Assembly (NCBI GenBank): GCA_021295695.1
Contig: JAGWBW010000040.1
Coordinates: 23,728-82,288 of the forward strand
Reading direction: 5' to 3'
From: Candidatus Latescibacterota bacterium
GTDB lineage: Bacteria; Latescibacterota; UBA2968
DNA: 58,561 nt
Position 1 is the stretch's first letter; each line of letters opens with the position of its first letter. Position numbers and translations under genes: made by a program. A model generated the notes under the pieces. It was given only the letters and a program-made list of their open reading frames with translations. It was not told the origin of the DNA and ran no database searches. Below are positions 1 to 58,561 of the stretch, piece after piece.

Positions 1-1
1 G

Positions 2-538
2 ATGCAAGCGGCCAATCGCCCGTTTGGCGCAATGGGCTACGCGCTGTGTATGGCAGAGATGATGGATCAGTTCGATGCGATAGGTGAAACGCCTACAACT
101 GTTGTTGTGTGTTCGGGCAGTTGTACACAGCCGGGTTTGATTTTTGGGAAGACTGTTTTGGGTTTGGATGTGCGGATTGTGGGTGTGAGGCCCATTTTGT
201 GGTCTTATGATCTCAAAGACGCATTTCTGGGTGTATTGAGAAAAATGGCGGAGATTTTGGATGTGGATGTCGCGTTTGATGAATCTATGATTGAAAATGT
301 GGATCGGTACGTCGGCGAGCAGGGATATGGGTATTGTTCACCCGAGGGCAATGACGCGATAAGGCTATTGGCGCGCACAGAGGGGATTTTGCTGGAGCCA
401 ATTTATACGGGTAAGACGCTGGCGGGTTTGATCGATATGGTGAATCGTGGCGAGATTGGCAAAGATGAAACTGTGGTGATGGTGCATACGGGAGGGACGC
501 CTGCGCTGTTTGCTTATACAGAGGAATTGTTAAAGTGA
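2..538 (+). CDS. D-cysteine desulfhydrase / ACC deaminase family protein, C-terminal part (partial)
   Basis: This is the C-terminal 178 residues of a PLP-dependent enzyme of the tryptophan-synthase-beta fold, in the D-cysteine desulfhydrase/1-aminocyclopropane-1-carboxylate deaminase family. The near-terminal VHTGGTPALFAY motif and the GILLEPIYTGK segment are characteristic of that family, and the first residues (RPFGAMGYALCMAEM) correspond to the middle of the usual ~330-residue protein. The PLP-binding lysine domain therefore lies off the left edge and the ATG at base 2 is an internal methionine. Family members remove sulfide or ammonia from small amino acids; the true substrate cannot be read from this fragment. 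A PhyH gene follows on the same strand about 120 bp downstream. Confidence 0.8.
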   Translation: MQAANRPFGAMGYALCMAEMMDQFDAIGETPTTVVVCSGSCTQPGLIFGKTVLGLDVRIVGVRPILWSYDLKDAFLGVLRKMAEILDVDVAFDESMIENVDRYVGEQGYGYCSPEGNDAIRLLARTEGILLEPIYTGKTLAGLIDMVNRGEIGKDETVVMVHTGGTPALFAYTEELLK

Positions 539-614
539 CGTCAGGTGTGACATTAGAATAGAGGTCAATAAAACAAGCCAAGTCGTACGATTGCCTCGGG
601 GGATGAGTGGGGAC

Positions 615-639
615 AATTTTTAATTTTTAATTCTTAATT
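615..639 (+). repeat. AT-rich dispersed-type repeat
   Basis: A run of alternating TTTTTAA and TTCTTAATT words lies just upstream of the PhyH gene. Runs like this recur between genes in many bacterial genomes. It is seen once in this window, so calling it a repeat is inference. Confidence 0.3.
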
Positions 640-658
640 GCATTATCAGGAGTACACA

Positions 659-1420
659 ATGTCTGCATTAACTCCGGAGCAAATCGAATTTTTTTTTCAG
701 AATGGCTATATCTCGATTGGCAAACTTCTCGAGGATGAACACATTGAGATATTGCGCCGGGAATACGACCGCGAATTTGCAGCCGCGCGGAAGAATAACC
801 GCTTTCGCAATCTCGCCATTAGCAATACCGATGACCTGAGTGAAAAAAATGACGCGCCCACACAGATGCTGCAAATTATGCAAATGTGTGAGCGCAATCT
901 GCACTACAGAGAACTTATCTACTATGATCCCATACTCGATATTGCCGAGGCACTCATCGGTCCAAATATTCAACTTTTCCACGATCAGGCGCTCTTCAAG
1001 CCCGCACATAACGGGGATGCGGTTTTTTGGCATCAAGACAATGGGTACTGGCAATGTATGCCAGCCAATCTCGTCTCATGCTGGCTCACTCTGGACGATG
1101 CCGATGTCGAAAACGGGGCTATGCACGTCATTCCCGGGTCTCATCTGCGGCCATTCACCCATGAGCGTTCATCTCAAACCGATGCGTTGTTTGATATTGA
1201 AGATCAGGTGGAGATATCCAAAGCCAAAATTGTCGAATTGCCCGCCGGTGGTGTTATGTTTCACCATTGCCAAACCCTGCATCACACACCGCCCAATCAC
1301 ACGGACCGCCAGCGTCGCGCCTTTGCCATCCACTTTATGATTCCAGGTACAAAACGCCACAATACCGGGGAGTACATGCCCGTATCATTTGGCCGTCCCA
1401 TGTTGCGTATGCACATTTGA
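659..1420 (+). CDS. Phytanoyl-CoA dioxygenase (PhyH) family protein
   Basis: A 253-residue Fe(II)/2-oxoglutarate-dependent oxygenase of the PhyH family. The double-stranded beta-helix core is visible: the iron-binding HxD motif is in FWHQDNGYW (about residues 124-132), followed by VIPGSHLRPF. The distal histidine region is FHHCQTLHHTPPNHTDRQRRA, where the arginine would bind the 2-oxoglutarate carboxylate. I chose the ATG at 659 because AGGAG lies 6 nt upstream; an in-frame ATG at 638 has no comparable site. PhyH proteins hydroxylate diverse small molecules and the substrate here is unknown. The gene is single, and converges on the dehydrogenase at 1477. Confidence 0.88.
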   Translation: MSALTPEQIEFFFQNGYISIGKLLEDEHIEILRREYDREFAAARKNNRFRNLAISNTDDLSEKNDAPTQMLQIMQMCERNLHYRELIYYDPILDIAEALIGPNIQLFHDQALFKPAHNGDAVFWHQDNGYWQCMPANLVSCWLTLDDADVENGAMHVIPGSHLRPFTHERSSQTDALFDIEDQVEISKAKIVELPAGGVMFHHCQTLHHTPPNHTDRQRRAFAIHFMIPGTKRHNTGEYMPVSFGRPMLRMHI

Positions 1421-1476
1421 TACAAAAAAAGGGCGAGTCCGAAGACCCGCCTGAAGGAGACCGCTCATCGCGGATC

Positions 1477-2448
1477 TCAAGTCGTCCAGTCAAAGACGAC
1501 CGCGAGACGTTCGGTTTTTTTGTGCAAAAGGTCACGATATGCTTGCTGGCATCTTTCGGGATCGTATGTTGTGTAGATGCCATCGACATTGACGCGGTCC
1601 TCGGCCAACCATTTGAGGGCACCGGCGAAGTTTTCAAAAACGCTGTTGATGCGAAAATCTTCTGGCTGGCGCGGCAGTTCCCATTCCCAGCCGCTGCGAA
1701 TGGTGACGTAATTAAAGAAGATGAGGTGGTGCAAGTCGTGTATGGGCAGATCCGTGTACCGGCGCCAGGGGGTGGCTATGCAAACGACTTCGCCGCGTTT
1801 TCTCACGGTGCCTGCTGCATCGAGCAGGGCTTGTTCGTGTCCCGAGCATTCAATGGCGAGTTGGAATTGGCCCGCGAGGTCGGAATTTTCCGATGGCACG
1901 GCATCCATTACATTGTGAATCCCGGTCTCTGAGGCAATTTGTCGCCGCGAGGCAACCGGGTCACAGGCATAGACTTCATAGCCACAGGCTTGAAAGTTTT
2001 TGGCTGCGAGATGGCCAACGAGGCCGAGTCCAGTGATGAGAATTTTGGCAGGTGGCCGCGCCGAGGTGGTCGTGAGGGTGGTCATTGAGACACCCATCAT
2101 GCGGGCAAATACAGATGTTTCTGGCGTGAGGTTGTCGGGCAGGCGAATCACTTGCGAGGCGGGCTTTCGCTGGTAGGAGGCGTGATTGCCCGGGCAGAAG
2201 GCGAGGTCGCCCGGCGAAATGCCCGAGACATTTTTCCCCACTTTTTCAACTTTGAATGCCGCTGCGTATCCCGACTGTCTGGGAAAATTATTGCCGAGAT
2301 ACCTGCTGTTTAATTCTGTGCCCGCGCTGATGAGGGTTGCAAGGGTATGACCTGCGACTTCGTTTGCACCGATCGCGTCTGTATCGATTTCAAAGGGTAG
2401 CAATTTTGCGGTTTCGCGTTCGGTGAATGTGACTGCGTATTCGTTCAT
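1477..2448 (-). CDS. Zinc-type (MDR) alcohol dehydrogenase-like oxidoreductase
   Basis: A 323-residue medium-chain dehydrogenase/reductase. It has an N-terminal GroES-like domain (SAGTELNSRYLG, PGDLAFCPGNHASY) and a Rossmann domain with the nucleotide-binding loop ITGLGLVGHLAA followed by the acidic-type CDPVASRR. The usual structural-zinc cysteine cluster is not evident, as in the threonine-dehydrogenase-like and bacteriochlorophyllide-reductase-like branches. I chose the ATG at 2448 because AGAGGA precedes it and it begins one base after the stop of the DUF3604 gene, which shows translational coupling. The two products probably act in one pathway; the substrate is unknown. Confidence 0.8.
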   Translation of the reverse strand: MNEYAVTFTERETAKLLPFEIDTDAIGANEVAGHTLATLISAGTELNSRYLGNNFPRQSGYAAAFKVEKVGKNVSGISPGDLAFCPGNHASYQRKPASQVIRLPDNLTPETSVFARMMGVSMTTLTTTSARPPAKILITGLGLVGHLAAKNFQACGYEVYACDPVASRRQIASETGIHNVMDAVPSENSDLAGQFQLAIECSGHEQALLDAAGTVRKRGEVVCIATPWRRYTDLPIHDLHHLIFFNYVTIRSGWEWELPRQPEDFRINSVFENFAGALKWLAEDRVNVDGIYTTYDPERCQQAYRDLLHKKTERLAVVFDWTT

Positions 2449-2449
2449 G

Positions 2450-4642
2450 TTATATTTCCTCTTTTTCATTTTGCACATATACCGGACTGACCCACGCTTT
2501 TCCGCCATCGATTTGCGTTACGCGCACCCAATAGGGATGACAGCCGGGATGTAGCTGGTTCTCAGTAAAAGTAAATGCGATGTCGCGTCCAATGCCTGTG
2601 GGCATTTGTTCAAATACGACCTGCATATCAATACCACCTGCGTCGATTACAACCGGTCCTTGTGCGATCTCTATAAGTTTTAACGCTTGCGACAAGACGG
2701 GTGTTCCAAAATTGATTGTTGCATCGGGCGGGGCATCCAGGGTTAAAATGATGCCATCTGCATCGCCGGTTGTCACCGATGTCCAGGCGACCGATTGGTC
2801 GTCGGCAGATTGAATACCTTCGGATGCGGAATCAAAGGCAAAGCCTCTGACATCTGCGATTCGCCCTTTGTCTATCGTTACTTCGCCATCCCAGCGCACG
2901 AGGCGGTTGCGCGCCCGGATGCGCTGCCCGGACCACGCGATGCGTATGTCTGTTTGATGCCGGGGAATGGTTTGGGGGTGTGTGTAGATAATTTCCGTGC
3001 CTCTGAAGATATCCACTTTTTCTATTGGTGCTGTGCCCCAAACACTGACGGCGATTTCGGGTGGTGTGTTTGTTACCAGATCCGATCCCATGGGCTGTCC
3101 ACCTACGGTGACATCTACGAGGATGCGCTGTCCACTGGTGCCGTAACACCGCCTTGTTTTTATTGCTTCCCAGATGCTTTCTCGCGTCAGTTCTTTTGCA
3201 TATACGCATGTGATTCCGCCGTAAATACCGAATGCGCCACTGCCCGGATGCGCGGCGCCTGGGCGGCCTTTGTGGTCATCACTGCCGCAGGTGAATCCGA
3301 TGCGGTAGCCTTTTTCAAGGGCTTCTTTTAAGAACCATTCAAATTCGCCCCATTCAGATAAAACTTCAATCACGGTCTCCAGATTTGGATCGTGCCAGGT
3401 CAGGTTGGCATAGCGCCCGCCCACATGGGGTATGAGCAGCGCGTCTTTTCCCTTGAGTGCGCGGTAGAGGTCGGTTATGTGCTGGCAATCTGTATCTATA
3501 TCTGATTTTTCTTCAATCAGGACATGGCTGGAGCGGTGCAACGGTCCATCGTCGCCGGGATAATAGACATTGTGATCGCCGCCCAAAGGTGTGTTGCCCG
3601 ACCATTCCCAACCGACAAAGGCGACGAATTTGCCCGCTGTATTTTGGGTATTGGCCTGGTGTTTGATTTCATTCCAGATTGTTTCTGTAATCTGAAAGTC
3701 ATTGCCCTGATGTCCAGCAAAATCCATCCACGCCTTTTCTCGCGCAAAACGAAAGTATGATGATACTGGATTGGTACCCACGGTTTCTTCGCTTTGTCCG
3801 TGGAGATCTCCCCAAAAGGGTTGCGCGTCTTTGCGCGTTTCGATGCATATTAGTGGATTGCACTCTGCCTCAAAGTCATTGTTTTCATCTTTGACCCTTA
3901 CGCGATAAACACTCGGTGTGGGGGCTGTCACATTTTCAAATCGCATGACGCCGCGATGCTCTGGTTGAAATACATAAGTTTCGGGTAGTCCGTGCAGGCC
4001 ATCGGCGTTGATTTTTACCGTGCCTCTGTATTCTGCACACGGATTGCCCCACACATCTTCGGCTTTTACTCCGATCCAGGTTGGTTCCCCCGGTGTTGTT
4101 TCAGAAGGTCCCAGTACGACGAGTTTATTGGGCGCGCCGCTTATGATTGGTACTTTGGGAGATGGCACTTCTGTATATACCCAGGTGCCGCACCAGTCAA
4201 CCGATACCCGAAATTCAAACGCATCTTTGCAAAAGGTTTGCGCGCGACTGCCCGCACTTCCGCCGGATGTATCACCCAATATTAGTGTTATGGTGTCGCC
4301 TTCTGACAATGAGTCGTCAAATACATCAATGGTCACACAATATCGCCACGGTCGAATATAGCGCTGTCTGTCAAATACGGCTTTTAAGGTCGCCGGTCCT
4401 GTGGTCGAGACCGATGCATAAGCAAGTGCGGCAGGGTCGTCAAATTGTGGTCGTTGCCAGTCGCTTACGTCGCGCCAGGCGATTTTGATTACACCGCCGT
4501 CGTCTATTCCGTATTTGCCCACGTGATATACAATGCGCCAGGTGCCCGTTTCTCCGGCGACAACTGCCCGGTCTGGATCAATTTCTGCCCAGCCGTAATA
4601 GCTGCGAATTTGTTCTTCTGTCATGTCGTGTTTTTCTATCAT
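2450..4642 (-). CDS. DUF3604 domain-containing protein (PHP-like putative hydrolase)
   Basis: A 730-residue protein with an N-terminal beta-sandwich region (about 1-280) and a DUF3604 domain. The domain opens with FWGDLHGQSEE and later shows HVGGRYA and FTCGSDDHKGRPG, a set of His/Asp residues resembling the metal centre of PHP-type phosphoesterases. The C-terminal ~200 residues are again beta-rich. DUF3604 proteins are large, often encoded next to sulfatases or oxidoreductases in environmental bacteria, and their substrates are not established. No signal peptide is visible, which suggests a cytoplasmic location. The ATG has AAAGGA 4-5 nt upstream. The stop is one base before the MDR dehydrogenase start. 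Confidence 0.85.
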   Translation of the reverse strand: MIEKHDMTEEQIRSYYGWAEIDPDRAVVAGETGTWRIVYHVGKYGIDDGGVIKIAWRDVSDWQRPQFDDPAALAYASVSTTGPATLKAVFDRQRYIRPWRYCVTIDVFDDSLSEGDTITLILGDTSGGSAGSRAQTFCKDAFEFRVSVDWCGTWVYTEVPSPKVPIISGAPNKLVVLGPSETTPGEPTWIGVKAEDVWGNPCAEYRGTVKINADGLHGLPETYVFQPEHRGVMRFENVTAPTPSVYRVRVKDENNDFEAECNPLICIETRKDAQPFWGDLHGQSEETVGTNPVSSYFRFAREKAWMDFAGHQGNDFQITETIWNEIKHQANTQNTAGKFVAFVGWEWSGNTPLGGDHNVYYPGDDGPLHRSSHVLIEEKSDIDTDCQHITDLYRALKGKDALLIPHVGGRYANLTWHDPNLETVIEVLSEWGEFEWFLKEALEKGYRIGFTCGSDDHKGRPGAAHPGSGAFGIYGGITCVYAKELTRESIWEAIKTRRCYGTSGQRILVDVTVGGQPMGSDLVTNTPPEIAVSVWGTAPIEKVDIFRGTEIIYTHPQTIPRHQTDIRIAWSGQRIRARNRLVRWDGEVTIDKGRIADVRGFAFDSASEGIQSADDQSVAWTSVTTGDADGIILTLDAPPDATINFGTPVLSQALKLIEIAQGPVVIDAGGIDMQVVFEQMPTGIGRDIAFTFTENQLHPGCHPYWVRVTQIDGGKAWVSPVYVQNEKEEI

Positions 4643-4771
4643 AAGATCCTTTCATGATTGGGGTGGAAGAATAGGATTCAAAATAGCGAATCCAGTCGCA
4701 TCTACAAGCACTTTTCCGAGTATTGGCAAAAGTAGGGGAATCTGAGTATATTTTGACGAGAGGTGAGAGCT

Positions 4772-6103
4772 ATGAATGAAGATCTTTTTATTAAACCCGT
4801 GTCGCAAACTGGGCAGGAGATGGTAGGCGCGCCTTTGGCAGAACGCCTGCGTCCTCAGGTGCTGGACGATATTGTGGGGCAGGATCATCTCGTTGGGCCG
4901 GGTGCGCCCCTTCGCGCGCTTATTGAGAGTGACCGCTTGCCGTCCATGATTTTCTGGGGACCACCGGGTTCGGGCAAGACAACGCTGGCTCGGGTTATTG
5001 CCGGTACGACGCAGAGTCGTTTTGTGTCTTTTAGCGCGGTTACCGCGGGCATCAAAGAGGCGCGGGAGATTATTGCGCGGGCGCGAGAAGAGTTGCGTTT
5101 GGGCAGGCGCACTATCTTTTTTGTGGATGAGATTCACCGTTTTAACAAAGCACAGCAAGATGCTTTTTTGCCTCATGTCGAAAATGGTGTTATCACGCTC
5201 ATTGGTGCCACTACTGAAAATCCCTCTTTTGAGGTCAATTCAGCCCTGCTTTCACGCACGCGCGTTTTTGTGCTCAATTTGCTCGATACGTCCCATATTC
5301 GCCAGGTGCTGGACCGCGCTATTGCCAATTCGGAACACGGGTTTCCCGATTTGCAGATTGATGGCCAGGCTTTGGATCTCATTGCCGAGACTGCGGAGGG
5401 AGATGCCCGCCGATCTCTGAACGCGCTTGAAACGGTTGCTGCGGCTGTCGAAGCCACGGGTTGCGACCCCACGCCCGAAACAGTGCGCGACATTCTCGGT
5501 CGCAAGGCTCATCTTTACGATAAGTCTGGGGAAGAGCACTACAATATTATTTCGGCTTTTCACAAGAGTCTCCGCGGCAGCGATCCACATGCCGCACTGT
5601 ATTGGCTCGCGCGTATGATGGCGTCTGGGGAGCATCCGCATTATATTTTGAGGCGTATGATCCGTTTTGCTTCTGAAGATGTGGGCACTGCTGATCCGCG
5701 CGCTTTGCAAGTTGCGCTCAATGCCCGCGAGTCCTACGATTTTTTGGACAGTCCCGAGGGCGATTTAGCTATTGCCCAGGCGACGGTTTATCTCGCCACA
5801 GCCCCCAAGAGCAATGCCGTTTATGCCGCGTATAATAACGCGCTTTCCGATGTTGAAAAGCATCCCAATCTGCCCGTGCCCCTGCATATTCGCAATGCGC
5901 CGACAAAGCTTATGAAAGATCTCGATTACGGCAAGGGGTATCAATATGCACATGACGATCCGGATGGATATATTGATCAAGTGTATTTTCCCGATAATTT
6001 GAGCGACCGCACTTATTATCGCCCTACGGATCGCGGCTATGAAAAACATATTCGCGCGCTTATGGATTGGTGGGATGAATTGAGAAAGAAAAAATCTTTT
6101 TGA
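4772..6103 (+). CDS. rarA: Replication-associated recombination protein A (RarA/MgsA AAA+ ATPase)
   Basis: A 443-residue AAA+ ATPase related to clamp loaders. RarA acts at stalled replication forks and interacts with single-strand binding protein. Visible motifs are Walker A GPPGSGKTT (about 63-71), Walker B FFVDEIHRFNK (about 116-126) and sensor 1 TLIGATTENPSFEVN. The C-terminal MgsA domain shows EDVGTADPRAL and the conserved end segment YKYPHD-like YQYAHDDPDGY. The length is normal for the family. I chose the ATG at 4772 because GAGGTGA lies 6 nt upstream; a GTG nine bases earlier would overlap that site. It stands alone, divergent from the DUF3604 gene. Confidence 0.95.
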   Translation: MNEDLFIKPVSQTGQEMVGAPLAERLRPQVLDDIVGQDHLVGPGAPLRALIESDRLPSMIFWGPPGSGKTTLARVIAGTTQSRFVSFSAVTAGIKEAREIIARAREELRLGRRTIFFVDEIHRFNKAQQDAFLPHVENGVITLIGATTENPSFEVNSALLSRTRVFVLNLLDTSHIRQVLDRAIANSEHGFPDLQIDGQALDLIAETAEGDARRSLNALETVAAAVEATGCDPTPETVRDILGRKAHLYDKSGEEHYNIISAFHKSLRGSDPHAALYWLARMMASGEHPHYILRRMIRFASEDVGTADPRALQVALNARESYDFLDSPEGDLAIAQATVYLATAPKSNAVYAAYNNALSDVEKHPNLPVPLHIRNAPTKLMKDLDYGKGYQYAHDDPDGYIDQVYFPDNLSDRTYYRPTDRGYEKHIRALMDWWDELRKKKSF

Positions 6104-6113
6104 TAGAGCACCC

Positions 6114-6135
6114 AAAAGTGCATCCATGCCGGTGT
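6114..6135 (+). repeat. Leader-module repeat, copy A
   Basis: A 22-bp word containing TGCATCCATGCCGGTGT. It recurs with two mismatches at 6850-6871 on the other side of the HTH gene. Each copy is followed after about 100 bp by a GAAAGGAGG ribosome-binding site and a very short ORF. Confidence 0.6.
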
Positions 6136-6154
6136 AAGGGCGAAGAGGTATGTC

Positions 6155-6183
6155 TTGACAATGCGGTAAGATTGCCGCAATTT
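6155..6183 (+). promoter_or_regulatory. Possible sigma-70 promoter before the leader ORF and HTH gene
   Basis: A perfect -35 box TTGACA (6155-6160) is followed after 17 bp by CAATTT, a weak -10. An imperfect inverted repeat, TGCGG...CCGCA, lies inside the spacer and could be an operator. It reads toward the mini-ORF and the HTH gene. Confidence 0.4.
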
Positions 6184-6225
6184 TGCAGATGACCGTTTAC
6201 TTGTGTCTATTTGAAAGGAGGCAAC

Positions 6226-6288
6226 ATGAAGGCTTTAATTTTTGTATTTACGACAAATCACATACCTGGTTCGCCTCCGGTTAGATAG
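6226..6288 (+). CDS. Possible 20-residue leader peptide
   Basis: An ATG placed 5 nt after a near-perfect Shine-Dalgarno (GAAAGGAGG) opens a 20-codon frame starting MKALIFVFTTNH and ending in TAG. It is too short for family recognition. A similarly placed mini-ORF starting MKTLT lies downstream of the HTH gene at 6978, and both follow a shared repeat. The strong RBS suggests ribosomes load here. Its likely role would be as a leader peptide controlling the downstream HTH gene at 6410. That is inference; it could also be a non-coding RNA with an accidental frame. Confidence 0.4.
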   Translation: MKALIFVFTTNHIPGSPPVR

Positions 6289-6409
6289 CTGCTTTGGGCG
6301 TTTACAATCTGTCCGTCGCAGTTGTATCGTTCCTCCGGAGCCGCGGGTCTGATATGTGTGGTAGTTTTTCGCCCGACATATTCATTCCCTGGAGGAGACG
6401 AACGGACAT

Positions 6410-6784
6410 ATGTACAATCCTGATTTTTGGGAAGTTCAGTTAGATCAATCAGACCTGGAAATGATGCCGGATGATGTTGGCCTGTGGCACGAGTCGCCCG
6501 AAGACCAAAATTTGCGCTATAAACATGAAGATCGGGTTGGGCGTCTCATCCCACAGATCGATACGCTCTTAAATCGATCGCTTACGCAAAGACAATTTGA
6601 AGCTGCTGTTTTGTATTTCAAATACGGCAAGACCCAGCGGGAAATTTCAGAGATTATGGGTATTTCGCGCAGGGTGGTCAGCCAGCATTTGTTCGGCATT
6701 ACGCGAAATGGAAAATCCATAGGCGGTGCTGTGAAAAAACTTCGCAAACTCTGCCGCAAACACGGCATTGCCATTACAAATTAA
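6410..6784 (+). CDS. Small HTH protein, sigma-70 region 4-like
   Basis: A 124-residue protein. Its first ~45 residues are acidic and not recognisable. The C-terminal half reads LTQRQFEAAVLYFKYGKT, then QREISEIMGISRRVVSQHL, then a basic tail VKKLRKLCRKHG. That is the pattern of a sigma-70 region 4 / LuxR-type helix-turn-helix, so the protein probably binds DNA as a regulator rather than a full sigma factor, since region 2 is absent. An RBS-like GGAGGAG lies about 12 nt upstream of the ATG. The gene is flanked by two related leader modules and is followed immediately by a strong hairpin. Confidence 0.7.
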   Translation: MYNPDFWEVQLDQSDLEMMPDDVGLWHESPEDQNLRYKHEDRVGRLIPQIDTLLNRSLTQRQFEAAVLYFKYGKTQREISEIMGISRRVVSQHLFGITRNGKSIGGAVKKLRKLCRKHGIAITN

Positions 6785-6786
6785 AA

Positions 6787-6816
6787 AACGCCTGAGTGTT
6801 ATAGCTCAGGCGTTTC
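6787..6816 (+). terminator. Hairpin terminator after the HTH gene
   Basis: A perfect 10-bp stem (AACGCCTGAG paired with CTCAGGCGTT) around an 8-nt loop begins two bases after the HTH stop codon. It ends in a short TT tract, so termination may be moderate. Confidence 0.65.
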
Positions 6817-6849
6817 TGGTTGTCGAGAAAGAGTTCTAAAAATCTACAC

Positions 6850-6871
6850 AAAACTGCATCCATGCTGGTGT
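6850..6871 (+). repeat. Leader-module repeat, copy B
   Basis: The second copy of the word containing TGCATCCATGCTGGTGT, matching 6114-6135 with two mismatches. It lies about 105 bp upstream of another GAAAGGAGG site and mini-ORF. Confidence 0.6.
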
Positions 6872-6977
6872 TTATGTAACCGGGCCAACAGGTTGGTGCG
6901 GTTTGCTAATATATTGGCATCCACCGCGCAAAACGCTTTCCGGAAGCGGAGTCACGCATATCGAAAGGAGGTTTAAG

Positions 6978-7010
6978 ATGAAAACTTTAACTTCGGAGGT
7001 GAACGCCTGA
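6978..7010 (+). CDS. Possible 10-residue mini-ORF with strong RBS
   Basis: ATG follows GAAAGGAGGTTTAAG and opens the frame MKTLTSEVNA, then TGA. The start resembles the MKAL start of the upstream mini-ORF at 6226, including the aligned sequence ATGAAxxCTTTAA. No gene follows before the terminator at 7038, so this unit looks like a short self-contained transcript. Whether a peptide is made is unknown. Confidence 0.35.
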   Translation: MKTLTSEVNA

Positions 7011-7028
7011 TTTTCAGGCTGTGACCCT

Positions 7029-7412
7029 TCAGACGTTGGGCCAGGGACATTGTTCCTGGCCCTTTTTTGTCAGTTCTTCCACTGGTTTATCTTGATCGAG
7101 CAAATATTCCTGTCTCGCCATCATTGTCAAAATACCCACCAGAAGACTGAGCAGCAGCACCAATCCCGCGGGCATAAATTTTCGCGTGCGGACAAATCGG
7201 CTCATAAATATGCCCGTGAGCAATAATCCGACCAATCCGCCGGTCAAAAACCCAGTAGCGGGATCGCTCAGGCTTTGCCAGCATCCAAAGAGCGCGGCAA
7301 TACCACAGATCGCGCCTGCGAATAAGGATGCAGAACTCCCGGATTTCATCTTTCCTACGATGCCTCCCACAATTAACAATACGCCGTAAATCGCCAGATC
7401 CTCACTCTCCAA
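7029..7412 (-). CDS. UPF0136/TMEM14-like small membrane protein
   Basis: A protein of about 127 residues with four predicted membrane segments: LAIYGVLLIVGGIVG, SLFAGAICGIAALFG, FLTGGLVGLLLTGIF and LVLLLSLLVGILTMM. The first three, with the GxxxG-like small-residue spacing and the KxGSSASL loop, match the UPF0136/TMEM14 family, whose bacterial role is unknown. There is no ATG at the expected place. A TTG at 7412 is preceded by CAGGGGAT and overlaps the end of the oxidoreductase gene by 11 nt, so translation is probably coupled. An in-frame ATG at 7460 would add 16 residues. The last codons overlap a terminator hairpin that serves the opposite strand. Confidence 0.7.
   Translation of the reverse strand: MESEDLAIYGVLLIVGGIVGKMKSGSSASLFAGAICGIAALFGCWQSLSDPATGFLTGGLVGLLLTGIFMSRFVRTRKFMPAGLVLLLSLLVGILTMMARQEYLLDQDKPVEELTKKGQEQCPWPNV
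7038..7068 (+). terminator. Strong intrinsic terminator of the mini-ORF unit
   Basis: GGGCCAGG pairs with CCTGGCCC around a 9-nt loop and is followed by six T. It ends the plus-strand transcript carrying the mini-ORF at 6978. It lies inside the 3' end of the convergent membrane-protein gene. Confidence 0.85.
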
Positions 7413-8652
7413 AGTATCCCCTGCTCGCCCAAACTTTTTTTGCCAGTGCTTTGGCGCCATCGGATGGTTCAATTTCTCCCAGAATACTGCTCGGCGGTTG
7501 TCCCGTTTTTTTGCGCGTGGGATCGGGCGACCAATCATCTCGTTCGTATTTTTTTCTTATGGACTCGTTGCGAAAATCGGGCACTTCCATAGGTGCCGAA
7601 TCACTGAGCACCGATCTCCACGCTTGAATGCCCGCGATACTCATGTCGATGCCGCGATACACATTGAGGTAGGGTTGCTCGCCCGTGCGAATCGCTTCGG
7701 CGAAATGGTAACTGGTGAAAAAATCGCCGCCGCCATGCCCGGCTTGTGTTGCGCGGTCGTGATGTACCGGGAAATCCGGTCTGTAAACGGTTTCTACCGG
7801 TTCTCCTTTTCGCTTTTCCCACGGTTCTTTCCACACGCGTAGCCGATATTTATCGCCGTTGCGACAGTTTTCCATCACGCCCTTGTTGCCGTGGATTCTG
7901 ACGTAATTGCCGTGTCCGCGCAACGCGCCGTGCAGAGATTTCATGACGGCGTCATTGTCCATCCGACAGATGATCACGCCCGCTATATCTGCGCGATTCA
8001 TGTGCAGGGTTTTGGTCATATCGCCAAAATCATAGGGTATGACAAATCCGTTCACTTTCACTGGGCGCGTATCTGTGATGTACATTACCGGTGCTATCGA
8101 ATGCGTGCAATAATAGGTCGAGGGAATCCAGTTGCGCCAGTGATTGCGCCCGCAACTGCGCCCCAATTTCACTTCCGGCGGATCGGGATGTACGTACTCG
8201 CCCTCTCCGTATTTAAATTCGCCTACGTGTCCTTTTTGGTAGAGCCGCCTCATTTCCTGATTGTACGCCGTATAGGGATAATTTTCGGCAAACATATAAA
8301 TTTTACCGCTGCGCTCTACTGCGCGTGCAAGTGCGACGCCTTCGCTCAATGTATGGCAGGCAGCGGTTTCACTCATGACGTGTTTCCCGGCGTTCAGTGC
8401 TTCAACGGCAAAGGGCGCGTGTTCGTGAAAATAATTGGCGAGTACTACCGCATCCATATCGTGTTCCAAAAATGCCTGGTAATCTACATAAGTCGATACA
8501 CCGAGTGCTTTGCCTTCGGGTCTTAGTCGCTCTTCCCAGGTATCGCAAATTGCAACCAGTTCCATTCCCGTCGGTGTTGCGGCCCGCATAAATGATCGCC
8601 CGCGTCCCACGCCGACGACGCCCACGCGAATTGGTTTGTTTTTTTCGGGCAT
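7402..8652 (-). CDS. Gfo/Idh/MocA family oxidoreductase
   Basis: A 416-residue NAD(P)-dependent dehydrogenase. The Rossmann motif VGVVGVGRGRSFM lies near residue 10. The usual EKP motif is replaced by SETAACHT, a variant also seen in other members of this family, so catalytic details are unclear. The C-terminal alpha/beta domain (about 130-370) carries the YVHPDPP and GGGDFFTSYHFAEAI segments. Members oxidise or epimerise sugars, inositols and derivatives; the substrate here is unknown. The ATG at 8652 has GGAG eight bases upstream; a GTG at 8655 is an alternative. The gene overlaps the UPF0136-like gene downstream and is separated from mqnA by a terminator. Confidence 0.88.
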   Translation of the reverse strand: MPEKNKPIRVGVVGVGRGRSFMRAATPTGMELVAICDTWEERLRPEGKALGVSTYVDYQAFLEHDMDAVVLANYFHEHAPFAVEALNAGKHVMSETAACHTLSEGVALARAVERSGKIYMFAENYPYTAYNQEMRRLYQKGHVGEFKYGEGEYVHPDPPEVKLGRSCGRNHWRNWIPSTYYCTHSIAPVMYITDTRPVKVNGFVIPYDFGDMTKTLHMNRADIAGVIICRMDNDAVMKSLHGALRGHGNYVRIHGNKGVMENCRNGDKYRLRVWKEPWEKRKGEPVETVYRPDFPVHHDRATQAGHGGGDFFTSYHFAEAIRTGEQPYLNVYRGIDMSIAGIQAWRSVLSDSAPMEVPDFRNESIRKKYERDDWSPDPTRKKTGQPPSSILGEIEPSDGAKALAKKVWASRGYFGE

Positions 8653-8672
8653 CACAAGTTCTCCAGTTTTGA

Positions 8673-8698
8673 ATAAAAAAAACCGGCTTATTGCCGAG
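8673..8698 (-). terminator. Intrinsic terminator of the mqn operon
   Basis: Read on the minus strand, CGGC-AATAA-GCCG with a flanking G-U pair is followed by eight T. It sits directly after mqnA. Confidence 0.65.
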
Positions 8699-8710
8699 TT
8701 TTTGTAAAAT

Positions 8711-9502
8711 TTAAATATAGAAGCAGATATCTGGCACTGCGTCCATCAATCCCAACTCTACACCATAAGCATAGAATCGCCTCAAGCCTTCCAGTTCTAC
8801 ATCGCCCAAATCGTAGAGGATATTTCTGGTTAGATATTCGGCATAAAAAGCGGGCGATAGGGTGCGGGTTTCAGCGGCATAGTCCTTTGCGATGTTTGGG
8901 ATGAGGGACTTGCCTTTTTCTTTGGATTCAATCAGTTTGTCAATGTGATATGACGTCAATGCATCGGGGCGTCCGGTCCAGCAGGCATAAACAAAAGGCA
9001 ACCCGGTCATCTGCGTCCAAATTTCGCCCAGGTCCAGGATCCGATAGTGTTGCAATGTCAGCGCGGAATCGCCTATCAGTAAGGCGGCATCGGCGCGTTT
9101 GAGCATTGCATCTATATCTGGGGGATGAAAAAACACCTCTGGGCGGCAGCCAAATTGTCGCGCCAGAATGATCTGCGCCAGCACGGCTGATGTGCGCGAT
9201 CCGCGATCCAGGGCCAGTGTTTGAATTTCTTCGGGTTCTTTGTTCAGGACAACATATACACTGCCAACTGGCCCGTTTGAAATAATGCCGACACTGGGTA
9301 CAATCCGATAGGGTGCTCGTCCGCATCCAATTTCTACAGCGGGGATCAATGCCACATCGGTTTCACCCATGTGCAATCGCTCGGCGCATCGCGAGGGCAC
9401 GTCGTAGATCAGTTCAAAATCGCGATCAATCGCGCCCGTTCGCAGCGCTTCAACCAGTGGTCGCGTGTTTAAGTATGACACCACGCCCAAACGCACACGC
9501 AT
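8711..9502 (-). CDS. mqnA: Chorismate dehydratase MqnA (futalosine menaquinone pathway)
   Basis: A 263-residue periplasmic-binding-fold enzyme that dehydrates chorismate to 3-enolpyruvylbenzoate, the first committed step of the futalosine route to menaquinone. The signature start RLGVVSYLNTRPL and the later SYALLIGDSAL-like ALLIGDSALTL and PFVYACWTGRP are typical of MqnA. The length is normal. The start has AGGGGTG upstream and lies 12 nt after mqnC. It is the last gene of the long minus-strand run, together with mqnC and mqnE. mqnB and mqnD are not in the window. Confidence 0.95.
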   Translation of the reverse strand: MRVRLGVVSYLNTRPLVEALRTGAIDRDFELIYDVPSRCAERLHMGETDVALIPAVEIGCGRAPYRIVPSVGIISNGPVGSVYVVLNKEPEEIQTLALDRGSRTSAVLAQIILARQFGCRPEVFFHPPDIDAMLKRADAALLIGDSALTLQHYRILDLGEIWTQMTGLPFVYACWTGRPDALTSYHIDKLIESKEKGKSLIPNIAKDYAAETRTLSPAFYAEYLTRNILYDLGDVELEGLRRFYAYGVELGLMDAVPDICFYI

Positions 9503-9514
9503 CGTTACACACCC

Positions 9515-10615
9515 CTAATTCAAAATCTCATACCGCGTATTTCGCCTTACAGGCTCGTATCCCGCATCCCGAATGAGCCGTTGCATCTCATGGAGTGTCA
9601 TAGTATCCGTATGGCTCGTGCCCGCTGCGCTGACCACGTTTTCTTCCATCATTGTGCTACCAAAATCGTTTACGCCGTATTTTAAGCTGACCTGTGCGAC
9701 CTTGGCCCCCTGCGTTACCCACGATGCTTGAAAACTTTTGATATTGTCCAAAAACAGGCGCGCGATGGCGATGGTTCGCAAATAGTCAAATCCGGTGGCT
9801 TTCACACCATTCCATCGCCCCTGGTCATCGGCAAGAGCCGTGTAATCTGGCTGAAAATTCCACGCGATAAATGCGGTGAATCCGCCCGTCTCATCCTGCA
9901 AGTTGCGAATGTGTTCCAGATGTTCTATTCGCTGTTCAATGGTTTCGACATGTCCATACATCATGGTCGCCGATGTGTGCATGTCCAATTCGTGTGCAAT
10001 GCGATGCACAGCCAGCCATTCGTGGACGCGGTCTTTGCGAAAACCGATGATGTCGCGCACTTCGTCCGACAAAATTTCTGCGCCAGCACCCGGTATAGAA
10101 TCCAGGCCGGCATCACGCAAGCGGCGAATGCATTTTTCGAGTGACATACGCGAGATATGCGCGATATAAATAATTTCTGTGGCGGATAGACAATGCTGAT
10201 GGATTTGCGGGTAGCGATTGCGTATCGAGGAAAAGAGGTCTTCGTAATAATCCACGCGCAGTTTTGGGTTCAGACCCCCTTGCATCAAAATCTCGCTGCC
10301 TTTTGACACGTCGCCGCCCACGGCAATGAGTTCGTCAATTTTTTCAAAGATTTGTTCTCTGGGCAATGTATAGCCTTCGTCGGATCCCGGCGGGCGATAA
10401 AATGCACAAAAATCGCACCTTACCCAGCATACATTGGTGTAATTGATATTTCGCCCGATATTATATGTCACCGTGTCTTTGGGCCATTTGCGTCGTCGTA
10501 CCACATCGGCTAACAAGCCCAATTCGGTCACATTGGGATGTGCAAACAAACGCATGGCGTCATCTGTGGAAATGCGCTCGTCGTTATATACTTTTTCAAC
10601 AATGTCGTCGATCAT
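9515..10615 (-). CDS. mqnC: Cyclic dehypoxanthine futalosine synthase MqnC (radical SAM)
   Basis: A 366-residue radical SAM enzyme that cyclises dehypoxanthine futalosine. The CxxxCxxC iron-sulfur motif is CWVRCDFC at residues 63-70. The downstream segments GGLNPKLRVDYYEDLF, GAGAEILSD and MYGHVETIEQR are those of the MqnC/MqnE/CofH group. The FGSTMMEENVVSAAG segment near the C-terminus favours MqnC over MqnE. The RBS is weak (ACGGAAAA). A Uma2 gene sits between this gene and mqnE. Confidence 0.95.
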   Translation of the reverse strand: MIDDIVEKVYNDERISTDDAMRLFAHPNVTELGLLADVVRRRKWPKDTVTYNIGRNINYTNVCWVRCDFCAFYRPPGSDEGYTLPREQIFEKIDELIAVGGDVSKGSEILMQGGLNPKLRVDYYEDLFSSIRNRYPQIHQHCLSATEIIYIAHISRMSLEKCIRRLRDAGLDSIPGAGAEILSDEVRDIIGFRKDRVHEWLAVHRIAHELDMHTSATMMYGHVETIEQRIEHLEHIRNLQDETGGFTAFIAWNFQPDYTALADDQGRWNGVKATGFDYLRTIAIARLFLDNIKSFQASWVTQGAKVAQVSLKYGVNDFGSTMMEENVVSAAGTSHTDTMTLHEMQRLIRDAGYEPVRRNTRYEILN

Positions 10616-10651
10616 GTTGTTTTCCGTTTTTAGCGGTCAGCAGTCAGCTTT

Positions 10652-11239
10652 TCATTCGGGATACCAGAGTTCAGAGAGTGAGATTTCTAATCCTGGGAAC
10701 AATTTTGGTTTGAATACATCGGATTCGGCCATCGTTGCCTGGAGAACAGGCTCGTCGCCCGTAAGTTCAAAAGCTTCTAACGTTTTTTGATCTGCATCGA
10801 TAATCCAGTATTCCTTCACACCAAATTCGGTGTATGTACGCATCTTTCCCACACGGTCGTAACGCGCAGTCGAATCGGACAGTACTTCGATAACCAGATC
10901 AGGTGCGCCTCGAATATTATCATCTGTGATTATATTCAGGCGATTTTTTGAGATAAACATCAAATCCGGCTGTACGATATTTTCGGATACGGAGCTATCA
11001 GCATCTAACACAACATCAAAAGGTGCGACGAATATTTCGCCCAAATTCTGCGTATTGACATGTACATCGAGAAGCCTGCCAAGGCTCAAAACAGTTTGCT
11101 GATGTCTTCGGTTTGGCGAAGGCGACACGATTAATTCTCCTCTCAAAATTTCAAATCCAAAACTGTCTGGCGGGATGAGATGGAGATAGTCTTCATAAGT
11201 CCATCGCTCTTTTTGGGGAATTATAATGTCTGTTGTCAT
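10652..11239 (-). CDS. Uma2 family (DUF820) putative endonuclease
   Basis: A 195-residue protein of the Uma2/DUF820 family, with a restriction-endonuclease-like fold. It shows YEDYLHLIPPDS, FEILRGELIVSPSP, then the core PDLVIEVLSDSTARYDRVGK and EYWIIDADQKTLEAF. The acidic D...E pattern and the lysine-containing segment are the expected catalytic core. Uma2 genes are strongly amplified in cyanobacteria and some environmental phyla and their function is unsettled. It interrupts an otherwise metabolic mqnE-mqnC pair, on the same strand, with GAGGTG before the ATG. A second Uma2 protein is encoded at 57345. Confidence 0.88.
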   Translation of the reverse strand: MTTDIIIPQKERWTYEDYLHLIPPDSFGFEILRGELIVSPSPNRRHQQTVLSLGRLLDVHVNTQNLGEIFVAPFDVVLDADSSVSENIVQPDLMFISKNRLNIITDDNIRGAPDLVIEVLSDSTARYDRVGKMRTYTEFGVKEYWIIDADQKTLEAFELTGDEPVLQATMAESDVFKPKLFPGLEISLSELWYPE

Positions 11240-11279
11240 GACACACCTCGCTGAAATAATACCAGGGGAGAGGGGCGTT

Positions 11280-12428
11280 TTACGAAATCACTGGTATTTC
11301 GCCTGGAATTCCGATGGGTGTTTCTTCGATAATCTCTCGCTCGGTCGATAAAACGCGGTATAAATTATCCCGTTCGACGGGATCGCGTCCGGCTTCTATA
11401 ACGCGCTCTATGAGTTGCTTGCGCGTGAGTACCTGTCGTGTCTCTGAATATGAACGGCGCGTAATTTCGTATTCCTGGATTGTGCCGTCGATATCGTCTG
11501 CGCCATACCACAAAGCTACCTGTGAAATTTCAATGGTATTCATAATCCAGAACGTTTTGATGTGAAGGAAATTGTCCAGCATCAATCGTCCCACGGCAAT
11601 TTCTCTCAAATCAGCGATGCCTGTTGGCCCGGATAGATGCTCTAATTCTGTGCGTTCGGGATGGAATGACAGGGGAATATACGTCAAAAAACCGTTGGTC
11701 TCGTCTTGTAATTCGCGCAATCGCACGAGATGATCAATGCGTTCTTTTGGGTTTTCAATATGCCCATACAGCATTGTCGCATTGGTTGGCAGGCCAACTT
11801 CATGCGCCGTGCGCGCCACTTCGAGCCATTCTTCGGAATCCGCTTTGGTCCAGAATAAATCTTCCTGTACGCGATCGCTAAATACTTCTGCGCCCCCGCC
11901 GGGAATAGACGATACGCCAGCCGCTTTTAATTCGATCATGACATCCTTTAGTGGCTTTTTTGCAATACGCGCAATTTGTACCCATTCTATTGCGGTAAAT
12001 GCTTTTACCGCCACATCTGGACGCACGTCTTTGACTGCGCGCACGATGTCGAGATAATACGAATAGGGGAGTTTGGGATTGATACCCGCGACCATGTGGA
12101 TTTCAGAAATGGGCAGGTCGATGTATTCCAATACGCGCTTTTGAATATCTTCGGGGGATAATACATAGCCTCGATCGTCTTTTGGTTTGACATAGAAGGA
12201 GCAAAATCGGCACAGTTTGTTGCAGACGTTGGTATAGTTGATGTGCTGGTTCCGCACGTACCACGCCACATTGCCGCACAGGCGTTCGCGCGAGATATTG
12301 GCTAAATATCCCACGGCATTGAGGTCGGGCGTCTCGTAAAGCCGCATGCCATCTTCGGCAGAAAGCCGTTGCCCCAGGTTTACTTTTTCTTCGATGTCTC
12401 GGAGATCATCGGGAATTATCGGTCTCAC
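11280..12428 (-). CDS. mqnE: Aminodeoxyfutalosine synthase MqnE (radical SAM)
   Basis: A 382-residue radical SAM enzyme that joins 3-enolpyruvylbenzoate to the SAM-derived adenosyl group. The CxxxCxxC motif is CNKLCRFC at residues 69-76. MVAGINPKLPYSYYLD, GGGAEVFSDRVQEDLFW and MYGHIENPKERIDHL are MqnE-type segments, and the ATLWYGADDIDGTI-like VALWYGADDIDGTIQEYEI supports MqnE over MqnC. The start is GTG at 12428, six bases after AAGGAG. It follows recN by about 20 bp. Confidence 0.95.
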   Translation of the reverse strand: MRPIIPDDLRDIEEKVNLGQRLSAEDGMRLYETPDLNAVGYLANISRERLCGNVAWYVRNQHINYTNVCNKLCRFCSFYVKPKDDRGYVLSPEDIQKRVLEYIDLPISEIHMVAGINPKLPYSYYLDIVRAVKDVRPDVAVKAFTAIEWVQIARIAKKPLKDVMIELKAAGVSSIPGGGAEVFSDRVQEDLFWTKADSEEWLEVARTAHEVGLPTNATMLYGHIENPKERIDHLVRLRELQDETNGFLTYIPLSFHPERTELEHLSGPTGIADLREIAVGRLMLDNFLHIKTFWIMNTIEISQVALWYGADDIDGTIQEYEITRRSYSETRQVLTRKQLIERVIEAGRDPVERDNLYRVLSTEREIIEETPIGIPGEIPVIS

Positions 12429-12448
12429 ACTATGCTCCTTATACCTTT

Positions 12449-14152
12449 CTAAGGCTTTTCAGCCAGCATCTCGCGGGCGTGTTGCATGGTCAGTTCTGAA
12501 ATCTCTTCGCCGCCCATCATCAAAGCGAGCTCGCCGGCACGTGCCTCTTCATTTAGCGGAATTACGCGGGTTACTGCACGCTGATCAACCACTTCTTTTC
12601 TGACTGAAAAATGCCGATCAGCCATTTTTGCAATTTGTGGCAAATGTGTAATTGAAATGGTTTGATACGTTTGTGATAGGTCGCGCAATTTCTTGCCTAC
12701 AACCTCTGCAATGCGCCCGGAAATTCCGATGTCGATTTCGTCAAAAATTAACACCTGCACCGAATCGGTATGCGCCAGCACGGTTTTCATCGCGAGCATA
12801 ATACGCGAAATCTCACCGCCCGACGCTACTTTTACCAGCGGGCGGATGGCTTCGCCCTGGTTGGTCGAAATAAAAAATTCGCCGCGCTCTATGCCCCGAG
12901 GTCCCGCTTCAAATCGTTGACCATCGCATTCAATCAAACCTTCGAGATCTGGCCGCCGATCCAATTGGACGTCAAATTTCACATCGGGCATGCCCAGTTC
13001 GCGCAATGTGCGGCATATCGCTTTTGACAATTTGCCAGCGGCTTTTTGTCTTCCTCTTGACAATTTTTCACAATCGAGCGCGAACGTCTGCATCGCATCG
13101 TCAATTTTAGTCTGAATTTTTTTTATAGATGCTTCGAGTTCGTCGGTTAGTTCCAATTCTTGCTGGGCTTTTTTTTCATAAGACAGGACCCTTTCCAGAT
13201 CGCCGCCATATTTTTTTTTCAACGCGTTCAGCGTTTCTAATCGCTCTGTTACTTCTGATAGGCGTTGGGGATTGTGTTCTACGCGATTGGCATAATCGCC
13301 AAAGGCGCGGGCCAGTTCCTCTGCCCCATACCGCAGACCATTGAGTTCTTCGGCTATCGGCTCCAAGCCGCTGTCCATTTGCGCGGCCTCTTTCAGGAGA
13401 TGCGCGCCTTCGCCGAGTTGGTCGGCCACCGATTGTTCGCTTTCATAAAGCACCTGTTCGATCTGATAGGCGATCTCGAGTAGCCGTTCTGCATGCAAAA
13501 GCACGGACTGTTCGCGTTGTAGGCGTTCGTCTTCGCCAGGCTCTGGTTTTGCCGCATGAATTTCTTTGATCTGAAAGTCCAACAGTTCGCGCCTTTCTCG
13601 CTGGCGCTGGGCAACGGCAGTTTTTTCGATTAGCCGGTTTTGTAACTGCACCACCTGATGATATGATTTTTCGACCTGTGTGCGTGCTGTGTGCAAGCCT
13701 CCAAAGCCGTCCAAAAAGTCCAGGTGCTGATCGATATTTAGAAGCGATTGATGATCGTGTTGACCGTGCAAATCGACCAACGCGCGGCCCAATTCTCGAA
13801 GTGTACGCACGGGGATGGACAGACCATTGGCGTAGCACCGACTGCGCCCTTCCAATAGTACATCCCGTCGCAAAATCAGCTCACCATTTTCTGTCTCAAT
13901 GCCCATGTCATTCAGGAGCTTGAGCGCCGGGTGTTGAAGGTAGAGCTCAAAAATGGCTTCTACTGTGCATTTTTTTTCGCCTGTGCGGATTACATCGGGA
14001 CTCGCTCGCATGCCGAGCATCAAACCCAATGCCCCGACCAGAATGGACTTACCAGCGCCGGTTTCACCGGTAATGATATTTAACCCTTTGCCAAACTCGA
14101 CTTCCATGTCGTCGATCAGGGCGTAATTTATTACATGCAATTGACACAACAA
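12449..14152 (-). CDS. recN: DNA repair protein RecN
   Basis: A 567-residue SMC-like ATPase acting in double-strand break repair. Walker A is GETGAGKS (29-36), the coiled-coil middle runs from about 150 to 390, the ABC signature is VASGGEISRIMLAMK and Walker B is VQVLIFDEIDIGISG. The C-terminal THLPQIAKMADRHF is the expected D-loop/switch region. The length is normal. It lies 12 nt after nadK, the arrangement found in many bacteria. Confidence 0.96.
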   Translation of the reverse strand: MLCQLHVINYALIDDMEVEFGKGLNIITGETGAGKSILVGALGLMLGMRASPDVIRTGEKKCTVEAIFELYLQHPALKLLNDMGIETENGELILRRDVLLEGRSRCYANGLSIPVRTLRELGRALVDLHGQHDHQSLLNIDQHLDFLDGFGGLHTARTQVEKSYHQVVQLQNRLIEKTAVAQRQRERRELLDFQIKEIHAAKPEPGEDERLQREQSVLLHAERLLEIAYQIEQVLYESEQSVADQLGEGAHLLKEAAQMDSGLEPIAEELNGLRYGAEELARAFGDYANRVEHNPQRLSEVTERLETLNALKKKYGGDLERVLSYEKKAQQELELTDELEASIKKIQTKIDDAMQTFALDCEKLSRGRQKAAGKLSKAICRTLRELGMPDVKFDVQLDRRPDLEGLIECDGQRFEAGPRGIERGEFFISTNQGEAIRPLVKVASGGEISRIMLAMKTVLAHTDSVQVLIFDEIDIGISGRIAEVVGKKLRDLSQTYQTISITHLPQIAKMADRHFSVRKEVVDQRAVTRVIPLNEEARAGELALMMGGEEISELTMQHAREMLAEKP

Positions 14153-14164
14153 GGCATGACTCCT

Positions 14165-15025
14165 TCACTCGTCTCGCCGATCCAGGCCCCAGTCTAATTT
14201 GCGCTGCAACAAATCGTAAAAAGTCAACCCCTGCATATTGATAAAGCGCACCGGCTTGGGTGCCCGCTGCACTGTAACGGGTTCTTCAACCGAAAGCGAA
14301 CACACAGTGCGCCCATCTGTGGATAACATAATTTCATCAGACTGCTCGGCTATTACCTTAACCGTTACCGACTGCTCGCCCGGCATTACCATTGGGCGCA
14401 AAGATAGCGAATGCGGGCATATAGGCGTGGCGACGAGCACGGATAAATTTGGATGTACTATTGGGCCGCCAGAAGACAGGCTGTAACCCGTGGATCCCGT
14501 CGGCGTTGCCAGAATTAATCCATTGCCGTAAAAGGAGCTTACGGGTCGATCTTCAACCAGCATTACGACCTGCACCAGACGCGCTTTGACACTGCGTTCA
14601 ATTACGACCTCATTGAGCGCGAACGCTTTTTGTGTACGGGTTTGTGCGTGCAGTGCTATCCGCTCTTCAACGGTATAATCGCCACACAACAACCGATCCA
14701 AACCATCGTCCAATTCGCGGGGTTCAGCACCCGACAAAAATCCCAACCGCCCCAGATTCACGCCCAAAATTGGCGTCCTGTGTGGGTAAACCACATCGGC
14801 TGCCCGCAACAAGGTACCATCGCCGCCCATTGCCACAATGATATCAGCGCTTGTGGGCAACTGATCGACCGGACAAAACCAATTAGAATCGGAGGTACAA
14901 ATTTGTCGCAAGTTATCGGCGATCAGTACTTCAATGCCCCTTTGATGGATGCGCTGGGCCAATTGATCAACCGCAACGCCCATGCCGGGTTGGGTCGGGT
15001 TCGAAAACAAACCGATGGACTTCAT
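14165..15025 (-). CDS. nadK: NAD kinase
   Basis: A 286-residue ATP-dependent NAD kinase producing NADP. It shows the catalytic loop MGGDGTLLRAA (about 66-76), the NE motif in FALNEVVIER, and the conserved ATPTGSTGYSLSSGGP. The start codon overlaps the xseB stop by four bases (ATGA), which shows coupling. It is followed closely by recN. Confidence 0.96.
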   Translation of the reverse strand: MKSIGLFSNPTQPGMGVAVDQLAQRIHQRGIEVLIADNLRQICTSDSNWFCPVDQLPTSADIIVAMGGDGTLLRAADVVYPHRTPILGVNLGRLGFLSGAEPRELDDGLDRLLCGDYTVEERIALHAQTRTQKAFALNEVVIERSVKARLVQVVMLVEDRPVSSFYGNGLILATPTGSTGYSLSSGGPIVHPNLSVLVATPICPHSLSLRPMVMPGEQSVTVKVIAEQSDEIMLSTDGRTVCSLSVEEPVTVQRAPKPVRFINMQGLTFYDLLQRKLDWGLDRRDE

Positions 15026-15279
15026 TCGTCTGCAAACCCTTTATTGGAATCTATGGCTACCAATTCAAAATCACCATCGCTATCGCGCACGAGCACTTCA
15101 ACCTGTTGCCGGGCATCTTCTAATAAACTGCGGCATTGATTGGATGCTTTTAGGCCTTCTTCAAAAACTTTTAGTGCCTCTGACAAGGGTAGTGCACCTT
15201 CCTCTAAATGATTCACAGCTATCTCCAATTGCTCCAAAGCTGCTTCAAATGTAGTTTCTTCTGTCTTTTTTTTGGGCAT
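15022..15279 (-). CDS. xseB: Exodeoxyribonuclease VII small subunit
   Basis: An 85-residue helical protein with the XseB core TFEAALEQLEIAVNHLEEG followed by LPLSEALKVFEEGLKASNQC. It binds several copies per XseA in the exonuclease VII complex that degrades single-stranded DNA. It starts five bases after the xseA stop and overlaps nadK. Confidence 0.93.
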   Translation of the reverse strand: MPKKKTEETTFEAALEQLEIAVNHLEEGALPLSEALKVFEEGLKASNQCRSLLEDARQQVEVLVRDSDGDFELVAIDSNKGFADE

Positions 15280-15284
15280 TGACG

Positions 15285-16475
15285 TTACCTTTTTATTTTT
15301 TCTACCCGACAGGTTGCCTCGCCTTTTGCAAATCGAATGTGTAGATGTTCACGGGGTGTCAAAATACCTGCATCAGATACGACTGAACCGTCTCCGCGTT
15401 GTACGAGGCCAAATCCTCGTTCGAGCACCGATAGGGGGCTGAGCGATCCCAATTTGCCGGTCATGCGGTAATAGTCGGCCAATCGGCTTTCAAATAGCCG
15501 CCTCAGAAGCGCGTATAAATCGCGGTGTAATTCATCGACGTGTTGCGCATTCTGAAAGATCAAATCGGACAACCGCCGCATGCCATAACTGCCTTCGTGC
15601 GCTTCCAGCAGGTCTTTATTTTCGTCTAACAACCGCTGCATGGCCTCCCGCGTGCGAAGTGTGAGCCGCCCGACTTGTTCTCGCACTTCTAAAACATCGC
15701 GCACGGCAATTTCTGCAGCAGCAGAAGGGGTTGGTGCGCGCACGTCAGCCGCTATATCCGATAGGGAAGTGTCGATCTCGTGTCCTACGGCTGAGATAAC
15801 TGGGATCATAGAATCCGCAATTGCCCGCACCACTGTCTCGTCATTAAATGCCGCCAAATCCTCAGCCGAGCCGCCGCCGCGTCCAACAATCAGTATATCT
15901 ACTTCGCCAAAGTCATTGAGTTCGACAATGCCTTGTGCAATATCTTCTGGAGCGTCCAATCCCTGCACCAGGGCGGGACGCAAAACAATGCGAACAGAGG
16001 GAAACCGCCGCTTCAGCACGTCCAAAATATCTCGAAAAGCTGCGCCCGTCTGCGAAGTCACAACCCCTATTGTTCTGGGGTATTCGGGCAGAGGCCGTTT
16101 TCGATCTTCTTCAAAAAGGCCCTCTTCTGACAATTTTTTTTTCAGTTTTTCATAGGCGATTAGCTGTTGTCCCACCCCTGCGGGAAATAGTTGTGACACG
16201 TTAAACTGGTATTCACCCCGCCGTTCATATACCGTCAACTGCCCCTGAGCCAACACCTCCATCCCCGCTGTGGGACGAAACCCGGTTATGGAACGCGAGC
16301 GCCACATCACACAGCGCAATTGACTGTGCGGGTCTGAGAGCGTGAAATACCGGTGCCCAGATGAGGGCTGAGAGAAGGAGGTCAACTCACCGATGATCCA
16401 CATGGGGGGAAATTGCATCTCAAGGGTTTGCTTAACCGCTTGCGTGACGTCCGATACGGAAAGCGGATGTTCCAC
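15285..16475 (-). CDS. xseA: Exodeoxyribonuclease VII large subunit
   Basis: A 396-residue protein with an N-terminal OB domain (PPMWIIGELTSFSQPSSGHRYF) and a catalytic middle domain with GAAFRDILDVLKRR, IVGRGGGSAEDLAAFNDE and ISAVGHEIDTSLSD. A coiled-coil follows, then a short C-terminal domain ending LSVLERGFGLVQ. The start is GTG, located immediately after the ymdB stop and five bases after GGAGG within ymdB. It pairs with the adjacent xseB. Confidence 0.95.
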   Translation of the reverse strand: MEHPLSVSDVTQAVKQTLEMQFPPMWIIGELTSFSQPSSGHRYFTLSDPHSQLRCVMWRSRSITGFRPTAGMEVLAQGQLTVYERRGEYQFNVSQLFPAGVGQQLIAYEKLKKKLSEEGLFEEDRKRPLPEYPRTIGVVTSQTGAAFRDILDVLKRRFPSVRIVLRPALVQGLDAPEDIAQGIVELNDFGEVDILIVGRGGGSAEDLAAFNDETVVRAIADSMIPVISAVGHEIDTSLSDIAADVRAPTPSAAAEIAVRDVLEVREQVGRLTLRTREAMQRLLDENKDLLEAHEGSYGMRRLSDLIFQNAQHVDELHRDLYALLRRLFESRLADYYRMTGKLGSLSPLSVLERGFGLVQRGDGSVVSDAGILTPREHLHIRFAKGEATCRVEKIKR

Positions 16476-17267
16476 TTATCCCTCCTCTAAATTGAGCCGT
16501 AGTCGCTCTATGTGCAGCGCCCGCCCGGAGCGTTCATCCACATCGATGAGCGCTCCGCAGAGTTTTATGTCGTCTGTAGCTGGCTCAAAACGCACGGGCA
16601 TCTGGTTTATAAAACGGCGAATCGCAGGGTCTTTTTTCGCGCCAATAACCGAATCGTGAGGCCCTGTCATGCCGACATCTGTCATATACGCGGTTCCGCC
16701 GGGTAAAATCACATTATCGGCTGTTTGAACATGGGTATGCGTGCCCAAAACAGCGCTGACTTTGCCATCCAGATAGTGCCCAAAAGCAATTTTTTCCGAG
16801 GTTGCTTCGGCGTGGAAATCAACGAGAATAATAGGCGTCTTCTTTTGAAGTTGCTCCACGGCGCATTGCCCTATTCTAAAGGGACAGTCCAACGCCATTT
16901 TCATATATGTTCGCCCAAGCAGACTGAGCACTGCAACCGACACGCCATTGCGTGCTGAAAAAACCGCTGCACCAACGCCCCCAACCTCTTTGGGGAAGTT
17001 GGCTGCACGCAAAATCCGGTCGCCTGTTTGGATATAATCAACTGAATTTTTTTGATCCCAGACGTGATCGCCCAGGGTAATTACATCGGCGCCGTAAGCG
17101 TAAAATTTTTGTCCGATTTTGGCGGTAATACCAAAACCGCCAGCAGAATTTTCACCATTAACAACGCAGAAATCAATGGCGTGCTGTGCGATCAGTTGAG
17201 GAATCAAATGTGCGGCGGCCCGTCGCCCGGGCTTGCCATAAACATCGCCTACAAATAAAATTTTCAT
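16476..17267 (-). CDS. ymdB: YmdB-family (TIGR00282) metallophosphoesterase
   Basis: A 263-residue calcineurin-like enzyme of the YmdB family, a cyclic-nucleotide phosphodiesterase linked in Bacillus subtilis to developmental choice. The metal ligands are visible in LFVGDVYGKPGR (D8), VNGENSAGG (E39, N40), TLGDHVWDQ (D67, H68), VDFHAEATSEK and GTHTHVQTAD. It is encoded directly after the RNase Y gene, as in Bacillus and many other phyla, and is coupled to xseA. Confidence 0.93.
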   Translation of the reverse strand: MKILFVGDVYGKPGRRAAAHLIPQLIAQHAIDFCVVNGENSAGGFGITAKIGQKFYAYGADVITLGDHVWDQKNSVDYIQTGDRILRAANFPKEVGGVGAAVFSARNGVSVAVLSLLGRTYMKMALDCPFRIGQCAVEQLQKKTPIILVDFHAEATSEKIAFGHYLDGKVSAVLGTHTHVQTADNVILPGGTAYMTDVGMTGPHDSVIGAKKDPAIRRFINQMPVRFEPATDDIKLCGALIDVDERSGRALHIERLRLNLEEG

Positions 17268-17277
17268 TCGCTATTTT

Positions 17278-18840
17278 TTATCGCGCAAAATTGATGGAGC
17301 GAACCTCGCGAATCACGGTCACTTTTATATGCCCCGGATACGTCATCGTTTTTTCCAGCCGTTCGGCAATTTGAGCAGATAGTCTCTCGGTGTCTTCATC
17401 GCTGATTAATCCATAGTTGGCGACCACCCGAATCTCCTGACCCGCTTGAATGGCGTAAACCGCCTCTACTCCTTCTATTTCTCGGGCGGTTTGCTCCAGG
17501 TGCTCCAATCGACGCACATAATTTTCCAACACCTCGCGCCTCGCGCCCGGACGAACCCTCGAAATGGCGTCTGCGGCATCGATTAGCACTGCAATCGGCG
17601 AGATCGGGTCCGCCTCTCCGTGATGAGCTTCAATTGCGTTGATTACCTCATCATCCTCGTTGTATTTTTTTGCCATATCAGCGCCATTTTGGCCAGGTGT
17701 ACCTTCAAATTCGTGGCTGATTCCATGGCCGATGTCGTGTAGCAAGCCGGCGCGTTTGGCAAGTTGTGCATCCAGCCCCAAATGCGTGGCCATCATCCCG
17801 GCTAAAAAAGCCACCTCTTTGCTATGGTTTAACATATTTTGTCCATAGCTCGTCCGAAATTTTAATCGCCCAAGACATTCAATCAGGCGGTCATGTAAGC
17901 CGGGCACTCCCATGTCAAAGATGGCCTCTTCTCCCGCTTGCCGGATCAATTCGTGCATATTTTCTTGCGATTTTTTAACCACTTCTTCGATTCGGCCCGG
18001 ATGAATGCGTCCATCCATTACAAGATGTTCTAAAGCTGTCTTGGCAACCGCGCGGCGAATGGGATCAAACCCGGATAGCACCACGGCTTTGGGGGTGTCG
18101 TCAACAATCACATCCACGCCTGTACACATCTCAAAAGATCGAATATTGCGCCCTTCGCGCCCGATAATTCGCCCTTTCATTTCATCGGCTGGCAAATCGA
18201 CGACTGTCACTGTTGATTCTACCGTATAATCGACTGCCAGTCTTTGAATTGCACTTGCGATAATTTCTCTCGCTTCATCATTGGCCCGCGCTTGTGCGTC
18301 TTCTCGGATCTCTTTTAAGCGCCAGGCAACTTCGCGTTGGGCTTCGGCCTCCAAATTTTCCATCAACTCGCGTTTGGCCTGATGGCGCGTCAGGGCTGCA
18401 ATGCGTTCTAATCGCGCATTTTGGGCTTCCAAAATCGCTTCCAATTCCAGTTCTTTTACGGATAGTTCGTCCTGCTGCTGTACCAATTTTTGTTCCAGTT
18501 CTTCCATTTGTCCAGCTTTGTGGTTGAGCAGGTCTGCACGCCGATTCAACTCGTTCGACATGCGATCCAATTCTTCTTCTTTGCGTTCCGCTTCATTATT
18601 GCGGTTTTCCAGTGCTTTTTTGGCTTGTACACGCTCGTGATAAATCTGATCCTTAGCTTCTAAAAGCGCGGTGTGTTTTTCAGTTTCTGCTTCTCTTCGA
18701 GCATCTTCCAAAATTTGTTCGATTGAGGCGTCAGTGCGGTAAAATCTCTTGTGAGCAATTTTACGGCTGATCAGCCAACCCACAACAAATCCCAGCACCA
18801 ACAGCCCGGTAGATAGCGCAATTACAGATGCGATTTCCAT
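17278..18840 (-). CDS. rny: Ribonuclease Y
   Basis: A 520-residue membrane-anchored endoribonuclease that starts bulk mRNA decay. There is an N-terminal membrane segment (SVIALSTGLLVLGFVVGW), a long charged coiled coil (about 35-180), a KH domain with MKGRIIGREGRNIRSFE, and an HD domain with LLHDIGHGISHE (near residue 365) and EAHHGE. I chose the ATG at 18840 because GGAG lies six bases upstream and the protein then begins just before the membrane helix; in-frame ATGs at 18852 and 18897 are less well placed. It precedes ymdB. Confidence 0.95.
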   Translation of the reverse strand: MEIASVIALSTGLLVLGFVVGWLISRKIAHKRFYRTDASIEQILEDARREAETEKHTALLEAKDQIYHERVQAKKALENRNNEAERKEEELDRMSNELNRRADLLNHKAGQMEELEQKLVQQQDELSVKELELEAILEAQNARLERIAALTRHQAKRELMENLEAEAQREVAWRLKEIREDAQARANDEAREIIASAIQRLAVDYTVESTVTVVDLPADEMKGRIIGREGRNIRSFEMCTGVDVIVDDTPKAVVLSGFDPIRRAVAKTALEHLVMDGRIHPGRIEEVVKKSQENMHELIRQAGEEAIFDMGVPGLHDRLIECLGRLKFRTSYGQNMLNHSKEVAFLAGMMATHLGLDAQLAKRAGLLHDIGHGISHEFEGTPGQNGADMAKKYNEDDEVINAIEAHHGEADPISPIAVLIDAADAISRVRPGARREVLENYVRRLEHLEQTAREIEGVEAVYAIQAGQEIRVVANYGLISDEDTERLSAQIAERLEKTMTYPGHIKVTVIREVRSINFAR

Positions 18841-18969
18841 GACTTTCTCCATTGTAAAAGAAATCCCCACCGCGCTTGTGTTCACTTTTAAGGACAAACG
18901 CGGCGGGGTTCACAATCCCGTGAGATATTTCACACTCGCATTGTACGGTTTACTCGCTTCGCTCGTGAG

Positions 18970-19251
18970 CTAAAGGTTTACCGAGTCTGCGAGTTGATCG
19001 GCTTTCTCGCGTGAAATCTGATCTATCTGGCGGCCTTCTTCCTCGATCTTAAAAAGCTCATCAGCCAAATTCACAGCCGTCAATACAGCTACTGTTGATC
19101 TGGTGCGGAGTGCAAGGGCACTGGCTACTTCTCGCATTTTCTGATCGATATAACTCGCCACCTTGCGGATATGTTCGGGATCAGTTTCACTGGCAATGCG
19201 ATATTCTGAGCCAAATATCTGAACGCGCACGTCGGACAAAACAGGCATCAC
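18970..19251 (-). CDS. zapA: Cell division protein ZapA
   Basis: A 93-residue protein with the ZapA core VQIFGSEYRIASETDPEHIRKVASYIDQ (only the order of motifs is given here) and a C-terminal coiled coil containing AVLTAVNLADELFKI. ZapA binds and bundles FtsZ filaments. The start overlaps the stop of the upstream coiled-coil gene (ATGA). A 129-bp gap separates it from rny; I looked there for a 6S RNA-like hairpin and saw no convincing one. Confidence 0.9.
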   Translation of the reverse strand: MMPVLSDVRVQIFGSEYRIASETDPEHIRKVASYIDQKMREVASALALRTRSTVAVLTAVNLADELFKIEEEGRQIDQISREKADQLADSVNL

Positions 19252-19742
19252 TCATCTTTTTGGGGGTTTAAGGAATTGAGGCGTTGCAACATCGCCTCGA
19301 CCTTATCCAGGATTTCCGCCTTATTGTCTATCAGAAGTACATTGTCGTTGTAAATGTCTTGCAGTCGGTCTCGCTCGTCACACAGATCCACCCGTTCTTC
19401 TTCAAGACGCGATATATCTGACTGCAATGCCTGACTCTGTTGCTTCAATTCGGCATTTTCACGACGCAAGTCTTCAATGGTTGCAACGGCGTTGTTAATT
19501 GCTTCAACGAGCCGATCCACTCCCTCCGCCACCGCCCCAGCGTTAATATCCAACAGATCTACTTCCTCCGCCATTTCCTCCACTCCTTCGGCGTCTTCAG
19601 CTACCTCGGCGTCTTCAGCTACCTCGGCGTCTTCAGCTACCTCGGCGTCTTCAGCTACCTCGGCGTTGCCCTCCACTTCCTCTATTTCATCAACTTCCTC
19701 TTCTTCTTTGGCGTTTCTAACAGTCCAGGGGTTAATATCCAT
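19248..19742 (-). CDS. Acidic coiled-coil protein, ZapB-like, coupled to zapA
   Basis: A 164-residue very acidic protein. After MDINPWTVRNAK comes a Glu-rich stretch and a perfect VAEDAE repeat (four DNA copies of 18 bp). Then follows LLDINAGAVAEGVDRL and a heptad-patterned coiled coil (about 85-160) rich in Leu, Glu and Arg. The position directly before zapA and the coiled coil suggest a ZapB-like partner in Z-ring assembly, but sequence identity to ZapB is not established. AAGGAG precedes the ATG. A sigma-70 type promoter lies upstream at 19792-19820. Confidence 0.6.
   Translation of the reverse strand: MDINPWTVRNAKEEEEVDEIEEVEGNAEVAEDAEVAEDAEVAEDAEVAEDAEGVEEMAEEVDLLDINAGAVAEGVDRLVEAINNAVATIEDLRRENAELKQQSQALQSDISRLEEERVDLCDERDRLQDIYNDNVLLIDNKAEILDKVEAMLQRLNSLNPQKDE
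19591..19662 (-). repeat. 18-bp tandem repeat, four perfect copies, inside a coding region
   Basis: Four consecutive identical 18-bp units (plus strand GCGTCTTCAGCTACCTCG) encode repeated VAEDAE on the minus strand. The perfect identity suggests recent slippage expansion and likely length polymorphism between strains. Confidence 0.95.
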
Positions 19743-19791
19743 GTCTGCTCCTTAAAAAGATCAAAAGCTATTAAATATTAAATATAGAGCC

Positions 19792-19820
19792 AATTTAACA
19801 TCATCTTATCCGAAAGTCAA
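19792..19820 (-). promoter_or_regulatory. Sigma-70 promoter for the coiled-coil-zapA-rny operon
   Basis: On the minus strand, TTGACT (19820-19815) is followed after exactly 17 bp by TAAATT (19797-19792). It lies about 50 bp upstream of the coiled-coil gene start and just after the rplT terminator. Confidence 0.65.
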
Positions 19821-19850
19821 GCTCGCCCCAAGAGGATTTACCCCTCATGC

Positions 19851-19888
19851 AAAAAGCGAAATCCACACAATGCTGGATTTCGCTTTTT
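19851..19888 (-). terminator. Intrinsic terminator of the thrS-infC-rpmI-rplT operon
   Basis: AAAAAGCGAAATCCA pairs with TGGATTTCGCTTTTT around an 8-nt loop. It is followed by a T-rich end on the minus strand and lies about 17 bp after rplT. The stem is symmetrical and could also stop plus-strand transcripts. Confidence 0.9.
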
Positions 19889-19904
19889 GGAATCAATGAG
19901 ATAC

Positions 19905-20258
19905 TCAGGCGTTTTGCTTAACTCTTTCGACCAGGGCGGCAAATGCATTGGCGTCGGTTACAGCCAGATTAGCCAATACTTTGCGGTTAATATCGATACC
20001 GTCTCGCTTCAAACCCGCCATAAATCGACTGTAAGTCAATCCGTGTTGCCTTGCCGCAGCGTTGATTCGCGCAATCCACAATGCTCTGAAGTTTCTTTTC
20101 TTTTGTCTGCGGTCGCGATAGGCGTATTGCAATGCGCGATCCACGGCATTGCTGGCTGTGCGAAGCAGTTTGCTACGTCCTCCTCGATAGCCTTTGGCCT
20201 GTTTTAAAATTTTTTTCCGCCTGCGTCTCGATGCAGGACTGTTGGTTACTCTCGGCAT
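19905..20258 (-). CDS. rplT: 50S ribosomal protein L20
   Basis: A 117-residue protein with the L20 start [20 protein letters not shown] and the signature [20 protein letters not shown]. It binds 23S rRNA during early large-subunit assembly and in several bacteria represses its own operon. The ATG at 20258 is preceded by GGAGATTAAA. It is the last gene of the infC-rpmI-rplT set. Confidence 0.97.
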
Positions 20259-20293
20259 TTTAATCTCCAATGAATAGTGATCACCAACCCCTA

Positions 20294-20488
20294 TCAAGAC
20301 GCCAGCAGGCGGTTGACGCGGCTTTGGTCAGCGTCGTGAACATGCGCAGTTTGACGGAGGCCTCTTTTGCGCTTGCTCGTCTTTTTGGTCAGGTTGTGCG
20401 CTGCTGTGGCCTGGCGGCGGCTGATTTTGCCAGAACTGCGCTTTTTGAAACGCTTTTTGGCACCACTATGGGTTTTCATTTTGGGCAC
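20294..20488 (-). CDS. rpmI: 50S ribosomal protein L35
   Basis: A 64-residue basic protein whose start [17 protein letters not shown] is the L35 signature. The correct initiator is GTG at 20488: it stands six bases after AAAGGAG and gives the family-standard MPKMKT start, whereas the ATG three codons later is 15 bases from the RBS. It lies between infC and rplT. Confidence 0.95.
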
Positions 20489-20535
20489 GACAAACTCCTT
20501 TGAGAACAACGTCACAGATCAGTTGAAGCGGACTA

Positions 20536-21075
20536 CTACTGAGATTTTGGAGCGACAATCATCACGAGCTTTCGCCCTTCGTCGCGGGGATGGGTTTCGA
20601 TCTGCCCAACATGTTGCAAATCGTCTTCAATGCGCTGCAATAGATCGCGGCCCATATCGCGATGTGCATTTTCCCGCCCAAAAAACTCAGTGACAATCCG
20701 CACTTTATGGCGCTGGGTCAAAAATTTTTCAGCATGTCTGATCTTAAATTGATAATCGTGATCGCTGATTCGAACACGCATCCGAATTTCTTTTAATTGC
20801 GAGGCACTCTGACGATTTTTTCTGGCTTTTTTTCCTCGCTCATACCTGTATTTACCGTAGTCCATGATCCGGCAAACAGGTGGGCGTGCATTTGGTGCGA
20901 CTTCGACCAGATCAAGTCCAGCCCCCTGAGCCATTGTCAGAGCTTTGCTCGTTTCTACAATGCCAACTTGAGCACCCGACTCACCGATCAAGCGAACCTG
21001 TGGAATGCGAATCTGCCGATTCACGCGCGGCCCGATTTCTCGTCTGGTATCTCGACTTCTTGAACCTCTATTGAT
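20536..21075 (-). CDS. infC: Translation initiation factor IF-3, probable ATC start
   Basis: A protein of about 180 residues with the IF-3 N-domain (VNRQIRIPQVRLIGESGAQ, ALTMAQGAGLDLVEVAP, PPVCRIMDYGKYRYE) and C-domain (KEIRMRVRISDHDYQFKIRH, GREN). Around the start there is no ATG. A Shine-Dalgarno GGAGGT is followed at 8-nt spacing by ATC (21075), giving (M)NRGSRSRDTRREIG. The GTG at 21084 overlaps the SD itself. IF-3 is known in Escherichia coli to repress initiation from its own AUU start, so a rare initiator here fits that autoregulation. The assignment of ATC is my inference. Confidence 0.9.
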   Translation of the reverse strand: MNRGSRSRDTRREIGPRVNRQIRIPQVRLIGESGAQVGIVETSKALTMAQGAGLDLVEVAPNARPPVCRIMDYGKYRYERGKKARKNRQSASQLKEIRMRVRISDHDYQFKIRHAEKFLTQRHKVRIVTEFFGRENAHRDMGRDLLQRIEDDLQHVGQIETHPRDEGRKLVMIVAPKSQ

Positions 21076-21130
21076 TGTGACCACCTCCAGATTGGATGTA
21101 TTTGATAGTATATTACAAACGCCTGATGCG

Positions 21131-23065
21131 TTATGACAACTGTTTGGATTCGACCTCTTCCCGAATACGCACGATTAAATTTTCCAGGCTCAGCGCCCCC
21201 AAATCTCCCTGTCCATGACGGCGAACGGACACTGTGCCATTCTCAACTTCCCGCGCGCCAACGATAAGCATATAGGGCACTTTTTGAACTTCTGCCTCTC
21301 GAATTTTGTAGCCCAGTTTGGCATCCTGATCATCCACTTCAACGCGCACCTGAGCATCTCGAAGCAGCTTGGCAACTTGCTGTGCATAGTCAATAAAACG
21401 ATCCGATACAGGTAGAATAACGGCCTGTACAGGAGCCAACCACACGGGGAAATTGCCGGCGTAATGTTCAATGAGTGTGCCAAAGAATCGTTCCATTGAT
21501 CCCAAAAGCGCGCGATGTACCATATAGGGGCGGTGCATCTTGCCATCTTGCCCGGCAAAACTCAAATCGAATCGCTCGGGCAGGTTAAAGTCAAACTGAA
21601 TTGTCGAACACTGCCATTCGCGCCCCAGGGCATCTCTAATTTGCACGTCAATTTTGGGTCCGTAAAATGCACCACCGCCTTCGTCCATGCCATATTTTAA
21701 GCCCTGTGCGCCTATCGCGGCTTTCAAGGCATTTGTCGCCATGTCCCAGTCGCGAGGATCACCTACGGCTTTTTCGGGTCGCGTGGAAATATCGATCTTA
21801 AAATCTTCGAGGCCAAATGACCGCAAAATAAACAGCGTAAAATCTATGGTCTGTTTAATTTCACTTTCGACCTGGTCTGGGCGGCAGAAAATATGCGCGT
21901 CGTCCTGTGTAAATCCGCGCGCGCGCAAAAGTCCGTGCAGCGCTCCCGCCGGTTCATACCGGTAAACCGTTCCCATTTCTGCCCAGCGCAATGGCAACTC
22001 GCGATAACTTCGACGGCGGCTTTTGTAAATCATGCTGTGAAATGGACAATTCATGGGTTTGGCGAAATATTCTTGTCCATCGACATCCATTGACGAGTAC
22101 ATATTTTCGCGGAAAAAATCCAGATGTCCGCTTGTGTTCCACAGGCTGGACCGCCCAATATGAGGGGAGCCAACGAGTTCATATCCGCCACCAAAATGGG
22201 CGCTGTGCCAGAATGATTCAATCTCGTGCCGAATGCGCATTCCCTTAGGATGCCAGAGCACCAGGCCTGGACCTACGTTGTCATTTATTGAATACAGGTC
22301 TAATTGCACGCCCAAAGTGCGGTGGTCTCGGCGTTTGGCCTCTTCGAGTTTGTCGAGATATGCCTGCAATTCTTTTTTGCCGGGAAACGAGATGCCGTAG
22401 ATACGTTGCAGCATTTTGTTGTTTTCATCGCCCCGCCAATAAGCCCCGGATGCGTTTAACAATTTGATGGCCTTAATGCGCCCTGTTGACGGCAGGTGTG
22501 GTCCCCGACACAGATCAAACCACCCGGTATTTTTGTAGATGCTCACGGTCTCATCGGGCGCAATGGCATCTAAAAGCTCGAGTTTGTAGAATTCACCCAA
22601 ATCACGAAAACGCGAGGAAGCCTCATCGCGCGAAACTTCCTCGCGAGAAAAGGGCTGGTCTTCTTTGACAATTTCCAACATTCGCGCTTCAATTTTTTTT
22701 AGTTCATCGGGCGTAAATGGCCGATCAATATCAAAATCGTAATAGAATCCGTTTTCGATGGGCGGACCAATGGTTACTTTGGCATTGGGAAACAAATCCT
22801 GCACGGCTTGTGCCATCACATGTGCTGTGCTATGCCAGTAAACCTCTTTGCCTTCATCGTCGGAAAAAGTCAAAATCTCAACCGCAGCATCTGAAGCTAC
22901 CGGGTAACTCAAATCCACAGATTGACCATCAATCCGCCCGGCCAGTGCTGCGCGGGCAAGGCCTGCACCGATGGATTCGGCCACTTGTAGTACGGTTGTG
23001 CCGCGCTCAATTTCTCTGGTTGAGCCGTCGGGAAGCGTAATGGTTATGAAATGGTTTTCGACCAT
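21131..23065 (-). CDS. thrS: Threonine--tRNA ligase
   Basis: A 644-residue class II synthetase. It has an N-terminal TGS domain (ITLPDGSTREIERG), an editing domain with the STAHVMAQAV histidine motif, and the catalytic core with KPMNCPFHSMIY (zinc cysteine near residue 338), RELPLRWAEMGTVYRYE (motif 2), TQDDAHIFC and a C-terminal anticodon domain (PVWLAPVQAVILPVSD). It heads thrS-infC-rpmI-rplT, a widely conserved order. The ATG comes right after a hairpin and T-tract with no Shine-Dalgarno at normal spacing, so initiation is probably controlled by the leader. Confidence 0.97.
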   Translation of the reverse strand: MVENHFITITLPDGSTREIERGTTVLQVAESIGAGLARAALAGRIDGQSVDLSYPVASDAAVEILTFSDDEGKEVYWHSTAHVMAQAVQDLFPNAKVTIGPPIENGFYYDFDIDRPFTPDELKKIEARMLEIVKEDQPFSREEVSRDEASSRFRDLGEFYKLELLDAIAPDETVSIYKNTGWFDLCRGPHLPSTGRIKAIKLLNASGAYWRGDENNKMLQRIYGISFPGKKELQAYLDKLEEAKRRDHRTLGVQLDLYSINDNVGPGLVLWHPKGMRIRHEIESFWHSAHFGGGYELVGSPHIGRSSLWNTSGHLDFFRENMYSSMDVDGQEYFAKPMNCPFHSMIYKSRRRSYRELPLRWAEMGTVYRYEPAGALHGLLRARGFTQDDAHIFCRPDQVESEIKQTIDFTLFILRSFGLEDFKIDISTRPEKAVGDPRDWDMATNALKAAIGAQGLKYGMDEGGGAFYGPKIDVQIRDALGREWQCSTIQFDFNLPERFDLSFAGQDGKMHRPYMVHRALLGSMERFFGTLIEHYAGNFPVWLAPVQAVILPVSDRFIDYAQQVAKLLRDAQVRVEVDDQDAKLGYKIREAEVQKVPYMLIVGAREVENGTVSVRRHGQGDLGALSLENLIVRIREEVESKQLS

Positions 23066-23098
23066 AAAAAATCGCGCTCGGGAATTGCTAGCGCGCGA
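23066..23098 (-). promoter_or_regulatory. Attenuator-like hairpin in the thrS leader
   Basis: Read on the minus strand, TCGCGC...GCGCGA (or the alternative register CGCGCT...AGCGCG) is followed at once by ATTTTTT and the thrS ATG. It has the form of an intrinsic terminator that abuts the start codon. No T-box motif (AGGGTGGNACCGCG type) is visible in the leader, so the sensor is unknown. Confidence 0.6.
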
Positions 23099-23194
23099 GA
23101 TGTGAAATCGTGGAACTGTTCGGTGAGCAGTTTCGCCCGCAGATATCCCTCAGCAATGAAGATTATAAAGATAGAAACCTGCCAAAGTCTAATA

Positions 23195-23223
23195 AATCTA
23201 TAATAAGAGTATTGGAGTGTCAA
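23195..23223 (-). promoter_or_regulatory. Sigma-70 promoter of thrS
   Basis: On the minus strand, TTGACA (23223-23218) is followed after 17 bp by TAGATT (23200-23195). An overlapping TATAGA with 15-bp spacing is also present. It gives a leader of roughly 120 nt. Confidence 0.7.
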
Positions 23224-23286
23224 GCGGAAATTCCCCAATTGCGGAGATAGAATCACAACCTCAATTCATTGAATTTTCGAAACTTA

Positions 23287-24288
23287 TTAGACTTCATCCA
23301 AACCCAATCCCGTCAAATCTGCAATATTCCCCGCTTGTTCGGCTTCATATAGCCGCCAGATCACGCGCAATCCCTGCAAGCTGCTTTTGCCATCTGTCAG
23401 TGGTGTTTGTCCGGTTTCAATGCAATCGAGAAAATGTGCCATCTCGTTTTCTGTGTGTTTGCCCGGCTCTGATTCGAACAGAACGTTCTCTTGACCGCGT
23501 ATGATATGCACGAGTTTGCCACCTGAAAGATCGGCATCGAGTAAACCTTCTGTGCAATGCGCGTGGATTGAGTACCGCAGCCGGGTGCCCCGCGCGCCCC
23601 AGGTGCCAAAGTGATAGCCCAGACGGCCATTTTCAAATTCCATCGTCACATTGCTCGTGCCTTCTCGCTCCATCCACGGCGTACCAAAATTTGTGCCCAT
23701 GTGCATGCCCTGTACGGGTCGCCCTAAAAACCAGAGCAATAAATCGATATAATGACAGCCATGACTAAACAACTGCCCCCCGCCCAATCGCTCTTTGCTC
23801 GAAGCCCAGTGATCAGGGGGATATCGAGTGAGTTGTTCGGTCCAGATCGACACTTGAAATACGTCGCCGTACGCGCCTTCATCCAGCAATGCTTTTAAAT
23901 GCTGTACAATTGGATGAAAGCGCATGCAATACGCAATCATCAGCACTTTGTCCGAGGTTTCAGATGCCTCAATCAGTTCTTTGCAGGCGACTTCGTAATT
24001 TGCCATGGGTTTTTCGAGCAAGACATGAATGCCAGCATTGAGACACGCATGTCCTACGGAAAAGTGCAGATGGTGGGGTAGTGCGAGCAATACGGCATCT
24101 ACCGAGTCCAAAATCTCGCGATAATCTGTCGCCACACAGGCTCCAGGAAATTGCTGCGCGACTGCTTCTGCGCGTTCTGGCACAACATCGACGGCAGCGG
24201 CCAATGTGACCCGATCACTCAGTGTGTGAAACCGCCGCATGTGGGCACCTCCCATGCCGCCGCATCCGATCATACCCAATTTGATCAT
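23287..24288 (-). CDS. Gfo/Idh/MocA family oxidoreductase
   Basis: A 333-residue NAD(P)-dependent dehydrogenase. The Rossmann motif GMIGCGGMGGAHMRRF is at the N-terminus, the conserved EKP motif is in LLEKPMANY, and the C-terminal domain has GGGQLFSHGCHYIDLLLWFLG, including the His-x3-Asp pair typical of sugar dehydrogenases. I chose the ATG at 24288 because it begins at the Rossmann strand with AGGAG eight bases upstream. The gene starts 11 nt after queE. The substrate is unknown. Confidence 0.9.
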   Translation of the reverse strand: MIKLGMIGCGGMGGAHMRRFHTLSDRVTLAAAVDVVPERAEAVAQQFPGACVATDYREILDSVDAVLLALPHHLHFSVGHACLNAGIHVLLEKPMANYEVACKELIEASETSDKVLMIAYCMRFHPIVQHLKALLDEGAYGDVFQVSIWTEQLTRYPPDHWASSKERLGGGQLFSHGCHYIDLLLWFLGRPVQGMHMGTNFGTPWMEREGTSNVTMEFENGRLGYHFGTWGARGTRLRYSIHAHCTEGLLDADLSGGKLVHIIRGQENVLFESEPGKHTENEMAHFLDCIETGQTPLTDGKSSLQGLRVIWRLYEAEQAGNIADLTGLGLDEV

Positions 24289-24299
24289 GTACCTGTCTC

Positions 24300-24923
24300 C
24301 TATGGCAATTGCAACATTTTGTGAATGCGACACGACAAGCGCCAGTTGGGATGTCGCGACAAAATTTCCAATGCCTTGTGAATGTATTGGGGTTTGCTCG
24401 ATTCGGGCTGTAAATAAATATATTTTGCGCGGTTTTCATCGACTGTATTTTCGCAAAACACTTTGCCCACCACGTATTTGAGTTCGGTGATATGCGTCAG
24501 GCCATCGGCAATTTTTTGCCGTTTGGGCGATACGGTCCAGTGTTCAATTAGATCGCACAAAACAGGATCTGGATCGATTGTTCCATTTGTCTCGATGTGC
24601 AATCGAAAACCCGCGCTGACGAGTTCCCGGCACAGTGGCGTGATATTTTGACCCAGCGGCTCTCCCCCGGTCAAACACACCCACTTTGCCGGGTGATGCA
24701 TGACCTCATCGACAATTTGAGCAATGGTCATTTCTACAAAAGAATCAAATTCCGTATCGCAAAAGAAGCAACGCAAATTGCAACGCGCAAGCCTGACAAA
24801 TGTTGTGGGTTGTCCCACGCGCAGGCCCTCACCTTCTATGGAATAGAAAATTTCATTGATTTGCAAGATCTCGCCATCGTCGCGCCAAACGGGCATTTGA
24901 TCTCTGGATGCTGGAGGGTTCAC
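24300..24923 (-). CDS. queE: 7-carboxy-7-deazaguanine synthase QueE (radical SAM)
   Basis: A radical SAM enzyme of about 207 residues making 7-carboxy-7-deazaguanine for queuosine. INEIFYSIEGEG is the QueE start motif, the cluster motif CNLRCFFC is at about residues 48-55, and WVCLTGGEPLGQN is the GGEP motif. The start is uncertain. A GTG at 24923 lies seven bases after AAAGG. A TTG at 24929 is too close to the RBS, and an ATG at 24896 is possible. queC, queD and queF are not in the window. Confidence 0.9.
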   Translation of the reverse strand: MNPPASRDQMPVWRDDGEILQINEIFYSIEGEGLRVGQPTTFVRLARCNLRCFFCDTEFDSFVEMTIAQIVDEVMHHPAKWVCLTGGEPLGQNITPLCRELVSAGFRLHIETNGTIDPDPVLCDLIEHWTVSPKRQKIADGLTHITELKYVVGKVFCENTVDENRAKYIYLQPESSKPQYIHKALEILSRHPNWRLSCRIHKMLQLP

Positions 24924-25031
24924 ATTCAAGCCTTTATGGAGTTGTGCTTTTTAGCAGTCGTCTATGGTATTTAAAGAAATATATCTCACACGCGCCGTAT
25001 TTGCAAGTACTGCACCAGGAGAAGAAAATAC

Positions 25032-25060
25032 TTGACATATTATTTTAGAACGCCTAATTT
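25032..25060 (+). promoter_or_regulatory. Sigma-70 promoter upstream of a disrupted gene
   Basis: TTGACA (25032-25037), 17 bp, TAATTT (25055-25060). It reads toward the MITE-like insertion and the DUF4238-like stub at 25307, so it may be the orphaned promoter of that gene. Confidence 0.55.
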
Positions 25061-25123
25061 CTCAACAACTTAACTGTATTCAATTAATCCTTGGGGATTT
25101 ATTTGGGGCTATTATACATAAAA

Positions 25124-25276
25124 ACGTCATGTGTGACTTTGAAATAATGGTGAAGAAAACAAGCAATCAGTGGTCAGCAGTCAGAAAAACAAGGATTTTA
25201 GAATCCAGTGGTTTTGACTTTCTTATATCTGTTTATCGGTATTACTATATGGCGGTTTTGAAGTCACACATCACGT
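25124..25276 (+). mobile_element. MITE-like element, 153 bp, with 21-bp inverted repeats and 8-bp target duplication
   Basis: The ends are inverted repeats: left ACGTCATGTGTGACTT, right (reverse complement) ACGTGATGTGTGACTT, with 18 of 21 bases matching overall. The element is bounded by the direct repeat ACATAAAA at 25116-25123 and 25277-25284. It is too short for a transposase. The open frame across it (25129-25365) has no recognisable features and I do not call it a gene. The mobilising family is not identified; 8-bp duplications are made by several insertion sequence families. Confidence 0.75.
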
Positions 25277-25306
25277 ACATAAAAATAACTATTAGTGGGG
25301 TATTAT

Positions 25307-25357
25307 ATGTCCAAAAAGAAAAAACAGCACTATGTTCCTATTGTTCCCTGTCGTTAA
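25307..25357 (+). pseudogene. 5' stub of a DUF4238-like gene
   Basis: ATG preceded by GTGGGG opens MSKKKKQHYVPIVPCR and then a stop. MSKKKKQHYVP is the typical N-terminus of DUF4238 proteins, which normally continue for 250-350 residues with a KFYLRxF segment. Nothing resembling the rest is found before the IS607 remnant, so this appears to be a truncated gene. It could be chance, since only about 11 residues match. Confidence 0.45.
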
Positions 25358-25523
25358 CTCTTTAGGATACTATACCATATCTAATCTCTTAAGTTTAATT
25401 GATCAGAGTTCCTGTAACATAAAGTCCATGCTAAAAACTTATCCCCCCGCTACATTTCGATTCGTGTTCCTTAGCATGACACCACACCCTTCTCCCCAGC
25501 GTTTCCCTAAACAGTCTGTTATT

Positions 25524-25907
25524 CATCAATAAGACGACTTGGATAGTCAAGTTGCACATCCAAAAAGATATCCCGATGCTGAAATCATCAAAGACATTAG
25601 TAGTGGACTCAACGACAAGTGAAAATTACTTAAAGCCTTATTGGAATGTCTCCACAAAGGCGATAAACTCCGCATTGTGGTTGCCCACAAAGACCGCCTT
25701 ACAAGATTCGACACAGACATTATCCGCTTCTTGCTCGAACAAAATAGTGGCGAACTCGTGGTTTTCAACGATTATTTACCGCAGAGTTCACAAGAAGAAT
25801 TTGTCGCCGATGTTCTCACAATCCTTACTGTCTTCACTACAGACGTCAATGGGTTACAGTGATACCGTAACCAAATCGCGGAAGATAAGAGTATTTTTGA
25901 GAGTTGA
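25524..25907 (+). pseudogene. IS607-type serine recombinase TnpA, degraded
   Basis: In one frame the sequence reads DDLDSQVAHPKRYPDAEII, then KDISSGLNDK, a TGA at 25620, LRIVVAHKDRLTRFDTDII, GELVVFNDY, EEFVADVLTILTVFTTDVNG, a second TGA at 25860, then YRNQIAEDKSIFES and the stop at 25905. This is the C-terminal two thirds of the IS607 resolvase. The N-terminal MerR-like HTH and the catalytic-serine segment (normally ARVSS before QKDDL) are absent or scrambled (SVIHQ then TAA). The recombinase cannot be made. It overlaps the start of tnpB. Confidence 0.85.
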
Positions 25908-26982
25908 ACAACGCGCAATTTTTCGGCAATGGGTGGGCACAGCCAGATATGTCTATAATCGCACTGTGGAATATCTAAAGCAACCAGATATGACCACAAA
26001 TTGGTATCGCGTTAAGAAATCTATTCTTCCCGACTTACCTGACTGGGCTAAATCTGTGCCGTATCAAATCAAGTCTATTGCGGTGCGTGATGCCTGCAAG
26101 GCTGTAAAAGCTGCGAAGTTAAAGTGCCTGAAAGGTGATGGTTTTCAAAAAGTCAGTTTTCGGTCACGCAGACAACCTATCCAATCTATATATATTCCGA
26201 AATCCGCAATAAATCAGAAAGGCGTTTATCACACAAAACTAGGTGCGATTCACTATTTTGAATCGTTACCTAAAGCATTTGGGGATAGTCGGTTGGTACG
26301 CCACAACGGTCGCTACTACCTAACTGTTTCCTATAAAGTACAACTGCACATTGGTGAGAATCAAGCCCGTGTTGTTGCGCTTGATCCTGGTATCCGTTGT
26401 TTTCAAACGTTTTATTCTGAAAACAGTTGTGGCTTCTTAGGCAAATACGATATAGGCCGTATTCAACGGCTGTGCCAACATCTTGACGATTTGATTGCAA
26501 GGTCAGCAAAAGTGTCAGCAAAGCAGCGACATAGGATGCAAAAAGCTTGTAACCGTATGCGCCACAAAATTCGCGATTTGGTGGATGAGCTACACCATAA
26601 GGTTGCACTATTCCTTGTCCAAAATTTCGATGTCATCTTATTGCCGACCTTTGAAAGTTCACAGATGGTCAAGCAGGGCAGGCGTAAGTTGCGAAGTAAG
26701 TCTGTTCGTCAAATGCTATCTTGGGCGCATTATCGTTTTAAAGTGTTCTTAAAACACAAAGCCTTCGAGTATGGTAAGGTCGTATTAGATGTCTGTGAAG
26801 CCTATACATCCAAAACCGTAAGTTGGACAGGCGAAGTCATTGACAGATTGGGTGGTGCAAAAACGATAATAGGAAACGACGGAAAAACAATGGATCGAGA
26901 TATCAATGGCGCACGCGGAATATTTCTGCGTGCTTTGGCAGATACGCCCGCGTTACAGAAAGCCTGTAATGTGCATTGTTAA
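25849..26982 (+). CDS. tnpB: TnpB, RNA-guided nuclease-like protein of an IS607-type element
   Basis: A 377-residue TnpB starting with ATG at 25849 inside the 3' end of tnpA. The three RuvC acidic positions are visible: ALDPGIR (D near 177), LLPTFESSQM (E near 269) and DRDINGARG (D near 351). The four-cysteine zinc finger normally between the second and third motifs is replaced by YTSKTVSWTGEVIDRLGG, with no CxxC pairs. TnpB proteins cut DNA using an RNA made from the element's right end. The frame is intact although its partner recombinase is dead. Codon use is more AT-rich than in neighbouring genes. Confidence 0.88.
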   Translation: MGYSDTVTKSRKIRVFLRVEQRAIFRQWVGTARYVYNRTVEYLKQPDMTTNWYRVKKSILPDLPDWAKSVPYQIKSIAVRDACKAVKAAKLKCLKGDGFQKVSFRSRRQPIQSIYIPKSAINQKGVYHTKLGAIHYFESLPKAFGDSRLVRHNGRYYLTVSYKVQLHIGENQARVVALDPGIRCFQTFYSENSCGFLGKYDIGRIQRLCQHLDDLIARSAKVSAKQRHRMQKACNRMRHKIRDLVDELHHKVALFLVQNFDVILLPTFESSQMVKQGRRKLRSKSVRQMLSWAHYRFKVFLKHKAFEYGKVVLDVCEAYTSKTVSWTGEVIDRLGGAKTIIGNDGKTMDRDINGARGIFLRALADTPALQKACNVHC

Positions 26983-27013
26983 TGCTTATGGATTTTTGTA
27001 AGCATTATTAACA
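26977..27013 (+). repeat. Imperfect palindrome at the 3' end of tnpB
   Basis: TGTTAATGCTTA (26977-26988, containing the tnpB stop) pairs with TAAGCATTATTAACA (26999-27013), with a 3-nt bulge and a 10-nt loop. It is where the right end of the element and the 3' part of a guide RNA would be expected. It is followed by A6, not T, so it is not a plus-strand terminator. Confidence 0.6.
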
Positions 27014-27033
27014 AAAAAGTATCGGGACGATGC

Positions 27034-27591
27034 ATGCTTGAACAAACACCCCCCTTCGTTTTTGAGACGCCTACGGGCATTCTGAGTGGGCGCGATCGAG
27101 GTGAAGTCCTGCTCAATCAGCTTATGGCATTTATGCAAACAGCCGATGATGATGCGGTTACGCCTCTCGACTTTACCAATGTCTCGTTTATCGATATTTC
27201 CTGTGCCGACGAGTTGCTCTGCAAACTCCTCATGCGTATTGGCAGTGGAGAGCTTGGCAATCGTTTTACCTTTATCCAAAATGCCAATGATTCCGTGCGC
27301 GAGACCTTCGAGGCCGTGCTCAAATTGCGCGATCTGGCCGCGCTTTTCAGAGATGACGAAGGCGATATTCAGGTGCTGGGTGTGCTCAAAACGCCCATTC
27401 GGGAAGCTCTCGACGTTGTACTGATTCGAAAAAAAGGTACGTCTTCCGAGTTTGCCCACGCGCTGCACAAAAATATCAATATCGCATGCAATCGGCTCAA
27501 TGCCCTTCAAAAAATGGGCCTCGTGTGCCGTGTGCGCGATGGCAGTGTACCCGGCGGTGGTCGGCAATTCTTTTATGAATCAATTGTGTAG
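27034..27591 (+). CDS. STAS-like (DUF4325-type) protein with C-terminal winged helix
   Basis: A 185-residue protein. Residues ~40-100 form a STAS-like module: VTPLDFTNVSFIDISCADELL, then FTFIQNANDSVRETFEAVL. Residues ~125-180 look like a winged helix (AHALHKNINIACNRLNALQK, then MGLVCRVRDGSVPGGGRQFF). This combination suggests a regulator or an adaptor that binds DNA. It is the first gene of a co-directional run with a 27-nt gap to nurA-like. The ATG is preceded only by a weak GGGAC, 50 bp after tnpB, so its promoter may lie in or before the IS607 remnant. Confidence 0.7.
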   Translation: MLEQTPPFVFETPTGILSGRDRGEVLLNQLMAFMQTADDDAVTPLDFTNVSFIDISCADELLCKLLMRIGSGELGNRFTFIQNANDSVRETFEAVLKLRDLAALFRDDEGDIQVLGVLKTPIREALDVVLIRKKGTSSEFAHALHKNINIACNRLNALQKMGLVCRVRDGSVPGGGRQFFYESIV

Positions 27592-27618
27592 CCAAGAGCC
27601 ACCTCACTGGAGCCTTTT

Positions 27619-28839
27619 ATGCTCGATTACGGTTTGCTCAAACGCCAGATTGACCAGATGGCGGTTGATGCCAGTACTTTGCAAGACGACTTTTTTGCCC
27701 GTATTGATCTGGCGTGTTCCGAAATGGATCGCTGGGAAGATGCCTGGGAAACCCTGGGTATTAAAATTGCGCGCAGCCGCACTTCCTGGCTGGTTGCCCA
27801 ACTCGGCGGGTCGATTACCGAGGCATGTCCAAGACCCGACCGCCCCAAAGAACTCACCGTTATTGCCGCCGATGGGTCTCAGATATTCCCCGACAGGCAC
27901 GAAATCGCCAATTGTTTTCTAATCAATATTGGCTATGTCGTCATTCATTACGGCACTGGAGAACGCCCGGTGTTAAACAGCGAACCAACGCTTTTTTACG
28001 ATGAAGACGACCTCTATCAGGAATGGGCGGGCAAGCGTAGCCCTATCACCCGCGAAGTCGTTGGCGTGCGGCGCAATGCCATGGAACTCGAAAAGGTCGT
28101 CGCCCTCTCTGCCCAGGCGCACGCAGAAGGTCGAACCTGTGTCGGGCTGACCGATGGAACCCTGATTTTGTGGATGCTCGAAGGCAAACCTTACGATTTC
28201 CGCCGCGAAACGCTTCAGACCACGCTCGCCGGTTTGGAGCGTCTGCGCGAGCTCCGCGTTCCCATTGCAGGGTATATTTCAGATCCCGGCAGTGCCGATG
28301 TGCTCAATGCCCTGCGCGTGGGCCTCTGTCCCGAACAGCCCCCCAACTGCGACAAGTGTCCTTGGAAAGCTGCCGAGGCACAGCATCTTCTCGATCTTGA
28401 TGGCGATTCTGAACCGCCTGCACCCATTCCCTGTGAACCCATTGCTGGCGTTACCGACGATATGCTGTATGCCCGCAAACTCAAACGCGGCGAGCGCAGT
28501 GGCGTTTATTGCAGCGCATCTAAAATTCTCGAGGACTACGGTCCCCACCGCATCTGTTTTTTTTACGTACACACGGGTTGGGAAATTGGGCGCGTCGAAA
28601 TTCCCGAATGGGTTGCCAAAGATCGAGAGCTGCTCGATCTCGTACACACCGCGATTGTCGATCAGGTCGATAAGGGGCGCGGATATCCCGTCGTCTTATC
28701 CGAATCACACGAACGCGCCATTGTGCGCGGAGCTGACCGCGACATATTTTTTAAGTTCTTAAAAGACTCTTTTGTCAAAAACAACATCAAAACCGAACAG
28801 TCGCTCAAACAACTAAAAAAAATGGCTGCATCAGTGTAG
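27619..28839 (+). CDS. nurA: NurA domain nuclease
   Basis: A 406-residue protein of the NurA family, a 5'-3' nuclease that works with the HerA translocase on DNA ends. The core strand VIAADGSQIFPDRHE (catalytic Asp near residue 84) and the following VVIHYGTGERPVLNSEP and LTDGTLILWML (second Asp) fit the NurA RNase H-like fold. The late segments ICFFYVHTGWEIGRVEIPEW and DKGRGYPVVLSESHERAIV, with its His, are also expected. A four-cysteine insert (CPEQPPNCDKC near 235-245) is present. GGAG lies six bases before the ATG. HerA is encoded five genes downstream (29976). Confidence 0.85.
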   Translation: MLDYGLLKRQIDQMAVDASTLQDDFFARIDLACSEMDRWEDAWETLGIKIARSRTSWLVAQLGGSITEACPRPDRPKELTVIAADGSQIFPDRHEIANCFLINIGYVVIHYGTGERPVLNSEPTLFYDEDDLYQEWAGKRSPITREVVGVRRNAMELEKVVALSAQAHAEGRTCVGLTDGTLILWMLEGKPYDFRRETLQTTLAGLERLRELRVPIAGYISDPGSADVLNALRVGLCPEQPPNCDKCPWKAAEAQHLLDLDGDSEPPAPIPCEPIAGVTDDMLYARKLKRGERSGVYCSASKILEDYGPHRICFFYVHTGWEIGRVEIPEWVAKDRELLDLVHTAIVDQVDKGRGYPVVLSESHERAIVRGADRDIFFKFLKDSFVKNNIKTEQSLKQLKKMAASV

Positions 28840-28853
28840 CGAAGGGTATCATC

Positions 28854-29126
28854 ATGGCGGCTCAATTTATTCTCACGGATTATATTAACGATCTTATGGC
28901 GCAAGCCGAATACGACAAACTTGAAGATGGTACATTCGGTGGACGTATTCCCGTATGCAAGGGTGTGGTGGCGTTTGCCAATTCGCTTCGCGATTGTGAA
29001 TCGGAACTTCATTCTATACTTGAAGATTGGATTTTTGTGGGTATTAAACTTGGACATAGACTTCCCGTAATTAATGATATTGACTTAAACAAGGTGCCCA
29101 TGCATGAATCGTTGGACACCGTGTAA
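28854..29126 (+). CDS. hicB: HicB-like antitoxin
   Basis: A 90-residue protein with the partial RNase H-like HicB fold: FILTDYINDLMAQAEYDKLE, then GTFGGRIPVCKGVVAFANS, then LEDWIFVGIKLGHRLPVI. HicB neutralises HicA and usually represses the operon. It starts 14 nt after nurA and overlaps hicA by 23 nt. The order antitoxin-toxin is the reverse of the classical hicAB order but is common for this subgroup. No separate DNA-binding domain is visible in this short form. Confidence 0.8.
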   Translation: MAAQFILTDYINDLMAQAEYDKLEDGTFGGRIPVCKGVVAFANSLRDCESELHSILEDWIFVGIKLGHRLPVINDIDLNKVPMHESLDTV

Positions 29127-29337
29127 ACGTCGCGATTTTATTCGTCGGCTTCGCAAACTCGGATTTGAGGGTCCCTATTCGGGTACACGTCACCAGTTTA
29201 TGACCTATCAAAATCACCGATTGTCCATCCCGTCCAATTCTGAATACTCTGTTCCACAATTGAGGTTTATGGTCCGAGAAATTGGAGCGATTCTTGAACG
29301 CGAAATCACAATGTCAGATTGGTATGCCCTTTTATGA
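29104..29337 (+). CDS. hicA: HicA-like mRNA interferase toxin
   Basis: A 77-residue protein with the HicA double-stranded RNA-binding fold: KRRDFIRRLRKLGFEGPYSGTRH, with the catalytic His at residue 30, then LSIPSN and VPQLRFMVREIGAI. HicA toxins cleave mRNA during translation. The open frame and catalytic His are intact, so it should be active. The start overlaps hicB, and it lies 12 nt before the HAS-barrel-like gene. Confidence 0.82.
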   Translation: MNRWTPCKRRDFIRRLRKLGFEGPYSGTRHQFMTYQNHRLSIPSNSEYSVPQLRFMVREIGAILEREITMSDWYALL

Positions 29338-29349
29338 TAGAGGTTCCGC

Positions 29350-29946
29350 ATGGCACTCACACAACTTGATATCAGCACTGAATATATTGGCGAAATTGTC
29401 GAAAGCTCTACTTCGCAATTTACTTCTGAAAGCCGAGAGCTAAATGGCGCGCCGCCATTCGGCTCCTTTGTCAAGACCCTTGGCGCATTGCCTGTATATG
29501 GTCTGGTTTTCAATGTGTGTACGCACTCTATTGAACCCAACCGACGCGCCACGGCGTATGGGCTTACCGAACAAGAATTGCGCGAAGAGCAGCCGCAAAT
29601 TTTTGAACTTCTCAAAACCGAATTTGAAGCTGTTATTATTGGCTATGGCGATGACCGCGGTCCGCAACAGGTTTTGCCCCCGCAACCGCCCGGTATTCAC
29701 AGCTTTGTTTTTCCATGTACCGAGTCCGAAATTAAAGCCCTGACCAATAGCGGGGATTTTCTCCGCAGCATTTTATGTGGTAACCGCCTGCCCGCCGACG
29801 ATCTCATCATCGCCTCGGTGCGAAATGCCTGGGCAGCCCGCGCTTCGGATATGCCCTATCTGGTGAGTATTGGCAAAGACCTGTGTCGCCTTATCCGCGA
29901 CGACTATGACCGGCTGAGTTCTATTATGCGGCGGATTTCGCAATAA
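29350..29946 (+). CDS. HAS-barrel-like protein associated with HerA
   Basis: A 198-residue protein. It has an N-terminal beta region (YIGEIVESSTSQF, PPFGSFVKTLGALPVYGLVFNV), a central ELREEQPQIFELLKTEF segment and VLPPQPPGIHSFVFPC. A helical C-terminus follows (DDLIIASVRNAWAARAS, LCRLIRDDYDRLSSIMRRI). From memory, proteins with the same GSxVK...QPQIFxLLKTEF...LPPxPPxIH pattern are encoded next to HerA-like ATPases in cyanobacteria. The name HAS-barrel (HerA-ATP synthase barrel) for the N-terminus is inference. It could recruit or regulate the HerA motor. Confidence 0.55.
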   Translation: MALTQLDISTEYIGEIVESSTSQFTSESRELNGAPPFGSFVKTLGALPVYGLVFNVCTHSIEPNRRATAYGLTEQELREEQPQIFELLKTEFEAVIIGYGDDRGPQQVLPPQPPGIHSFVFPCTESEIKALTNSGDFLRSILCGNRLPADDLIIASVRNAWAARASDMPYLVSIGKDLCRLIRDDYDRLSSIMRRISQ

Positions 29947-29975
29947 GTGTGAAGAAAGGCTGAAAGCTATCTTTT

Positions 29976-31649
29976 ATGAATGATCTCTGGAATAATCTAA
30001 ACGGTTCGCCCAATATTCAGGATGGCGGCGAAATAGGCGTTGTCACGCAGGGGTCTTTGACCGAGGGTGTTGAGATGAAGCTCAACCCCGACCGCAGCGT
30101 AGAAGACGTCAAAGCCGGCAAATTTGTGGTTATTGAGGGCTATAAAAATCAGTTTTTCTCCATGATTACCGACCTGAGTTTGGATGCCACCAATCCCGAA
30201 ATTTTGCTTTATCCGCCGCGCGAGAGCGACCAGTTGTTGCACAGTGTTCTCAATGGGGCCAGCACCTATGTCACCGTTGCACTGCGCCCCATGCTCATGC
30301 TGGAACAGGGCGAAGAAGTTGTCGATGATCCGCGTCCTGTGAAAACTATTCCCAGTCATTTTTCCAAAGTTGTTGATGCCGAAGAAGAGGATGTATCGCG
30401 CGTTTTTGGCAGCGAAGAAAAAGACGACCGGTTTTTCAATATGGGCACACCGCTGGACATGGATACGCCGGTGTGTATCAATCTCAATCGCTTTGTCGAG
30501 CGCAGCAATGGCATTTTTGGCAAAACCGGCACGGGAAAATCTTTTCTCACGCGCCTGGTGTTGTGTGGTCTGATTAAAAACAAGAAAGCCGTCAATCTCA
30601 TTTTTGATATGCACAATGAATACGGTTTTCGCGCTATGAAAGAGGGCGGTCAAGGAAATAGCTTTGTCAAGGGTCTCAAACAACTTTTTGGGAATCAGGT
30701 CGCCCTATTTTCCCTCGACCCCGAATCGTCTCGACAGCGCGGTATTCAACCCGATCACGAAGTGTACATTACCTACGATCAGATCGCCGTTGAAGATGTT
30801 ATTGCGTTGCAAGACGAACTGCAACTCAATCCTACTGCCTCTGAATCTGCCTATCTGGTTTACGCGATGTACAAAAACCGCTGGCTGCGCCAATTACTCT
30901 CTCTTGACGGTCCCGATGTCGAGCAGTTTGCCGAGGATATTGGTGCAAATAAAAGCTCGCTTTCCGCGTTGCACCGCAAACTTAAACGCATTGAAAGTTT
31001 TCCCTTTATGGTCAATAGTCTGAATGGTGCCGATGCGGTCGATACAATGATGGACTACATCGACCGCGGTATTCACATTGTGCTCGAATTTGGTCGGCAA
31101 ACCAGTATGCTCGCCTATTTGCTCGTGGCGAATATTCTCTCGCGTCGTATTCACGAACAATACGTCACAAAAAGCGAAAAATTTTACGCCTCGCAAAATC
31201 CCGAAGATCAGCCCCGGCACCTGGTCATCACTATTGAAGAAGCCCACAAGTTTCTCAACCCCGCGACAGCGCGGCAAACCATTTTTGGCACGATTGCCAG
31301 GGAAATGCGTAAATACTACGTCTCGCTCCTCGTAGTTGATCAACGCCCCTCGGGTATTGACGAAGAAGTGCTTTCACAACTCGGCACAAAAATCACGGCT
31401 TTGCTCAATGACGAAAAAGACATCCAGGGGGTGCTCACAGGGGTATCCAATGCCGCTGGCTTGCGCAGTGTTCTGGCCAGTCTCGATTCCAAACAGCAAG
31501 CCCTTGTGTTTGGGCATGCAGTCCCCATGCCCGTGGTTATCAAAACGCGCGATTACGATGAGATTTTTTACAAAGCAATGGGCGATTTATCCGATGAAGA
31601 GAGAATGGAAAAGGCCGAAGCCGCTTCAGCTGCTATCTTTGGCGATTAA
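29976..31649 (+). CDS. herA: HerA-like hexameric DNA translocase ATPase
   Basis: A 557-residue FtsK/HerA-type ATPase. The N-terminal ~150 residues are beta-rich and fit a HAS barrel. Walker A is FGKTGTGKSFLTR (about 181-193), Walker B is LVITIEEAHKFLNP (about 414-427), and the later VVDQRPSGIDEEVLSQLGTKI carries the arginine expected at the inter-subunit site. HerA translocates DNA and feeds NurA in DNA-end processing; HerA paralogues also occur in anti-phage systems. It is two bases upstream of the glycosyltransferase. The RBS is weak. Confidence 0.9.
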   Translation: MNDLWNNLNGSPNIQDGGEIGVVTQGSLTEGVEMKLNPDRSVEDVKAGKFVVIEGYKNQFFSMITDLSLDATNPEILLYPPRESDQLLHSVLNGASTYVTVALRPMLMLEQGEEVVDDPRPVKTIPSHFSKVVDAEEEDVSRVFGSEEKDDRFFNMGTPLDMDTPVCINLNRFVERSNGIFGKTGTGKSFLTRLVLCGLIKNKKAVNLIFDMHNEYGFRAMKEGGQGNSFVKGLKQLFGNQVALFSLDPESSRQRGIQPDHEVYITYDQIAVEDVIALQDELQLNPTASESAYLVYAMYKNRWLRQLLSLDGPDVEQFAEDIGANKSSLSALHRKLKRIESFPFMVNSLNGADAVDTMMDYIDRGIHIVLEFGRQTSMLAYLLVANILSRRIHEQYVTKSEKFYASQNPEDQPRHLVITIEEAHKFLNPATARQTIFGTIAREMRKYYVSLLVVDQRPSGIDEEVLSQLGTKITALLNDEKDIQGVLTGVSNAAGLRSVLASLDSKQQALVFGHAVPMPVVIKTRDYDEIFYKAMGDLSDEERMEKAEAASAAIFGD

Positions 31650-31651
31650 AA

Positions 31652-32650
31652 ATGAAACTAATTGTCCAGATTCCCTGCCTCAACGAAGAAGAAACCCTGC
31701 CCGATACGGTTAACGATATTCCGCGTGAAGTTCCCGGTATTGATAAAGTCGAGATTCTGGTCATTGACGATGGTTCTACGGATCGCACGTCTGAGGTCGC
31801 GCGCGAACTTGGCGTGGATCATATTGTCAAATTCCCAAAAAATCGCGGCCTGGGCCATGCATTCAAAGCGGGTTTTGACACCTGCCTCAAACGCGGTGCT
31901 GATATTATTGTCAATACCGATGGCGATAACCAGTACTATGGTCCCGATATTGCCGCGCTCGTTCAGCCCATTATCGAGAAACGCGCTCATATTGTGATTG
32001 GTGATCGGCAGACAGATGGCATCGGCCATTTTTCTTTTTTTAAGCGATGGTTACAGCGTTTGGGCAGCCGCGTCATCAGTCGCCTCGCCCATGTTGAGGT
32101 GCCCGATGTTGCCAGTGGTTTTCGCGCCTATTCTCGAGACGCCGCCCTGCATTTGTCGATGTTCACGGATTTTGATCACACCGCCGAGCACGTTGTGCAA
32201 GCGGGTCAAGACCGTCTCGCTGTCGAAACTGTGTCCATTCGCACAAATCCCAAAACGCGCGAATCGCGCCTCTTCAAAAATCCGGGCGTATTTGTTTTTA
32301 AGTCGGGCATGATTAGTCTGCGGACTTACGCACGCTACAAAGCACTTCGCATTTTTTCAGCTTTTGGTGCTGTTGTATTTGCTTTTGGCACGTTAATCGG
32401 TCTCCGATTTCTCTATTTTTTCTTTTTTACCGATGAAGGCGAGCTCCACATTCAATCGCTTATCCTCGCCGCTATTCTCTTGCTCGCTGGATTTCAGATG
32501 TTTCTCACCGGTATTGTAGCCGATCTCATCGCCACCAACCGCGCTCTTCTCGAAGATGTTTCCTCGCGTGTGCGATTTATGGAACTCGGATCAGGATTTT
32601 CAGGATTGAAGGATGAACGGGATGAAAGCGATCAAGGGTTTCAGGATTGA
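31652..32650 (+). CDS. Family 2 glycosyltransferase (DPM1-like) with C-terminal membrane segments
   Basis: A 332-residue enzyme. The GT-A domain shows VQIPCLNEEETLPDTV, the LVIDDGSTDRTSEVA motif (about 35-48), RGLGHAFKAGFD, and the metal-binding-type NTDGDNQYYGPDI (near 88-100). Two membrane spans follow (about 226-252 and 262-288). It resembles polyprenyl-phosphate mannose/glucose synthases. The last ~18 residues (from SGFSGLKDERDE) are encoded by a dispersed-type repeat that appears to have extended the gene. The start is two bases after herA, so it is in the same transcript, but its role is probably unrelated. Confidence 0.87.
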   Translation: MKLIVQIPCLNEEETLPDTVNDIPREVPGIDKVEILVIDDGSTDRTSEVARELGVDHIVKFPKNRGLGHAFKAGFDTCLKRGADIIVNTDGDNQYYGPDIAALVQPIIEKRAHIVIGDRQTDGIGHFSFFKRWLQRLGSRVISRLAHVEVPDVASGFRAYSRDAALHLSMFTDFDHTAEHVVQAGQDRLAVETVSIRTNPKTRESRLFKNPGVFVFKSGMISLRTYARYKALRIFSAFGAVVFAFGTLIGLRFLYFFFFTDEGELHIQSLILAAILLLAGFQMFLTGIVADLIATNRALLEDVSSRVRFMELGSGFSGLKDERDESDQGFQD

Positions 32651-32655
32651 AGGAT
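32590..32655 (+). repeat. TCAGGATT/GAAGGATGA dispersed-type repeat at the 3' end of the glycosyltransferase
   Basis: The words TTTCAGGATTGAAGGATGA occur twice within 60 bp (near 32606 and 32638), joined by ACGGGATGAAAGCGATC. The pattern GATCAGGATTTTCAGGATT resembles short interspersed repeats seen in several environmental genomes. Confidence 0.6.
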
Positions 32656-32686
32656 GAGATGATCGCTATAAAAATTCGGGGATTAC

Positions 32687-33973
32687 ATGAAAAAGTTTGA
32701 AAAATCCAGGCGTTTGATCGCCGAAGCTTCGCGCTATTTGCCGGGCGGTGTAAATAGCAATTTTCGGCTGGGGATGGTTCCCACGCCGCTAATTTTTGAG
32801 CGGGGCGAAGGACCGTATCTCTACGATGTGGATGGCAATCGTTTGATCGATTATTATCTGGGCATGGGGCCGATGATTCTGGGGCACAATCCAGAATCCG
32901 TGCTGTTTGCTGTTCGGGAACAACTCAAGTCGGGTATTCTTTTTGCCGGACAGACAGCGATTGAGCAAGAAGCAGCCAGGGTGGTTTGCGATATGGTGCC
33001 GTGCGCGGATCGAGTGCGTTTTAACTGCACGGGTAGCGAAGTGGTGCAAGCGGCTTTGCGTCTGGCACGCGCGGCTACAGGGCGGTTAATTGCGATCAAA
33101 TTTGAGGGGCATTATCACGGCTGGTTTGACAGTGTGCTGTGGTCTATTGCGCCCCCGTCCGATCAGTATGGCCCGGTTGACACGCCTATTCCCATTCCCG
33201 CCAGTGCAGGACAAGACCTATTGGCAGGTCGGCACACTGAGGTGCTTCCCTGGAATAATCTGGAGCTTCTGCGTGCGCGCCTGCAACGCGGGGATGTCGC
33301 CGCTGTTATTATGGAGCCAGCGATGTGCAATACCAGCACGATTTTTCCCGCTGAGGGCTATTTGGAAGGGGTTCGGGAGGTGTGTACCGATACGGGTACG
33401 GTGCTCATTTTTGACGAGGTGATTACGGGGTTTCGCGTGGCGCCTGGCGGTGCGCAGCAATACTTTGGGGTGACGCCCGATCTGGCGACGTTTGGCAAGG
33501 CAATAGCCAATGGATTTCCGGTTTCGTGTTTGGCCGGGCGGGGCGATTTGATGGATATGCTCGTCGCGGGCGTGATGCACGGAGGCACTTATAATGCGCA
33601 ACCCGCTTCCATGGCCGCGGTGATCGCTACGCTGACGGAGTTGGGGAAAAAAGAGACGTTTGATGTGCTCAATGCGCGGGGCAATCGGCTTATAGAAGGC
33701 ATTGCGCGCGCGCTAAGAGATGCCGGTATTCAAGCGCGGGTTGCGGGCTTTCCACAGGTTTTTCACGTGGGCTTTGGCGTTGATTCTCCAGTTACCGATT
33801 ATCGCAGTTCGCTTCAAGCCGATCGCGAGCGGTATATCAAATTTACAGAGGCACTTCATTACAAAGGCGTGCGCGCGTTGGAGCGAGGCGCGTGGTTTTT
33901 ATCGACAGCGCATACAGATGACGTGATCGATGCGACGATTGAAGCGGTTGCCGATGTGGCAAAGGAGATATGA
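32687..33973 (+). CDS. Class-III aminotransferase, glutamate-1-semialdehyde aminomutase-like
   Basis: A 428-residue PLP enzyme. ARYLPGGVNSNFR-like SRYLPGGVNSNFRLG at the start, NCTGSEVVQAALRLARAATGR, FEGHYHGWFD, LIFDEVITGFRVAPGGAQ and the PLP lysine in TFGKAIANGFP (near residue 271) place it in the GSA-aminomutase branch of subgroup III. A true HemL would have a different substrate pocket and usually a haem-gene context, which is absent. It is therefore more likely an aminotransferase acting on an unknown amine or amino sugar. The start follows GGGGAT. Confidence 0.85.
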   Translation: MKKFEKSRRLIAEASRYLPGGVNSNFRLGMVPTPLIFERGEGPYLYDVDGNRLIDYYLGMGPMILGHNPESVLFAVREQLKSGILFAGQTAIEQEAARVVCDMVPCADRVRFNCTGSEVVQAALRLARAATGRLIAIKFEGHYHGWFDSVLWSIAPPSDQYGPVDTPIPIPASAGQDLLAGRHTEVLPWNNLELLRARLQRGDVAAVIMEPAMCNTSTIFPAEGYLEGVREVCTDTGTVLIFDEVITGFRVAPGGAQQYFGVTPDLATFGKAIANGFPVSCLAGRGDLMDMLVAGVMHGGTYNAQPASMAAVIATLTELGKKETFDVLNARGNRLIEGIARALRDAGIQARVAGFPQVFHVGFGVDSPVTDYRSSLQADRERYIKFTEALHYKGVRALERGAWFLSTAHTDDVIDATIEAVADVAKEI

Positions 33974-33975
33974 CG

Positions 33976-34014
33976 ATGGATATGAATAATGAAGCACGTG
34001 CTGCTCTTCAATAG
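33976..34014 (+). pseudogene. Possible 12-codon remnant downstream of the aminotransferase
   Basis: AGGAG at 33965 precedes an ATG that opens MDMNNEARAALQ, then TAG, then a further short in-frame stretch MGRGVA and TGA. It looks like the start of a gene interrupted early. No family can be recognised from it. Confidence 0.25.
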
Positions 34015-34069
34015 ATGGGGCGCGGCGTTGCGTGAATAGGTCAAAAATATTTTTACGATAAAGGCGCTA

Positions 34070-34075
34070 TATAAT
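34070..34075 (+). promoter_or_regulatory. Consensus -10 element
   Basis: A perfect TATAAT lies upstream of a structured element and mini-ORF. No -35 box at proper spacing is seen, so it is a weak call. Confidence 0.3.
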
Positions 34076-34130
34076 CTTTAAGGCTATTTATCGTCCTTAT
34101 ATTTTAAAATTTTGTTAATAAGTAAGATAT

Positions 34131-34202
34131 GATCCAGAGTGATTGCATTGTTGGACGATATGTCGTCTGATAACACAAATTCAGTCTGGATCTTTTCTTT
34201 TT
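34131..34202 (+). ncRNA. Candidate structured RNA / riboswitch-like element
   Basis: GATCCAGA (34131-34138) pairs with TCTGGATC (34185-34192). The loop holds an inner palindrome, ACGATATGTCGT, and the outer stem is followed by TTTTCTTTTTT. The form is a two-tier stem with a terminator-like U-rich tail in a 400-bp gap without genes. No known riboswitch consensus was recognised. Confidence 0.4.
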
Positions 34203-34249
34203 TAAAGATTATATCTGTATAAAAAATAATATCTTAAAAGGATTTGGTG

Positions 34250-34288
34250 ATGTTGGTGGCGGCGCGTGAGCCATTTTTGACCAAATAG
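34250..34288 (+). CDS. Possible 12-residue mini-ORF
   Basis: ATG after AAAAGGATTTGGTG opens MLVAAREPFLTK and then TAG. It lies between the structured element and a strong terminator, so it may be a leader peptide in a short transcript. Translation is unproven. Confidence 0.25.
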   Translation: MLVAAREPFLTK

Positions 34289-34314
34289 TCGCGATTTCTA
34301 TACAATTGGAACGG

Positions 34315-34350
34315 AAAAAGCTCTGGTGTTTTGCCAGAGCTTTTTGTTTT
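34315..34350 (+). terminator. Strong intrinsic terminator
   Basis: AAAAAGCTCTGG pairs perfectly with CCAGAGCTTTTT around a 7-nt loop, followed by GTTTTTT. It separates the short upstream transcript from the DUF1961 gene. Confidence 0.88.
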
Positions 34351-34379
34351 TTAGAGAGGGAGACTAAAGGGAGACTAAA

Positions 34380-35210
34380 ATGATGGAATGGACTCGCAGA
34401 GCGTTTATTAAATGCAGCAAGATGGCGTTGTTTTCAGTATCTTTTGTTAGTGTGCCGCTGGTTTTGAAGCAAGCTGTTCATGCGGTGAAGAACCCAATAG
34501 ATCAACGCATCAGGAGAGGTGTTATGGATAATTTTGAATTTGGTGAATTGCTTTACGATAATCCCCTGTCTTCAGCGTCAGATATTGAAAGGTTTCGGTT
34601 GGAGGGGGATGCCGCGATTACCTTTCCGAATGGTCGCATGCGAATGGAGAATCGCCGCGATCCCGGGGAAGGGCAGGCGGCAAATTTTGTTTTTTGGTGT
34701 CCTGAAGATTTTCCAGCGGATATTGCCGTGACATGGGATTTTTGGCCGGTGCGCGAGCCGGGGTTGTGCATTCTGTTTTTTTCTGCTTTGGGACGAGGTG
34801 GTGAAGATATATTTGATTCGTCATTGGCACCGCGGGCTGGTGAATACAAGCAGTATCACAGCAACGATATCAATGCGTTGCACGTGTCTTATTTTCGGCG
34901 AAAGGCACTCAAAGAACGCGCTTTTCAGGTTTGCAATTTGCGCAAGAGTTATGGTTTTCACATGGTCTGTCAGGGGGCTGATCCCTTGCCTTCGGTTGTA
35001 GATGCCAGACCGCCATACCCGATTACGCTGATCAAATGCGGTGCGGAAGTTGTTTTTTACATTCGCGATTTGAAGATTTTCCACTGGGTTGATGATGGTC
35101 AGACGTATGGGCCTTTGCTGGGCGATGGTAAGATCGGTTTTCGACAGATGGCCCCTTTGATTGGCGAATATGCGAATTTGAAAGTTCATAAGGTCAGCAC
35201 TCGTATTTAA
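34380..35210 (+). CDS. DUF1961 family protein with twin-arginine signal and alternative internal start
   Basis: A 276-residue protein. The N-terminus MEWTRRAFIKCSKMALFSVS carries a Tat motif (TRRAFIK), a hydrophobic core and a VHA-like cleavage region. The DUF1961 body shows FELLYDNPL-like FGELLYDNPLSS, FWCPEDFPADIAVTWDFWP, REPGLCILFFSALGRGG and the YKQYHSNDINALHVSYFRR block. DUF1961 folds as a concanavalin-like lectin/glucanase sandwich and probably binds or acts on carbohydrate. Both the 34380 ATG (GGGAG upstream) and an in-frame ATG at 34524 (AGGAGAGG upstream) are well placed, so exported and cytoplasmic forms may both be made. Confidence 0.85.
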   Translation: MMEWTRRAFIKCSKMALFSVSFVSVPLVLKQAVHAVKNPIDQRIRRGVMDNFEFGELLYDNPLSSASDIERFRLEGDAAITFPNGRMRMENRRDPGEGQAANFVFWCPEDFPADIAVTWDFWPVREPGLCILFFSALGRGGEDIFDSSLAPRAGEYKQYHSNDINALHVSYFRRKALKERAFQVCNLRKSYGFHMVCQGADPLPSVVDARPPYPITLIKCGAEVVFYIRDLKIFHWVDDGQTYGPLLGDGKIGFRQMAPLIGEYANLKVHKVSTRI

Positions 35211-35221
35211 GGAGCTTCGAT

Positions 35222-36448
35222 ATGTCGGATTTTTCTGCTAATCGGCCTATGACAGAGCGGCGGGAGATGGTGCTGACAGTGGGGCAGGGCGAGGGGGATT
35301 TGCAGGGGGGCGATGATCGGGTTTTGCAGGCTGGTGCGGATTATTTGCACCGTCTGGGTGGTGGTGTTTTGCAGATTTTGCCGGGGATATATACGATGCG
35401 TAACGCGCTTTATCTGCATCCAAATTTGACCGTGCGTGGGTCGGGTAGCACGACGGTGTTGAAGAAGGCTGCGGGGATTGTGACGCCTCTGGTGCGGGAT
35501 TCCGATTGGTATGAGGCGCGGGTTGAGGTGGAGGATGCGCATGGGTTTGGTGTGGGCTGCGGGGTGATGTTGCGGTCTTATGGCAAGTCCGGGATGGCGG
35601 TGGTGAAAGATACTGTGACGGCGATTGAGGGGGCGGTGATTTCGCTTAGTAAGCGCGTGTACAAGAATATGTGGCTGGATGAACGGGCGACGCTGGCGAC
35701 GATTTTCCCCATTTTGACGGCGGAAGAAGGGGTTTGCGATGTAAATATTGAGAATATAGTTCTGGATGGCAATATGGAGGAGAATGAAGAGATTAACGGG
35801 AATTATTCGGGTGCGGTGTTTTTGCAGCGTTGCCATCGCTATACGTTTCGGAATGTGACGGCGCGCAATTACAATGGCGATGGGTTCAGTTTTCAGGTTT
35901 GCGATGATTTTGTTTTTGAGAATTGTGTGTCGGAGAACAATGCCAATCTGGGGTTTCATCCGGGAAGTGGATCGCAGCGGCCGCAATTTCGTCTGTGTCG
36001 GTCAACGGGCAATAGTCAGGGTATTTTCTTTTGCTGGGGTGTGTCGGATGGCATCGCCGAGGATTGCGCGTGTTTGGACAATCGGGATTTTGGCATTTCA
36101 ATTGGGCACAGAGATACGGATAACCGCATTGTCAATTGCGAGATTGCGGGTAATCACAAGGTGGGCATTTTGTTTCGGACGCCTTTGTCCGAGTTTCGAG
36201 GGGCGCACAGAAATGAGATTTATTCGTGTGTGATCCGCGATAATGGTTTTGCCGAGAATGGGTATGGAATTGAGATTCGCGGTACGACGTACGATGTGGA
36301 GATCCGAGATAATCGGATTGAGGATACGGGAGGAGAACGGCAGAAGGTGGGGATTGCGATTGAGCGCGAAGCACGCGGAACGGTGATTGAGGGGAATACG
36401 TTTATTAATATGGCGTCGGATGTTGTGCAAGAGTGCATGGCAGAGTGA
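35222..36448 (+). CDS. Right-handed parallel beta-helix protein (pectate lyase-like)
   Basis: A 408-residue protein with repeated beta-helix rungs. After GGGVLQILPGIYTMRNALYL come turns such as FRNVTARNYNGDGFSFQVCDDFVFENCVSENN and IVNCEIAGNHKVGILF (motif order only), then DVEIRDNRIEDTG and VIEGNTFINM. This fold is shared by pectate lyases, polygalacturonases and epimerases. No catalytic Asp or Arg set can be assigned, and no signal peptide is seen. It lies 11 nt after the DUF1961 gene and is probably co-transcribed with it, which suggests polysaccharide-related work. Confidence 0.82.
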   Translation: MSDFSANRPMTERREMVLTVGQGEGDLQGGDDRVLQAGADYLHRLGGGVLQILPGIYTMRNALYLHPNLTVRGSGSTTVLKKAAGIVTPLVRDSDWYEARVEVEDAHGFGVGCGVMLRSYGKSGMAVVKDTVTAIEGAVISLSKRVYKNMWLDERATLATIFPILTAEEGVCDVNIENIVLDGNMEENEEINGNYSGAVFLQRCHRYTFRNVTARNYNGDGFSFQVCDDFVFENCVSENNANLGFHPGSGSQRPQFRLCRSTGNSQGIFFCWGVSDGIAEDCACLDNRDFGISIGHRDTDNRIVNCEIAGNHKVGILFRTPLSEFRGAHRNEIYSCVIRDNGFAENGYGIEIRGTTYDVEIRDNRIEDTGGERQKVGIAIEREARGTVIEGNTFINMASDVVQECMAE

Positions 36449-36594
36449 ATATGTAGCTTAAAGACAAAGGTGATATTTGCATCACAACAGGCTTATAAGA
36501 TGGGTAAAAAGGACGGGATGTCCGCTGTGCAGAAGGGTGAGCAAGATCGCACAGATGGGGGAGAGGAGAATTAGAGACAGAAATTGAGATGTGT

Positions 36595-36625
36595 AAACGG
36601 CCACTTGTTTTGCAGGTGGCCGTTT
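36595..36625 (-). terminator. Bidirectional hairpin between convergent genes
   Basis: A perfect 10-bp stem (AAACGGCCAC with GTGGCCGTTT) lies three bases after the amidohydrolase stop on the minus strand. The U-tract is only TTT, so the strength is uncertain. Confidence 0.55.
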
Positions 36626-36627
36626 GC

Positions 36628-37456
36628 TCATGATTTTTTGAGATAGATGCGTTCTGCATTTTTGTGGAAGAGTTTTTCCTGGTCTGCTTCATCGGCGTTG
36701 GCAACGATTTCGCGGGATACTTGCACCCAGGTAGGCAGATCGGATCGCGTGTTGCATACGGGCCAGTCGCTGCCCCAGACCACGCGGTTCCAGCCGAAGC
36801 TGGCGATGCAGTGTTCAACATAAGGGCGAACTGCTTCGGTGGTGGCATTTCCTTCGGCGCAATAGGCGAGGACGCCCGATATTTTGGATGCGACATTGGG
36901 GAGGGCGGCTATTTGCGCGATGTTTTGCTATGTCCGGTACGCCGCAGTGGTCGAGGATGAATTGGACGTTTGGGCATTTTTGCACAAGGTCGCGGGCGAT
37001 GGGTAGTTGGTCGGCTCGGAAGCAGAGGTCGAAGGTGAGGTTGTATTTTTCGAGGATGCGGATGTTTGTTGCGAAGTGATCCGATTGGGAGAGGTCGTCG
37101 GGCATGGTGTGCAGGATGCGGCGAAAGCCGACGAGTTTGGGGTGCTGAACAGATTCGATATAGGCTTCAAATCCAGAGGGGGATTCGGGACGGCAGTTGG
37201 CGATGACGCCTTCGATTATGGCATTGGGTTGTTCGGATAATTCATAGACAAATTGCGTTTCGTCCCGCCAGTGGGGGTCATCGGGCGAGGCTTCCATGAA
37301 AATGGTGCGCGTGATGCCGCTGCCTTTTGTGAGGGTCAAATAGTCTTCGATGTGGAAGGCATTGCCTTTGAGTGGCGGTAGGCTATCGGTCCACGAATAG
37401 GGGTATTTACCCGGGTAGATGAGGTGTTGATGGGTGTCTAAGATGGGGATGCTCAT
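36628..37456 (-). pseudogene. Amidohydrolase (2-pyrone-4,6-dicarboxylate lactonase-like), frameshifted
   Basis: The first ~177 codons give an amidohydrolase_2 family protein: PILDTHQHLIYPGKYPYSW (metal HxH), TRTIFMEASPDDP, FRRILHTMPDD, and FILDHCGVPDI with the catalytic-region His. At an AAAA run near 36930 one extra A shifts the frame, and the encoded protein would stop at 36815 after an unrelated tail. In the next frame the family sequence continues as NIAQIAALPNVASKISG, VVWGSDWPVCNT (the conserved catalytic Asp) and ends IYLKKS at 36628. Either a real disruption or an assembly error in the homopolymer is possible. RBS AAAGGA is good. Confidence 0.85.
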
Positions 37457-37476
37457 GGGTTGTCCTTTGCTGTGCT

Positions 37477-38568
37477 TTATTTTTTTGGAAGCGGGTTTTG
37501 ACGATGGGATTCTTCTATCACAGCGATTTGTGTGCGTACTTGCGCGGGTGTGATGAGGAACTCACCGTTGTTTTTGAGGACATCGTAGATGTTGTTGTAG
37601 AAGCGTTCGGGACCGCTTTCAAGTGAGACGGAAGGAGAACTGTTGTTTTTCTTTTCTTCTTCGAGTGTCCACGTTTCTTCAGTCCAGTCGAGTTCTTCGC
37701 GGGTGTATTGTCGGTTTACCGACCATGTCCACATGTCGTGTTTGGGCGCTTTTTCAGGGTCAAAATAACGCCATTTGAGTGCTGATGATCCCCCTGTGAG
37801 ACCGCCATAGGTGCCGTTAATGGTGTAGGTGTCGTTTTGCGGATAATGCAGGTAGTTGCTTACGACGATGTCGATTTGGGGTGCCTGTCGTTCGGGGTCG
37901 TACAATGTGACGGTGCAGTGATCGTCGGCATCGCCATCAAAGGGGTTGTTGCAGTCCATTCGGGCAAAGACGCTGGGGGTGCGGTCAAAGCCAAAGAGGC
38001 AGAGGGCTTGATCAACGGGATGGGGCCCTGTGTTGAGCAGGCCACCGCCCCAGTTTTCCTGACGGGTTTGCCAGTCCCAGCGCCGCGAAAAACCGCCCCA
38101 GGAGGATCGGATGTACACAATTTTGCCCAGAACGCCCGAGTTGATGATTTCCTGTATTTTGTCAAAGTAGGGCTGCAACCGGTTATTCTGAAAGGGGGCA
38201 AAGACGCGGTTGTTGTCTCTGGCTGTCTGAACGATGTCGTCGAATTGCGCCACGGTTTTGCAGGTGGGTTTTTCGCATACGACATGGCCACCCGCCTGGA
38301 GAGCGGCAATGCTGGCGACGGGGTGCAGGGGCTGGTGCAGGGCGTTGATAAAGAGATCGTATCCACCCGCTTTGACCATGTCTTGCCAGTCTTCATAAGC
38401 TTCGGCTCCAAATTGTTCGCGGGCATCGCGCCTGCGCTCGGGCAATTGATCGGCCACGGCTACAATTTTGAATTTGTCGGGCATCTGGTTCAATTGTTTG
38501 GCATGGATGTTGTATCCACTGCGGCCCTGACCGCCGATGGCGACGCGGATGATGTTGTCGTTGGACAT
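37477..38568 (-). CDS. Gfo/Idh/MocA family oxidoreductase
   Basis: A 363-residue NAD(P)-dependent dehydrogenase. The Rossmann loop is VAIGGQGRSGYNIH, the EKP motif is VVCEKPTCKT, and the C-terminal domain has WGGGLLNTGPHPVDQALCLFG with the His-x3-Asp pair. An acidic DWTEETWTLEEEKKNN segment precedes the last helices. The ATG is six bases after AAAGGA. It lies 20 nt upstream of the amidohydrolase and probably forms an operon with it for use of a sugar-like compound. Confidence 0.9.
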   Translation of the reverse strand: MSNDNIIRVAIGGQGRSGYNIHAKQLNQMPDKFKIVAVADQLPERRRDAREQFGAEAYEDWQDMVKAGGYDLFINALHQPLHPVASIAALQAGGHVVCEKPTCKTVAQFDDIVQTARDNNRVFAPFQNNRLQPYFDKIQEIINSGVLGKIVYIRSSWGGFSRRWDWQTRQENWGGGLLNTGPHPVDQALCLFGFDRTPSVFARMDCNNPFDGDADDHCTVTLYDPERQAPQIDIVVSNYLHYPQNDTYTINGTYGGLTGGSSALKWRYFDPEKAPKHDMWTWSVNRQYTREELDWTEETWTLEEEKKNNSSPSVSLESGPERFYNNIYDVLKNNGEFLITPAQVRTQIAVIEESHRQNPLPKK

Positions 38569-38660
38569 GTGCGTTCCTTTGTGGGTTGGGTTTTCAGCAT
38601 TTTTGTTTGGGAGAGATCAAATGTAATAGGCGATTGAAGATACTGTCAACCGATTTCTAA

Positions 38661-38702
38661 AAAGAATGACCGCGAGATATTTCGACTCGCGGTCATTCTT
38701 TT
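38661..38702 (-). terminator. Strong bidirectional terminator after the permease gene
   Basis: AAAGAATGACCGCGAG pairs with CTCGCGGTCATTCTTT over 16 bp around a 9-nt loop. T-rich tails are present on both strands. It ends the FtsX/MacB-type permease gene. Confidence 0.9.
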
Positions 38703-38733
38703 ACCGGTGATGCGCGCTAATCCGCATCTTTTG

Positions 38734-41142
38734 CTATTCATACCGCAAGGCTTCAACCGGATTAGCAGTTGCGGCTTTGAAGGCGTGATAGGCTACAGTT
38801 ACAAAAGCAATTGTCAAGGTGAGCAGTCCTCCAACGAGAAAAGGACTAACACCCAGATGGATTCGATATGGAAAACCCTGGAGCCACACCTCCGCAATGT
38901 AATAAGCTATCGGATAGGCAAGCAAGTTTGCATATATAACCAATTTTGTGAATTCCTTTGAGAGTAATACCACGATGTCGATCCCGGAAGCACCAAGGAC
39001 TTTTCGCACGCCCACTTCCTTTGTTCTTTGTTCGGTGGAAAAAGCTGCAAGGCTAAATAGCCCCAGACAGGCAATAGAAATCGCGATCAAAGCAAAAATA
39101 CCTATAATGTGTGCTTGCCGTTCTTCAGCGCGATACAGTTGATCAAACCGGTCGTCTAAAAAGAAAAATTCAAATGGCCGATTGGGGTTGAATTCTTTCC
39201 ATCTGCGTTTTAGGAAACTTAGTGCATTCTGAATATCTGACCCTGAAATCCGTACTGACAAAAAAGCATAATAGTAAGACTTTTCAATAGTATCGATGTG
39301 AAATAAGATGGGTTCAATGGACCGATGTAAAGAATGGTAGTGAAAATCTTTCACAAGGCCGATGATACGGCCTTTTTTTCTTACCCATTTATCTCTCCAA
39401 TATCTAAGCGTCATTTCCTTTCCAATCGGGTGCAACCAGCCTAATTTTTCCGCCGCAGCTTCATTCACGAGAAATGCTTGAGCCGCGTCACTGATATGAT
39501 GTTCAGAAAAGTCACGGCCGTTGAGAATTTCCATATTATAGGTCTCGACAAAATCTTTATCCACAGTTAAAGTAAAAATTTCCAAACTGTCGTCTCGAGC
39601 ATTATTGGGAAAGATATGAAATTCATAAAGCCCCACATGAGTCGGCACTCCTGAAGAACCCGTTACGCTTATCACACCTGGTCCTTCACGCCATTTCTGT
39701 TTGAGTACTCTGTAATTTTTCTGATCTTCAACCTCACGTAGGGGAACAATCACCATCTGTTCTTTATCAAATCCGAGGCGCGTATGTTGCAGGAAATCGA
39801 GCTGGCTGTAAATGATGATCGTACCGGTAATTAGAATGCTCGAGATCGCGAACTGAAAGATCACCAACCCTTTGCGCAGCCAGGCAGAAGGACTATGAGG
39901 CGTCAATAAGATGCCTTTTACAGCTCTGGCAGGTGTAAATCTCGAAAGGTAAAATGCCGGATAGCTTCCGGCAATCACCCCCACCCCTACTACCAACCCC
40001 GCTGAAACAAAAAAAACTGTCTGATATCCCAAATCCTGCAAGCCGATCTGCTTGTGTGAAACAGAGTTAAATATTGGCAACAGACATTCTACAAGCCCAA
40101 GTGCAAGCACACAAGCCAGTGTTGCGACAAGCAGGGATTCGCACAGAAATTGTCTGACAAGCTGGTTGCGGTGTGCACCAAATACTTTGTGCATGCCGAC
40201 TTCCAAGGCACGTTGAACTGACCGGGATGTCGTCATGTTGATGAAATTGATGCAGGCTATGAGCAAAATAAAAAAAGCAATGGTAGAAAAAATATACACA
40301 TAGACAATGTCACTGTTGGGTGTCAGTTCTCTTTCGAGATGAGAATATAGATGTATGCGTCTTAAGGCCTGAACTGCAAAACTCACCCGTCCGCTTACAT
40401 GCGAAGGCAGATTCTGCGCGATAAATTTTGGCATCTGAGCTCGAATTTCAGCTATGTCATGATCCTCATGGAGCAGGAGATATGTATACATAGGGGGCCA
40501 TTCCCAGTTTACAATCCACGGATCCACGGACTCAGCGGTTGCAAAAGACGCCAGAAAATCGAACTGGATATGTGAATTATCAGGTGGATCCTGGACAATG
40601 CCCGTTATATTGCAATCAAATTTTCGGTCTATATTGAGTACTTGTCCAATCGCGTTTTCATTTCCGAAGTATCGCCTGGCTGCCGATTCGGTCAGCACCA
40701 CTGAGAAGGGTGCTTTCAAAACTTCGGCGGGATTACCTTCAAGCAGTCGAAATGAAAAAACTTGAAAAAAATCAGGATCAGTATAAAAAAAGCGTTCCTC
40801 TTGAAATTCTGCCTGTACACCCCGCGCAACAAGAGAGCTTTTGGGATATAGACGAACAACTCCCTTGATCTCGGGGTAGGTGTCTTGGAGAGTCAAGGCA
40901 AGTCGTGCGGGCGTGGTGGCCGATCGAGTGACCCCCATTCCTTTGTGAATCTCTTCGCTGGTGATACGGTATATCCTGTGGGCTTGTCTGTGAAATCCGT
41001 CGTAGTTCAATTCGTCTTCAACATAAAGCATAATGAGCAGACAGCAGGCTATACCCAGTGCAAGCCCGATGATGTTAATAGATGTATAAGTCCTGGACTT
41101 AATCAGAATCCTCAGAGCTGTCTTAAAGTAGATTTTGAACAT
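38734..41142 (-). CDS. ABC transporter permease, FtsX/MacB family
   Basis: An 802-residue permease with two MacB-type halves. TM1 is INIIGLALGIACCLLIMLYV, followed by a periplasmic MacB_PCD domain. Three FtsX helices come next (IFSTIAFFILLIACINFINM, LLVATLACVLALGLV, FFVSAGLVVGVGVIAGSYPAFYLS). A second N-terminal-like helix (KGLVIFQFAISSILITGTIII), a second periplasmic domain and the final FtsX block with GVRKVLGASGIDIVVLL complete it. Such proteins couple ATP hydrolysis to mechanical work or export at the outer membrane or of peptides and lipids. No ATPase gene is adjacent, so its partner is encoded elsewhere. The ATG follows GGAGATAGA. Confidence 0.9.
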   Translation of the reverse strand: MFKIYFKTALRILIKSRTYTSINIIGLALGIACCLLIMLYVEDELNYDGFHRQAHRIYRITSEEIHKGMGVTRSATTPARLALTLQDTYPEIKGVVRLYPKSSLVARGVQAEFQEERFFYTDPDFFQVFSFRLLEGNPAEVLKAPFSVVLTESAARRYFGNENAIGQVLNIDRKFDCNITGIVQDPPDNSHIQFDFLASFATAESVDPWIVNWEWPPMYTYLLLHEDHDIAEIRAQMPKFIAQNLPSHVSGRVSFAVQALRRIHLYSHLERELTPNSDIVYVYIFSTIAFFILLIACINFINMTTSRSVQRALEVGMHKVFGAHRNQLVRQFLCESLLVATLACVLALGLVECLLPIFNSVSHKQIGLQDLGYQTVFFVSAGLVVGVGVIAGSYPAFYLSRFTPARAVKGILLTPHSPSAWLRKGLVIFQFAISSILITGTIIIYSQLDFLQHTRLGFDKEQMVIVPLREVEDQKNYRVLKQKWREGPGVISVTGSSGVPTHVGLYEFHIFPNNARDDSLEIFTLTVDKDFVETYNMEILNGRDFSEHHISDAAQAFLVNEAAAEKLGWLHPIGKEMTLRYWRDKWVRKKGRIIGLVKDFHYHSLHRSIEPILFHIDTIEKSYYYAFLSVRISGSDIQNALSFLKRRWKEFNPNRPFEFFFLDDRFDQLYRAEERQAHIIGIFALIAISIACLGLFSLAAFSTEQRTKEVGVRKVLGASGIDIVVLLSKEFTKLVIYANLLAYPIAYYIAEVWLQGFPYRIHLGVSPFLVGGLLTLTIAFVTVAYHAFKAATANPVEALRYE

Positions 41143-41211
41143 TCTATCTCCATGTGTGGTCTGGCTTGAACGGATTCAAAACGACTTTCTGCTTCCTGCT
41201 GACGTTTTCAT

Positions 41212-41475
41212 TCATACCGAACGCAACAAATCTCGATATTCTTTTTGTAGATGAATCTGTCCTTGTTTCAGAGGTTGAGTTAAAACTTCCGTCAAGGTAA
41301 TGGCTGAGGTAAATCCTGTAATGATTCCTTGCTCAATCCTCCGAAAAATCTCAGTAACCAATACATCGTATTCGGGATGCATTTCGATCAAATAAATGAT
41401 GAGTGGCGTATCGCATCCCACTGTTGTCACATCTGCCAATGCGTCATCCAGTGTGATCACTGTCGATGATCCCAT
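41212..41475 (-). pseudogene. PIN-domain (VapC-like) toxin, C-terminally truncated
   Basis: An 87-residue frame beginning in the antitoxin gene. GCDTPLIIYLIEMHPEYD has the first PIN aspartate and TSAITLTEVLTQPL the conserved Glu. The protein stops at RDLLRSV, whereas VapC proteins run to about 130 residues with two further acidic residues. The nuclease site is thus incomplete and the toxin is probably inactive. The true start may be the GTG at 41430. It overlaps the putative antitoxin by 19 nt. Confidence 0.7.
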
Positions 41476-41687
41476 TCTTCTCGAAGACCGTCAACATACT
41501 TTTGAGGATCTACACCTTTCCAAATTTCTTTGCCTAACTCACGCAACTCCAGAATACTCCGTTCTTTGGTGTCCTGTGGGGCGGTAAGTGCCAAATCATG
41601 AACCGTCATCTCTAACAAGCGTAGGCGCTCTGCTGTGGGTAAAGGTTTGACATATTTTTTATAGACTTCTTCCAGGTGATCCGCCAT
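41457..41687 (-). CDS. Putative antitoxin partner of the PIN protein
   Basis: A 76-residue charged protein, MADHLEEVYKKYVKPLPTAE, then RLRLLEMTVHDLAL and KEIWKGVDPQKYVDGLREEW. I chose the ATG at 41687, five bases after AGGAG. It resembles small antitoxins encoded before PIN toxins but has no clear DNA-binding motif. With a truncated toxin, it may now be an orphan. Confidence 0.55.
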   Translation of the reverse strand: MADHLEEVYKKYVKPLPTAERLRLLEMTVHDLALTAPQDTKERSILELRELGKEIWKGVDPQKYVDGLREEWDHRQ

Positions 41688-41816
41688 GCCATCTCCTTTC
41701 TCTACATTTCGCAAACTACCGCTTACAGAGCAATTCTTCCGATTATACTTACTTTTTATTTTTTAAGCAAGCTGAGATATAATATTGCGAGCAATATTAC
41801 GCTTTAGACCAATATC

Positions 41817-42677
41817 CTAATTCTCCTTTTTCACCTTCGGCAACAGATCGTATTTGACCCAGCCGTTATCCGGATCAATCTCCAGCGCTTTCTCAAAAGC
41901 TGTTCGCGCTGAATCTTCCTCATCGCGGTCCATATACGCGATGCCCAGCCAGGCATAGGTCTCGCTGTGTCCCCAGACGGGATGGATGGGATCGGTCGGT
42001 TTTTCTTGAGAAAAGAGATATACGGCGCGCTGAAATCCTTCCATCGCCCGTTCTTTGCTTCCACCCCACATTTTGGGTGTGTTAAAAGCACTGATGGCCG
42101 CGCTCAGGACCACGCGCGGATTGTCGGGTGCGAGTTGCTCGGCTTTTTTCAGGAGGTTGCCTGATTTGGGTCCAAGGAATATGCCTTTGATTCCACTCTG
42201 GCTGATTTGTCGCCCGTACACGCTTGAGAGCAGTGCACAGACTTCGGCTGCGACCGTTTTGGCATCTTCTCGAGTGATGTCTTCTCGGGTGGCTTCTTCC
42301 AGATGCTCAGCCGCTTCTTTCAGGTGCTTGGAGGCTCGGTCTTTGTTCTTTTTTCCTTGAGCTAAGAGATAGTTGGCGATGCGGTAGTCGGTAAGGGCGA
42401 TGTAGTAATGGCTCCATGCCGATAGGCTTTTATCAGCCAGGGCGCGTTCAAATGTCGCCCGGGCGGCGTACATGGCGTCGAGATTGTTCTCGTTTATACC
42501 CTGTTGCAGGATTTTTTTCCCGCTGGTGAGGAGATCGGCAGCGGGTTGTGCGGGTTCGTCAGATTTGACAGTCGGCTGGTCGGGATTTTGTCCATCTGTT
42601 GATTGCTGTGCAACCGCATATCCTTTTTGTGTGAGGATGATGAGGGAGACGATGAGTGCGAGTAAAATGTATTGCAT
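41817..42677 (-). CDS. Exported tetratricopeptide repeat protein
   Basis: A 286-residue protein with an N-terminal signal (MQYILLALIVSLIILTQKGYAVAQQ) and a Thr/Pro-rich linker. TPR-like helix pairs follow: NLDAMYAARATFERALAD, LLKKAEQLAPDNPRVVLSA, and the clear repeat ETYAWLGIAYMDRDEEDSAR followed by AFEKALEIDPDNG. It probably acts in the periplasm as a scaffold. The ATG at 42677 has AGGAG eight bases upstream and lies inside the extended 3' end of the TonB receptor gene. Confidence 0.8.
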   Translation of the reverse strand: MQYILLALIVSLIILTQKGYAVAQQSTDGQNPDQPTVKSDEPAQPAADLLTSGKKILQQGINENNLDAMYAARATFERALADKSLSAWSHYYIALTDYRIANYLLAQGKKNKDRASKHLKEAAEHLEEATREDITREDAKTVAAEVCALLSSVYGRQISQSGIKGIFLGPKSGNLLKKAEQLAPDNPRVVLSAAISAFNTPKMWGGSKERAMEGFQRAVYLFSQEKPTDPIHPVWGHSETYAWLGIAYMDRDEEDSARTAFEKALEIDPDNGWVKYDLLPKVKKEN

Positions 42678-44877
42678 GGCTGTTCTCCTGTGCACCGAAG
42701 TAAATAGATCGGCGAAAGGTGGTGGTGCGGGGCTGGCGTTGGCTGTAGTCTGTAGAGTAATCGTAGTCAAGCACATTGGCGCGATTGAGCAAATTGTTGA
42801 TCGCCAGATAGAAGATGATCTGGTGATTCGCGCCAAAGGGCAGCAAATAGCTCAGTTGCCCATCCACTTGCCGAAAGGATGGCAGCCGTTCTGAGCCGAC
42901 GGGCCCTTCTATGGGCAGGTAATAGCCCTGGCCTTCTACGGGAACTGCGCCCACGATTGGGGCGGTCAGGCCGCCGCTTAGGTCGTCTATGAGCCGCATT
43001 TTTGCGACGAGTGTCAGGTTGTGCGTGATGTCATAAGGCGATGGGGCTTCTTCATAGTGTATCTCAGATCCGATGTGGCGCACCTGTAAGCGGTGCGATC
43101 TCAGCAGGCTATAGGCCATCCACCCGCTGAAGCGCGTGCTGAGAAAATCGCCTTGTTTGAGGAAGAGGTCTAAGCCAGAGGCGCTGCCTTTGCCATCATT
43201 GGAGAGGTTCAGGTCGGGATGATCCAGTACGAGGTTGTAGTAGGGTTTGTGGTATGCCTCCAGCCGCACCATGAACTGGTCGCGTTCGTGGTGCAGGCCG
43301 ATGATTCTGTGTTGTGCGCGTTGAGGTCTTAGATTGGGATTGCCGCTGGTGGCGTTGTATTTGGACGGATCGGGAAATTGGTGATAGATGCCCCAGGCGA
43401 GACGTGCGTCTGTGTGTTTGGTGAACTGGTAGCGCGCAGATACGCGCGGGTCTATGGCAAATCGGTCGTCCAGGTTGTGGTGGTCGGCACGTGTGCCGAG
43501 ATTGACGACGATGCGGCGAGCAGGTTCAAAGTTGATTTCAAAGTAGGCACCCGCACGCCTTGCTCCGTAGGATGTGTCGAGTTCAAAGATATCTGCCTGG
43601 GGGTCGAATATATCACCCTGGGGTATGCTGCCCCTGAGTCGGTTGTCCGTGTGTTCGATTTCGCCGCCGAGACGCAAGAATCCAGATGAGGTGAGGGCGC
43701 GTTCTATGTCTGTGCGGAGTTTGAGGGTCAGGTCGCGGGGCGAGAAATCCAGATTGCCCAATTGTTTTCGCGCTGTGTGGTGGTTGAGCGAGGCACTGGT
43801 CTCCATGATCCAATTGGCGAATACCTCCATCCACTCGAGGTTGTGCAACGCGCTGTTGGAACTGCCTTTGTAAATGCCGTCAAAGGAGGGTTCTGTAACG
43901 CGCACGCCCAGACGGTCGCTCGCGTTGAAGCTGAAGAATTTGAGGCGACCGGTCGGCGAGTACTGGTAGATCAAATTGAGGTTGCCGTCGTGTCCGCGCG
44001 GCGTGGTGGTGAATGCACTGCTGTGGCGGTTGATGCGAAATAGAAGATCGGTAAAGCTGAGATTGCCCGTGAAGCGTACACCCAATTTGTCGGATATAAG
44101 AGGCAGGTTGAGGCCGAGAGAGCCAGCGGCGAGGCCCAGGTTGAGTGTGTAGCTTTTCTGCGCGGGCATGTTCTGGGTTTCCATGGATAGTACGGAGGAA
44201 AGTGCGTTGCCATAGCGCGCGGGAAATCCGCCGGTGGAGAAGACCGTGCCCTGTACCATAAAGGGAGAGATGGTGCCGAAGACGCCGCCGGTGGGCGATT
44301 CGTATTTGTAGGGATGCACGACTGTGGCTTGTCCGAGCAATATGACGGTTTCGCTCACGTCGCCTCCGCGCACAAAGAGGCCGGCGCCGTCATCGACGGT
44401 TGCAACGCCAGGAAAGGTTTTGAATGCGCGGAATATATCTGCGGAAGCGCCGGGTGTTGTTACGACGTCCAGGGGAGAGAGGGTTACGGTTTCGTCTTCC
44501 CCAGTGGTATAAGTGCTCCCCGTGACGATGGTTTCGTCGAGTTGGATGAGGGCGAGGCGCAGGATGAGGCGAACGGTTGTGGTATCGCCGGGCGTTAGAT
44601 GCAGGGTTTGCTGAGCGGGTTCATAGCCGATGAAGGATGCGTGCAGTTTGCATTTGCCCATGTGCTGCGTGAAGAAGACAAAGCGGCCGTCGCGATCGGT
44701 GATTGCGCCGTCAATTGTGCCAGTGATATGGACGTTGACAAAAGCCATTGGCTGGCCTGTTTCGTCGAGTACCTGGCCCTGGACAAAGGCGTGATTCTGT
44801 GCAAGGGCGGGCATAGCGAAAGACAGAAGGAGGAGGACCTTTGCCCATTGCGTTGTGGATGTGGGGATGTGTTTCAT
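42559..44877 (-). CDS. TonB-dependent receptor with carboxypeptidase-like N-terminal domain
   Basis: A 772-residue outer-membrane protein. It has a signal peptide (WAKVLLLLSFAMPALAQN) and a CarboxypepD_reg-like domain (FVQGQVLDETGQPMAFVNV, GRFVF). A plug follows with DIFRAFKTFPGVATVDDGAGLFVRGG, then a beta barrel with alternating aromatic strands. The barrel should end near FRRSIYFGA, but the frame continues another ~40 residues of non-barrel sequence (ENSHAIHFTRTHRL...) over the TPR gene's signal region. The native stop seems lost by mutation or a small indel. The RBS is weak. The ligand is unknown. Confidence 0.88.
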   Translation of the reverse strand: MKHIPTSTTQWAKVLLLLSFAMPALAQNHAFVQGQVLDETGQPMAFVNVHITGTIDGAITDRDGRFVFFTQHMGKCKLHASFIGYEPAQQTLHLTPGDTTTVRLILRLALIQLDETIVTGSTYTTGEDETVTLSPLDVVTTPGASADIFRAFKTFPGVATVDDGAGLFVRGGDVSETVILLGQATVVHPYKYESPTGGVFGTISPFMVQGTVFSTGGFPARYGNALSSVLSMETQNMPAQKSYTLNLGLAAGSLGLNLPLISDKLGVRFTGNLSFTDLLFRINRHSSAFTTTPRGHDGNLNLIYQYSPTGRLKFFSFNASDRLGVRVTEPSFDGIYKGSSNSALHNLEWMEVFANWIMETSASLNHHTARKQLGNLDFSPRDLTLKLRTDIERALTSSGFLRLGGEIEHTDNRLRGSIPQGDIFDPQADIFELDTSYGARRAGAYFEINFEPARRIVVNLGTRADHHNLDDRFAIDPRVSARYQFTKHTDARLAWGIYHQFPDPSKYNATSGNPNLRPQRAQHRIIGLHHERDQFMVRLEAYHKPYYNLVLDHPDLNLSNDGKGSASGLDLFLKQGDFLSTRFSGWMAYSLLRSHRLQVRHIGSEIHYEEAPSPYDITHNLTLVAKMRLIDDLSGGLTAPIVGAVPVEGQGYYLPIEGPVGSERLPSFRQVDGQLSYLLPFGANHQIIFYLAINNLLNRANVLDYDYSTDYSQRQPRTTTFRRSIYFGAQENSHAIHFTRTHRLPHHPHTKRICGCTAINRWTKSRPADCQI

Positions 44878-44979
44878 GGTTTTTTATTATTTGGGTATCA
44901 GCTATAGCGAGGTAAAAAAAGGTTTTCCAACTACGATGCGCCTACTGGGGGATATGTTTCATGTTTTGTATATACCTAT

Positions 44980-45309
44980 TCAGTCGATACCAGCACTCTG
45001 GATTACGGTTTGCAGGGCATTTAAGTGTGTGGTTAAAGACCTGCGGCCTTTTTCCGTGAGGCTGTACCAGGTGACGGGTTTTCGGTTTTCAAATCGCTTG
45101 TCAATATCGACATAGCCCATGTCTTCCAGTTTTCGCAGGTGCGCGCCCATGTTGCCATCGGTTTCTTTTAGCAATTGTTTCAGACTGGTAAAAGTCATGG
45201 CATCGGTGTCGGCGAGGAGTACACAGGCACCGAGCCGAGACCGATGTTCCAGCAGTTTGTCCAGTTGGGCAAGGCTATCGGAGGTGTTTTCAGACGATGC
45301 TTTTGTCAT
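44980..45309 (-). CDS. Winged-helix transcriptional regulator (PF13601-like)
   Basis: A 109-residue regulator: LDKLLEHRSRLGACVLLADTD, MTFTSLKQLLKETDGNMGAHLRKLEDMGYVDIDK (wing helix pair, order only) and VTWYSLTEKGRRSLTTHL. This is the single winged-helix type common next to membrane proteins with similar partners. Its start overlaps the stop of the membrane-protein gene by 20 nt, so they are co-translated. It may control the TonB receptor/TPR genes that follow on the same strand. Confidence 0.82.
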   Translation of the reverse strand: MTKASSENTSDSLAQLDKLLEHRSRLGACVLLADTDAMTFTSLKQLLKETDGNMGAHLRKLEDMGYVDIDKRFENRKPVTWYSLTEKGRRSLTTHLNALQTVIQSAGID

Positions 45310-45859
45310 TAGGTTTCATCCATAGGGCACTGATGATCAGGCTGGCGGCGATGGGCAGGCCAGCCATGGTCCAGGGGTAGGGGGCGAGATAGTCAACAGC
45401 AGGGGCACTCGCGATGCATACGACACCGGGCAAAAGAAAGCGACGGTCCAGGTGCAAACCGCCCAGGTACCAGGTGACGCCAGAGATCAGGGTGATGTAC
45501 TGGCCCATCACCCAGCCATCCAGGCCGTGTCGCAGGGCAATGAACACAATAGCGGCTATCGTAAAAAACAAGCTGCCCCAGTGCAGGGTGTGCTTAGCCC
45601 CTTCGCTGCGTTTTGCGACGCCTTCCACCCGCTTTGCCCGCACGCCGATCCAGATGCTGATCAGGAATCCGATGGAGGTCCCAATGGGCCAATAGAGGTG
45701 ACTAATTTCGGGACGAAAATCGTTGACTATATAACCGGCGGTGAGGATGATGGCCCAGAGCACGGCTATGGCAATGGAGTTGTATTGCATTCGATCGCGC
45801 TTTTCAACGGCCTCGCGGACGAAGGCTACGTCCTCTTCAAATTTTTGCGTGGGTTGCAT
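45290..45859 (-). CDS. Five-helix membrane protein coupled to the winged-helix regulator
   Basis: A 189-residue protein with a charged N-terminus (EEDVAFVREAVEKRDR) and about five membrane helices: IAIAVLWAIILTAGYIV, LYWPIGTSIGFLISIWIGV, WGSLFFTIAAIVFIAL, YITLISGVTWYLGGL, and the pair near GVVCIASAPAVDYL and LPIAASLIISALWM. I do not recognise a family with known function. It is common for such proteins to be paired with PadR- or winged-helix regulators. GGAG lies seven bases before the ATG. Confidence 0.7.
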   Translation of the reverse strand: MQPTQKFEEDVAFVREAVEKRDRMQYNSIAIAVLWAIILTAGYIVNDFRPEISHLYWPIGTSIGFLISIWIGVRAKRVEGVAKRSEGAKHTLHWGSLFFTIAAIVFIALRHGLDGWVMGQYITLISGVTWYLGGLHLDRRFLLPGVVCIASAPAVDYLAPYPWTMAGLPIAASLIISALWMKPNDKSIV

Positions 45860-45985
45860 TTGGTTTCTCCTTTGATGGATTTTAGAGTTCTCTATTTTTT
45901 AGAGTTACTTAAGAAAATAAAGTGAATGATCTCGCTTGTCAACTTTTTTTATTATTGGAAATTCAGCAGGAAAGATTTGATAAAT

Positions 45986-47236
45986 TTATCGGGTTAAATA
46001 AATTTCTGTCTTCAACGCGCTTTTGTTGTCGCCGCCAATGCCGCCGGCGTTTAAGCCGCGTGTGTACATCATCCAGTGACCATTATCGAATTTTTGATGA
46101 GGGCGCGTCCAGTCCCATTGCTCCAGTGCGGGCAACCAGTTTGCTGCCGTGTTGTCGGTTTCTGTGAGTTGATCTAAGGAGACCAACCCGCCTTTTTCGT
46201 CGAGTATTGCATGAAATAATTCCAGTTCGGGACAGAACCATTCACATCGCTTTTTGTGCGGATGTGTCGCAAATGCAAAGTGCAATCTGCCTTTGTGATC
46301 TCGGGATAGCGATGTCGCGCGTCCGCCTTCCATGTTTAAGCCATTGAGGACTGGAGATAGATCCACAGGCTCCCATCCCGCGTCGCTGCGATGCCACAAT
46401 ACACCGCTTTGATACCCGGGATATGAGCAGAAGAACCACGGTTGATCGTTTGCATCTATGACGTGATTGCCCACGCGCACACTGTGCTGACCATCTCCGC
46501 CGTGCGGATCGTGACAAATGGCTCGCATTGTTTCCATTGTCAATGGGTCTTCAAAGCGCGCGCCTTCGTTAAACCACGTGTCGCCGCCGTCTTCTGAATA
46601 TGCATGTACTGCTGCGCGTCCCCGACAGTCTGCTGCATGTCCAGATTCTGCAAAGTGAAATTGAAATATTAGATGCAGGGTTCCGTCTGGTCCTGTGGTC
46701 AGAGATTGCATGAAATGATTGTATCCCGCGACCGGGCTGACGGCAATTGAACGCGGTGGTTCCCAATTCTGATTCGCTTTTTTTCGTCGGTACCACATGG
46801 CCCATCTGTCCCCGCGCTCGCGATGTGATAGGTGAAGAGTTCCCTCCTGATCCACTTTCAGGCTAGGATATGTGCCCAATGTGCCCAATGCCTCTGCTTC
46901 ACTCCAGGTATTCGGATCTTCTGGGTTGTCTGACCATCGATAAAAAAACGGTCCGTGGTGCGCTCCGACGAGGGCGTGCAATCGTCCGTTGCCGTCCAGT
47001 ACCAGGGCGGGTCCACAGTGGTTGTCAATGCCTTCGCCAATTTGAAATGTTCGGTGCATCTCGCCCGATACTTCGTCACAAACGCCTATCATGATTCTCG
47101 CTTGTGTGCCCTTTGCTGACGGGGCATCCAACCATCCGATGAATAATTTGCCATCGCGCCGAATCAGTTTCCCGCTCATGTTATATCCCGTGCCACGGTC
47201 CGATCCCTGCGTTGAAATCAGGTGTCGTGCATTCAA
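45986..47236 (-). CDS. BNR-4-like repeat protein (putative exo-acting carbohydrate enzyme)
   Basis: A 416-residue beta-propeller-like protein of the BNR repeat type. Repeats around Asp boxes and conserved blocks are visible: MSGKLIRRDGKLFIGWLD, GEGIDNHCGPALVLDGNGRLHAL, AHHGPFFYRWS, GTYPSLKVDQEGTLHLSHR, SYSEDGG-like AYSEDGGDTWFNE. The initiator is TTG at 47236, with AAGGA eight bases upstream and overlapping the stop of the PhyH-HEAT gene. Related proteins act on uronic-acid oligosaccharides or sialosides, but no catalytic set is assigned here. No signal peptide is visible. Confidence 0.8.
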   Translation of the reverse strand: MNARHLISTQGSDRGTGYNMSGKLIRRDGKLFIGWLDAPSAKGTQARIMIGVCDEVSGEMHRTFQIGEGIDNHCGPALVLDGNGRLHALVGAHHGPFFYRWSDNPEDPNTWSEAEALGTLGTYPSLKVDQEGTLHLSHRERGDRWAMWYRRKKANQNWEPPRSIAVSPVAGYNHFMQSLTTGPDGTLHLIFQFHFAESGHAADCRGRAAVHAYSEDGGDTWFNEGARFEDPLTMETMRAICHDPHGGDGQHSVRVGNHVIDANDQPWFFCSYPGYQSGVLWHRSDAGWEPVDLSPVLNGLNMEGGRATSLSRDHKGRLHFAFATHPHKKRCEWFCPELELFHAILDEKGGLVSLDQLTETDNTAANWLPALEQWDWTRPHQKFDNGHWMMYTRGLNAGGIGGDNKSALKTEIYLTR

Positions 47237-48828
47237 AATAGTCTTCCTTTCTCAATGCTTTCATCCCACCGCCGCGTCATCAGATATTCCATGACGCCAT
47301 CTATTGCCGAGGGCGTGCCTATCCGCCTCAATGCTTCCAGGGCAAATGCGGCGACGTGACCGTTGGGGTCGGATAATGTGTCGAGCAGAAGGGCTTCGGC
47401 AGATGCGGCGTCTTTGCCCAGGCGCGTAAACACCATTGCGGCGTTGACGCGGACCTGATCGTAGGGCGTCCAGTTGCGTCGGTCGGGCATTTGCCATTCG
47501 GGGCGTCCCACTTTGAGGAGTCGCTCGAGTACGGGTATAAATTCTTCGTTATTTCGCCGAATGCTGCCCAGCGCATCTGTGGCTGTTCGCACAACGCAGT
47601 GAGACGCATCGTCCAGGCAGCACGTGAGCGCAGGTACGGCTTGTGTCGCCAGAGAATCCATTTCACCGAGTGCGAAGGCCGCGTTGATACGTGCCCATTC
47701 GCCTGGGTTGTCCAGCAACTCAATCAGCGCATTTAGTGAAGGGGTGCCTATGGCGGCAAGTGCATGTGCGGTATCTTCCATCGATATGGCGCCTTCATTC
47801 CATGATTGGGGTACGGGATCATCGTCTTTGTGTGCGGCAGCATCTAAGAGTGCTTCTACAAGGGGTTGAACCGCGGGTTGACCGATTGCGCCCAGGGTAT
47901 ATACAGCCGCGAGGCGCGTCCACTGTTCGTCGGAATTGAGCTTGTGAATCAATGCTGGAATTGCATCGGTATTTTTTGTTGCGGCTATTGAATGGATGGC
48001 TGCGAGTTGTTTGTCCAGGTTGTCGTGATGCAGGTCTTCTAATTCACAAATTGCGGGGGCTGATGCGCGAAAACTTTCGTATCGATCCTTTTTGCCACAT
48101 AGCCAATCCCATATATGCGACCAGACCAGATGCAGATCATGCGGTGTTTTGTATGTTTCGGGATTTCGCCAGATATGATCCCGGCAATCCCACGAGGGTT
48201 CGGTCGGTTCTTCTGCGCGTACGTAGATGAATTTGATCATATGCCGGGGTTGTCGAAGCGCGTTGATGCCTGCGGCGTGTCCTATATCAAAATGCGTGAT
48301 GGATACTGTGCCAGCTATACCGGCTATTGGAATGGCGTTCTGGCGGTCTTGATCGGTCAATCGCCTGTGATAATGTGTGCCGGGAATCGCGTGCGTGGGA
48401 CCGATCTCAACGGGTGAGTCCTGCGGATAGTACATGATGCGCGCAAAGCGAGGGTAGTGTTGTCGCGGGCGTCCCAGGGGTGTGTAAGAATCTTGATGAC
48501 AATTTTGGGCGAGTGTTCTTTGTCTTGCGTCGGGTGAGATGTAGTGACAAAACCGATGCGGGTGTTCGATGTATCCAGGGCCGAGTACGCTGATGAGCGC
48601 GCCCCGCACTTCTGGGCTGTTCAAGATGCGGTCCATCTCGGGAACGCGAGGTAGCACATTGTTGCCGTAATTGAACTCTTCATCTACCATAAATTGCAGT
48701 TTTTGCCTGATGGTCTCGTGCAGGTTATCGGGCACATTTGGCTTAAAAATTACGTACCCGTCTGCGATAAATTGACGCATTTGCTCGTCGTTAAATAATT
48801 TCGGCTCTTCTTGTCTGCCATATCCCAT
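47233..48828 (-). CDS. PhyH oxygenase domain fused to HEAT repeats
   Basis: A 531-residue two-domain protein. Residues 1-~235 are a PhyH oxygenase, with the iron HxD in QNCHQDSYTP, EIGPTHAIPGTHYHRR, and the distal histidine in FDIGHAAGINALRQPRHMIKF. Residues ~265-520 hold HEAT-type repeats, for example AIPALIHKLNSDEQWTRLAAVYTLGAIG (order only) and NALIELLDNPGEWARINAAFALGEMD. HEAT repeats usually bind partners. The 3' end is translationally coupled to the BNR-like gene. AGGAG precedes the ATG by about nine bases. The substrate is unknown. Confidence 0.87.
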   Translation of the reverse strand: MGYGRQEEPKLFNDEQMRQFIADGYVIFKPNVPDNLHETIRQKLQFMVDEEFNYGNNVLPRVPEMDRILNSPEVRGALISVLGPGYIEHPHRFCHYISPDARQRTLAQNCHQDSYTPLGRPRQHYPRFARIMYYPQDSPVEIGPTHAIPGTHYHRRLTDQDRQNAIPIAGIAGTVSITHFDIGHAAGINALRQPRHMIKFIYVRAEEPTEPSWDCRDHIWRNPETYKTPHDLHLVWSHIWDWLCGKKDRYESFRASAPAICELEDLHHDNLDKQLAAIHSIAATKNTDAIPALIHKLNSDEQWTRLAAVYTLGAIGQPAVQPLVEALLDAAAHKDDDPVPQSWNEGAISMEDTAHALAAIGTPSLNALIELLDNPGEWARINAAFALGEMDSLATQAVPALTCCLDDASHCVVRTATDALGSIRRNNEEFIPVLERLLKVGRPEWQMPDRRNWTPYDQVRVNAAMVFTRLGKDAASAEALLLDTLSDPNGHVAAFALEALRRIGTPSAIDGVMEYLMTRRWDESIEKGRLF

Positions 48829-48935
48829 ATCTGCGTTCTCCTATTTTATGGCTAAAATGATTAGCGCGGATTGGATACTGATATATAGTGCATAATTGTT
48901 CCTAACAATAGTAAAAAAAAGTTTCAAATTGACTC

Positions 48936-48964
48936 TTGACATCCTACAATTTATCGGGTTATAT
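48936..48964 (+). promoter_or_regulatory. Strong sigma-70 promoter
   Basis: TTGACA (48936-48941), exactly 17 bp, TTATAT (48959-48964), with an A-rich UP-like tract upstream (48911-48930). It starts a short transcript that ends at the terminator near 49310. Confidence 0.8.
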
Positions 48965-48981
48965 TCTAAATAACAGGCGAT

Positions 48982-49278
48982 ATGAATCGTCAGGCGGCAT
49001 TCCGCTCGAGAAGGTTCTCGCCCGCGTGTTTTATATCTGGTCTTTTTTACGCGTCGGACTTGTTACCGCCATTCGGTAACCCGACTTGGATACCGTTCTT
49101 TAGACCTTTGAACAAACACATAGGGCATAGAAAGTTTATCGAACCGCGAGTGGGTGTGACGGGCCGCAATGCTCACAAGAGGAGGTTACTATGCCACCAA
49201 TCTGTACCCAGCGGTCGGGTGTTAGAGCCTCTCACCCGATCGGCTGACATAGGAGGTTCTATGGCTTGTAGTACATAA
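48982..49278 (+). CDS. Possible 98-residue small protein in the short transcript
   Basis: An open frame of 98 codons starting MNRQAAFRSRRFSPACF, Arg- and Pro-rich, with no recognised family. Its upstream AGGCG is a weak RBS, and its last codons coincide with the better-initiated MACST mini-ORF. The residue composition resembles a chance frame, so this is a low-confidence call. Confidence 0.2.
   Translation: MNRQAAFRSRRFSPACFISGLFYASDLLPPFGNPTWIPFFRPLNKHIGHRKFIEPRVGVTGRNAHKRRLLCHQSVPSGRVLEPLTRSADIGGSMACST
49191..49247 (+). CDS. Possible 18-residue mini-ORF
   Basis: ATG lies five bases after the near-perfect Shine-Dalgarno GAGGAGG and opens MPPICTQRSGVRASHPIG, then TGA. The stop lies 14 bases before the next mini-ORF start, which has its own AGGAGG. 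The codons fall within the TCGGGTG hairpin, so ribosome movement would alter the fold, as in leader-peptide attenuation. Confidence 0.35.
   Translation: MPPICTQRSGVRASHPIG
49261..49278 (+). CDS. Possible 5-residue mini-ORF
   Basis: ATG after TAGGAGGTTCT opens MACST and stops at TAA, which begins the terminator stem. It is too short to judge; the strong RBS is the only support. Confidence 0.25.
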   Translation: MACST

Positions 49279-49318
49279 ATGGCCGCGATAACAGGGATCG
49301 CGGCCATTCTTTTTTTTA
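49278..49318 (+). terminator. Strong intrinsic terminator
   Basis: AATGGCCGCGAT pairs with ATCGCGGCCATT over 12 bp around a 7-nt loop, followed by CTTTTTTTTT. It ends the short transcript. Confidence 0.92.
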
Positions 49319-49351
49319 TAAGCGATTGGCCTATCCAGCCTCCAGTCCTCT

Positions 49352-49373
49352 TTTTTATCTGCGTTCATCTGCG
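49352..49373 (+). repeat. TTATCTGCGTTCATCTGCG interspersed-type repeat
   Basis: The word ATCTGCGTTCATCTGCG between terminator and esterase is a short repeat type often scattered between genes in environmental genomes. It is single in this window. Confidence 0.35.
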
Positions 49374-49381
49374 AAAAACGC

Positions 49382-50200
49382 TCAAATGAACTGGCCTGAG
49401 AGGCGGCCAGTTGTACCCCGCTCATTCGCCAAATACGCAACGCCTACTTTTGCCATTCCCGCATTGTTGTGTCCCACGTTGGGTACTGTATCTAACTGCC
49501 AGTTGAATGGCACATTGAGTGCTTCGGCTTCGCGTTTTGCCGTTTCAAAAAATGTGTGACCGCGCTCAAAGCGGTGTGCGCCCTGCATCATCGCCTGCGG
49601 CGTGCGCCTCAATTTGGGGTGGTTTACATCCACATCATCAGTGCCCAGGAGTACCACAACCCGCTGGTTCAGCGACCGTTTCAGATCCGCGACAGCCAGA
49701 CCCGATCCGGTCAATCCATAGGGATAGGTCTGTTTGAATGTGGGCATGGTGTACCATCCAGCGTTAGCGGCTACAAAGATATGTGCATGCGATTGAGGCA
49801 TGAAGTACAAAAATCGATGTACAAACTGGCTACCCGCCGAATGTCCATAAAATCCGTAGGACGATGCTCGGAGGCCCACGCGTTTTTTGACGTGATCAAA
49901 AATGCCTTCAATTACTTGAAAGGACCAATCGACCAGGGCATTTCGCGTGCCATCTTTGGCAAATACATTGCCGAGGTTAAATGTCTCTTCATCTGGATAA
50001 TGCGCCTCTGAAAATTCCGGGGCCAATAACAAAAATCCGTGCATATCGGCATGGCTGGCCCAGGTATCGCGATAGGTACTGGCATTGCGCGAGGCCCCGT
50101 GCAGGGCAAATACCACTGGCAGGTCGGCAAGACTTTCTTGCGGGCAATGATACCATACCTTGACGCGGTCAAAATTAAATGCTCCAGAACCTGGTTCCAT
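49382..50200 (-). CDS. Alpha/beta hydrolase (polyhydroxybutyrate-depolymerase-like esterase)
   Basis: A 272-residue alpha/beta hydrolase. It shows the oxyanion-hole segment VVFALHGASRNASTYRD and the nucleophile elbow GFYGHSAGSQFVHRF (Ser near residue 122). An Asp is in VVVLLGTDDVDVNH and the catalytic His in TVPNVGHNN. No signal peptide is seen. I chose the ATG at 50200, which follows GAGAGGAAAAT; in-frame codons upstream overlap the cytochrome gene. It is 10 nt after the cytochrome c gene. The substrate is unknown. Confidence 0.85.
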   Translation of the reverse strand: MEPGSGAFNFDRVKVWYHCPQESLADLPVVFALHGASRNASTYRDTWASHADMHGFLLLAPEFSEAHYPDEETFNLGNVFAKDGTRNALVDWSFQVIEGIFDHVKKRVGLRASSYGFYGHSAGSQFVHRFLYFMPQSHAHIFVAANAGWYTMPTFKQTYPYGLTGSGLAVADLKRSLNQRVVVLLGTDDVDVNHPKLRRTPQAMMQGAHRFERGHTFFETAKREAEALNVPFNWQLDTVPNVGHNNAGMAKVGVAYLANERGTTGRLSGQFI

Positions 50201-50210
50201 ATTTTCCTCT

Positions 50211-51185
50211 CTACTGTTCTGCAAACCGTTCAACGGCATTTCGGATTGGCGCAACAGTTCTCAGATAGTCGTAGATGGCGCTGAGGTCTTCGTCTGTCAT
50301 GCCCGCGTACATCGTCCAGGGCATCACGCTGTTCATGCCATCCTGCAATAGAATGTGTTTTGCTTTTTCCCCGGCAAATTGCCTGAAACGCCCGATGAAA
50401 TACTGTTTTTGCCAGTGCCCAATTCCCGTTTCTATGTCGGGTGTAATATTGGCCGATTGCACGGTTTTGCCGCTGGGCAATCGAAAGTGAAATCCTCCGG
50501 CGAATTGCATGTCTTCAACAGGCTGCCTCTGTGCTTGATCATGAGGCGTATGACAAGTGGCACATCCGGCAATGGTCGCCAAATACTTGCCATAAGCAAC
50601 GGGGTCTGAACGATCAACCGATTTGGGGAGTTTGTAGGGTTCGGGCATTGTGCGTACAATCAGGTTCAGGGGAAAATTCAATTTGGACCGCGGTGGGATA
50701 TGGTCAATGGGAGCCAGAGTACGCACATAAGCGACAATGGATTCAATATCTGCCGGCATGAGATTTCGATATGCGCGATAGGGCATCAGTGGAAAAAGCG
50801 GATCGCCGTTTTTATTTACGCCGCTGGTAAAAGCTCGAATGATTTCGCCATCTGTCCAATCTCCCAAAGCTGCCGGTGTAATATTGGGCGCGATCAAGGT
50901 GCCCGGAAACCCCGCTGTTTCGGGAAATACTTCGCCGCCTTTGCCCTCGGTGCCCGGTATCGGTGGCGCAGAAAAATGCGCCCAGTCCCGCGTTGAATGG
51001 CATTCCAGACATACCGTGACGTGATTGGCTAAATAACGTCCCCGCGCGATCTGTTCGGGGGTGCCTGTTACGCGAATATTATAAGGCGGGTCTGATTTTG
51101 GATAATTGGTCTTCAGATGGTAGGCAACACCCAGCGCACCCACAACTATAATTGTTACAATTACGACCACCCACTTCATTTGCAT
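50211..51185 (-). CDS. Membrane-anchored di-heme cytochrome c
   Basis: A 324-residue protein with an N-terminal anchor (WVVVIVTIIVVGALGVAY) and two c-type haem motifs, CLECH (residues 59-63) and CATCH (near 207). Methionine ligand candidates are in PLMPYRAYRNLMPADI and NSVMPWTMYAGMTDED. The architecture, two class I cytochrome c domains in series, matches subunits that accept electrons from alcohol or aldehyde dehydrogenases. I chose the ATG at 51185 with GGAG four bases upstream; the ATG two codons later is an alternative. It is followed by the esterase. Confidence 0.88.
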   Translation of the reverse strand: MQMKWVVVIVTIIVVGALGVAYHLKTNYPKSDPPYNIRVTGTPEQIARGRYLANHVTVCLECHSTRDWAHFSAPPIPGTEGKGGEVFPETAGFPGTLIAPNITPAALGDWTDGEIIRAFTSGVNKNGDPLFPLMPYRAYRNLMPADIESIVAYVRTLAPIDHIPPRSKLNFPLNLIVRTMPEPYKLPKSVDRSDPVAYGKYLATIAGCATCHTPHDQAQRQPVEDMQFAGGFHFRLPSGKTVQSANITPDIETGIGHWQKQYFIGRFRQFAGEKAKHILLQDGMNSVMPWTMYAGMTDEDLSAIYDYLRTVAPIRNAVERFAEQ

Positions 51186-51269
51186 ATTTCTCCGAGTATG
51201 ACATTCATACAAAAGCGATGGCAAACGATAGATTTATCTGCATAAATTGTCAAGAGTCGTATTTGTCTA

Positions 51270-51297
51270 TTGACTTAATATAAAAAATTAGTATTAT
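51270..51297 (+). promoter_or_regulatory. Sigma-70 promoter of the 41-residue membrane protein
   Basis: TTGACT (51270-51275), 16 bp, TATTAT (51292-51297) in an AT-rich stretch. It lies about 45 bp upstream of the small gene. Confidence 0.65.
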
Positions 51298-51341
51298 TTA
51301 TATAAGACATATCCGTCCGCACTACTCAAAGGGGGAGAACC

Positions 51342-51467
51342 ATGCAGACTTTCAACGAACTGCGCGACCGGGAAGAGGATAGAATCAGCTTGCAATTCAA
51401 AGTCGCCATGGGCATTATAGGCGTAATTTTTGCGATTACTCTGGTTTATAGTGTTCTCAGTTTCTGA
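51342..51467 (+). CDS. 41-residue single-span membrane protein
   Basis: ATG after GGGGGAGAACC opens a frame of 41 codons. The first 20 residues are charged (MQTFNELRDREEDRISLQFK) and the rest form one hydrophobic helix ending VYSVLSF. It has its own promoter and a strong terminator 11 bp after the stop, which supports a real small gene. No family is recognised. Such proteins often bind larger membrane complexes. Confidence 0.7.
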   Translation: MQTFNELRDREEDRISLQFKVAMGIIGVIFAITLVYSVLSF

Positions 51468-51480
51468 CACACAATATCAT

Positions 51481-51517
51481 AAAAAGCCCCAATGCTTTTT
51501 CGCGTTGGGGCTTTTTT
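51481..51517 (+). terminator. Bidirectional intrinsic terminator
   Basis: AAAAAGCCCCAA pairs with TTGGGGCTTTTTT over 12 bp. It follows the small membrane protein gene and also abuts the stop of the convergent mannonate dehydratase-like gene. Confidence 0.9.
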
Positions 51518-52544
51518 ATTTGTTTTTTTCCACGGCGTTTCGCATCGCCACCATTTGACCAATGGCATACGCCCAGCCAATGCGCGTATCTGGTGTGTCG
51601 CCCAGAATGCCCGGCGTGTGGTCGGGGTCAATCATGCCGTTATAACCCACCTCTTGAAATGCCTGAACACAGGCAAACATATCGCATTCGCCGTCATCGT
51701 GAAAGGTCTCGATATACTTAAATCGGGGTATTTCCACTTTCACATTTCGGAAATGCACGGTTCCAATGCGATTCCGCGACCCAAAATAGCGAATCATCTC
51801 GACGGCGTCCGCGCCTTTTTCTGTCATTACGCCCGTGTCATAAAAAATGCAATTTGATGGGCTGTCTATTACTTCGATCAACCGTTGCATGCCCGCGATA
51901 TCGCCCAGGGGTTGGGCAACGCCGCGATATTCTGGAATCGGTGGATCATTGGGATGTGCGGCCAATTGTACACCCGCTTTTTCTGCTGTTGGGACCGCGT
52001 TTTCCAAAAAATAGGTCAGGTTGTCCCACATTTCATCCATCCCAATTCGCCCGATTGAATTGAGCGGTGGGAGATTGGCTATCCGCTCGTTGTCAAAATC
52101 CCGCAGATCTGCGCCGCCGCGCCCCGCACCTCGCTGCGCCGCATATCCTTCTGATGCTCTGAGGGCTGTGAAACTGTAGTTCAATGCCCGAAGTCCCAGC
52201 CGTCCTGCGATTTCGATATTGGCTTTTATAATTTTCAGATCGTCTTCTCTACCCGGTTGACCCATTAATACGCGCCCTGAAATACCCAATCCCGCGATGA
52301 GAGGCGTCAGGTCATACGATTCAATTCTCGCTTTGATGCGTTGCAATTCCCGCTCATCCCATATCCCTCCTTGCGCGCCTTTGGGTCCCGTCTGTGTCGG
52401 CGGTACCAGTTTGCGTTCGCCTGTTCCCGGTTCTGTGCGCCATCGCATTGGCATCGATACTGCATCGACCCCAATTTGCCGATAAAAGCGCAATGTCTGT
52501 TCTGAAATATCGCCAATACCCTTGCCTATTTTGATTTGTGGCAT
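51516..52544 (-). CDS. Mannonate dehydratase-like protein (UxuA family, TIM barrel)
   Basis: A 342-residue TIM-barrel protein. AAHPNDPPIPEYRGVAQPLG is a UxuA-type block with the metal His and Asp region. Other blocks are GRIGMDEMWDNLTYFLENAVP, IGTVHFRNVKVE with the second His, ETFHDDGECDMF, and the late MIDPDHTPGILGD. D-mannonate dehydratases of this family convert mannonate to 2-keto-3-deoxygluconate in uronate catabolism; related environmental proteins differ in specificity. AGGAG lies ten bases before the ATG. It is single and convergent with the small membrane gene. Confidence 0.82.
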   Translation of the reverse strand: MPQIKIGKGIGDISEQTLRFYRQIGVDAVSMPMRWRTEPGTGERKLVPPTQTGPKGAQGGIWDERELQRIKARIESYDLTPLIAGLGISGRVLMGQPGREDDLKIIKANIEIAGRLGLRALNYSFTALRASEGYAAQRGAGRGGADLRDFDNERIANLPPLNSIGRIGMDEMWDNLTYFLENAVPTAEKAGVQLAAHPNDPPIPEYRGVAQPLGDIAGMQRLIEVIDSPSNCIFYDTGVMTEKGADAVEMIRYFGSRNRIGTVHFRNVKVEIPRFKYIETFHDDGECDMFACVQAFQEVGYNGMIDPDHTPGILGDTPDTRIGWAYAIGQMVAMRNAVEKNK

Positions 52545-52579
52545 TGCGGTTGTTCTCCTAAAAAATGTCGCAGGAGACC

Positions 52580-52595
52580 CCGTGCTTTAGCATGG
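52580..52595 (+). repeat. Hairpin with TTTA loop near the IS left end
   Basis: CCGTGC-TTTA-GCATGG forms a six-pair stem. It shares the CTTTAG loop with the right-end hairpin of the same element. Confidence 0.5.
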
Positions 52596-52629
52596 AGAGG
52601 AATGCGACGTGATTGAATGTTGTGTTGCA

Positions 52630-52649
52630 TATGGATGTTGACATCCATA
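52630..52649 (+). repeat. Left-end hairpin of the IS200/IS605 element
   Basis: TATGGATG-TTGA-CATCCATA is a perfect 8-bp stem 22 bp upstream of tnpA, where the left-end recognition hairpin of this family is expected. Confidence 0.6.
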
Positions 52650-52671
52650 CCATTTGCAAGTATATTAGAGT

Positions 52672-53070
52672 ATGCATGAGTTAATAAAAACAAGAGGTTG
52701 TGTCTATCAATCCGCATACCATATTGTATGGCGGTCTATCGACCGCAGAAACGTTCTTGTTGGCAGAGTCAGACAGCACCTCCTCGCACTTTTTTCACAA
52801 ATCGCTGGCGATAAGGGCTTTGACCTGCTGGCCTGCGAAGTGATGCCCGACCACGTTCACCTGTTTGTCTCTCTGCCACCAACGATCTCTGTGGCCAATG
52901 CAGTTAAGATTTTCAAGGGCATCTCTGCGCGTAAGCTGCGGATGGCGTTTCCTGAACTCAAAGCGCAGGTAAGATCCGACCACCTGTGGGCACCATCCTA
53001 CTATTTTGGCACGGCTGGACACGTCTCGGCAGAGACGATTCAGCACTACATTGAGGAGGGTCAGTCTTAA
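52672..53070 (+). CDS. tnpA: IS200/IS605 transposase TnpA (HUH, Y1)
   Basis: A 132-residue single-strand transposase. The HUH motif is PDHVHLFV (His 61 and 63), and the catalytic tyrosine is in ETIQHYIEEG (Tyr 126). The conserved start RGCVYQSAYHIVW and FPELKAQVRSDHLWAPSYYF complete the fold. It moves the element by peel-and-paste of single-stranded DNA. It abuts tnpB directly. Confidence 0.95.
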   Translation: MHELIKTRGCVYQSAYHIVWRSIDRRNVLVGRVRQHLLALFSQIAGDKGFDLLACEVMPDHVHLFVSLPPTISVANAVKIFKGISARKLRMAFPELKAQVRSDHLWAPSYYFGTAGHVSAETIQHYIEEGQS

Positions 53071-54309
53071 ATGCCCTACTTGACTCATAAGGCCCGTCTC
53101 CGTGGGACACCCGAATGCTTCGCCATTCTCCGTGACGTGATGCTTTCTGCTACCAAAGTCTATAACGGCTTGATCTTTCATCTGCGTGAAGAATACGAGC
53201 AGCATGGAAAAGTCTGTTATTCGGCCAGCCATCTCAACCGTATCGCTCGCGGGCTGCCACGCCACAAGGAATTGTATTCCGATGTGGTAGATACCACGCG
53301 CCAAGAGGTGGGATGGGCCTTTGGGTCGTTCTTTCAAAAGCACAAGCGCGACAAGAAGGCACGGCCTCCAGGGTTCAGGAAGAAGACGCGTTTGTCTCCA
53401 CTGCGCTATTCCCATCCCAACAATGGCTCCATCAAGGTGATCCACAAGCGCGGAATGACATATCTTCGCATTTCTCTTGGCACCACCCGACAGGACGGTG
53501 TGCGTCGCCTCGTCTTTCGTCTCCACACCCGCCCCAATGTTGACCTTTCCCAGTTGAAGAACGTCCAGATCATCTACGATACGCACACACGGGATTTCCA
53601 AGCCCGTCTGGTGGTCAAAGTGGATGTTCCTGATAAATCCGGAGAGGCCACCGTTGGTGTAGATATAGGCGAAGACTGGCTCATCGCCGCAGATTTCTGT
53701 GATGGCTCTCGGTATCTGATCTGTGGACGCCTGCTCAAGGCCACACGCCGATATTGGCAGAAGGTCAGAGCAAAGGTCAAACCGCCCTGCCAGGACCATC
53801 CCAAGATGTCGAGACGCTATGGCCAGATCGCCCGAAAAGAAGCCCGACAAATCACGCATGCCCTCCATATCGCTAGCAGACGGTTTGTGGATGTGTGTGC
53901 CGAAAAGGGTGTAGGACTTATCATCCTGGGCGACTTGACTGGCATCCGACAGCACATCGCCTATGGCACAAGGATGAATCAACGCCTGCACGCCTGGCCA
54001 TATGATAGGCTCAGCGCGATGATTGAATACAAGGCCGCGCTGTGTGGCATAAAGGTCAAAGTCGTCTCGGAGAAGTATACCTCGCAGACTTGCCCGCACT
54101 GTGGTATAAGAAAGAAATCCAATCGCAAGCATCGTGGTTGGTACTCCTGCTGCTGCGGCTTTGAAGGCCAGGCAGACCTAATGGGTGCGTTCAATATCCA
54201 TCGGCAGGTATCTGGGGTTCCCAGTAGTGGGCGTTCGGCGCGCCCTGTGGTCTTGGTGTTTGATCACCATACGGTCCACGAAGCCGCAAGTTCTCGGGAG
54301 GCAGCCTGA
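53071..54309 (+). CDS. tnpB: IS605-type TnpB (RNA-guided nuclease-like)
   Basis: A 412-residue TnpB. RuvC motif I is VGVDIGEDW (Asp near 199). Motif II, normally an E in xxxED L, reads IILGDLTGIR, with Gly where Glu is expected. Motif III is GQADLMGAFN. The zinc finger is CPHCGIRKK followed by the CCCGF pair. The N-terminal helical domain spans about residues 1-170. The altered motif II raises the question of whether DNA cutting is retained. It starts one base after tnpA. Confidence 0.92.
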   Translation: MPYLTHKARLRGTPECFAILRDVMLSATKVYNGLIFHLREEYEQHGKVCYSASHLNRIARGLPRHKELYSDVVDTTRQEVGWAFGSFFQKHKRDKKARPPGFRKKTRLSPLRYSHPNNGSIKVIHKRGMTYLRISLGTTRQDGVRRLVFRLHTRPNVDLSQLKNVQIIYDTHTRDFQARLVVKVDVPDKSGEATVGVDIGEDWLIAADFCDGSRYLICGRLLKATRRYWQKVRAKVKPPCQDHPKMSRRYGQIARKEARQITHALHIASRRFVDVCAEKGVGLIILGDLTGIRQHIAYGTRMNQRLHAWPYDRLSAMIEYKAALCGIKVKVVSEKYTSQTCPHCGIRKKSNRKHRGWYSCCCGFEGQADLMGAFNIHRQVSGVPSSGRSARPVVLVFDHHTVHEAASSREAA

Positions 54310-54328
54310 ATCAGGGCAACTCCCGGAA

Positions 54329-54350
54329 TCCCTCGACTTTAGTCAAGGGA
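54329..54350 (+). repeat. Right-end hairpin of the IS200/IS605 element
   Basis: TCCCTCGAC-TTTA-GTCAAGGGA is a nine-position stem with one mismatch and a TTTA loop, located 20 bp after tnpB. This is the standard position for the right-end hairpin and the guide RNA 3' end. Confidence 0.75.
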
Positions 54351-54431
54351 GCACGTCGATTTTTGGTAATGTAGTTGATCGCTGACCGCTGATCTCTGGC
54401 AACTAACTTCTTATCAATGGTTCGGACAGAA

Positions 54432-55262
54432 TTAAGCGGCAATATTGCCATAATTGATGAGATATGTGTATTGGGGTGATTTTTTTATGTGCTTAGGGTC
54501 AAGATCAAACATTGAAAAAAACTTTTCGAGGAAAAAGGTGTTGAAATAACAGGCTTTTATGCTGGTCATAGAAAAGGGCTTTGTCGGGGTATCCCAATGG
54601 GTTTTCAAGTGCTCTGCTTTGGATAGATTCAGAGTTGTCAAGGATGCATTAAAATGGAAATCAAGGCATTTTTTGTCTCTCGTCTGAGCATCTGATAGGC
54701 CAGTAAACTGTTTGGCATCGCGAAAAATAAATTCAATTTGGGAGCGTGCTTTGTAATAGGTGACCACACTTTGGGCATCTAAATGCTGATCGGTAGAAAA
54801 CAAGATCACATAATTTTTCTTGATCTTCTCATTGACCAGCACCACGACTTTGAGGTTTCTTTTAAAACATTGGTGATTGAGTATCTGGCTATACGAGGCA
54901 ATGCCGTCTTGTGTGTGGTGATAGGTAAAGCGCGATAAGTCCTGCCAATCAACTTTGCCGTCGTATGTTTTCTGATTGCCAGAGCCTTTCTCACGTTTGG
55001 GACCTGTATAAAGATAGCGACAGTTGGCATCGCGTCGCAATCTGCCAATTTGGTGGAGGTGGCGGTTGGTCACGCCATTGATGAATTTCTTTTTAGAGAA
55101 GAAGCCATCCACACACAGATAGGTTTCATCCGCGTTGAGGTAAGGTTTTATGTCTCGTAAGTGGTGTAAATACTGGTCTATACGGTTTTCATCATCTCCT
55201 TGTTGGCTGTTTTCAGCTGCCGTCTCTCCAGATGAGGGGTATCTTTGACTTGGGTGTTTAAG
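54432..55262 (-). pseudogene. IS4-like DDE transposase, N-terminally truncated
   Basis: The C-terminal part of a DDE transposase. YLNADETYLCVDGFFSKKK holds an Asp of the triad, NYVILFSTDQHLDAQSVV follows, and YYKARSQIEFIFRDAKQFTG is the YREK-type motif with the final Glu. The clear frame runs from 55112 (a GTG codon), and is open further upstream to about 55262 with weaker similarity (from DDENRIDQYLHHLRDIKPYL). No start codon or N-terminal domain is present and no terminal repeats were found, so it is a relic. Confidence 0.75.
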
Positions 55263-55333
55263 ATACCTTAATCTGTGTGAACGGCACTTTTTTGTCTATC
55301 CTTTTTTAAAAAACTGTCCGAAGTATTGATCTT

Positions 55334-56515
55334 ATGACAGACCAACTCAAAATCGAGATGAATCGCCGATTTGGTATTGCGCCTACCGATGTGCGCGTTG
55401 TGCGATCGCCCTATCGGATATGTCCGCTTGGCGCGCATATTGATCACCAACTCGGGCAAGTTACGGCTATGGCTATTGATCAGGCTGTGTACCTTGCTTT
55501 TGCGCCATCGGGCGATGCCAATACGCATCTTCAGAGTCTTACTTTTGAGGGCGAGATCTCGTTTGCACTGGACGCTGTACCCGATAAAACAGATGGGGAT
55601 TGGGGCAATTTCCCGCGCGGTGCAGTGCGCGCATTGCAGCGAGAAGGCCATAAACTCACATGCGGAATTACGGGGCTTACAGCGGGCAGAATGAACGAAG
55701 GGGGCTTGAGTTCTTCGGCCGCTATTGGCGTGGCGTATTTGCTCGCTTATGAAGAGGCCAATGATTTGTCCCTGTCGCCCGCAGATAATATTCGGCTTGA
55801 TCAGGCGATTGAAAATGGCTATCTCGGTCTCAAAAATGGCATTCTGGATCAATCGGCGATCCTGTTGTCGGAGAAGGGCTTTCTCACGGTAATTGATTGC
55901 GCGTCGGCTACGCACGAATTGATCCCCCGGTCCAATATTATGCCAGACTTTGATATTCTGATTGCCCAATCGGGCTTGCGCGAGGCTCTGGTTTCTACGG
56001 GGTATAACACGCGGGTAGATGAATGCGCCCGTGCAGCGCGAATATTGCTCAGTGCCGTGGGGCGTTCTGATCGAGAGCCATTGCTCGGCAATATTACCTT
56101 TGAAGAATACGAAATGCATAAAAACCTGTTAAGCGATGCTCTGGCCAAACGCGCCAGACATTTTTTTACGGAATCTGAGCGCGTGCGTCTGGGTATTGAT
56201 GTCTGGGGTGCTGGCGATCTCAAGACGTTTGGCAGGTTGATCGCCGAGTCGGGACGCAGTTCTATTGAGAATTACGAATGCGGCAGTAAGCCCCTTATAG
56301 ATCTCTATCGTATTCTCATTGAAACCGATGGAATTTACGGTGCTCGTTTTAGCGGTGCCGGGTTCCGAGGCTGTTGTGTTGCGCTGGTGAATCCCCAAAA
56401 ATCCAGTGCGGCGATTGAACAGGTTCAATCGGCTTATGGAGACAAACATCCCGATTTGTCAAAAAATGCCCCGGTCTTTATTTGTCAACCCGACGCTGGA
56501 GTTAGGATTCTGTGA
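55334..56515 (+). CDS. Galacturonokinase-like GHMP sugar kinase
   Basis: A 393-residue GHMP kinase. Motif 1 is VVRSPYRICPLGAHIDHQ (about 22-39), motif 2 is GGLSSSAAIGVAYLLA (about 122-137), and motif 3 is GARFSGAGFRGCCVAL (about 336-351). ENGYLGLKNGILDQSAILLS and the late RSSIENYECGSKPLIDLY closely follow the plant galacturonokinase pattern, more so than galactokinase, whose signature GRVNLIGEHTDY is absent. The predicted reaction is ATP-dependent formation of galacturonate 1-phosphate. Its TGA overlaps the GTG start of the following nucleotidyltransferase. RBS is weak. Confidence 0.85.
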   Translation: MTDQLKIEMNRRFGIAPTDVRVVRSPYRICPLGAHIDHQLGQVTAMAIDQAVYLAFAPSGDANTHLQSLTFEGEISFALDAVPDKTDGDWGNFPRGAVRALQREGHKLTCGITGLTAGRMNEGGLSSSAAIGVAYLLAYEEANDLSLSPADNIRLDQAIENGYLGLKNGILDQSAILLSEKGFLTVIDCASATHELIPRSNIMPDFDILIAQSGLREALVSTGYNTRVDECARAARILLSAVGRSDREPLLGNITFEEYEMHKNLLSDALAKRARHFFTESERVRLGIDVWGAGDLKTFGRLIAESGRSSIENYECGSKPLIDLYRILIETDGIYGARFSGAGFRGCCVALVNPQKSSAAIEQVQSAYGDKHPDLSKNAPVFICQPDAGVRIL

Positions 56516-57264
56516 AAGCTATTATTCTCGCGGCGGGATACGCCACGCGGCTATATCCTCTTACTAAAAATTTTCCCAAGCCTCTGATTGAAGTAGGTGG
56601 CAAGACGATTCTCGATCATCTGATTGAACAGATTAAAACTATTGCAGATATCGATGGTGCTTATGTGGTGACCAATCACCGGTTTTACGGGCACTTTGCC
56701 GATTGGGCGCGTGCAAATAGAGCGATACAGACAGGGTTGGAGATTGAGATACTCGACGACGGTACGACTTCCAATGACGACCGATTGGGGGCTGTGGGCG
56801 ATATCCAGTTTACCATTGAAGCGCGCGATATTGCCGATGATGTTCTCGTTCTCGCTGCGGATAATATTCTGCTGTTTTCTCTCCAAAAATTGGTCCATAC
56901 ATTCAAATCCAATCCCGCATCTCATATTACTGTGCGCCACAATCCCGACTACGATGATCGCAAGCGCAGGGGCAATGTCCAGTTAGACAAAGATAATCGC
57001 GTTTTGCAATTTATTGAAAAACCCGATAGACCCATATCCGAGTGGTCGGCATCGCCTATTTATATTTATCCGGCGTCGATATTGTCTCGCTTTAAAGAAT
57101 ATATCGCCAACGGAGGCAATCCCGATGCGCCCGGGCATTTTTTGGAGTGGTTGCACACCTGCGAAACCGTTTATGCATACGATATTGAAGGTGGTGTTCT
57201 CGATATAGGCAACCGCGAATCTCTCGCGGAAGCGCGGACGTTTTTTCAATCCAAAGATAGCTGA
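56512..57264 (+). CDS. Sugar-1-phosphate nucleotidylyltransferase
   Basis: A 250-residue NTP_transferase. The start is MKAIILAAGYATRLYPLTK with the loop AAGYATRLYPLT, then NFPKPLIEVGGKTILDHLI. The metal Asp is in VLVLAADNILL and the sugar-binding glutamate is in FIEKPDRP. Members couple UTP or dTTP to sugar 1-phosphates. The initiator is GTG at 56512, inside the stop of the kinase gene (GTGA), so the two proteins are made together. The likely pathway is salvage of free galacturonate to UDP-galacturonate, but the nucleotide and sugar are inference. Confidence 0.87.
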   Translation: MKAIILAAGYATRLYPLTKNFPKPLIEVGGKTILDHLIEQIKTIADIDGAYVVTNHRFYGHFADWARANRAIQTGLEIEILDDGTTSNDDRLGAVGDIQFTIEARDIADDVLVLAADNILLFSLQKLVHTFKSNPASHITVRHNPDYDDRKRRGNVQLDKDNRVLQFIEKPDRPISEWSASPIYIYPASILSRFKEYIANGGNPDAPGHFLEWLHTCETVYAYDIEGGVLDIGNRESLAEARTFFQSKDS

Positions 57265-57344
57265 TCATCCTAACACATTGACAGCGCGGATTTTTGGTTC
57301 TATCTTTGAAAAAAGATATCACACTGTCAAGAGAGGTATTTACA

Positions 57345-58052
57345 ATGGCAACCACACTCGACACAAAACCCGTTTTGGAACTCACAGAAGAACAATTTTT
57401 TCAAATCTGGGAGCACAATGGCGCGATGCGTATCATGTGCAATGCTGAGGGGGAGATCGTTCTTATACCATCAGAGGTATCGACAATGGAAACCGATATA
57501 ACGCCTTTTGTAGATATGACAGAAGATCAATTCTTTGTATTTTGCCAGCGCACCCACGATGTGCGTATTGAGCGCAATGCAGAAGGGGTAATACTCATTA
57601 TGCCACCAACGGGAGCAGCAACGGGCAATCGCAATGCAGAGCTTACAACGCAGTTGCATTTATGGACAAAACGAGATGGCACGGGCATTGCATTTGATTC
57701 CTCGACCGGATTTCATTTGCCTAATGGGGCCACTCGATCGCCGGATGCCTCGTGGGTGTTGCGGTGGCGTTACGATGAGTTGACCAGGAGAGAACAAAAT
57801 CGATTCCTGCCCCTCTGTCCAGATTTTGCGATTGAACTCAAATCGCCTTCTGACCGTATTCCCGTCTTAAAAAAGAAAATGGAAGAGTATATCGACAACG
57901 GCCTGCAACTCGGCTGGCTCATTGTGCCACCGCAAAAAACCGTCTATATTTATCGCCCGCATGTCCCCGTTGAAGTACTCGAGAATCCCAATTCTCTATC
58001 CGCCGATCCCATTTTACCGGGATTTGTATTGGATCTCAGCGATATCTGGTAA
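57345..58052 (+). CDS. Uma2 family (DUF820) protein with duplicated N-terminal segment
   Basis: A 235-residue protein. Residues ~9-42 (LELTEEQFFQIWEHNGAMRI, NAEGEIVLIP) and ~57-90 (DMTEDQFFVFCQRTHDVRIE, NAEGVILIMPP) are two versions of one ~34-residue unit. The second unit leads into a Uma2 domain with GATRSPDASWVLRWRYDE, LCPDFAIELKSPSDRIPVLKKKM (acidic residues and lysine of the nuclease-like core) and LGWLIVPPQKTVYIY. I chose the ATG at 57345 because GAGAGG precedes it. The role of Uma2 proteins is unsettled. Confidence 0.85.
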   Translation: MATTLDTKPVLELTEEQFFQIWEHNGAMRIMCNAEGEIVLIPSEVSTMETDITPFVDMTEDQFFVFCQRTHDVRIERNAEGVILIMPPTGAATGNRNAELTTQLHLWTKRDGTGIAFDSSTGFHLPNGATRSPDASWVLRWRYDELTRREQNRFLPLCPDFAIELKSPSDRIPVLKKKMEEYIDNGLQLGWLIVPPQKTVYIYRPHVPVEVLENPNSLSADPILPGFVLDLSDIW

Positions 58053-58076
58053 CCTCAAAATAAAGGATTTCTCACT

Positions 58077-58561
58077 ATGGCAAGCGTCAATGTTATCCGT
58101 CACAAGCCCATTCCCATTTTTTGTAGTACAGCCGAAGTTGTTATGACCTATGACGACGACCAGGTCGTGCGCCTCGTTGAGCCCAGCGGCAATGTGGGCA
58201 CGCAGTATCCCAATGAACTCGGGTCAGAGTGGTTTGGCACCATTGAGAACCTGAGTCTGGGGCTTGTTCGCGGGGGCGCGAACTGGGGCGATGTGTACAA
58301 AACCGATGTTTTGTGGACGACGCCATCTGATCGCCGTGACGACTGCGAGGCATACCGAGATGCGTTCAATGCCGTATATGGCCCTATGATTGATGCTGTG
58401 ACGGGTTGCGAACTCAAATCCAATCGCATGGCGCGTTTTACCCATGGAGAAGGGTTTCCAGATCCAGTAGCGCTTTTTGAGGTGGAAATTAAAGCTGTTA
58501 AGGGCGAGGATCTTTCCTTTGGCGATGGCAAGATCGAATACGGTGCCTGGACCGATCACCA
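58077..58561 (+). CDS. Unrecognised protein, N-terminal part (cut by the window end)
   Basis: An open frame from ATG at 58077, after AAAGGATTTCTCACT, to the last base (161 codons seen). It starts MASVNVIRHKPIPIFCSTAE and continues with LGSEWFGTIENLSLGLVRGG and GCELKSNRMARFTHGEGFPDP. No family, membrane segment or signal peptide is recognised. It follows the Uma2 gene by 24 bp on the same strand and may be co-transcribed. Confidence 0.7.
   Translation, partial: MASVNVIRHKPIPIFCSTAEVVMTYDDDQVVRLVEPSGNVGTQYPNELGSEWFGTIENLSLGLVRGGANWGDVYKTDVLWTTPSDRRDDCEAYRDAFNAVYGPMIDAVTGCELKSNRMARFTHGEGFPDPVALFEVEIKAVKGEDLSFGDGKIEYGAWTDH

Follow-up and report, generated by a model that had tools for sequence, protein, structure and literature searches.

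The operon of HerA and NurA genes in this Candidatus Latescibacterota contig is probably driven by a regulon resembling CapK/CapS, with its kinase acting in trans, and the HicBA toxin-antitoxin pair between its genes is apparently a hitchhiker. We use "the window" for the whole stretch of DNA analysed, 58,561 nucleotides in length. CapK and CapS are known as a pair that controls the transcription of immune operons (EMBO J 2026, PMC13373217, as far as the available text of that paper goes).

The operon and its conserved core

All of the genes that the sequence-only reading had placed between 27034 and 31649 were found where it put them, on the forward strand: a CapS-like STAS/winged-helix repressor (27034..27591), a NurA nuclease (27619..28839; PF09376 and an alignment of nine), a HicB antitoxin of the UPF0150 type (28854..29126; PF21748), a HicA toxin that is intact in the window (29104..29337), a stand-alone HAS-barrel protein (29350..29946; PF09378) and a HerA ATPase (29976..31649; PF01935 and PF09378). 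A glycosyltransferase gene (31652..32650, forward strand; PF00535) follows 2 nt 3' of herA; it adjoins herA across the window's genus, and also in the genomes G012-G014.

Comparison of HerA loci upheld two of the partnerships proposed from the single genome: HerA and NurA are genuine partners, and the STAS/winged-helix gene is a true member of the operon, being its first gene in 29 of 34 evaluable loci. The conserved core comprises the STAS/winged-helix, NurA, HAS-barrel and HerA genes, which follow one another in this order in 29 of 34 evaluable loci. HerA carries both its HAS-barrel and DUF87 domains, NurA has its own domain, the two genes are neighbours, and between them lies the HAS gene, which adjoins the HerA gene in the loci compared; from family membership, HerA-NurA would be expected to carry out DNA-end resection. 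The AlphaFold2 model of the stand-alone HAS-barrel protein was poor (pLDDT 49) and unfit for a fold search. Operon order and sequence are retained across the class under strong purifying selection (the frameshifted hicA of G008 and the cut nurA of G005 were excluded from the dN/dS calculation), and the operon is absent from several genera.

The window aligns with all nine relatives compared up to about position 25087, and then again from 27024. The intervening segment, delimited by that alignment, is a TnpB-type insertion sequence (25088..27023, forward strand; Pfam OrfB_IS605/Cas12f1-like; TnpB open reading frame 25552-26982) present in none of the nine. It sits between the operator and the operon, with about 57 nt of leader missing, and control of the operon in the window strain may therefore differ. 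The mobile-element debris once taken to suit a defence island amounts to this one insertion; a defence role loses that footing and survives in another form, in that anti-phage operons are known to carry repressors of the CapS type.

Operator, repressor and kinase

The first gene of the operon encodes what is, as judged from its sequence, a distant relative of the repressor known from anti-phage operons. Its profile matches both solved CapS proteins, PDB entries 9z72/9z73 (E 8e-10, spanning positions 20-183) and 9z71 (E 3.4e-6), and the model and the alignments agree on a STAS domain followed by a winged helix in about 185 aa; sequence similarity to known CapS is low. Ser56 is invariant in 20 of 20 sequences and shares its alignment column with the Ser of Vibrio gigantis CapS and that of 9z71, lining up with the phospho-acceptor Ser of CapS (S54 in E. 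roggenkampii). The CapS contact pair G169-G170 is retained in most rows shown; the DNA contacts N145 and K151 are not retained as aligned, their places being taken by Ile/Val-type residues (with Asn one place earlier) and by Asn, respectively, and because of these contacts we call the protein CapS-like rather than CapS proper. Foldseek with the STAS model returned no CapS entries among the matches listed, also on a second look, and these lists neither support nor exclude CapS identity; the CapS structures may postdate the Foldseek library.

A candidate promoter (TTGACA, 17 nt, TAATTT; 25032..25060, forward strand) was read by eye and was reported by neither of the promoter consensus scans; a TTGACA-type hexamer stands at the matching place in relatives, again by eye. 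A candidate leader hairpin was also seen by eye. The promoter is followed by the operator-like palindrome TTAACTGTATTCAATTAA (25070..25087, no strand assigned), of the form TTAA-N10-TTAA, which is conserved 5' of capS-like genes and here has two mismatches to their consensus. We derived this palindrome before comparing it with the published CapS site; its half-sites and spacing are those of the CapS wide palindrome in the available text of PMC13373217. The palindrome stands at the promoter of all 29 loci with the STAS gene and at none of the five without it, which keep nurA-HAS-herA. All 10 operon-bearing genomes searched have it at the operon, and two searched genomes that lack the operon gave no match; sites are few per genome, and half-sites vary in a few loci (for example, L048). 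A second conserved TTAA-N10-TTAA site was found ahead of a different pair of genes in 13 of 14 genomes, the remaining one being cut (an analysis that used single-base shuffles). The 243-aa protein of this second target weakly matches two PHROGs of unknown function; a guess from one motif that it is a DNA-annealing protein was dropped, as it has no Pfam hit and its PDB hits are at chance level.

The CapK-like and CapS-like genes occur together in 34 of 60 genomes, and neither is present in the remaining 26; the two sets were matched by eye, and the absences fall in few clades, so that these counts are not independent. In family f4 the CapK-like gene is directly followed by the CapS-like gene in 16 of 17 genomes, the 17th being cut by a contig end. 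In the published set, as the available text of PMC13373217 has it, capK is always followed by capS; that direct succession is not found in family f3 or in the window's taxonomic order, in the latter of which the kinase gene lies in trans. The CapK-like kinase scores 32.7 bits against the HATPase_c cut-off of 26.4 and has GHKL motifs recognised by eye (ELxxNxxDHS, DLGIGI and RGLGL, the N-box and glycine boxes), with a candidate STAS domain ahead of them (STAS_2 below cut-off, E 0.029-0.045). In the alignment the Latescibacterota proteins begin at this STAS region and lack the N-terminal HTH of CapK. At the place of the Trp of ssDNA activation (W68, located from two Vibrio CapK proteins), the eight non-Vibrio rows have no Trp; a kinase without the ssDNA-binding Trp raises the question of what it senses.

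We hypothesize that in resting cells a dimer of the repressor would occupy TTAA-N10-TTAA just 3' of the promoter. The CapK-like GHKL kinase, whose gene lies apart from the operon in the window's taxonomic order but beside the repressor gene in a sister family, would on an inducing signal phosphorylate the STAS serine and so free the operator. The operon and the second two-gene target would then be induced, and HerA-NurA, with the separate HAS-barrel protein, would process DNA ends. Against this regulon count the position of the wide site, which lies 5' of the repressor gene here, not 3', the low similarity to known CapS with its altered N145 and K151 positions, the kinase's lack of the HTH and of the ssDNA Trp, and the separation of the kinase and repressor genes in the window's taxonomic order. 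A bolder version, possible but in our judgement doubtful, has a CapK/CapS-like phosphorelay with the kinase in trans join HerA-NurA and the second target in one small regulon, with products of end processing feeding back on the kinase in a self-amplifying, LexA-independent damage response of Latescibacterota.

The HicBA pair and the rival readings

HicB and HicA form an overlapping pair (overlap 23 nt) between nurA and the HAS gene. HicA matches PF07927 below cut-off (E 2.2e-4) and has its catalytic His in six of six intact copies, its position judged by eye against the available part of a review (PMC11594946). HicBA is under purifying selection (dN/dS 0.04-0.09; hicA 0.087), and HicB is too short to have room for a DNA-binding domain, so the pair probably depends on transcription of the operon. 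Among the 35 evaluable HerA loci it is present in seven, all from the window's genus, and in none outside it, and we therefore reject the idea that HicBA is an ancient component of this operon throughout the class. Of 11 members of the genus that were compared, four are without HicBA and one (G008) has a frameshifted hicA. Three of the four have a clean nurA-HAS junction of 11-15 nt and an intact operon; the fourth, G009, has methyltransferase genes there, and in a shuffle test its right-edge remnant, taken alone, was weak (equalled by 45 of 2000 shuffles, against 2 of 2000 for the left edge). Supports in the genus tree are 41-95 at most nodes, and the losses are therefore not exactly countable. 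Other inserts were noted at the nurA-HAS or capS-nurA junctions: G012 has an enolase-type gene, G013 has one that is nucleotidyltransferase-like, and the family-f4 loci inspected encode an SH3-type protein. There is a weak suggestion that these junctions are an insertion hotspot.

The pair looks like a dispensable passenger. The sequence-only reading had made HicA a guard, released when HerA-NurA is lost or inhibited, and had set rarity of HicBA in homologous clusters as the test of the idea. The place within the operon, the small gaps and the purifying selection speak for such a guard, and comparable guards, such as CreTA for CRISPR-Cas, are reported in other systems; the gene-order comparison found the STAS gene common and HicBA rare, without the constant association with its guarded genes that a guard module should show, and related HicBA pairs elsewhere sit amid other genes, so that we give the idea hardly any credence. 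Co-option of HicBA in the window's genus as a damage-induced arrest module of the operon would agree with the low dN/dS and with a short HicB that probably needs operon transcription, and VapKSC, a relative reported in the literature, couples CapK/CapS-like proteins to a toxin. We think this quite improbable, given the losses and the frameshift within the genus and the pair's confinement to it. On the passenger reading, HicBA would have entered in or before the genus ancestor, been expressed from the operon transcript (its antitoxin having no DNA-binding domain) and persisted through addiction, with loss or breakage on more than one occasion. Gene order in a single genome can mislead: of all the parts, the conspicuous toxin pair is conserved least.

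Two further readings concern the operon as a whole. A different regulator (LexA-like, for instance) might bind the palindrome, with the CapS-like protein and its kinase acting at other places. This reading is improbable: it would fit the non-conservation of N145 and K151 as aligned, CapS-like binding being a prediction, but not the way in which the palindrome accompanies the CapS-like gene and disappears with it, nor its CapS-type form and few sites per genome. Somewhat unlikely, to our mind, is that the operon is an anti-phage system rather than housekeeping repair, HerA-NurA attacking invading DNA once the kinase senses infection. In the available text of PMC13373217, 348 of the 443 capKS pairs stand ahead of an immune operon, known or predicted, and 88 of 443 come just after a restriction-modification system; the G009 operon contains methyltransferase genes, and PADLOC HerA models hit the HerA-type ATPases (best E 5.4e-37). 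However, NurA, HicB, HicA and HAS have no PADLOC match at 0.1, and the class-wide retention of order and sequence is unlike the usual patchy pattern of defence genes, although several genera lack the operon. Scores against curated NCBIfam HerA equivalogs are neutral, since the anti-phage models (90.6/800 and 71.7/850 bits) and the repair models (93.1/800 and 70.1/970 bits) are both far below cut-off.

Comparison with known systems

If a CapK/CapS relative drives HerA-NurA, this type of switch would be tied to DNA-end processing, and the boundary between repair and immunity would be blurred; operator, repressor and kinase together make a testable three-part prediction for an uncultured phylum. 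The comparisons that follow refer to the available portions of the papers cited. HicB and HicA belong to the families of type II HicBA systems, in which the hicBA order and a HicB without a DNA-binding domain are known variants (PMC11594946); the pair differs here in being embedded, within a single genus, in a conserved operon of repair type. The TdtA operon of Thermus ICEth1 (PMC5365140) likewise combines a NurA-type nuclease with a HerA-type ATPase, and has restriction and N4/N6 methylase genes, as the G009 operon also has methyltransferase genes; that operon is carried by a mobile element and functions in DNA transfer, whereas the order described here is kept class-wide. The Deinococcus NurA-HerA end-resection complex (PMC9960219) shares the pairing of NurA with a HerA that has a HAS-barrel, but the present operon adds a second, stand-alone HAS-barrel protein and the CapS-like gene. 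With CapK/CapS (PMC13373217) it has in common a STAS/winged-helix repressor with a conserved Ser, a GHKL kinase and TTAA-N10-TTAA at the controlled promoter. It differs in its cargo, NurA-HAS-HerA, which is not among the operons named there; in a kinase that is in trans in the window's taxonomic order, without the HTH and without the ssDNA Trp; and in a repressor gene that lies 3' of the wide site, as the first gene of the operon.

A conserved operon with a CapS-like lead gene

The six ORFs described in the sequence-only reading are real and run in one direction in the window (27034-31649): a STAS/winged-helix gene is followed by five genes that Pfam assigns to NurA, UPF0150-type HicB, HicA, HAS-barrel and HerA. 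A search of public records with the lead gene returned 31 loci, most of them labelled Candidatus Latescibacterota or Gemmatimonadetes/Gemmatimonadota, which makes Candidatus Latescibacterota the likeliest host. We compared 36 loci (35 HerA-bearing loci from relatives, and the window), of which 34 were evaluable for the STAS gene, L035 and L061 being cut; the gene lies upstream of nurA in 29 of these, which bears out its proposed membership of the cluster. Five loci carry nurA-HAS-herA without it, and their genomes (G022, G024, G029, G035 and G043) have no STAS match anywhere. Among the 60 genomes compared, 34 have a STAS match and 38 a HerA match (weak in G017 and G042); the operon is not universal, as it is missing from genera such as g2 and g6.

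Other genes are found within the operon in some relatives: a nucleotidyltransferase-like gene and a small ORF between the STAS gene and nurA in G013 (L042, oriented 1590-2398); in G012, a gene of the enolase superfamily that separates nurA from the HAS gene (L045, oriented 6736-8102); and, in the STAS-nurA interval of seven family f4 loci (L047, L049, L052, L054, L059, L062 and L064), a gene whose product matches SH3 weakly.

A profile of 20 lead-gene relatives matched PDB entries 9z72/9z73 (E 8e-10) and 9z71 (E 3.4e-6), which match the repressor CapS as described from V. cholerae and from E. roggenkampii (PMC13373217). A serine invariant in all 20 proteins aligns in the column of the CapS phospho-acceptor serine. 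Because N145 and K151, through which CapS contacts DNA, are not retained as aligned, we call the gene, on its sequence, CapS-like rather than CapS.

The HicBA pair and its distribution

HicA, lying between nuclease and motor, had been proposed as a guard released when HerA-NurA is lost or inhibited. The comparison does not bear this out: 7 of 35 evaluable loci have HicBA separating nurA from the HAS gene (L061 is truncated ahead of nurA), all in one genus (G000, the window's genome, and G003, G004, G005, G007, G008 and G010); in three genomes (G001, G002 and G006) a clean junction of 11-15 nt follows the nurA stop, with no HicBA; and hicA is frameshifted in G008, next to a hicB encoding the same protein sequence as the window's. 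Intact HicA copies are also present among relatives. In G009 the place of HicBA is taken by a 2.8 kb insert (L040, oriented 5454-8288) encoding two methyltransferases, one D12 and one N4/N6, and a protein of 251 aa that has no known family. The edges of this insert resemble hicB and hicA remnants with matching offsets (their scores were reached by 2 of 2000 shuffles on the left and 45 of 2000 on the right), suggesting that HicBA is probably older than the genus.

The operon tree sets the window and G008 apart from the other eight and places G009 outside; the three genomes with a clean junction do not cluster, and inner supports are mostly low. In the alleles of these three the HAS gene opens with a shared, distinct 19 nt, beyond which empty and filled alleles diverge about as much as empty alleles do from one another, as expected if alleles swap by recombination. 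Purifying selection acts on both HicB (dN/dS 0.040) and HicA (dN/dS 0.087), and the 12 genomes searched hold 3-11 HicA-family matches each (nine in the window's genome). Related pairs occur in G030 and G036 amid genes that by eye are lactonase-like and sugar-binding-protein-like, and two genes that in the window (1480-3946) are spaced 16 nt apart, with no HicBA between them, have orthologues in G001 and G006 that flank a pair with about 50% identity to that of the window. HicBA behaves as a mobile addiction module rather than a guard, and is an ordinary passenger of the operon.

An operator-like palindrome and a second conserved site

The palindrome TTAATTGAATTCAATTAA, a predicted operator whose copy in the window is at 25070-25087, stands ahead of the operon in families f1-f4, 3' of a TTGACA-type promoter recognised by eye. 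It falls inside the scanned stretch (400 nt; 350 for L056; 2,100 in the window, owing to an insertion sequence) at 28 of 29 STAS loci, and lies about 730 nt upstream at the 29th, that of G009; the best match upstream of nurA in the five STAS-less loci has 8-9 mismatches (1.5-2.5 kb scanned). Genome scans allowing up to 3 mismatches found it at the operon in all 10 operon-bearing genomes searched and gave no match in the two operon-less genomes searched, the reversed sequence, as control, giving 0-1 matches per strand and genome. Some genomes hold extra matches (five in G014, 0-2 in others).

A two-gene unit, a candidate second target of the same control and encoding proteins of about 107 and 243 aa with no Pfam family, is present in 14 of the 60 genomes, every one operon-bearing (a fifteenth, marginal match was left out). 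A second conserved site, TTAATTGTTTTCCATTAA or similar and likewise TTAA-N10-TTAA, precedes it in 13 (L183 and L185-L196); the 14th unit, from the window's own genome, is truncated at a contig end.

In the window a TnpB-type insertion sequence (25088-27023) lies between the candidate operator and the operon start codon. None of nine relatives compared has it: eight carry the leader alone at this position, and G009 about 720 nt of other DNA. The window's leader is also short by about 57 nt at the site, and with these changes between operator and start, the predicted operator may exert weaker control in this strain. A possible leader hairpin (CATCGTTCC ... GGRACGATG), spotted by eye and kept in relatives, lies just 5' of the capS-like start in L031-L040; the window lacks its 5' half.

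A CapK-like kinase and known CapKS systems

On a Fraserbacteria contig a GHKL gene lies immediately 5' of the STAS gene (the two together at L156 7019-8552), with no immune operon recognised next to them by eye. With this GHKL gene as query, homologues were found in 34 of the 60 genomes, the identical set to STAS, and 26 genomes have neither; at least three clades (g2, g6 and part of f4), plus outer families, account for the absences, so the 60 genomes are not independent observations. In 16 of 17 family f4 genomes the kinase gene directly adjoins the STAS gene on its 5' side (the 17th, G036, is cut), whereas family f3 and the window's order have it elsewhere: its position in the window's genome is C201:83077-83829, and in G008 the two are far apart (1.85 Mb versus 5.09 Mb). 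The homologues retain GHKL motifs. That of G008 (L219 1887-2654) has a PADLOC match to part of DrmA (E 1.3e-9), which probably stems from a common ATPase fold.

We infer a CapKS-like regulon in which HerA-NurA would be the cargo and the kinase would be supplied in trans. As the operon's gene order and sequence are kept by inheritance throughout the class, we lean towards a role in repair over defence; the window's HerA scores below the cut-offs of the curated models for anti-phage HerA and for repair HerA alike. Among the papers listed in literature searches, judged by titles, term counts and abstract openings, none joins CapK/CapS with HerA-NurA; section 7 of PMC13373217 does not name HerA-NurA among its operons, and neither name occurs in the text of that paper. 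Known CapK has an HTH and an ssDNA-stacking Trp, as described there; the homologues lack both, the Trp by alignment. The wide palindrome reported for CapS, TTAA-N10-TTAA (PMC13373217), equals in form the one ahead of the operon here, which was recognised without reference to that paper.
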